Virus record (IMG/VR): IMGVR_UViG_3300050821_000707
Location: 1 to 21,848 of that record
DNA length: 21,848 bases
Direction: 5' to 3' (one strand)
Source of the DNA: a virus
Shown: one piece after another, positions 1 through 21,848 of the stretch
Numbering within the stretch: the stretch's first letter is position 1
How the letters are laid out: every line of letters starts with the position of its first letter
The notes under the pieces: generated by a model
Databases searched by the model: none
Seen by the model: only the letters and a program-made list of their open reading frames with translations
What the model was told of the DNA's origin: nothing
Program-made: the position numbers and the translations under genes

Positions 1-455
1 AGGAATTCGGCTGTATCGTTTTTCTTCCATTTTGCTCCACAAATCTGGCAACGTATCTGCGAAGACTGGTCAATGAACGTGTGAAAATAGACAGCATAAT
101 CTAGCTTCGAGCCCCTTACGGAGCCACGTCCACAACCCTTCTTATGAGTACATATGCTTTGCTTGTGACGCACATCAGCTTCGTTATATTCCGAAGACTT
201 ACGGCGCATAGCTTCTCTAGCTTCGTGGGCGCGTCTCTTTTCCTTCCTTTCTTCCATAGCGTCTTGACGCTCGGCTAAAAGAAGTTGAACCAACGAATAC
301 AGCATGTTCGGGTCCATAACTGCCGGAGCGGCTGGTATGGGCTGAGATGCTGGCTTTGCTTGCTGCGTTTGTATCGGGACCGTGGGAACAGGGTTTTGCC
401 CTGTAACTGGCCCGTCTTGTCCTATCTGCATGATAGCTTCCTGTGCGCTGAACAT
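1..455 (-). CDS. Partial protein with Q/P/A-rich linker, charged helix and CxxC motif (runs off left edge)
   Basis: The reading frame stays open to the left edge, so the C-terminus is missing. The visible ~151 residues begin with a short Ala/Met-rich stretch, then a Gln/Pro/Ala linker (about residues 18-45). A very charged helix follows (AERQDAMEERKEKRRAHEAR), then a Cys-containing part with CTHKKGC and a CQIC pair about 25 residues further on, which could bind zinc. I do not recognise the family. The first ATG in frame is at 455, but it has no Shine-Dalgarno sequence. A TTG at 461 is an alternative, and the frame is open back to a stop inside the end of the preceding gene. Every neighbour has a clear ribosome site, so this start is doubtful. 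Confidence 0.55.
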   Translation of the reverse strand, partial: MFSAQEAIMQIGQDGPVTGQNPVPTVPIQTQQAKPASQPIPAAPAVMDPNMLYSLVQLLLAERQDAMEERKEKRRAHEAREAMRRKSSEYNEADVRHKQSICTHKKGCGRGSVRGSKLDYAVYFHTFIDQSSQIRCQICGAKWKKNDTAEF

Positions 456-490
456 TGCCAACGCTGCTAAAATAGGCGAAACTTCTGCCT

Positions 491-1144
491 TTACAACCTT
501 GCCTCACCAGCTAGCTCACGACGATTTCGTAGCCAGAATAATGAGTGCCGGAATTTCCGTGATACTGGTCCATCCACGGGTCGGCCAAATATCTTATGAG
601 CCTTCTCTTCAGATATGATTCCCTTTTCGACCAACTGAACCTCAACCGTTCGCCATCCGCGATATGCTTCTCCATTAGGCAAACCGCGTTTGTCCAGTCG
701 CAGGATAGACCACTCGTACATCGCCGGGACTTGGAGGAAGCACACGGGTAGTACGTAATCTGTTCCTGGTTTGAAAGCCCACAATCCGACTGACTGCGGT
801 GGATAGCCGTTGTCAATTGTATAGCATTGAATCCCCGAATTACGCATCTTCTGGATAAAATCTCTGGTAGAAATTGGATTAACCTTTCGAGCTATCGTAT
901 TAACGAATAACTCTTGGTCTTCCATTTTGTACCTTAACGCCATCCGTTCTGACACTTCTTTGTCAGCGAGATACATTTCCTGGGCGAATGCTTTGTAGTC
1001 TTCCGGCCACTTGAACCAATTTGGGGTTCCGTCCGCTAGCAGATGTTTAATTGTCTGCCGCGTACGCTTCAAAATATGTCTCCCTTCCCAGGGATTGGAC
1101 AAATTTTGCAGTGGCGCTTTTGACGGGTTCTCTATAAACTTCAT
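491..1144 (-). CDS. Unknown phage protein, 217 aa
   Basis: I do not recognise this protein. The start at 1144 (MKFIENPSKAP...) is chosen because AAAGGA lies 6-7 bases before the ATG; an ATG 16 codons upstream would overlap the end of the endonuclease gene. The protein is soluble-looking and mixed alpha/beta, with a basic Arg-rich C-terminus (SRKFRHSLFWLRNRREL) and no signal peptide or membrane segment. It lies 16 bases behind the endonuclease gene and just before the partial left-edge gene. Its position after the capsid gene in transcription order suggests a head-completion or accessory role, but that is only inference from position. Confidence 0.8.
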   Translation of the reverse strand: MKFIENPSKAPLQNLSNPWEGRHILKRTRQTIKHLLADGTPNWFKWPEDYKAFAQEMYLADKEVSERMALRYKMEDQELFVNTIARKVNPISTRDFIQKMRNSGIQCYTIDNGYPPQSVGLWAFKPGTDYVLPVCFLQVPAMYEWSILRLDKRGLPNGEAYRGWRTVEVQLVEKGIISEEKAHKIFGRPVDGPVSRKFRHSLFWLRNRRELAGEARL

Positions 1145-1160
1145 CACGAGTCCTTTAAAA

Positions 1161-1589
1161 CTAAGAAGGACATTGCGTAGAATGCCCCTCATTAGTCCAT
1201 TTCTTCACATACTCGATAGCATTCAAAAGAATATGAATGTCATCTTTAAATCTTCCAAGCCCGAGATTACAATCATCGCACAGGAGACCTCTACGGCACT
1301 TCTCACAACTTTTCGAAGGAGGACAACACTTATGATTATGATCGATATGCGGAGTCTTTTCAAAAGGCTTGCGACATATGGCGCACTTACCTTCTTGCTC
1401 CAACATTTTCTTATCCAACCAATCCTGTGTTATCCCGTGACGATGATTGCGATAACGAAGATTAATCTTCTCTCTGTTATTCTGATGATAATCTTTATTT
1501 CTTTGTACTTCCGCTTCGTGATGCTTCTCGTATCTCCGTTGGCTTTTCTGCGTAGGAGTTAACGGCGCATCCGAATATATTCTTCTCAT
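1161..1589 (-). CDS. Endonuclease VII-type HNH homing endonuclease, freestanding
   Basis: This 142-residue protein has the endonuclease VII (His-Me finger) layout: CAIC at 69-72, the catalytic-type DHNH at 83-86, and a second zinc half CEKC and GLLCDDCN at about 95-108, followed by LGRFKDD. The N-terminal 50 residues are very basic and rich in Arg, His and Asn, as expected for DNA binding. Such proteins cut DNA at conserved sites and spread themselves or a neighbouring intron by homing. The start at 1589 has the site GGAGA four bases before the ATG; a longer frame upstream would read through the promoter. The gene has its own sigma70-like promoter and a structured leader. It lies directly downstream of the capsid intron and its second exon, not inside the intron. 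Confidence 0.9.
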   Translation of the reverse strand: MRRIYSDAPLTPTQKSQRRYEKHHEAEVQRNKDYHQNNREKINLRYRNHRHGITQDWLDKKMLEQEGKCAICRKPFEKTPHIDHNHKCCPPSKSCEKCRRGLLCDDCNLGLGRFKDDIHILLNAIEYVKKWTNEGHSTQCPS

Positions 1590-1592
1590 GTT

Positions 1593-1646
1593 CTCTCCAC
1601 GAAAGAGTCGATTGGAGAAGTGCGTTCGTGGCGCGCTCCCCCAATC
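1593..1646 (-). promoter_or_regulatory. RBS-occluding pseudoknot leader of the endonuclease VII gene
   Basis: An 11-bp hairpin pairs 1636-1646 with 1610-1620 and includes two G-U pairs. Its loop holds a seven-base sequence (1625-1631, CCACGAA on the minus strand) that is the exact complement of 1597-1603 (TTCGTGG). That second arm overlaps the first two bases of the Shine-Dalgarno GGAGA. If both pairings form, the result is an H-type pseudoknot that hides the ribosome site. The same plan is found at 11625-11665. This is drawn by eye, not computed. Confidence 0.6.
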
Positions 1647-1648
1647 TA

Positions 1649-1677
1649 ATCTTAACACAGGTTGCAACCCGCGTCAA
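1649..1677 (-). promoter_or_regulatory. Sigma70-type promoter for the endonuclease VII gene
   Basis: On the minus strand TTGACG (1672-1677) and TAAGAT (1649-1654) are separated by exactly 17 bases, close to the bacterial housekeeping consensus. Transcription would begin near 1642, at the very start of the leader hairpin, so transcripts from here would have a slightly shortened hairpin compared with read-through from the capsid gene. That difference could let only promoter-derived mRNA be translated. Confidence 0.7.
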
Positions 1678-1692
1678 GGGTAACTTGTTAGG

Positions 1693-1770
1693 TTATTGTA
1701 TAGCCGGAACCGAATCGATGAACCTTAGACGCTGTGTGTTCGCGCCTCTTGCTGGTGGTAGTGTTACTGT
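1693..1770 (-). CDS. Candidate second exon of the major capsid gene
   Basis: After the intron core, the minus strand reads in one frame as TVTLPPARGANTQRLRFIDS then VPAIQ and a TAA at 1693-1695. There is no start codon or ribosome site before it, so it does not stand alone. It shares codon phase with the capsid gene: splicing out 1771-2007 (237 bases, a multiple of three) would join it in frame to ...GTIGGWCSSTP. A tidy C-terminal tail ending just before an intergenic promoter is what a 3' exon should look like. The exact 3' splice base is uncertain; other G positions in this frame (for example 1780) are possible. Confidence 0.5.
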   Translation of the reverse strand, partial: TVTLPPARGANTQRLRFIDSVPAIQ

Positions 1771-2007
1771 CTGGTGAAACTTGTCCTTTGTGTTACATCA
1801 TCTTTCGATGAAGAGTTGGTCATTTCTGCCAACCACTCATGGTTTAATTCCCATGAGAGCAGACTATCGCATCGCCTTTCGGCGTTCTCTCGCTTAGTCG
1901 TTCACGGTACTTTTCAGCTTCCGCCTTGTTCCCGTCTCAGGGTTCAAGTCAATCAGAGAGAATTCTCACTCTTTCGAGTGACCCCACTCTTAAGCTACCA
2001 ACTCAAG
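1771..2007 (-). ncRNA. Group I intron core interrupting the major capsid gene
   Basis: This is a self-splicing-type intron. Elements seen in order: a P1-like hairpin spanning the end of the capsid frame (about 1984-2010); P2-like CACTC-GAAA-GAGTG (1967-1980); P3 TTCTCTC (1956-1962) with GAGAGAA (1885-1891); a P4 candidate ACGG/CCGT; P7 GACTA (1895-1899) with TAGTC (1862-1866), preceded by GTGAAC as in the conserved R segment; P8 CGCC-GAAA-GGCG (1873-1884); P9 CTCATGG/CCATGAG (1836-1857); P9.1 GTTGG/CCAAC (1815-1833); and P9.2 TCATC-GAAA-GATGA (1798-1811). The order and the three GNRA loops fit group I. There is no ORF inside. The 5' site is placed after the T at 2008, which can pair T-G with a GGGT guide at about 1981-1984. 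Both splice sites are provisional. Confidence 0.75.
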
Positions 2008-2961
2008 AGGTGTTGAGGAACACCAACCGCCAATTGTTCCTGTTGGGTCATATGACGATGCCGGAGCATTGTCAACAACCTTACAGTCAATTGTGCGCCA
2101 GTCGCCGTCACCTAGTTCCGTGTCGCCTGGAACGCCTAGCCATACACCGATCATCGCGTAATTGCCGAAGACGTATGTACGATAAGCAATCTTACCGCTA
2201 CCAGCATAGTTCGCGGTTGTTGTCACGAACGGTGTCTGACGGAATACAATGTTTGTTCCTGGTAGTTCGATATCCATCTTCTGGTCCGAACCTGCCATCT
2301 TGTCAAACTTATCCATGTTGGCGTACTTCCACAAATCAACGATGCTGTTGTTAACAGTCGTTGCGTTGTAGATATCGCCTAGGACGTTCGGACTAACTGC
2401 GCCCATAAACTTCCCGCGCTTACATGGTAGAACGTTCTTGCTAACCAACTGTTGCTTCAATTCACGGACTGTTCCCAAGTCAAGCGTGAAAGGTGTTACA
2501 AGCAACGCGCTCTGGTTAACCTGAGTATCGACTGTTGCCAAGCCTGCTGAGTCAGCAACTGCGCTGTACAACTCGGAAATACTCTGACCTGCCTGGTAAC
2601 CTAGTTCAACTCCACTGTTTCCGCAAACGTCATCGATTGTTGCGGCGATAACGAAAGAAGAAAAGTTCGTGTAGTTGTTCCATTCACCGATCTGGGCAGG
2701 TGAACTGATTTGACCGACGAATTCTGGTGCGCCGATAACACCGTCACCTGATTGGGTTGTGTCCCCAAGCAAGGTGTCATACTGGAAGAACTGACGGTTG
2801 GTGCCAGCGTTCAACGGTTGAACACGACGCTCCGCACAGTCCACGAACGCATCTGTTTCTCCCTTCAAGTTCGGAATCAATTCCTTATCGAAGAGTATAG
2901 CTTGCGCTGTCAGTATATTACCAACATTTGCTGCTGAGGGATTGCTCCCGCCGCCTGCCAT
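1990..2961 (-). CDS. Major capsid protein, N4-gp56-like (uninterrupted frame; probably exon 1 to ~2008)
   Basis: The main shell protein of the phage head. The 323-residue frame has the length and the feel of the N4 gp56-type HK97-fold coat family: an N-terminal segment rich in Gln and Leu with LIPNLKGETDAFVDCAERRV, long stretches of beta-rich sequence, and a late GKIAYRTYVFGNYAMIGVWL strand. The family name is from pattern memory, not a search. The ATG at 2961 follows GAGG by nine bases. It comes after the portal and scaffold-like genes, the usual head-gene order. The last residues (LELVA) and the stop lie inside the P1 region of the group I intron, so the mature protein probably ends instead with the exon at 1693-1770. 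Confidence 0.8.
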   Translation of the reverse strand: MAGGGSNPSAANVGNILTAQAILFDKELIPNLKGETDAFVDCAERRVQPLNAGTNRQFFQYDTLLGDTTQSGDGVIGAPEFVGQISSPAQIGEWNNYTNFSSFVIAATIDDVCGNSGVELGYQAGQSISELYSAVADSAGLATVDTQVNQSALLVTPFTLDLGTVRELKQQLVSKNVLPCKRGKFMGAVSPNVLGDIYNATTVNNSIVDLWKYANMDKFDKMAGSDQKMDIELPGTNIVFRQTPFVTTTANYAGSGKIAYRTYVFGNYAMIGVWLGVPGDTELGDGDWRTIDCKVVDNAPASSYDPTGTIGGWCSSTPLELVA

Positions 2962-2999
2962 GATAGTCTACCTCAATGTGCTAATAGTCTCTCTAAGAC

Positions 3000-4106
3000 T
3001 TATTGGCTTACTCCTCTCTTTCGGGCGTTATAGTCAGCGACAGCTTTATCTATTAGAGGACGAATAGCAGGATTTGCCATTTTCGCCTTGAGTGTCGCCC
3101 CATCCCATGAGTGAATTTCAGCCATCGTGAGTCCTGTAGGCGTAATGTTTGTTACAGGACGAGAACCTGAGTTCGCGCCTGGAACTATGCCTGCATTGAC
3201 TCCCGGTCTTGGAGTAGCCGCTACCGGATTTGCCGGAGGGACTATCGGTGCCGGAGCAGTCACCACTGGTTGCACAACCATTGGCGCTGCTGGTGTTGTA
3301 ATTACTGGCGCTGCTGGCACTACCGGATTGACCGGAGGTACAGGCGCAACCGTCTCCACAACTGGAGCCAGTTCTGATTCCAATGCCACAAAAGCCCTTT
3401 CAAGGTTGTCCAGAGTCCAAGCATGATTATTGCTTACGATGTACTCAGTCAACAGATTTTGATTGGCTTCGCAATTATTAAAATCGTGTAAGTGCCTTTT
3501 TAGAAATTGATAGCTGGCAAGTTCCCCACGTGCGCGTGCCTGAGTTTCCTCGGCTTCGGCTTGCTGATGCTTCGAGACTTTTGCCTGGGCTTCAATAGAT
3601 TTCTTTGTATCATCTGACTTAATATCAGCCAGTGCCACAGCCAACTCTTGTTCACTTAGCTTAGTCTGAGTCGGAGGCGTTGCTGGTGTAGGTTGAACCG
3701 TCAACCTTTTCTTTAATCTGTGTGCAAAACGCGTGGCTTGAGTATGCGCCTCAACCAACTTAGCACGCAACTCTTCCTCGGTTGCAGCTTCGAGATGCGT
3801 CGGGCGTCCTATAGCTACACCGTCTTCGTCACGAATCTGATAGTCAATAGATACTCTCTTCGGTGGCACAGGAACCACCGGAGGCACCACAGGTGGTACC
3901 ACAGTCGGCACTATAACTTGTTCTTCGACCGGAGGTACGACTTTACCTGCTACGGCTGCTTCTACTTCTTGCAGAGACTTATTTTTCAACAAGGCTGTTA
4001 CAGCATCCCTCATACCAGGACGCTGCAACTGTTGAACCATTTCGGGACCACTCCAACTTGCCATTTCTGGTAGTGTGAGAGTTTCAGGTGTTACTTGAGT
4101 GTTCAT
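3000..4106 (-). CDS. Proline-rich scaffold-like head protein with matching end modules
   Basis: 368 residues, placed between the portal region and the capsid gene, where head scaffolds usually are. About 25 residues of each end are alike: LTLPEMASWSGPEMVQQLQR near residue 10 and LTMAEIHSWDGATLKAKMAN near residue 325, each followed by a short Arg/Pro helix. Between them are a Pro/Val linker (about 57-82), a charged helical middle (about 105-250, including Lys/Glu/Gln-rich coiled-coil-like sequence) and a second long Pro/Ala/Val linker (about 250-315). Start at 4106 has AAAGGA seven bases before the ATG. Scaffold function is inferred from position and composition; no protease motif is visible. 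A structural internal-head protein is the alternative. Confidence 0.6.
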   Translation of the reverse strand: MNTQVTPETLTLPEMASWSGPEMVQQLQRPGMRDAVTALLKNKSLQEVEAAVAGKVVPPVEEQVIVPTVVPPVVPPVVPVPPKRVSIDYQIRDEDGVAIGRPTHLEAATEEELRAKLVEAHTQATRFAHRLKKRLTVQPTPATPPTQTKLSEQELAVALADIKSDDTKKSIEAQAKVSKHQQAEAEETQARARGELASYQFLKRHLHDFNNCEANQNLLTEYIVSNNHAWTLDNLERAFVALESELAPVVETVAPVPPVNPVVPAAPVITTPAAPMVVQPVVTAPAPIVPPANPVAATPRPGVNAGIVPGANSGSRPVTNITPTGLTMAEIHSWDGATLKAKMANPAIRPLIDKAVADYNARKRGVSQ

Positions 4107-4117
4107 AATTATTCCTT

Positions 4118-4420
4118 TTAAGAGCCTTCAAGTTCTCTCTTAATCGCTTGTTTAGCCTCGCCATCCTTGACTTGCCAATCAATGGAGTCAAGTACCTGCT
4201 GGCAAAATTCATTCATGAAACGTGCACGGCTTTGAAGGGTCACAAGCTGTTGCTGGTAACCCTTCTCTGCCGGATTTAGTTTTATAACATCCTTCGTTGC
4301 TCTGTCACAAGCCGCATTCATAATCTTTACTAAGACGTTGAATCCCGGTTGCGCTGATAAGGATGATAGTGTTAGCTTCTCGACCAATTGTAGGTCGTCA
4401 CACAAAAGCGGTATTGACAT
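4118..4420 (-). CDS. Small helical head-region protein, 100 aa
   Basis: I do not recognise this protein. It is predicted helical by eye, with a middle part rich in Gln, Arg and Glu (EKGYQQQLVTLQSRARFMNE) and a charged C-terminus. There is no signal peptide or membrane segment. AAAGGA stands before the ATG at 4420. It is nine bases after the portal gene and 11 before the scaffold-like gene, so all three are probably one operon. A role in head assembly is inferred from this position only. Confidence 0.75.
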   Translation of the reverse strand: MSIPLLCDDLQLVEKLTLSSLSAQPGFNVLVKIMNAACDRATKDVIKLNPAEKGYQQQLVTLQSRARFMNEFCQQVLDSIDWQVKDGEAKQAIKRELEGS

Positions 4421-4429
4421 TATGTTCCT

Positions 4430-6541
4430 TTATAATTGTGTTGTGCTGCCAAAACCCTGAGCACTTGGTTCACCAGTTAACTCCGAATTCATGGCGTGTT
4501 CGGTAGATGCTCTTAGAACTTCAGCACCTGCCTTACCCAACTGCTTCTGATCTTCTAATGTCTGGTCCTGCTGGAACTTCTGCTGCTGCGCTGCTGCTGC
4601 TGCTTTTGCCTGCGCTGCTTGTAAATTAGCAGGTGAGTTGGCATCGTAACGCTTTGTCTCTTCTGGCGTCATAGGACGTAGGAAGTCTTGAGAGAACTTC
4701 CAACCTGCCGCGTCTGTAAATGCCTTAAAGATAGCTACTGCGTCAAACTGCCAGTGAGCATCATTGCAGTTCTTAACGAACGTCGGATTATTCAAAAGCT
4801 GAATGATAATCGGCAACTGCTGTGCCATTTCTTTCTTGGCACCTAGCTTGCCTCCGGCTAGTACTTGATATTCGTACTTTGCCATTCTAAAATCGATATG
4901 GTCAACCATGTAGTCTGCGCCGACTTCCTCGCCTAGAACACGACGAAGAACTGACGTTGGCAACAATTGATTGTTTAACTCGTCCATCTGAAACAACCAA
5001 GGCTCAAAAACCTGGCGTACCAAACGACTTGTTGGACCGTCTAATCTAGATGCGTTAGCCTGGATAACTGCGGCTGCTCCAGTGCCTGAACGCATGCCCG
5101 TACCGCGACCACCGCCAGTGGTTCCGCCCTGACCTACAATTTCATTTGCGCCCGAAGTCGAAGCTGCGGCCTGCTGGGCTTGCTGAATGAACTGCCAAGC
5201 TTCACCCGGAACAGGCGGCATCGTCATAAACTTAAATGCCTTATCAACGTCTTCATCTACGTCGATAATTCCGCCCTGCTTCCAGCGTGTCTGTTGTGTC
5301 GGAACGTTGAAACCCTTCTTACGAACGGCGGTAGGCTGCAATCCGTAAGCGAGCAAGTCTAGCGCAAGATTTGTTACTCCCTGCTCTACGATTTGCTCAC
5401 TTCCGATAAGTTGCCCCAATCCCTGCCCGTAAAAACTATCCGGAAGATTTCTCCAGTTTGCACTGTAAAACGGCATCTTACCGTATGGATTCTCTTCGTT
5501 ACGAAGTAAAATGTTGTGACCAGAGAATGATAAAACTACGATAACTTTATCGTTATCCCAACGTTCCATAAGTTCCAACGATGTCTGTAATTCATCGGCG
5601 GAAGTTTTGAAGTTACGAGGCGTTGCGTGCTGCAAGTATCCACGCATACCTTCTGGGATAGTTATCTGAATATTATCCGGCCCCGAAGTCGGACCAGATA
5701 GAAAGAATGCCCTCAAGGTATTCTCATCTGGAATGTCATAACCAGGTGTATCTCGAAGATGATTTAAATCATCATACGTTACATAATCTCGATAGATAAC
5801 CCACTTTGCTTTGCGAATATCTCCGTAACGACATCCTGGGTCTACTAAGACCGTACGGATATCACAGGATTTAATCCAAGGATGAGAAACCTTAATCGTA
5901 TCTATGTAAATTTCAAAATCGTCCGAATCCGGCGTATCAATCGGAGGAGCCGGGACAGGCGTTTCTAAAACTTTTTGATTTGCTTTACGACGAAACTTTT
6001 TATCTTTCTTGTCGTATTCGAGATAGCCCCACTTAAAGATCGAGGTGCCGAACAATGCCATCTGTTCCAAGCCGCGTTCTAACTCTTCCTCAAACTTCAT
6101 ATCCCATAACTGCGCAGAGAACAATGCTGTCTTCGCACGAGTTACCGCTGGCTTAGTACCCGGACGCGGGCGAAGTAAGAACGGAGGGTCTTCATAAAAC
6201 AAACCCTCCATAATCTTAGGCACAATTGCACTGATATGATTTGATAGCGTGAACTTCGGAACGTTCGCCTGAGATACTTGTCCGCCATCGAATGCAGACG
6301 ACTGCATAGGAGACTGTAAAATAATATCAGACTGCGTCCAACCTGAAGCCCACTGATTTATGTTGCCGTAGTTATCGGCCTGTGCTGCGTCATCAAGAAC
6401 AAGCTTTAACGCGGCCTCGTCACTATATAGGATAGTCCCACTTTCTGGGTCTTTCTTCATATCCTTTGATGTGAGTTGACCGACAGGAGTTACAGACAGT
6501 TCTTCGAGCTTCAACGCTGCTTTTTCATTCAAAGGCTCCAT
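4430..6541 (-). CDS. Portal protein
   Basis: The portal forms the ring at the head vertex through which DNA is packaged and the tail joins. The 703-residue size is typical of large portals from podovirus-like phages. Supporting features: position directly after the large terminase; an early acidic segment with W-rich sequence (NQWASGWTQSD); a stretch SAIVPKIMEGLFYEDPPFLL followed by basic residues; a middle stretch NEENPYGKMPFYSANWRNLP followed by SFYGQGLGQLIGSEQIVEQG, which closely fits the wing/stem region of portals; and a Gln/Ala-rich C-terminal tail (AQAKAAAAAQQQKFQQDQT) of the coiled type. AGGAG lies nine bases before the start. The call rests on these patterns and synteny. Confidence 0.85.
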   Translation of the reverse strand: MEPLNEKAALKLEELSVTPVGQLTSKDMKKDPESGTILYSDEAALKLVLDDAAQADNYGNINQWASGWTQSDIILQSPMQSSAFDGGQVSQANVPKFTLSNHISAIVPKIMEGLFYEDPPFLLRPRPGTKPAVTRAKTALFSAQLWDMKFEEELERGLEQMALFGTSIFKWGYLEYDKKDKKFRRKANQKVLETPVPAPPIDTPDSDDFEIYIDTIKVSHPWIKSCDIRTVLVDPGCRYGDIRKAKWVIYRDYVTYDDLNHLRDTPGYDIPDENTLRAFFLSGPTSGPDNIQITIPEGMRGYLQHATPRNFKTSADELQTSLELMERWDNDKVIVVLSFSGHNILLRNEENPYGKMPFYSANWRNLPDSFYGQGLGQLIGSEQIVEQGVTNLALDLLAYGLQPTAVRKKGFNVPTQQTRWKQGGIIDVDEDVDKAFKFMTMPPVPGEAWQFIQQAQQAAASTSGANEIVGQGGTTGGGRGTGMRSGTGAAAVIQANASRLDGPTSRLVRQVFEPWLFQMDELNNQLLPTSVLRRVLGEEVGADYMVDHIDFRMAKYEYQVLAGGKLGAKKEMAQQLPIIIQLLNNPTFVKNCNDAHWQFDAVAIFKAFTDAAGWKFSQDFLRPMTPEETKRYDANSPANLQAAQAKAAAAAQQQKFQQDQTLEDQKQLGKAGAEVLRASTEHAMNSELTGEPSAQGFGSTTQL

Positions 6542-6552
6542 GTCTATGTCTC

Positions 6553-8736
6553 CTATTCATTTCTTCCGAACATCCTTCCTAGCCCGAGATTCTTTATTGC
6601 TTTGTCCATTGGGCTCGGCGGCGGTTCAGGTGGAGCAACTAGCTCGGGTTCAACCCTAGCTTGTTGATTGCCTCCAAAATGCATCTTATAAGCATCAGCT
6701 AGTGCTCTCCGTATGTTCTCCTGTTCTTCCATCTTATACTTTTCTTCTTGCTCTCTTGGAGTAAGTTGTATCTGCATGAACGGCAGAAATCGTGGAAGAA
6801 AAGAACAGGCGTCAGGAATATCATCTTTCTTTCTCGCTCCACTAACCTGTCCCTTATAGTTTATGAACTGACGAAAAGTTTCATCTAACGCTTCGCCTGC
6901 GAATCCGAAATACAATTGGTCATTCTTCAAGAGAATTTCAAGAGTCTTAATGCGATTACGTTTTGCATTCCTATCGTTCTCTGGTCTCTTCCAGTAGATG
7001 TTTGTTATATTTCTTCCGAACTGGATTTGAGATTGTTTTTGAATTTCAAGCTTGAGTAAGTCGAGCCCGCCAGTATCTTCGATTATGATAGTCCTAGACG
7101 GGAACCACTTGTTACAAAACTCGGCTATGCGATACGCCAACTGAGACTGCGTCCAATGATTGTAAGATACCTCAAGCAACACGAGAGCTACTTGGCCATC
7201 ATCCTTCTTAAAAGTTCTACCCGCCACTAGTACGGAGTAATCTGAATACTTACTTGTCACCCTAGCCGGGTCACAAGATATAAATATCTCACCGTCGATT
7301 TTCTTTCGAGCGTTCTCCGGCGTCATGATATGGGCCATCAAGAGTTCTTCAGTAAACTGAAGCTTGAAGCCATCATCATCCATCGCAGGTTCGTTAAGCT
7401 GTTGGCACCTGAATAGTTTCTCGTTATCCTTGAGTGCCTTTCGAAGTTTCTTCCAGGTTTCCTGTTCCGGGAATGTTAACCAAACCATCTCTTCGGTCAA
7501 GTCTTTAATGTGCTTGTCTTCAAAACCTGGCTTTACTATCCAAGATGCCCGCTTGAAGAACTTCAAAGGATACTCTTCCGGGTCTTCCTCGTGCTTGATT
7601 AACTTGAGACCGTAATAATCATCATTAAAGTATCTGGTGCCGATGATATCCATCCAGCCCCAGGCCATCAATAAGTTCGTAGCGCTGTCAGCCTTTTCTC
7701 TAAGCGCTTCGCGAGTCTCTTCTGTAAGACAGTTATCGTCGGTAACAACGTCATCGAACTTCAAAAAATCGCAGTGAAAACCTGACAATGAAGAACCGAT
7801 AGAAATGATTCCTAGAGTCGGGTCGTGCGTAATAGACTCGTGCACGCGAGCCGGACATATCAAAGGTTCTTTAGAATCTCCGTCGATACCGCGAACTACA
7901 TACTCAGGAAATAATAAGTGAAATGTACTTGGGTGCTGGCCCCTAGGCAAATAGAAACGAGTCTTGATACCGACTAGGAACTGAAGAGCAAGCTTATAAA
8001 CTCCAGACATAATCAAAATACGAACGTCAGGACAATTAATTATAAGCTGTATGCAATGTATTCCATCGATAGTTGATTTGAAAAACCCACGAGGGTCCAT
8101 CAATATCATCGTACGAGCGTAATTGCTTTTGTCTTCTACTTCGTTGGGGTCTAGGATATACTTTCCGAAATCTTTTAAAGTTCTCGGTTCATACTCTCCG
8201 GTCTCAACCCAAATACGAGGAACACGGTTCTGACGGGCGAAGACAGGTTGCAAATCCTTTAAAGAATATCCTTCTGAAAATGCCCCATCAAAATCCGGTT
8301 GAACAAATTGATTGCATACAACCTTGTGAGTATTCGGAACAAAGTCCGCGTGTAGTATCTCTTTACCTAACCAGTACAAATCCTTACGAGCCTTATCACG
8401 GGCGCGAAGCCACTGGTCAAAATGCAGATAGCCTTCATCGCTATACGGGCCGGGAATACGGCGCTCCATGACTGGCTGTATCTGTCTATCCTTACTCGGC
8501 TTCTTTCCACGGGCTTTTTCTTCAGCATCCGGAGAAAGGTCCGCATCCCCTAGATACAATAACCAAAGATCAGAAAGAGACAATACTTCAGACTTGTATC
8601 GTACGCCCTTGGCCTCTTCATCCCAAGCTTTAACGAAGCCAGGCCAGAACTTTAGTTGAGCGTTAAGATTTTCTTTCCCATCCAGGCGGTAACGAATAAA
8701 ATTGTGATCTTTCTTTTCCTGGCCTGTAAGGGGCAT
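6553..8736 (-). CDS. terL: Terminase large subunit (packaging ATPase and nuclease)
   Basis: The motor that pumps DNA into the head and cuts it. The ATPase part is shown by a Walker A-like MDPRGFFKST at about residues 213-222 and a Walker B-like FLKFDDVVTDDN at about 323-334. The C-terminal RNase H-type nuclease is shown by ISCDPARVTSKYSDYSVLVA (about residue 500), IIIEDTGGLDLLKLEI and a final DDIPDACSFLPRF acidic motif. The Walker A lacks the usual GxGK spacing, as many terminases do. At 727 residues it is longer than many, with ~150 extra N-terminal residues. AGGAG precedes the ATG at 8736. No small terminase subunit is evident in the window. Confidence 0.92.
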   Translation of the reverse strand: MPLTGQEKKDHNFIRYRLDGKENLNAQLKFWPGFVKAWDEEAKGVRYKSEVLSLSDLWLLYLGDADLSPDAEEKARGKKPSKDRQIQPVMERRIPGPYSDEGYLHFDQWLRARDKARKDLYWLGKEILHADFVPNTHKVVCNQFVQPDFDGAFSEGYSLKDLQPVFARQNRVPRIWVETGEYEPRTLKDFGKYILDPNEVEDKSNYARTMILMDPRGFFKSTIDGIHCIQLIINCPDVRILIMSGVYKLALQFLVGIKTRFYLPRGQHPSTFHLLFPEYVVRGIDGDSKEPLICPARVHESITHDPTLGIISIGSSLSGFHCDFLKFDDVVTDDNCLTEETREALREKADSATNLLMAWGWMDIIGTRYFNDDYYGLKLIKHEEDPEEYPLKFFKRASWIVKPGFEDKHIKDLTEEMVWLTFPEQETWKKLRKALKDNEKLFRCQQLNEPAMDDDGFKLQFTEELLMAHIMTPENARKKIDGEIFISCDPARVTSKYSDYSVLVAGRTFKKDDGQVALVLLEVSYNHWTQSQLAYRIAEFCNKWFPSRTIIIEDTGGLDLLKLEIQKQSQIQFGRNITNIYWKRPENDRNAKRNRIKTLEILLKNDQLYFGFAGEALDETFRQFINYKGQVSGARKKDDIPDACSFLPRFLPFMQIQLTPREQEEKYKMEEQENIRRALADAYKMHFGGNQQARVEPELVAPPEPPPSPMDKAIKNLGLGRMFGRNE

Positions 8737-8752
8737 TGCTAACTCCTAAGGT

Positions 8753-9007
8753 TTATTCTTTTGGTGTGTTCTGTTCATATTCGTGAACGTTTTGTGCCTT
8801 GGCTCCCATTTCTGCGGCCAATCCCACGGTTGGCGCGGGCGCTGGGGCCTTTCGAGCGGTACGTGCGGCTGTGTAAGACGGAGCAGGAGCACCACCAAAT
8901 CCTGAATGCCCAGACTTTGTACCTATTGAGCCACCGTGTTTTGCGGTCTCTAGGGCTGCTTTAGCATTCGCTAGCATTCCCGGAACTGGACTACCTGGTG
9001 TCGCCAT
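8753..9007 (-). CDS. Small Ala/Pro/Gly-rich protein, 84 aa
   Basis: Not recognised. Low-complexity composition (Ala, Pro, Gly, Ser, Lys) with TAARTARKAPAPAPTVGLAA in the middle and an acidic end (HEYEQNTPKE). Probably largely unstructured. GAGGATAAC before the ATG at 9007 supports translation. It is the gene immediately before the large terminase, where some phages place a small terminase, but nothing here looks like a DNA-binding helix-turn-helix, so I do not make that call. Confidence 0.7.
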   Translation of the reverse strand: MATPGSPVPGMLANAKAALETAKHGGSIGTKSGHSGFGGAPAPSYTAARTARKAPAPAPTVGLAAEMGAKAQNVHEYEQNTPKE

Positions 9008-9014
9008 GTTATCC

Positions 9015-9290
9015 TCACTTCTGAATAGTTATATCATTCACAACCGTTGTTGTTTGTTGTGGTGTGTTGCGTACATGATAGTCATCGAGTGCATCGTGAG
9101 CACAGAGCAAGCCTTGGATTGCAGTGATAGTCAAAGCAAAATTTCCATCGAGCTTGCCCCTGAAGGCTAAAATTACACAAGCCACGCCAAAAACGATAGC
9201 CCAGAACTCACTGAGCCCACCAAAGAAATGGTAAACTGGAGTGAAAGCACCATTCTGAATAATCTGTTTTGCTTTATCTTTCCAACTCAT
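9015..9290 (-). CDS. Small membrane protein with two hydrophobic segments (holin candidate)
   Basis: 91 residues with two likely membrane helices: about 28-44 (SEFWAIVFGVACVILAF) and about 50-66 (NFALTITAIQGLLCAHD), separated by a short charged turn RGKLDG. The N-terminus is short and charged (MSWKDKAKQ), and the C-terminus is polar. Size and layout fit a class II holin or another phage inner-membrane protein, but no endolysin is seen in the window to confirm a lysis cassette. The ATG overlaps the stop of the previous gene by one base (TAATG), so translation is probably coupled. Confidence 0.7.
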   Translation of the reverse strand: MSWKDKAKQIIQNGAFTPVYHFFGGLSEFWAIVFGVACVILAFRGKLDGNFALTITAIQGLLCAHDALDDYHVRNTPQQTTTVVNDITIQK

Positions 9291-9484
9291 TAGTGCTTGA
9301 AGCCCTTCATCGTTGCAGCAAAGTTCGCCATGTGCTTCACGTGTGAGTTAGAAGAATTCTTCGCAGCTTCTAACTTCTCGTGAGGAATCGGCTCGCCTTC
9401 AGGCACTTTCAAAGCACGATGAAGCCCGCCCTTACGAAGATGATGCATCGCACGATACAAACTTGCATTATGTTTCTTAGCCAT
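9290..9484 (-). CDS. Small basic protein, 64 aa
   Basis: Not recognised. Rich in Lys, His and Ala (RAMHHLRKGGLHRALKVPEG; later KHMANFAATMKGFKH), strongly basic, with no signal peptide or membrane segment. AGGGATG lies a few bases before the ATG at 9484. It follows the His-rich gene by two bases and overlaps the next gene by one, so it belongs to the same operon of small proteins. It could bind nucleic acid, but that is only from charge. Confidence 0.65.
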   Translation of the reverse strand: MAKKHNASLYRAMHHLRKGGLHRALKVPEGEPIPHEKLEAAKNSSNSHVKHMANFAATMKGFKH

Positions 9485-9486
9485 GT

Positions 9487-9816
9487 TTACATCCCTGGCG
9501 CTGCACCTGGTGCAGGTACGCCGCCTGCTGGTAGTCCTGCTGGTCCAGCGGCTTCAGCCGGAACACCGTGTGCTCCTGCTTCTGCTTCTGGTTCGCCTGG
9601 ATTTGGATGACTGGTGTGGTCCATCAAATGGTCCAACATCCCATCGTGGTCCCCGGCTGCACCCTTCACGTCATGCGGACCTACGTGGTGCGGCATGCCG
9701 TGCTTATTCTCGGTACTCTCGTGTACATGGTGGATAGTGTGACTACCATCATGATGATGCTCGATATGAGTATGTGTATACCCATGACCAGCATGCTTTT
9801 TCTTTTCGTCAGCCAT
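9487..9816 (-). CDS. Extremely histidine-rich small protein, 109 aa
   Basis: The start at 9816 is fixed by AAGGAG before the ATG; an upstream ATG at 9900 would add 28 residues that overlap the previous gene in another frame. The N-terminal half is packed with histidine and acidic residues (HGYTHTHIEHHHDGSHTIHH, then HGMPHHVGPHD and DHDGMLDHLMDHTSHP), a composition that could bind metal ions. The C-terminal third is Ala/Gly/Pro-rich and probably disordered. No family is recognised. It is flanked by two other small basic genes. Confidence 0.7.
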   Translation of the reverse strand: MADEKKKHAGHGYTHTHIEHHHDGSHTIHHVHESTENKHGMPHHVGPHDVKGAAGDHDGMLDHLMDHTSHPNPGEPEAEAGAHGVPAEAAGPAGLPAGGVPAPGAAPGM

Positions 9817-9826
9817 TGCAAACTCC

Positions 9827-10012
9827 TTAACTCTTCTTACGTTCTGCGTGTGCCGCCTTATAAGACGGGAGGTGCTTACGCGGGGTAGATGCAAAATCAT
9901 GAAGCTGCTTATGAGACATCTTCAACAATCCTTTATTTTCAGCGTGCAGCTTTTCTGGCTCGTGTTCTGCGATGGCCATGACGATTTGCTGTGCTTTGGA
10001 TACCGCTGGCAT
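9827..10012 (-). CDS. Small basic helical protein, 61 aa
   Basis: Not recognised. Sequence is helical and rich in Lys, His and Ala (SKAQQIVMAIAEHEPEKLHA, ending YKAAHAERKKS). AAGGTGG stands before the ATG at 10012. It starts one base after the end of the membrane coiled-coil gene and ends 10 bases before the His-rich gene. The KHLPSYKAAHAERKK tail resembles the RAMHHLRK region of the protein at 9290-9484 in composition only. Confidence 0.65.
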   Translation of the reverse strand: MPAVSKAQQIVMAIAEHEPEKLHAENKGLLKMSHKQLHDFASTPRKHLPSYKAAHAERKKS

Positions 10013-10013
10013 G

Positions 10014-10265
10014 TTATCCCACCTTGTTTAATCTTTCCGTCAAAATCTTCAACTCAGATTCAATGGCAGTGAAATGATTATCTGTTATCGTCTTAGCAAA
10101 ATTTTCCATTGCCGTCATGTGCCTAGTAACGCGTTCTCCGAAGTTAGCAACAGCCTCGAATACTCCACGAGCCTTCCACACAATTGCAACCAATGTTCCT
10201 AAGATAGAAACATCCTTGACAGAAGAAACAATATCACCTATCGTCAACTGTGAAGGAACTAACAT
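10014..10265 (-). CDS. Membrane-anchored coiled-coil protein, 83 aa (holin/spanin-like candidate)
   Basis: One likely membrane helix at about residues 18-34 (DVSILGTLVAIVWKARG) and then a long amphipathic helix with heptad-like pattern (FGERVTRHMTAMENFAKTIT ... ELKILTERLNKVG). This anchor-plus-coiled-coil layout occurs in XhlA-like lysis proteins and in other phage membrane proteins. AGGAG lies four bases before the ATG at 10265. The gene heads the run of small genes leading to the terminase. Assignment to lysis is inference. Confidence 0.7.
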   Translation of the reverse strand: MLVPSQLTIGDIVSSVKDVSILGTLVAIVWKARGVFEAVANFGERVTRHMTAMENFAKTITDNHFTAIESELKILTERLNKVG

Positions 10266-10334
10266 TTCACTCCTATTAATGTCTCGGCTATGACGGGACT
10301 GCCCTGGGTTTCACAGGATTTAGAAGTAGTGGAA

Positions 10335-10357
10335 GGGTGCAATCAGTATGTGCACCC
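10335..10357 (-). terminator. Hairpin between tail gene and small-gene operon, weak terminator or processing site
   Basis: A perfect 7-bp stem GGGTGCA/TGCACCC with a nine-base loop, lying 19 bases after the stop of the gene at 10376. On the minus strand it is followed by TTCCACTAC rather than a T tract, so a normal Rho-independent terminator is doubtful. The rest of the 110-base gap shows no other gene. Confidence 0.4.
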
Positions 10358-10375
10358 TGTCCCACTCTAGCTAAT

Positions 10376-11059
10376 TTATTCCACGAACAATTGCATCTGG
10401 AACAAGTTGGCCGAGTTAAGTGCGTTGCTTGCACCAAATTGAATACCAACTGCCAAACCAAATGCAAACTCCGGCACAAAGCCAGGACCTTGCACGCCGC
10501 CTGAAGCAGGTAGACCTGTTTGACCAGGGTAGAAACTAACTCCTGTCAAAGATGTGATTGCAGAGTTAGCTACCAATGTACCGTTCACCATCGCACTTCT
10601 TTGTATCTGTACGATGCCAGATTGTGTATCCCCTTCAAATGTGAGTGATACCGTCCAAGGATAGAATACATTGTCTTGGGCTGCATTAGCCAACTGTACT
10701 GAGGTTCCCAGCAAGTCTGTAATAACAGGGGTTATGATTGTGCCTGTGTTTGCGTTAACCTTGATAGTTGCTGTGGTCGATACTTCGCCAGTACCGAACA
10801 AAATATTACCGGATGCCGTGACTGTGAAACGCTGACCGTTCAAAATACCACGACCTGGTACGCTCAACTGTCCTGTGTAATTTGTTGCTGACGGTGTTCC
10901 ACCAAGCTGGTTAGAAGTAACACCAGCATTGACTCCAACCGCAGTTGTGTTCCATAGGTTAAGCGCTGGAGGATTCGGGAAATAAAACAGTCCCGTTCCT
11001 GCACCACCAACCGTACTTGGATTGTTTCCGTTTACTGCGTAATTTACTATGACGCCCAT
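10376..11059 (-). CDS. Beta-rich virion protein, 227 aa
   Basis: Not recognised as a named family. Composition is rich in Gly, Thr, Asn, Val and Ser with alternating strands (for example TATIKVNANTGTIITPVITD), typical of phage tail, head-fibre or decoration proteins. There is no signal peptide. AAAGGAG lies six bases before the ATG at 11059. It is the last of a row of virion-like genes and is separated from the others by an inserted HNH gene. It is probably part of the particle surface or tail. Confidence 0.7.
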   Translation of the reverse strand: MGVIVNYAVNGNNPSTVGGAGTGLFYFPNPPALNLWNTTAVGVNAGVTSNQLGGTPSATNYTGQLSVPGRGILNGQRFTVTASGNILFGTGEVSTTATIKVNANTGTIITPVITDLLGTSVQLANAAQDNVFYPWTVSLTFEGDTQSGIVQIQRSAMVNGTLVANSAITSLTGVSFYPGQTGLPASGGVQGPGFVPEFAFGLAVGIQFGASNALNSANLFQMQLFVE

Positions 11060-11094
11060 TTGTTGCTCCTTTTGTGCCCACTCGCATCACCGTC

Positions 11095-11115
11095 TAGTTT
11101 CCCGGCTGCGTGATG
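11095..11115 (-). other. Hairpin in the gap after the HNH gene
   Basis: CATCAC/GTGATG closes a small hairpin in the 75-base space between the end of the HNH gene and the start of the virion gene at 11059. No T tract follows, so it is more likely an RNA-stability or processing element than a terminator. Confidence 0.35.
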
Positions 11116-11134
11116 GTTTATATAGAAGACACCC

Positions 11135-11620
11135 TTATCGAGCGTCCACTAAATTCTTAATCTCCCTTATCTCCGGGGATAAATTCATCATGTGTTTGTA
11201 GTCCCAAAACGAACCTTTGATAGCATTACATTGCCCGCAACATGGAACCACATTGAAACAAAAATGACCTATGGAATTATTCACCCTATCTAAGCCGTGC
11301 CCACACGGACTAAGAGGCATCCAACAATAGTGACACGAGTTATCTTTAATTAACTCGGCATAAAAATGAAGGTTCCACAACAAATCAGAAGAATCAACGT
11401 TCTCTTTTCTTAAAGCTCTCTTCAACTTCGAGTAGTGTCCGAGAAGAGTTCTGCGGTAACCCCGCTTAAAAATTCCTGCGGACTGCTTTCTATAATCTTT
11501 ACTATCGCTCCAAATTTTAAAACAGTTTCGACAGTATCCCACACCACGTTTAAATATCGACGGAGAACTATTCTCTACCGTAAGAATAACCTTGCACTTA
11601 CAACATAAATTACTTTTCAT
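11135..11620 (-). CDS. HNH homing endonuclease inserted among tail genes
   Basis: 161 residues. The C-terminal HNH module reads CHYC (96-99), then PCGHGLDRVNNSIGHF (about 105-120), FNVVPCCGQCN (122-132) and IKG, the order found in many phage HNH homing enzymes: a Cys pair, the LDR-N core, and a second Cys pair with the final Asn. A separate N-terminal zinc-like part has CCKC (6-9) and CRNC (30-33). The middle is basic and helical (KRGYRRTLLGHYSKLKRALR), probably for DNA contact. The start at 11620 has GGAGA four bases ahead. The gene is flanked by hairpins and interrupts the row of virion genes, as an inserted mobile gene would. Base use is AT-richer than its neighbours. Confidence 0.88.
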   Translation of the reverse strand: MKSNLCCKCKVILTVENSSPSIFKRGVGYCRNCFKIWSDSKDYRKQSAGIFKRGYRRTLLGHYSKLKRALRKENVDSSDLLWNLHFYAELIKDNSCHYCWMPLSPCGHGLDRVNNSIGHFCFNVVPCCGQCNAIKGSFWDYKHMMNLSPEIREIKNLVDAR

Positions 11621-11624
11621 ATAA

Positions 11625-11665
11625 TCTCCATGAAAGACGGGCAGAGCGTGTTCATGGCACGCTCT
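11625..11665 (-). promoter_or_regulatory. RBS-occluding pseudoknot leader of the HNH gene
   Basis: A perfect 8-bp hairpin (11643-11650 with 11658-11665) has the seven-base loop CCATGAA on the minus strand. This loop is fully complementary to TTCATGG at 11628-11634, which overlaps the first two bases of the Shine-Dalgarno GGAGA; the ATG follows four bases later. Layout and spacing match the leader at 1593-1646, with a compensated C-G to T-A change in the pairing. Pairing by eye only. Confidence 0.6.
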
Positions 11666-11672
11666 ACCCTAA

Positions 11673-11693
11673 CCTCTGGGAGCTACCCAAAGG
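11673..11693 (-). other. Stable hairpin after a tail gene
   Basis: CCTTTGGG-TAGCT-CCCAGAGG, eight pairs including one G-U, lies just after the stop of the gene at 11724 and just before the HNH leader. It is followed by TTAGGGTAGAG rather than a clean T tract. It may slow or end transcription between the tail gene and the HNH gene, or mark the edge of the inserted segment. Confidence 0.4.
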
Positions 11694-11723
11694 GGTTAAA
11701 TTTATTTAATTCGCGAACAGCGA

Positions 11724-12107
11724 TTATGTGTAGTTGACTAGAACAGCTACGGTATTTATCGGAGGTATAATGCCCGTAGTTCCACCCACAGTTACGCAGA
11801 TGGCCGATAGCGCTGTTCCAAATGTAACGCCCGCGAACGCACCTGTACTATACGTTCTCGTGACAACCGCGCCACCGGGAACATAAATTATTTCGTCTGG
11901 CGGTGTTACGCCCGATACTACTGAACCTGACGTAGCATTAAAAAGCTTAACGTAAGATGCAGCAAAAAGATTTCCCGAATTATCCACAGTAACAGAATAC
12001 AGTACAGCGGACGAACTCTTAATACCGTCTACTGATGCACCCATCGCTGAGTCTGTGAACTCAAAGATGTTCGTCGGAGTACCGACATTAACTTGGTCGA
12101 TTGCCAT
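11724..12107 (-). CDS. Small beta-rich virion protein, 127 aa
   Basis: Not recognised. It alternates hydrophobic and Ser/Thr/Gly residues throughout (YSVTVDNSGNLFAASYVKLF and IYVPGGAVVTRTYSTGAFAG), as expected of an all-beta jelly-roll-like head decoration or tail surface protein. AGGAG lies five bases before the ATG at 12107. It starts 11 bases after the ice-binding-domain gene and shares its composition style with the four genes upstream, so it probably belongs to one virion-surface operon. Confidence 0.7.
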   Translation of the reverse strand: MAIDQVNVGTPTNIFEFTDSAMGASVDGIKSSSAVLYSVTVDNSGNLFAASYVKLFNATSGSVVSGVTPPDEIIYVPGGAVVTRTYSTGAFAGVTFGTALSAICVTVGGTTGIIPPINTVAVLVNYT

Positions 12108-12118
12108 CTAAACTCCTA

Positions 12119-13174
12119 TTACGAACCATGCGCGAAAAGCAAATAATCTAGCCAGTATGAAATATTTCCGCCAATATTTATAACTTGAATGATGTCTTCA
12201 AAATCTGGATTATTTGTCCACGTATCATCTGAAAGGGCATCTAACGTTGCCGTTCCGTCTAGTCTTGTAACAAATTGTCCGACGCGAGTCCCGTTAGTTG
12301 GATTTACTGCCGGATAATGAACCGCTCCCGCAAAATCAACATTTAAGAGCACCGTCGCTCCATTGTTGTCAACAATTTGAATCAAGTCCAATTTCGGAGA
12401 ACCAACACCTTGTCCTGTAGGCTGTGGCCATGCAGTCAAAACGGATGAGCCTAGATTACGAGAAATAAGACAGTTTTGTGTTGGACCCGTAGTCGTTCCG
12501 CCGCCACCTCCACCAGTAGGAGCAGTCGCAATAAGCGCAGATGAGATAGAAACGGCACCGCTCGAATTACCCAAACCAACAAGTGCGCGGCCATTCAAAA
12601 CACCACCGCCGAATGTAGCGCTAACCTGGGCAAGAATATTACCGATCATCACTGAGACGCCAGCAAAGATAGAAGTGAAAGAACTACCGACCAACCAAAC
12701 TATATTTGCAGCGTTAGCGCCGTTGGCGAGCAAGATAGACGCACCGCTTTCAAGTGTTATCGTTGAGCCAGCCTTGAAAATGAAAACAGCGTTTGCATTG
12801 CCCTGAGCATCTAACGTGATACTCGTCGGAATATCCATACTGGTTCCGGCTGAATAATTTCCAGGAGTGTATGTCGAAGGACCAGAGTTACCGGACACAC
12901 TCAAGTTGACTGAGGATGCGCCCAAAGAAGTAAACGATAACGCAGCAAAAGTGTTATAAGCAGCTAGTGCATCGAGCCTTGCTTGTAATGAGTTTGCATT
13001 ATCAATAACGGCGGGAGGGGTGAGAATGCCAGGACCAGGTATTCCAGTTATAGAAGAGGTAGGGAAGGAGCCAATATTGCCGCCAGTTATGACGGTAGTG
13101 CCGACATTTGTAATACCGGAATACGCGTTAAATACGTAATTTTGTCCGGTCAAAAGCTGTGACTGTATAGACAT
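12119..13174 (-). CDS. Virion/tail protein with DUF3494 ice-binding-type domain
   Basis: 351 residues in two parts joined by a poly-Gly linker (about 221-226). Residues ~8-218 follow the DUF3494 (ice-binding-like adhesion) pattern closely: SGITNVGTTVITGGNIGSFP near 19-38, PPAVIDNANSLQARLDALAAYN at 53-74, TYTPGNYSAG at 101-110, LDAQGNANAVFIFKAGSTI at 121-139, GANAANIVWLVGSS at 152-165 and GGGVLNGRALVG at 189-200. This fold is a right-handed beta-helix flanked by a long helix, known for binding ice and also used as an adhesion module. The last ~90 residues contain KLDLIQIVDNNGATVLLNVD, which also appears in the protein at 14900. No signal peptide, consistent with a particle protein. GGAG precedes the ATG at 13174. 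The family call is from memory of the pattern. Confidence 0.8.
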   Translation of the reverse strand: MSIQSQLLTGQNYVFNAYSGITNVGTTVITGGNIGSFPTSSITGIPGPGILTPPAVIDNANSLQARLDALAAYNTFAALSFTSLGASSVNLSVSGNSGPSTYTPGNYSAGTSMDIPTSITLDAQGNANAVFIFKAGSTITLESGASILLANGANAANIVWLVGSSFTSIFAGVSVMIGNILAQVSATFGGGVLNGRALVGLGNSSGAVSISSALIATAPTGGGGGGTTTGPTQNCLISRNLGSSVLTAWPQPTGQGVGSPKLDLIQIVDNNGATVLLNVDFAGAVHYPAVNPTNGTRVGQFVTRLDGTATLDALSDDTWTNNPDFEDIIQVINIGGNISYWLDYLLFAHGS

Positions 13175-13200
13175 ATTGCTCCAGATGTTACAAATAAAAT

Positions 13201-14115
13201 TTACTTTTCGTATCCACCAAAGTTAGCGTACCAGGTAAAACTCGTAACCGCCGCTGGTGTAGTCACGACACGAATGACTGTCGCAGAAGTAATTGGCATA
13301 GGCTCAGCAAGTGTTATTGTTGCTTGTACATTAGCTGGAGAAACTAAGAAAGTAGTAAATAACTTAGTTCCTATAGGAGATTCTAGACTAATCGTACCCA
13401 ATGCTACAGGATTACCGTTTCCAGGTAATGTAGTCTGTGTGGCAGACAAACTTAAATATTGAACATAAAATGTCTTTGCAGATGTAACTGTGTAAGTCAA
13501 TACGGCTTGGTCGGCAGTGACAGCAGTTGTCACTAGCGTACCAGTCTTCATTACCTTAGTCTTGGCAGTATTACCTAATGAGGCGGTTACATGCAAAGAA
13601 TCGCCACTCGATTGAGTCACAACAACCGAATTATTTACATCTACTGTTCCAATTATGTCTACCGCGTTATCTACATCAACATGCAGATTAGAACCACTAG
13701 ACTGAGTCGCAATAACCGTTCCACCAGTCAGTGTACCGGACACTGGCACAGGCGTTGCGCCACTAATACCTTGAACTGTTATAACTTTATTATCGGGTGT
13801 TCCGGCTGCACCCTGTCCAGTCATTATCCAAGGATTTGTAACCTGAACTGACCCGCTCAACAAAGGTAAAGCAGGAAGAATATCAAGAATGATTGTAACG
13901 ATGTAACTAAATCCGGCTACAAACGTGATCGTGGCAATCTGGCCGACCACCGATACATTGGATACATTCGAAGTAACATTCACTCCGGTGCCAGTTATAA
14001 GAGCTTCAACGAACGTCGCACTAATAGGAATGAATCCAAGATTGATGGTGGCTGTTGTAGAAACTGAATCTCCCTGAATGAAGTACGGAAGATTATTTAC
14101 AATTAAATTTGCCAT
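13201..14115 (-). CDS. Beta-rich virion protein with repeated QSSGxxLHV motif, 304 aa
   Basis: A structural protein by composition and position. The N-terminal ~100 residues form an Ig-like beta region (SVSTTATINLGFIPISATFV). In the middle are repeats built around GTVIATQSSGSNLHVDVDN and SVVVTQSSGDSLHVTASLG with a shorter VDIIGTVDVNN strand between them, which would give short beta-solenoid turns. The C-terminal part is another beta domain ending TWYANFGGYEK. The start at 14115 directly follows the previous stop, with AAGGCG as ribosome site. Fibre or head-surface protein is the best guess. Confidence 0.7.
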   Translation of the reverse strand: MANLIVNNLPYFIQGDSVSTTATINLGFIPISATFVEALITGTGVNVTSNVSNVSVVGQIATITFVAGFSYIVTIILDILPALPLLSGSVQVTNPWIMTGQGAAGTPDNKVITVQGISGATPVPVSGTLTGGTVIATQSSGSNLHVDVDNAVDIIGTVDVNNSVVVTQSSGDSLHVTASLGNTAKTKVMKTGTLVTTAVTADQAVLTYTVTSAKTFYVQYLSLSATQTTLPGNGNPVALGTISLESPIGTKLFTTFLVSPANVQATITLAEPMPITSATVIRVVTTPAAVTSFTWYANFGGYEK

Positions 14116-14898
14116 TTAATTCGCCTTCTGCTGTATCGCAACACAAGTTACATAAATCGTAACTGCGTTAGAGCTAAGTGTCAAAGTCCACGGCACGTTA
14201 GGATTTGTAGCAGGAAGCTCAGGGTCCCAATCAAGATCAAGGTCAGGGGCTGCGGCTGCTACTACCGTCAAGGCTCCGGTTTCCATAGCAAATATATAGT
14301 TTACTGTACCGTCGCTTATAGTTATAGTAAATGCCGTAGAAACTGTAGGACCAGGGACAGGCGTTATGACCAAATCCGTTATATCAGAAAAAATTCCAGG
14401 GCCTTGCGCTGGCACAATAACAACAGGACTTGTGGAATTCGTAACAGTCGCTGACGTGGCTATAACATTGCTACGACGAACTTCCTTAACTAGAAGGTTA
14501 CCAAAAGAATCACACTGCTGCCCGACAGACTGCCCAGAAATTAAGTTAGGGGCGGACGAATTATAAATAATCGTTGCCGGAGGCGGAAGCGGGCTTATAG
14601 ACACCGCACTACCGCTATCATAAACAAGTTGAACATCAAAATTCTGAACTTCCCCGAGAGCCATCGGAGAAACTAATGTAATAGAAATATTTCCGTTAAC
14701 GTCAATCGTAGACGATGCTACAGGAACAGGCGGGGTCGTAATAGTAATAGCACTAGGAACAACACCCTGAACAAACGGAAACATAAGTGAAGAACCTACT
14801 CCGATTTGAAAAGTATTTCCTATCGGAAAGGTGAACACTGTAGAAGAGCCGTCGCCCCTTAAAGAAAGTGTAAACGGAACTATTTGCTGTAAGGCCAT
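14116..14898 (-). CDS. Beta-rich virion protein, 260 aa
   Basis: Not recognised by name. The N-terminal part (FTLSLRGDGSSTVFTFPIGN) and the Pro/Val/Thr-rich strands fit a structural beta protein. A short KEVRRSNVIATSATV joins it to a second domain ending in the Cys-containing strand TIYVTCVAIQQ. GAGGA at the end of the preceding gene is its ribosome site, with one base between stop and start, so the two are translationally coupled. It belongs to the row of four adjacent virion-like genes at 12.1-15.8 kb. Confidence 0.7.
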   Translation of the reverse strand: MALQQIVPFTLSLRGDGSSTVFTFPIGNTFQIGVGSSLMFPFVQGVVPSAITITTPPVPVASSTIDVNGNISITLVSPMALGEVQNFDVQLVYDSGSAVSISPLPPPATIIYNSSAPNLISGQSVGQQCDSFGNLLVKEVRRSNVIATSATVTNSTSPVVIVPAQGPGIFSDITDLVITPVPGPTVSTAFTITISDGTVNYIFAMETGALTVVAAAAPDLDLDWDPELPATNPNVPWTLTLSSNAVTIYVTCVAIQQKAN

Positions 14899-14899
14899 C

Positions 14900-15820
14900 T
14901 TATTCCTCAGTCCATGTTACTCTGACAGCCATCAACGGATTTGACGCTGCGACAGCCGCAATTTCAAGTCCGAACCAATCGTTAACACCTCTGAGCGTAA
15001 ATGATTGTACAGAATTCACACCGAAATCCCATTGAATAGCAACAGGACCAACTAGGGTAGCTGTGTTCGTTGTCCATTGCATATACTCAGAACTAAGTAC
15101 GCCCGCGTTGTATGGCGTTGCTGTCGTGGGTAACACACTATACTGATTAAGAACGGCAGTCGCCGCAGGATTTAAGATATCATCCGGTGTCGGAGTCACA
15201 ACATTAGGCGTACCTCCGCTAATAACAGAAAAACGGCGAAGCCTAATTACGTTAGGTGCTGCATTACCAGTAGTACAAGCCCAACTTATTTTAATGTGAC
15301 GAACCTTAACAATTCTAGTTGCGGAACCTTGAATTGTAAAAAATGGAACAACGGGGTCGGCAATCGGTATAAAAGCACTCTGACATGCGCGATAAGTTGG
15401 TTGACGACCAGTGGCATTAGTATACACACTACCAGCAGTATCACACGGCAGAGGAACAATTACGCCATTAGCAAAACTCGGCACTACCGCGTCGGTAGAA
15501 ACAACAGTGCCTATTTGTACAGGATTCCCAACCGCAGCAGAGCCAGCGGGAGCCAAGCCTGATACGAGAGGGTCGCCAGCTATGTATGTGTTGGAAACGG
15601 AATCAAAGATAAGAATTTCACCGTTATGACTCGGTGGAGTCGGGTTAACCGGAATACCCTGAATCTCGGTCGCATTTGAATCGGTTATCGGGGTGGGAGT
15701 AATATTTCCCGCAAAGTCCATCGATAGTACGCCCTCATCGCCGGGCACTACTACCTGGAAAATATCCAGCTTCTGCGGGTTGTTATACCTACCGATTACG
15801 GTTTCTTTGGTAATAGACAT
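14900..15820 (-). CDS. Beta-rich virion protein sharing a module with the ice-binding-domain protein, 306 aa
   Basis: First gene of the virion-surface block. The N-terminus carries KLDIFQVVVPGDEGVLSMDF then AGNITPTP, very like KLDLIQIVDNNGATVLLNVD then FAGAVHYP in the C-terminal part of the protein at 12119. The rest is Val/Thr/Pro-rich with strands such as RIVKVRHIKISWACTTGN and ends MAVRVTWTEE. No signal peptide. The ATG at 15820 has only a distant AAGGA (16 bases upstream), with a small GAAC/GTTC hairpin between that could shorten the distance. It begins ~30 bases after the terminator that closes the tRNA region, so a promoter may lie within or near that terminator. Confidence 0.7.
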   Translation of the reverse strand: MSITKETVIGRYNNPQKLDIFQVVVPGDEGVLSMDFAGNITPTPITDSNATEIQGIPVNPTPPSHNGEILIFDSVSNTYIAGDPLVSGLAPAGSAAVGNPVQIGTVVSTDAVVPSFANGVIVPLPCDTAGSVYTNATGRQPTYRACQSAFIPIADPVVPFFTIQGSATRIVKVRHIKISWACTTGNAAPNVIRLRRFSVISGGTPNVVTPTPDDILNPAATAVLNQYSVLPTTATPYNAGVLSSEYMQWTTNTATLVGPVAIQWDFGVNSVQSFTLRGVNDWFGLEIAAVAASNPLMAVRVTWTEE

Positions 15821-15841
15821 GGAGGGCTGAACGTGTTCCTT

Positions 15842-15873
15842 AAATAGAAAAGCCGCCTAAACAACTGGCGGCT
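15842..15873 (-). terminator. Rho-independent terminator closing the tRNA region
   Basis: AGCCGCC and GGCGGCT form a perfect 7-bp GC-rich stem with a nine-base loop. On the minus strand it is followed by TTTTCTATTT, a good terminator tail. On the plus strand the flank ATATTTTAATTTT could also serve, so it may work in both directions. It separates the tRNA array from the virion-surface genes. Confidence 0.85.
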
Positions 15874-15888
15874 ATATTTTAATTTTAA

Positions 15889-15950
15889 TGTCGCTGACGA
15901 GAAACGCATTCATGTTTCACGTTATGCTGGGCCTTGCGGCATCAGCGACA
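15889..15950 (-). ncRNA. Unassigned folded segment with 9-bp closing stem
   Basis: TGTCGCTGA and TCAGCGACA pair perfectly over nine bases and enclose 44 bases that fold into two hairpins: GCC-GCAA-GGC (GNRA loop) and GAAAC/GTTTC. There is no T-loop and no CCA. It is the last folded unit of the tRNA transcript before the terminator. It could be a stable small RNA or a 3' protective structure. Confidence 0.45.
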
Positions 15951-15954
15951 AAGA

Positions 15955-16028
15955 TGGTCGAGAAAAGAGTAATCGAAACTCTGTCTCTCCCTTCCGACGG
16001 GAGTAGATTACCACTATCAGATTTCTCG
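15955..16028 (-). tRNA. tRNA-Pro(CGG)
   Basis: Acceptor CGAGAAA/TTTCTCG (C1-G72 as usual for Pro), A73, encoded CCA. Anticodon arm CTCCC-GTCGGAA-GGGAG gives CGG. The T arm AGAGT-TTCGATT-ACTCT is canonical. The D stem (TGAT/ATCT) has one mismatch. Confidence 0.85.
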
Positions 16029-16032
16029 AAGA

Positions 16033-16122
16033 TGGTCGGGGCGAGAGGAATTGAACCTCCAAGGGAGTTTGTCCACCTGCTTCCAAAGCAGGACCGCTGC
16101 CAGATTACGGACCTACACCCCG
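16033..16122 (-). tRNA. tRNA-Pro(TGG), enlarged
   Basis: Acceptor CGGGGTG/CGCCCCG with C1-G72 and A73, encoded CCA, anticodon arm CCTGC-TTTGGAA-GCAGG (TGG), T loop TTCAATT. At 90 bases it is unusually long: five bases instead of two separate the acceptor from the D stem (CCGT/GCGG), and the variable region is about 15 bases and can form a small GGA/TCC stem. Confidence 0.8.
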
Positions 16123-16130
16123 ATTAAAAT

Positions 16131-16205
16131 TGGTTCGGTGACAAGGATTCGAACCTTGACCTGGTGGTTCAGAGCCACCCGTGTTGCCTATTACACTATC
16201 TCCGA
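16131..16205 (-). tRNA. tRNA-Gln(CTG)
   Basis: Acceptor TCGGAGA/TCACCGA with one A-A mismatch, D stem GTGT/ACAC, anticodon arm GGTGG-CTCTGAA-CCACC (CTG), T arm CAAGG-TTCGAAT-CCTTG, A73 and encoded CCA. U1-A72 is usual for Gln. Confidence 0.88.
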
Positions 16206-16214
16206 ATAGAAAAT

Positions 16215-16289
16215 TGGTTGGAGGCGAAGGATTCGAACCTTCACGAACGCTTTCAAAGAGCGTGATGCTACCGATTACATTAGCTTCCA
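16215..16289 (-). tRNA. tRNA-Gln(TTG)
   Basis: Acceptor TGGAAGC/GCCTCCA with one A-C mismatch, D stem ATGT/GCAT, anticodon arm ACGCT-CTTTGAA-AGCGT (TTG), T arm GAAGG-TTCGAAT-CCTTC, A73, encoded CCA. With the neighbouring CTG isoacceptor it covers both Gln codons. Confidence 0.9.
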
Positions 16290-16290
16290 A

Positions 16291-16323
16291 TGGTCCAGGG
16301 TTTTGAAGTCATCGTCACCCCGG
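16291..16323 (-). other. CCA-ended minihelix
   Basis: CCGGGG/CCCTGG form six pairs (one G-U) followed by A then CCA, like a tRNA acceptor end. The loop ends in TTCAAAA, which resembles a T loop. It lies right after the exported-protein gene at 16334 and before tRNA-Gln(TTG). Confidence 0.4.
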
Positions 16324-16333
16324 ATAAAAACTT

Positions 16334-16519
16334 TTACGTCCCAAGAAACAACTGAGCACAATAATATGTGTTGAACGGAAAAGGTACTAAAAGACACGGC
16401 ACAACGTTCGGATTGTAACCGCCGTCCGGTGGCGGTGGAGCAGCCCCGTTTGCCCATACTGGCTTCGTGCTTAACAAGAACATGACGGCTAGGACTACCG
16501 CGAACAATTTTCTTTTCAT
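16334..16519 (-). CDS. Small exported protein with signal peptide, 61 aa
   Basis: The start at 16519 is chosen because AAGGA lies four bases before the ATG; an ATG four codons upstream overlaps that site. Residues 1-22 form a clear signal peptide (MKRKLFAVVLAVMFLLSTKP then VWANG), with likely cleavage after the Ala. The mature part is only ~38 residues, with a PPPPDGG turn, two Cys that could form a disulfide and aromatic residues near the end. No family is recognised. Two TTGA-loop hairpins lie between it and tRNA-Cys upstream. Confidence 0.65.
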   Translation of the reverse strand: MKRKLFAVVLAVMFLLSTKPVWANGAAPPPPDGGYNPNVVPCLLVPFPFNTYYCAQLFLGT

Positions 16520-16584
16520 ATATCCTTTCAATCGTCTCTCAAGAGCACGTAAAGTCTTTTAACATGCCCTCAAGAGCATAAACT

Positions 16585-16661
16585 TGGACTACCGACTCAG
16601 ACTCTAACTGAGTAAGATTCCTTTTGCAGAGGAACGCCTCGGACGCTTCAGCATTCGGTAG
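16585..16661 (-). tRNA. tRNA-Cys(GCA)
   Basis: Acceptor CTACCGA/TCGGTAG (perfect), U73 as normal for Cys, encoded CCA, anticodon arm TTCCT-CTGCAAA-AGGAA (GCA). The T arm CTCAG-TTAGAGT-CTGAG has A at position 56, and the D loop reads GAAGCGTCCGA with GT where GG is expected, a matched change. Confidence 0.85.
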
Positions 16662-16662
16662 T

Positions 16663-16697
16663 TGGTACAAGGTCAAGTTTTGAAACCCGTGCCCTGC
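16663..16697 (-). other. CCA-ended acceptor/T-arm minihelix
   Basis: GCAGGG pairs with CCTTGT (two G-U pairs), then A and CCA follow. Inside is a T-arm-like hairpin CGGGT-TTCAAA-ACTTG. This is the top half of a tRNA without D and anticodon arms. Upstream a GTGCG/CGCAC stem (about 16703-16728) fills the remaining space. Not a full cloverleaf. Confidence 0.45.
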
Positions 16698-16735
16698 AAG
16701 GTGCGATCACGCTCCCGCGTTCACGCACATGAAAC

Positions 16736-16824
16736 TGGAGGAAGACCGGAGAATCGAACTCCGTCACCCGGTGAAAGGTGTCTCTGTTTTCAGGACAGTT
16801 AGACGCCATCGTCAGCCGTCTTCC
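16736..16824 (-). tRNA. tRNA-Ser(TGA) with C33
   Basis: Class II tRNA: acceptor GGAAGAC/GTCTTCC (perfect), variable arm CACC/GGTG, T arm CGGAG-TTCGATT-CTCCG, encoded CCA. The anticodon loop is CCTGAAA, so the anticodon is TGA but position 33 is C instead of T. The discriminator is T, not the usual G, and the D arm is irregular. Charging and function are uncertain. Confidence 0.75.
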
Positions 16825-16825
16825 T

Positions 16826-16861
16826 TGGCAGTGGCTCGTAGCTTTCGGCTCGTGGCCCCTG
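16826..16861 (-). other. CCA-ended hairpin between two Ser tRNAs
   Basis: CAGGGGC and GCCACTG form a stem with one mismatch, topped by AGC-CGAAA-GCT, and CCA follows directly at the 3' side. The stem also contains two copies of ACGAGCC. It fills the gap between the two Ser tRNAs exactly. Confidence 0.4.
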
Positions 16862-16869
16862 TGAAATTT

Positions 16870-16957
16870 TGGAGGAAGGTAAGTGATTCGAACACTTACA
16901 ACCTTTCGGTTGACTCAGGTTTAGCGAACCAGTACGTTACCGTTCCGTCAACCTTCC
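16870..16957 (-). tRNA. tRNA-Ser(GCT) with C33
   Basis: Class II tRNA: acceptor GGAAGGT/ACCTTCC (perfect), variable arm CAACC-GAAA-GGTTG, T arm AAGTG-TTCGAAT-CACTT, encoded CCA. Anticodon arm CTGGT-TCGCTAA-ACCTG gives GCT with C at position 33 and one T-T mismatch. The discriminator is T, as in the other Ser tRNA. Confidence 0.85.
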
Positions 16958-16961
16958 TCGA

Positions 16962-17354
16962 TTATCGGCACATACCCATGATTGGGTTCTGACCAGCAGG
17001 ACATGTTGCGCTAGCCTGCTTATAAGACTCAATGCCGTTAAATGTAGCCATACCTAGTGCTGGCACCGCCCATTCTTTAATGTGCTCGTGACGGCCCCAC
17101 AAGCTGATAGCAGTCATGCCTGCGGTACCCGCGATGTTGAGCCCTCGGATAGCAGCAGGTTCTGAGTACTCTCCAAAGCAAGTACCGGGCTCAAGCCTAG
17201 CTCGGCAATCATGCGTAGTCTTTGAAAGAGCGATAGAAGACCCAGCAGCCGCGCCAATCACGAGCCATACCTTCCAATCCTTGTACCAGGGTTTAGCCTG
17301 GACCGGAACGGATAACAAACAGAACAAAGCAACCAAGCTGATTAGTTTTTTCAT
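16962..17354 (-). CDS. Exported protein with signal peptide, 130 aa
   Basis: Residues 1-20 (MKKLISLVALFCLLSVPVQA) are a strong signal peptide with an AxA-type site. The mature part begins KPWYKDWKVWL, followed by a hydrophobic stretch VIGAAAGSSIALS that could be a second membrane segment. Two further Ala/Gly-rich segments (about 73-85 and 95-103) and four Cys follow. I do not recognise the family. It ends four bases before tRNA-Ser(GCT) and starts 45 bases after the RNase P RNA. The gap holds a CCATG/CATGG palindrome around TAATTA (17371-17388). Confidence 0.7.
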   Translation of the reverse strand: MKKLISLVALFCLLSVPVQAKPWYKDWKVWLVIGAAAGSSIALSKTTHDCRARLEPGTCFGEYSEPAAIRGLNIAGTAGMTAISLWGRHEHIKEWAVPALGMATFNGIESYKQASATCPAGQNPIMGMCR

Positions 17355-17398
17355 ACTCAGCCTTTCTTGACCATGTTAATTATCATGGCCATGTGAGT

Positions 17399-17731
17399 CT
17401 TTATGGTTAGCCTATAGCCAGGATTCTGTAAGCCTTGCGGCCCGACAATCATCCATCTAGTCCTGTAAGGACTCACGACATTACATCGTGTGCTCTCAAC
17501 CCGGCTATCACAGCGCTAGACAACGCTCCAGCCCTATTTGAGATTGCTACGAGAGTGGAGTGCCTTTGCTCGAATGGCTGATAGTTTGCTTATGAGGCGA
17601 ACTATTCAACACAAAGCCTTACCCGTCACCTTACGGTGCCCGCAACTTCCACGGCTCTCTGTCTAATGTAGTCCTGAACTTCCTCGAAGCGCACTTACGT
17701 TTACTCCGCGATTGTCCGGCTTACCATTAAG
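17399..17731 (-). ncRNA. rnpB: RNase P RNA (bacterial A-type), phage-encoded
   Basis: The catalytic RNA that cuts the 5' leader off precursor tRNAs. All conserved blocks are present in order on the minus strand: CR-I GAGGAAGTTCAGGAC (17671-17685), followed by ACAG about a dozen bases on; CR-III CCACTC...GTAGCAA...CAAATAGGG (17532-17558); CR-IV AGATGGATGATTGTC (17454-17468); and CR-V ACAGAATCCTGGCTAT (17414-17429). P1 pairs ATGGTAAGCC (17718-17727) with GGCTAACCAT (17403-17412), one mismatch, and can extend to 17731/17399. P4 pairs CAGGA (17672-17676) with TCCTG (17419-17423), where E. coli has CCGGG/CCCGG, so it covaries. At ~330 bases it is slightly shorter than the E. coli RNA. It sits amid the tRNA genes. 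The 5' end directly follows an endonuclease stop codon. Ends are estimated from P1. Confidence 0.93.
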
Positions 17732-17732
17732 C

Positions 17733-18047
17733 TTATTGCATCAAATCTTTACCGAGATACTTTGCAAAACGTTTACGCCACGTTTTCTTACAAAACTTTT
17801 CAAACAAGCCTAAAGTTCCGTTACATCCGCTACATAAAAGACCTCGAAACTTTCCTGTTCGATGGCAGTGGTCGGGCACAAGAGCGGTTTCTTTATTACA
17901 TATTCCGCAACGTCCTTTTTGTTTACTAGACGCCTTATCGTACATTTCCCGAGTAATCTTGTACTTTTTAAATATGTAAGCGAAGTACTTTTCCCAATCA
18001 CGCCAATTTGATAATTGAGTTGGTGGAAATCTATTTGGCTTCATCAC
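17733..18047 (-). CDS. Endonuclease VII-type HNH endonuclease next to RNase P RNA
   Basis: 104 residues with the endonuclease VII core: CGIC at 47-50, DHCHRTGKFRGLLCSGCN at 59-76, then GTLGLFEKF. The N-terminal 45 residues are basic and aromatic (WRDWEKYFAYIFKKYKITRE), and the C-terminus is strongly basic (CKKTWRKRFAKYLGK). This family includes resolvases and homing endonucleases of phages. Two adjacent ATGs occur at the start; the ribosome site is weak (AGAAAGAA). It begins 10 bases after the stop of the exported-protein gene and ends one base before the RNase P RNA helix P1, a placement typical of an inserted mobile gene. Confidence 0.88.
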   Translation of the reverse strand: MMKPNRFPPTQLSNWRDWEKYFAYIFKKYKITREMYDKASSKQKGRCGICNKETALVPDHCHRTGKFRGLLCSGCNGTLGLFEKFCKKTWRKRFAKYLGKDLMQ

Positions 18048-18057
18048 ATTCTTTCTG

Positions 18058-18600
18058 TTAAGATTTAGGCACGAGTCTTGTAGACCCCTCTGCCAAAAAT
18101 TTCACTAACTTCTCTAAAAGTTCTTGTTCGTCATCTGTCTTACGCATATCCGAACAAGTCTTTTCGCTGTCTTCTACGCCGATGAAGATGTCATCAATCG
18201 GTCCAACAAACCCGTAATACAAATGGGACAACTTACCATTCGCGTACATGAGTCCGATAATTCTGTTTCCGAGTCTTCCACCAGCTATCTCAAGCTTGGC
18301 GTCTTCGAATGTTCCCGTTCCCTTGAACTGAATCACGCCGTCGTCATTCTTCGGCTGTTCTTCGATGTCAAGAACCAACGGAGGCTCATCACTCTTAACC
18401 GTTGTCGGACTCGTTAAATAAGTTCCAAAGGTAAGATGCTTTCTATCGGAACTCAAAATAGAATGTATAACAGTAAAATCTCTACCACCGCAACTCGTAA
18501 TGTTATACTCTATGGCAGTCTTCTCTTCGGGCTTAACCTGCCCAAACACTGGCGCTGCGATTAATGCAGCCCCGAGAATTAAACTGCGGAGTATTCTCAT
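18058..18600 (-). CDS. Exported protein with signal peptide, 180 aa
   Basis: The start at 18600 is fixed by AGAAGG before the ATG; the longer frame upstream runs through two tRNA genes and is rejected. Residues 1-20 (MRILRSLILGAALIAAPVFG) are a signal peptide. The mature part is acidic and mixed beta (VIHSILSSDRKHLTFGTYLT, then GRLGNRIIGLMYANGKLSHL), with two widely spaced Cys. No family is recognised. It lies after tRNA-Arg(CCT) and before the endonuclease that abuts the RNase P RNA. It may act in the host periplasm. Confidence 0.75.
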   Translation of the reverse strand: MRILRSLILGAALIAAPVFGQVKPEEKTAIEYNITSCGGRDFTVIHSILSSDRKHLTFGTYLTSPTTVKSDEPPLVLDIEEQPKNDDGVIQFKGTGTFEDAKLEIAGGRLGNRIIGLMYANGKLSHLYYGFVGPIDDIFIGVEDSEKTCSDMRKTDDEQELLEKLVKFLAEGSTRLVPKS

Positions 18601-18618
18601 AACACCTTCTAACAAACT

Positions 18619-18693
18619 TGGAATCCCCGGCGAGAATCGAACTCGCGTCCTCAGCTTAGGAGTCTGTGGCTCTATCCATTGAGCTACAGGGAT
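18619..18693 (-). tRNA. tRNA-Arg(CCT)
   Basis: Acceptor ATCCCTG/CGGGGAT, D stem GCTC/GAGC, T arm GCGAG-TTCGATT-CTCGC, encoded CCA. Anticodon loop CTCCTAA gives CCT. The anticodon stem is weak, with A-A and A-G mismatches at its two ends. The discriminator is T rather than the usual A or G. Confidence 0.8.
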
Positions 18694-18700
18694 ATAAAAT

Positions 18701-18775
18701 TGGAGGCCCCAGAGGGAATCGAACCCTCGTTCGCAGTTTAGAAGACTGCCGTCCTGTCCATTGAACGACAGGGCC
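18701..18775 (-). tRNA. tRNA-Arg(TCT)
   Basis: Acceptor GGCCCTG/TGGGGCC, D stem GTTC/GGAC, perfect anticodon arm GCAGT-CTTCTAA-ACTGC (TCT), T arm GAGGG-TTCGATT-CCCTC, encoded CCA, T discriminator. Reads AGA, often a rare codon in hosts. Confidence 0.9.
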
Positions 18776-18783
18776 AAAACTTT

Positions 18784-18908
18784 TGGTGGAGGAAGTAACC
18801 CTTAACAACGCCACGGTAAACCGGGAATAGCAGTCAACGGACACAGAACGGGAGTCGAACCCGCTTCTCTGGCTTTCACACCAGCGCATTCCTGAATGCT
18901 ATTCCTCC
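18784..18908 (-). ncRNA. tRNA-like RNA with displaced 3' acceptor strand
   Basis: 125 bases. GGAGGAA at the 5' end pairs perfectly with TTCCTCC at the 3' end, followed by A and CCA, as in a tRNA. The first half has a D-arm-like GCAT/ATGC, an anticodon-like CTGG...CCAG with loop TGTGAAAG, and a normal T-arm GCGGG-TTCGACT-CCCGT. But about 54 bases separate the T arm from the acceptor 3' strand, where a tRNA has none. That insert contains TGCTATTCC, which can also pair with GGAATAGCA near the 5' end (nine bases). No amino acid can be assigned; His or Phe are weak guesses. Confidence 0.55.
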
Positions 18909-18915
18909 AAACTTT

Positions 18916-18989
18916 TGGCAGGAAGTGAGAGAATCGAACTCCCGTCGCTCGATTTGGAGGCGAGCAGACTACCATTGTCCTAACAACCT
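18916..18989 (-). tRNA. tRNA-Trp(CCA)
   Basis: Acceptor AGGTTGT/ACTTCCT with two T-T mismatches, G73 as usual for Trp, encoded CCA, D stem GGAC/GTCT, anticodon loop CTCCAAA (CCA) in stem CTCG/CGAG, T arm GGGAG-TTCGATT-CTCTC. Reads UGG, so it is not a suppressor. Confidence 0.82.
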
Positions 18990-18998
18990 GCGGAAACT

Positions 18999-19072
18999 TG
19001 GAGCGGGTACACGGATTCGAACCGAGACACTCAACTTGGAAGGATGAGGTGCTACCGTTACACTATACCTGC
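18999..19072 (-). tRNA. tRNA-Gly(TCC)
   Basis: Acceptor GCAGGTA/TACCCGC with one mismatch, U73 as normal for Gly, encoded CCA, D stem GTGT/GCAC, anticodon loop CTTCCAA (TCC) in a stem with one T-T mismatch, T loop TTCGAAT. Confidence 0.85.
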
Positions 19073-19080
19073 TCAAAACT

Positions 19081-19154
19081 TGGAGCGAAGTATCGGAGTC
19101 GAACCGACACCCCAACCTTGGCAAGGTTGAGTTCTACCGTTAAACTAACTACGC
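19081..19154 (-). tRNA. tRNA-Gly(GCC)
   Basis: Acceptor GCGTAGT/ACTTCGC with one T-T mismatch, U73, encoded CCA, D stem GTTT/GAAC, perfect anticodon arm CAACC-TTGCCAA-GGTTG (GCC), T arm GTCGG-TTCGACT-CCGAT. Confidence 0.9.
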
Positions 19155-19161
19155 TCGAAAC

Positions 19162-19234
19162 TGGTAGCAGAGGTGAGAGTCGAACCCACGGGGTCTGGTT
19201 TATGAGACCAGATTGAATACCCATTCTCCCTGCT
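19162..19234 (-). tRNA. tRNA-Met(CAT) or Ile(CAT, lysidine type)
   Basis: Acceptor AGCAGGG/CTCTGCT, A73, encoded CCA, anticodon arm CTGGT-CTCATAA-ACCAG (CAT), T arm GTGGG-TTCGACT-CTCAC. It lacks the three G-C pairs of initiator tRNA. The D arm is very small (GAAT/ATTC with a four-base loop). CAT does not separate elongator Met from Ile2. Confidence 0.8.
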
Positions 19235-19242
19235 ATTAAATT

Positions 19243-19327
19243 TGGTCCCCCATGAGTGACTCGAACACTCACGCCCGAAGGCACTGGTTTCTAAGACCAG
19301 CGCGTCTCCCAATTCCGCCAACAGGGG
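19243..19327 (-). tRNA. tRNA-Leu(TAG)
   Basis: Class II: acceptor CCCCTGT/ATGGGGG, A73, encoded CCA, anticodon arm CTGGT-CTTAGAA-ACCAG (TAG), variable arm TGCC-TTCG-GGCG, T arm GAGTG-TTCGAGT-CACTC. Confidence 0.88.
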
Positions 19328-19335
19328 ATTAAACT

Positions 19336-19545
19336 TTACTCTATGTAACGCATTCTAAATGTTGTATTCGGCGCAATCGACACCGTATACTTAAATCTAT
19401 AGCTCACCCAGCCGCCCGGTCCTACTTCATCGCGTTTACGAAGATAGTATTTTCGGTCTGTTTCAGGAATAAACTTCATTAGCGGAGCTAACTTCACTAC
19501 CGCTGGGGCGATTCCCAACATCGATAAAAATTTACGTCTATGCAT
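19336..19545 (-). CDS. Small protein with Tat-like N-terminus, 69 aa
   Basis: The N-terminus MHRRKFLSMLGIAPAVVKLA closely resembles a twin-arginine (RRxFL) export signal followed by a moderately hydrophobic stretch. Only ~45 residues follow, with a basic helix (DRKYYLRKRDEVG) and beta-rich end YRFKYTVSIAPNTTFRMRYI. I do not recognise it. The ribosome site is weak: AAGG is 16 bases ahead. It lies eight bases before tRNA-Leu. Coding status is likely but not certain; it could be a chance frame between tRNAs. Confidence 0.5.
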   Translation of the reverse strand: MHRRKFLSMLGIAPAVVKLAPLMKFIPETDRKYYLRKRDEVGPGGWVSYRFKYTVSIAPNTTFRMRYIE

Positions 19546-19570
19546 AAACTTTTACTACAAACCTTACGCT

Positions 19571-19593
19571 CACTACAGATACCACTTGTAGTG
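19571..19593 (-). other. Hairpin between tRNA-Glu(TTC) and the small Tat-like gene
   Basis: CACTACA and TGTAGTG form seven perfect pairs with a nine-base loop in the 58-base gap. No T tract follows, so it is probably an RNA-processing or stability element. Confidence 0.35.
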
Positions 19594-19603
19594 TGCTGAA
19601 ACT

Positions 19604-19680
19604 TGGTAGCGTAGAAGGGATGTCGAACCCTTGTTCTCGGCTTGAAAGGCCGATGTCCTTGTCCACTAGACGACTTCGCC
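19604..19680 (-). tRNA. tRNA-Glu(TTC)
   Basis: Acceptor GGCGAAG/CTACGCT with one A-A mismatch, A73, encoded CCA, perfect anticodon arm TCGGC-CTTTCAA-GCCGA (TTC), D arm as in other Glu tRNAs. The T loop TTCGACAT has eight bases, one more than normal. Confidence 0.85.
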
Positions 19681-19691
19681 ACTGAAAATTA

Positions 19692-19765
19692 TGGTCGCCC
19701 TACGGGGTGTCGAGCCCCGACCGTGCGGCTGAGAACCGCGTGTCCTACCGTTAAACGATAGGGCG
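19692..19765 (-). tRNA. tRNA-Glu(CTC)
   Basis: Acceptor CGCCCTA/TAGGGCG (perfect), A73, encoded CCA, D stem GTTT/GGAC, anticodon arm GCGG-TTCTCAG-CCGC (CTC), T arm CGGGG-CTCGACA-CCCCG with C at position 54. Confidence 0.85.
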
Positions 19766-19766
19766 A

Positions 19767-20132
19767 TTAAAACCTATAGACTCGGATAAACAAACCCGGA
19801 TGATAGTAACTGTGCGCGTACCAACATCCATCCTCGCCTATTACGAAGTAAACATCATCTTCGAAAAACCAATCCGGCCACAAGCCTAGTCCACAATTGA
19901 ACCAGAACCCGCCATAGAAATATTCTCTGCGTCCGCCGAACCAACGATAGTGATTACGGCTGAAATGCGTTCTATGCTCTGGCCCGAAGCTACGACGGTC
20001 CATGTGACCGTTCATGTGCTCGTGAACACTTCTATTTGCGTGAGCATTAGCATGCCCTTGATGACCACGCTGGGCTTGTGCAGGCAAAGCAAACAATGTT
20101 AAGAACGCAATCAGAATCAATATTTTCTTCAT
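19767..20132 (-). CDS. Exported His/aromatic-rich protein, 121 aa
   Basis: The start at 20132 is fixed by GAGGAG before the ATG; the longer frame reads through a tRNA-Asp gene. Residues 1-20 (MKKILILIAFLTLFALPAQA) form a strong signal peptide. The mature N-terminus is His- and Asn-rich (GHQGHANAHANRSVHEHMNG, then HMDRR), and the rest is rich in Trp, Phe, Tyr and Gly (YRWFGGRREYFYGGFWFNCG, later WPDWFFEDDVYFVIGEDGCW). Two Cys could pair. The family is unknown; the His cluster could bind metal in the periplasm. It ends one base from tRNA-Glu(CTC). Confidence 0.75.
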   Translation of the reverse strand: MKKILILIAFLTLFALPAQAQRGHQGHANAHANRSVHEHMNGHMDRRSFGPEHRTHFSRNHYRWFGGRREYFYGGFWFNCGLGLWPDWFFEDDVYFVIGEDGCWYAHSYYHPGLFIRVYRF

Positions 20133-20146
20133 GGCTCTCCTCAAAA

Positions 20147-20223
20147 TGGCGGTGCGGACGGGATTCGAACCCGTGAGGTCTGTCGTGACAGGACAGTGCG
20201 ATAGGCCGCTACGCGACCACACC
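20147..20223 (-). tRNA. tRNA-Asp(GTC)
   Basis: Acceptor GGTGTGG/CCGCACC, G73 as usual for Asp, encoded CCA, D stem GCG/CGC, perfect anticodon arm CTGTC-CTGTCAC-GACAG (GTC), T arm ACGGG-TTCGAAT-CCCGT. Confidence 0.92.
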
Positions 20224-20231
20224 GTAAAATC

Positions 20232-20306
20232 TGGAGCTACGTGATGGAAATCGAACCATCGTTTCAGCTTTACCAAAGCTGCGTCTTCCCATTGGACGAA
20301 CGAAGC
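20232..20306 (-). tRNA. tRNA-Thr(GGT)
   Basis: Acceptor GCTTCGT/ACGTAGC with one T-T mismatch, encoded CCA, D stem GTC/GAC, perfect anticodon arm CAGCT-TTGGTAA-AGCTG (GGT). T arm GATGG/CCATC with an eight-base loop TTCGATTT. The discriminator is T, unlike the usual A for Thr. Confidence 0.85.
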
Positions 20307-20311
20307 AAATC

Positions 20312-20385
20312 TGGAGCTTGACTAAAGACTCGAACTTTAATTCGCGGTTTACGGAACCGCCGTATTACCTTTATACGAGTCAAGC
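20312..20385 (-). tRNA. tRNA-Thr(CGT) with C33
   Basis: Acceptor GCTTGAC/GTCAAGC (perfect), D stem GTAT/ATAC, T arm TAAAG-TTCGAGT-CTTTA, encoded CCA, T discriminator. Anticodon arm GCGGT-TCCGTAA-ACCGC gives CGT, with C at position 33. The stop codon of the upstream HNH gene lies inside the 5' acceptor strand. Confidence 0.88.
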
Positions 20386-20820
20386 AGAAACTCTTCTATT
20401 TCGTAGAGCGTTTTGTTTGCTCTTACAAAATTTGCACTTAGAATGCAACCCATTCCAACGAATTGCATTTTTATCGAACTCTTCAACTACTTTGAAAGAC
20501 TCACAATCAAAACACCATGATTGGCCTTCAGGTGCTGCTATCTTTCTCCACGGTGCTCCATGCCGAACATGTGGCACATTACATTTCATATGCGAGAAAG
20601 CAACGTTGTCTAAATCCCAAAATAGTTCAGCCGATATACCCTCCCACGGCTTAATGTGTTCTACACTTAATTCTTCAACAGTTTCAATTACCCCACTGCA
20701 TCGAACACAAATGTTTTCATCGTGCTTCTTTAACTGCCTAAATAAGAGCATCTTACGGAGTCTGCCGGATGCAGTACCCTGCGGCATGCCTAATGTTTCA
20801 ACTGCTTTTCTATTTGACAT
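20380..20820 (-). CDS. HNH endonuclease with extra zinc module, stop inside tRNA-Thr
   Basis: 146 residues. The start at 20820 has AAGGA eight bases before the ATG; the longer frame upstream runs through tRNA-Thr(TGT). An N-terminal helical part with GMPQGTASGRLRKMLLFRQL leads to an HNH core: CVRC at 38-41, VEHIKPW at 53-59, DNVAFSHMKCN at 71-81. A further Cys module follows (CFDC 103-106, CKFC 129-132) that probably binds zinc and contacts DNA. The TGA stop falls within the 5' acceptor strand of tRNA-Thr(CGT), so gene and tRNA overlap by six bases. It is probably a homing gene placed between two Thr tRNAs. Confidence 0.88.
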   Translation of the reverse strand: MSNRKAVETLGMPQGTASGRLRKMLLFRQLKKHDENICVRCSGVIETVEELSVEHIKPWEGISAELFWDLDNVAFSHMKCNVPHVRHGAPWRKIAAPEGQSWCFDCESFKVVEEFDKNAIRWNGLHSKCKFCKSKQNALRNRRVSA

Positions 20821-20858
20821 AACGTTGGTCCTTGACCGCTGTATGTATTTGTAAAATC

Positions 20859-20934
20859 TGGAGCACAACATTCGATTCGAACGAATGTGACGGAGGTACA
20901 AGCTCCGGATACTAGACCGCTGTATGAGTCGTGC
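20859..20934 (-). tRNA. tRNA-Thr(TGT)
   Basis: Acceptor GCACGAC/GTTGTGC, D stem ATAC/GTAT, perfect anticodon arm CGGAG-CTTGTAC-CTCCG (TGT), T arm ATTCG-TTCGAAT-CGAAT, encoded CCA, T discriminator as in the other two Thr tRNAs. Confidence 0.9.
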
Positions 20935-20943
20935 TCGAAACTT

Positions 20944-21031
20944 AGTCGCGAGGCAACAAACGCATCAGGAGAGTGGTTTTACCCACGTTTCTTATCAGAG
21001 AAGTAACCCGACACTAACGGCACTCACGACT
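20944..21031 (-). ncRNA. Unassigned folded segment with 9-bp closing stem
   Basis: AGTCGTGAG and CTCGCGACT pair over nine bases (one G-U) and enclose ~70 bases with hairpins CCG/CGG, TTCT/AGAA and GTGG/CCAC. It has the general plan of a class II tRNA but no TTCGANT loop and no CCA. It fills the gap between tRNA-Asn and tRNA-Thr(TGT). It may be a decayed tRNA or a different small RNA. Confidence 0.4.
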
Positions 21032-21037
21032 TAAATT

Positions 21038-21114
21038 TGGCTGGCACAGTGCGATTCGAACGCACATCCTCCTGATTAACAGTCAGGTGTATTACCAATT
21101 GATACGACATGCCA
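21038..21114 (-). tRNA. tRNA-Asn(GTT)
   Basis: Acceptor TGGCATG/TGTGCCA, G73, encoded CCA, D stem GTAT/ATAC, perfect anticodon arm CCTGA-CTGTTAA-TCAGG (GTT), T arm GTGCG-TTCGAAT-CGCAC. Confidence 0.92.
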
Positions 21115-21165
21115 GTAGAACTTTGAGTACGACACGGTACTGATACTCCTGCCGTACTTATAAAT

Positions 21166-21240
21166 TGGAAGGCCACCGGGGAATCTAACCCCGCTCCCAG
21201 CGTTCGTAGCGCTGTGCATTATACGATATACGAGCGGCCC
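21166..21240 (-). tRNA. tRNA-Arg(ACG)
   Basis: Acceptor GGGCCGC/GTGGCCT with wobble pairs at 1-72 and 6-67, encoded CCA, T discriminator, D stem GTAT/ATGC, perfect anticodon arm CAGCG-CTACGAA-CGCTG (ACG). The T loop is TTAGATT (A56), and the D loop ATCGTATA has GT where GG is expected. Confidence 0.85.
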
Positions 21241-21250
21241 TCGAAACTAA

Positions 21251-21337
21251 TTGAGTCTTGTAAACGTTCCTGTCGTGATTGTTTACCAGCCCCGGATACA
21301 TGCGACAGCGATGTACTACCCGCTAGCTGTGACTCAA
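21251..21337 (-). ncRNA. Unassigned folded segment with 7-bp closing stem
   Basis: TTGAGTC and GACTCAA pair perfectly and enclose hairpins ACAGC/GCTGT and GTAAAC/GTTTAC around a GC-rich centre. No T loop, no CCA and no recognisable anticodon arm. It fills the gap between tRNA-Arg(ACG) and the next CCA-ended hairpin. Confidence 0.4.
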
Positions 21338-21340
21338 ATT

Positions 21341-21368
21341 TGGCGACCCTCGGTTTTACCCTCAGGTC
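21341..21368 (-). other. CCA-ended hairpin
   Basis: GACC/GGTC closes a small hairpin with an inner GGGTAAAACC, followed by G and CCA. The same ten bases occur in the folded segment at 20944-21031. It lies five bases after tRNA-Val(TAC). Confidence 0.35.
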
Positions 21369-21373
21369 AAGAT

Positions 21374-21449
21374 TGGTATCCCGTAAGTGAATCGAACACT
21401 TCCTTCCTCTTTGTAGGAGAGGCGCATACGACCAGTCTGCTAACAGGAT
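21374..21449 (-). tRNA. tRNA-Val(TAC) with C33
   Basis: Acceptor ATCCTGT/ACGGGAT, A73, encoded CCA, D stem GCA/TGC, T arm AAGTG-TTCGATT-CACTT. Anticodon arm CCTCT-CCTACAA-AGAGG is perfectly paired and gives TAC, with C rather than T at position 33. Confidence 0.87.
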
Positions 21450-21514
21450 ACATAAATTTAGCAAGTGTGAGTACGGGCTTGCGCTCCGGTTGAATTCTCG
21501 ACACTCACTGTGAT

Positions 21515-21534
21515 TCAACAGACCTTTCTGTTGA
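21515..21534 (-). other. Perfect 8-bp hairpin between tRNA-Ala and tRNA-Val
   Basis: TCAACAGA/TCTGTTGA with a four-base loop. A second stem GTGAGT/ACTCAC lies just downstream (about 21465-21510). No T tract follows either, so these are more likely processing or stability structures than terminators. Confidence 0.4.
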
Positions 21535-21559
21535 TGAGAACACAACCACCTTATTAAAT

Positions 21560-21633
21560 TGGTGGACCGAGGGAGAATCGAACTCCCAACGCTTCGGTGC
21601 AAGCGAAGCAGTATCCCATTTACCTACCAGCCC
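21560..21633 (-). tRNA. tRNA-Ala(TGC)
   Basis: Acceptor GGGCTGG/TCGGTCC with several wobble pairs, A73, encoded CCA, D stem GGTA/TACT, perfect anticodon arm CTTCG-CTTGCAC-CGAAG (TGC), T arm GGGAG-TTCGATT-CTCCC. The stop codon of the gene upstream lies inside it. Confidence 0.9.
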
Positions 21634-21833
21634 AATTTCTTTGCAGCGCGGCGAGCAAGTCTAGCGAGTCTTGAGATACCTCGAAGACGCTTTCTCTCCT
21701 TACTTGCTTGAAATAATCCAGCGTACGAAACGAATCTGGATTTTGAAACTTTACGCGTCCCACGTCCGTGCTTGCGGTTCTTCTTACCACCTTTGGCACG
21801 GTGGGGCTTCTTGACAGTTTGGATGACAGACAT
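21624..21833 (-). CDS. Small highly basic protein, 69 aa
   Basis: Rich in Lys and Arg throughout (KKPHRAKGGKKNRKHGRGTR, ending ARRAAKKLGW), like small basic proteins seen in many phages. It probably binds nucleic acid, but no family is recognised. The last codons GGC TGG and the stop TAG lie in the 5' acceptor strand and next base of tRNA-Ala, a 10-base overlap. AGGA stands 11 bases before the ATG at 21833, a long spacing. The gene is complete but lies at the right edge. Confidence 0.65.
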   Translation of the reverse strand: MSVIQTVKKPHRAKGGKKNRKHGRGTRKVSKSRFVSYAGLFQASKERKRLRGISRLARLARRAAKKLGW

Positions 21834-21848
21834 GTGTAGTCGTTCCTA

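Follow-up and report, generated by a model that had tools for sequence, protein, structure and literature searches.

A type A RNase P RNA gene with a rewritten P4 helix inside a phage tRNA array

The stretch of DNA analysed here (the window) is the entire IMG/VR record IMGVR_UViG_3300050821_000707, a 21.8-kb metagenomic fragment of 21,848 bases. Its main features are given below together with points of comparison from G050 (IMGVR_UViG_3300044981_000022; 118,838 bases), a separate phage contig brought in by a pattern scan.

1990-2961, minus strand: major capsid protein (weak match to phrog_1357; 75-84% identical pieces in G050)
4430-6541, minus strand: portal protein, SU10-like (PF23899, phrog_1216)
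6553-8736, minus strand: terminase large subunit (phrog_38)
15955-21633, minus strand: array of 21 tRNA genes (ARAGORN), with small ORFs between them (endonuclease VII and HNH; Pfam) and the RNase P RNA inside
17399-17727, minus strand: RNase P RNA gene, full length (cmscan; G050 homologue conserved from about 17737 to 17398; covariation)
17733-18047, minus strand: upstream neighbour of the RNase P RNA, an endonuclease VII ORF (PF02945; missing here in G050)

ARAGORN places 21 tRNA genes in the window, every one on the minus strand, a count that replaces the 24 of the preliminary description; all 21 encode CCA. The RNase P RNA is located between tRNA-Arg(cct) and tRNA-Ser(gct). With 441 and 891 nt separating it from its closest tRNAs, tight sandwiching between tRNAs does not hold for the window copy. 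Two endonuclease VII ORFs and one HNH ORF are present in the window (1161-1667, 17733-18047 and 20380-20901), and the endonuclease ORFs of the array may be mobile because they are placed differently in G050. A gene of the structural region (12119-13174) encodes a strong Ice_binding-like domain (PF11999, 121 bits).

The preliminary description, made from the letters of the DNA, had read an A-type RNase P RNA on the minus strand, and comparison with Rfam bears this out. Using cmscan, RF00010 (RNaseP_bact_a) matches 17727-17399 on the minus strand with 111.8 bits (E 7.7e-34), above the curated gathering cut-off of 100 bits and across model positions 1-367 of 367. Helices P1-P5, P7, P15-P17 and the P6 pseudoknot, the mark that sets type A apart from type B RNase P RNA, can all be drawn in the window RNA, and P1 closes both ends as had been proposed, with 9 of 10 pairs formed. 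The claim that all conserved blocks are present holds for CR-IV, which is intact, and for CR-I and CR-V, which are there with altered bases, but not for CR-II and CR-III, whose motifs (ACAGAnA and GGGUGAAA) are not recognizable in the window RNA. From 5' to 3', the elements of the RNA are as follows.

17718-17727, minus strand: P1 5' strand, pairs with 17403-17412
17710-17716, minus strand: P2 5' strand GACAATC, pairs with 17444-17450
17670-17685, minus strand: CR-I and P4 5' strand GAGGAAGTTCAGGACT, changed from bacterial GAGGAAAGTCCGGGCT
17661-17664, minus strand: 5' strand of the P6 pseudoknot (AGAC; partner GTCT in the P17 loop)
17555-17626, minus strand: degenerate specificity-domain region (CR-II/CR-III unrecognizable; limits approximate)
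17518-17521, minus strand: P6 pseudoknot 3' strand GTCT, partner of AGAC at 17661-17664
17499-17503, minus strand: CGGGT (GGU motif), invariant in five phage RNAs
17444-17450, minus strand: P2 3' strand GATTGTC, partner of 17710-17716
17414-17429, minus strand: CR-V and P4 3' strand ACAGAATCCTGGCTAT, changed from bacterial ACAGAACCCGGCTTAT
17403-17412, minus strand: P1 3' strand, partner of 17718-17727

The fold of the RNA is under selection. In an alignment of five phage RNAs (from the window, G050, G110, G087 and G093), 34 of 72 base pairs have changes on both sides and 87.7% of cells still pair, compared with 33.5-38.1% in slid-register controls; the structure was drawn on the window sequence, which raises the paired percentage, whereas the double changes counted in the remaining rows gain nothing from this. 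The covariation score lies above all 500 shuffles. P1, P2, P5, P7, P15 and P16 have 97-100% of cells paired, and the AGAC/GUCU pairing of the P6 pseudoknot has 95%, with three of its four pairs changed on both sides.

G050 carries its own RF00010 match at 64847-65185 (100.2 bits, against the cut-off of 100) in an array of the same order as that of the window (Gly, Gly, Trp, Val, Arg, Arg, RNase P, Ser, Ser, Gln, Gln, Pro, Pro), a few tRNAs of which are missing in the window. The two contigs have homologous capsid, portal and terminase genes in the same order, with identities of 75-84% (piece by piece), 74% and 48%, respectively. DNA similarity at the RNA spans about 17398-17737 and ends at the RNA limits, and the flanking genes differ. 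That phage and bacterial DNA were joined in assembly to give a chimeric window, an objection that the preliminary description had set against itself beforehand, is contradicted by G050, which has the same RNA, the same tRNA order and homologous structural genes. Although the window is only a metagenomic fragment, we find a chimera scarcely credible: the RNA is carried by several other arrays and by cultured phages, its GC content matches that of its flanks, and 84,980 prokaryote genomes yielded no RNase P RNA of exactly this P4/CR-I form.

Several other genes of G050 were recorded. Its capsid gene (L125 9061-11120; G050 89061-91120) matches the uninterrupted capsid gene of the window in three separate pieces, two of which have a LAGLIDADG ORF between them, an arrangement that suggests self-splicing introns. 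A 466-amino-acid protein (L121 18446-19846) has a TROVE (Ro60) domain; in bacteria, this RNA-binding protein is associated with quality control of RNA. Genes for a glutathionylspermidine synthase-like protein and a nicotinamide/nicotinate phosphoribosyltransferase are also present (L121 7187-8329; L126 16579-17970).

There is good support for the preliminary claim of a phage-encoded RNase P RNA within a tRNA array, and the pattern extends far beyond the window. We searched IMG/VR once with canonical CR-I and twice with CR-V, scoring the matches by Infernal, and found the RNA inside a tRNA array in 18 records: the window, G050, G087 (463 kb), G088, G089, G093, G097, G102 (369 kb), G104 (363 kb), G107, G108, G110, L270, L272, L273, L275, L277 and L278. 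This count includes near-duplicates (G089/G093) and close relatives (G097/G102/G107), and phage status other than for the window and G050 is taken from IMG/VR and the tRNA arrays, with a Terminase_6N match backing G102 and also G098 (268 kb), the RNase P RNA of which lies 5.7-6.0 kb from its tRNAs. Four of the array RNAs (L270, at 40.2 bits, L272, L275 and L278) fall short of the Rfam cut-off, yet have E values of 1e-10 to 1e-24. In some lineages the specificity domain appears to be reduced, giving predicted RNAs of approximately 220 nt.

To cover cultured phages, we queried INPHARED with concatenated phage RNase P RNAs and retrieved the Microbacterium phages Zooman, Big4 and A3Wally together with a fourth record. 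In the three named phages the RNA fills an unannotated gap between two adjacent tRNA genes and scores 51-72 bits with RF00010 (cut-off 100; E 1e-13 to 1e-20). Across 22 tRNA-array records, the RNA is on the same strand as all or nearly all of the tRNAs. A3Wally (L279) and Zooman (L280) also have RNA ligase genes (one RtcB-like) and ADP-ribosyltransferase genes beside the array and RNase P RNA. Many tRNA genes in MZ150783.1 (L279) are named with the anticodon taken as the codon, which is an annotation error; for example, an annotated tRNA-Pro(ccg) is read by ARAGORN as tRNA-Arg with anticodon ccg.

Other matches were set aside. A 14-base CR-IV pattern in viral contigs hit mostly by chance, with an RF00010 match in 2 of 80 scored (G050 and G078), and that of G078 is at a contig end and bacterial-like. 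High-scoring RNAs near contig ends and without an array (G082, G083, G084, G094, G096, G099, G100, G103, G105 and L274) look like bacterial or prophage flanks and were not counted, nor were records that lack a tRNA array (G081, G085, G086, G090, G091, G095 and G109). The match in Microcystis phage MaAM05 (MW495066.1, L281; wastewater source line) was discarded because fabI, engB and glyS surround the RNA, and the stretch seen therefore looks like bacterial chromosome. INPHARED matches to Salmonella AGRM01000002 and to a human-faecal ‘Bacteriophage sp.’ were left out of the count. A terminase search of viral contigs for relatives of the window found none.

The change in CR-I that had been pointed out earlier is confirmed (window CR-I, GAGGAAGTTC), as is the P4 pairing of CAGGA with TCCTG; three more positions pair and the bulged U is retained. 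In what we take to be E. coli numbering, A67-U has become G-C, G68-C has become U.G, and C71-G and G74-C have each become A-U, and the U69 bulge stays. All eight P4 pairs hold in all five aligned phage RNAs, four of them with changes on both sides. The earlier idea of a specialized CR-I thus survives as one half of a compensated rewrite of four P4 pairs that the window, G050 and other phage lineages have in common and that none of the bacteria checked has. The identical rewrite occurs in the window, G050, G110 (265 kb) and L270 (152.6 kb, with 32 tRNAs and a tmRNA).

Other phages have intermediate or unaltered forms of the helix. A3Wally and the contig L278 have canonical P4, whereas Zooman and Big4 have the switch at positions 67 and 68 alone (TAGGAAGTTCCGGGC paired with GAACCCGGGCTA); between these two pairs of otherwise approximately 91% identical RNAs, both P4 strands switch together, and there are further compensated changes in P3 and another helix. 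On the 53.9-kb contig L271, a candidate CR-I (GAGGAAGCTCAGGACA) accompanies a CR-V that is the same as in the window rewrite, which would make position 68 C-G. This reduced RNase P RNA candidate (1945-2200, approximately 250 nt) has putative P1 (9 pairs) and P2 (8 pairs) helices, and a terminator-like hairpin of its own lies downstream; RF00010 does not match it. L269 was dropped because a CR-V variant is present but the upstream CR-I is missing.

We scanned 84,980 prokaryote species for the exact form GAGGAAGTTCAGGNCTNCA, a scan that does not cover the partial form of Zooman. None of the 39 matches had neighbouring RNase P motifs or a downstream CR-V, and cmscan of 19 of these loci gave no RF00010 match. 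The genomes with GAGGAAGTTCAGGNCTNCA have their own RF00010 match in 34 of 38 cases, with best scores of 138-335 bits. All 27 bacterial RNAs that were readable (30 loci fetched) keep AAAGTCC and CGGCTTA.

In a tree of the RNAs, the window and G050 are sisters (100/100) within a loose phage group that also includes G110, G087, G093, G088 and G085 (83/90, P4 columns removed). L270 branches together with L272 (100/94), whose P4 is canonical, and an AU test does not reject a single clade of L270 with the window, G050 and G110 (p 0.094). The remaining phage RNAs are elsewhere in the tree, some of them nearer to bacterial RNAs, and deep branches are weak; given this scatter, phages probably acquired RNase P RNA more than once. 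No bacterial RNA in our small sample is close to the window group. The closest cultured phage by portal protein is Tunturiibacter phage Tunturi_3 (35%; Acidobacteriota host), which has neither a tRNA array nor the RNase P motif pair. The score of the window RNA, 111.8 bits compared with 138-335 for the best matches in the 34 bacterial genomes, is at the low end, which would speak for a recently captured, functionless bacterial rnpB or a decaying pseudogene. We regard either as very unlikely in the face of the extensive covariation, the synteny with G050, the precise boundaries of conservation and the coordinated P4 switches between close relatives.

The specificity domain is degenerate, a feature that the preliminary description had missed. 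CR-II and CR-III, the T-loop-binding elements of RNase P RNA, are typical of type A RNAs although outside the Rfam criterion, and Infernal leaves 60 nt of this region unaligned in the window. The strict motif is also missing in G050, L272 and L275; at least one of the two motifs occurs in all 27 readable bacterial RNAs, and they are kept in other phage array RNAs such as those of G087, G093 and G110. Because the motifs are unrecognizable in the window RNA, substrate recognition must differ from the textbook case. In cellular type A RNAs, the GGU motif pairs with the 3' CCA of the tRNA, and binding of substrates by the phage RNA may lean on this acceptor end. Together, the rewritten P4 and the degraded T-loop-binding region suggest divergence from cellular RNase P towards the phage’s own substrates or conditions.

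The same two changes could also indicate a specialized RNase P whose targets are not ordinary 5' leaders but non-standard ones, for instance host tRNAs or unusual precursors from the array. We think this improbable, as the array RNAs of G087, G093 and G110 retain CR-II and CR-III and nothing in the sequence points to an altered target.

A gene for the protein subunit RnpA (PF00825) was found in none of 21 virus records (the window, G050 and 19 others), some of which may be fragments; a control search detected PF00825 in 10 of 14 genomes. This agrees with the earlier statement that RnpA is not seen in the window, and it leaves the accompanying proposal of self-sufficient tRNA maturation unsupported. 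The most likely partner of the phage RNA is host RnpA. One use of such a partnership would be as a decoy, in which the phage RNA ties up host RnpA without cutting and lowers host tRNA maturation during infection. The failure to find a phage RnpA gene and the degenerate specificity domain would fit a decoy, but P4 with its bulged U, the J18/2 AGAUG region and the GGU motif are conserved with compensatory changes, and tRNA substrates are indicated both by the location in tRNA arrays and by the retained contact with CCA; we therefore consider it unlikely.

We favour, as probable, the hypothesis that the phage encodes a type A RNase P RNA that is transcribed with the array and, with host RnpA, cleaves the 5' leaders of phage tRNA precursors. 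The full-length Rfam match, the covariation, the synteny with G050, the recurrence in arrays on the strand of the tRNAs and close to them, the paired P4 switches between the Zooman/Big4 and A3Wally/L278 RNAs and the kept GGU/CCA contact are all in its favour. The RNA would be transcribed as part of the tRNA-array transcript, would join host RnpA and would remove 5' leaders, presumably by catalysis and with a preference for phage precursors, providing extra capacity to process the sudden supply of over 20 phage tRNAs in the cell. A tRNA lies within 6 nt of the RNA on one side or both in 18 of the 22 array records, and on both in 10 (distances that include small overlaps with model tails), which suggests release by tRNA end processing, partly by RNase P itself. 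As the RNA ends a few bases from a tRNA in many relatives, cleavage of the downstream tRNA by RNase P would also free its 3' end.

More tentatively, and with considerable doubt, the phage RNAs may form a separate branch of RNase P RNA, with P4 repeatedly and convergently rewritten and some members of only approximately 220 nt, that acts as an orthogonal enzyme beside host RNase P. If so, phage strands would be unable to pair with host strands, the phage enzyme would escape anything that targets the cellular P4 sequence, and T-loop recognition would not be needed.

To our knowledge, RNase P RNA has been treated as a near-universal cellular ribozyme that belongs to cells only. Megaphages have been recognized partly by tRNAs and tmRNA as the only RNAs detected, and a missing RNase P RNA has been used as a hint of megaphage sequence (PMC8172020). 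Now that the RNA is known from numerous phage contigs and from phages in culture, the question of why a virus needs its own can be put in a simple host system. As natural experiments, the P4 rewrites and the forms of approximately 220 nt bear on which parts of the ribozyme are essential.

The tRNA arrays of T4-like and jumbo phages likewise have many tRNA genes with small endonuclease genes between them. T4 uses host RNase P. In the open literature (subscription papers and preprints being outside this scope), we found no description of an RNase P RNA in such arrays and no report of one in any phage; the main text of Al-Shayeb et al. 2020 does not mention RNase P. In bacteria, Mycobacterium austroafricanum and M. 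sp. YC-RL4 have additional copies of RNase P RNA whose specificity domain is altered; they adjoin an endonuclease gene, and horizontal acquisition has been proposed for them (PMC9569102). These are in bacterial genomes, and the parts of that paper considered here place no RNase P RNA in a phage. RNase P RNAs of the Candidate Phyla Radiation are reduced or diverged and score low with standard models, much like the phage RNAs, but are cellular (PMC8172020). The window RNA shares P1-P5, P7, P15-P17, the P6 pseudoknot, CR-IV, J18/2 and the GGU motif with bacterial type A RNAs (RF00010). It differs from them in being phage-encoded, in its unrecognizable CR-II and CR-III, in having no linked rnpA that we could find and in the rewriting of four P4 pairs, a variation absent from the 27 readable bacterial RNAs. 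The molecule itself is a known one; what is new, as far as we can tell, is that a phage genome encodes it, that P4 is rewritten and that reduced forms exist.
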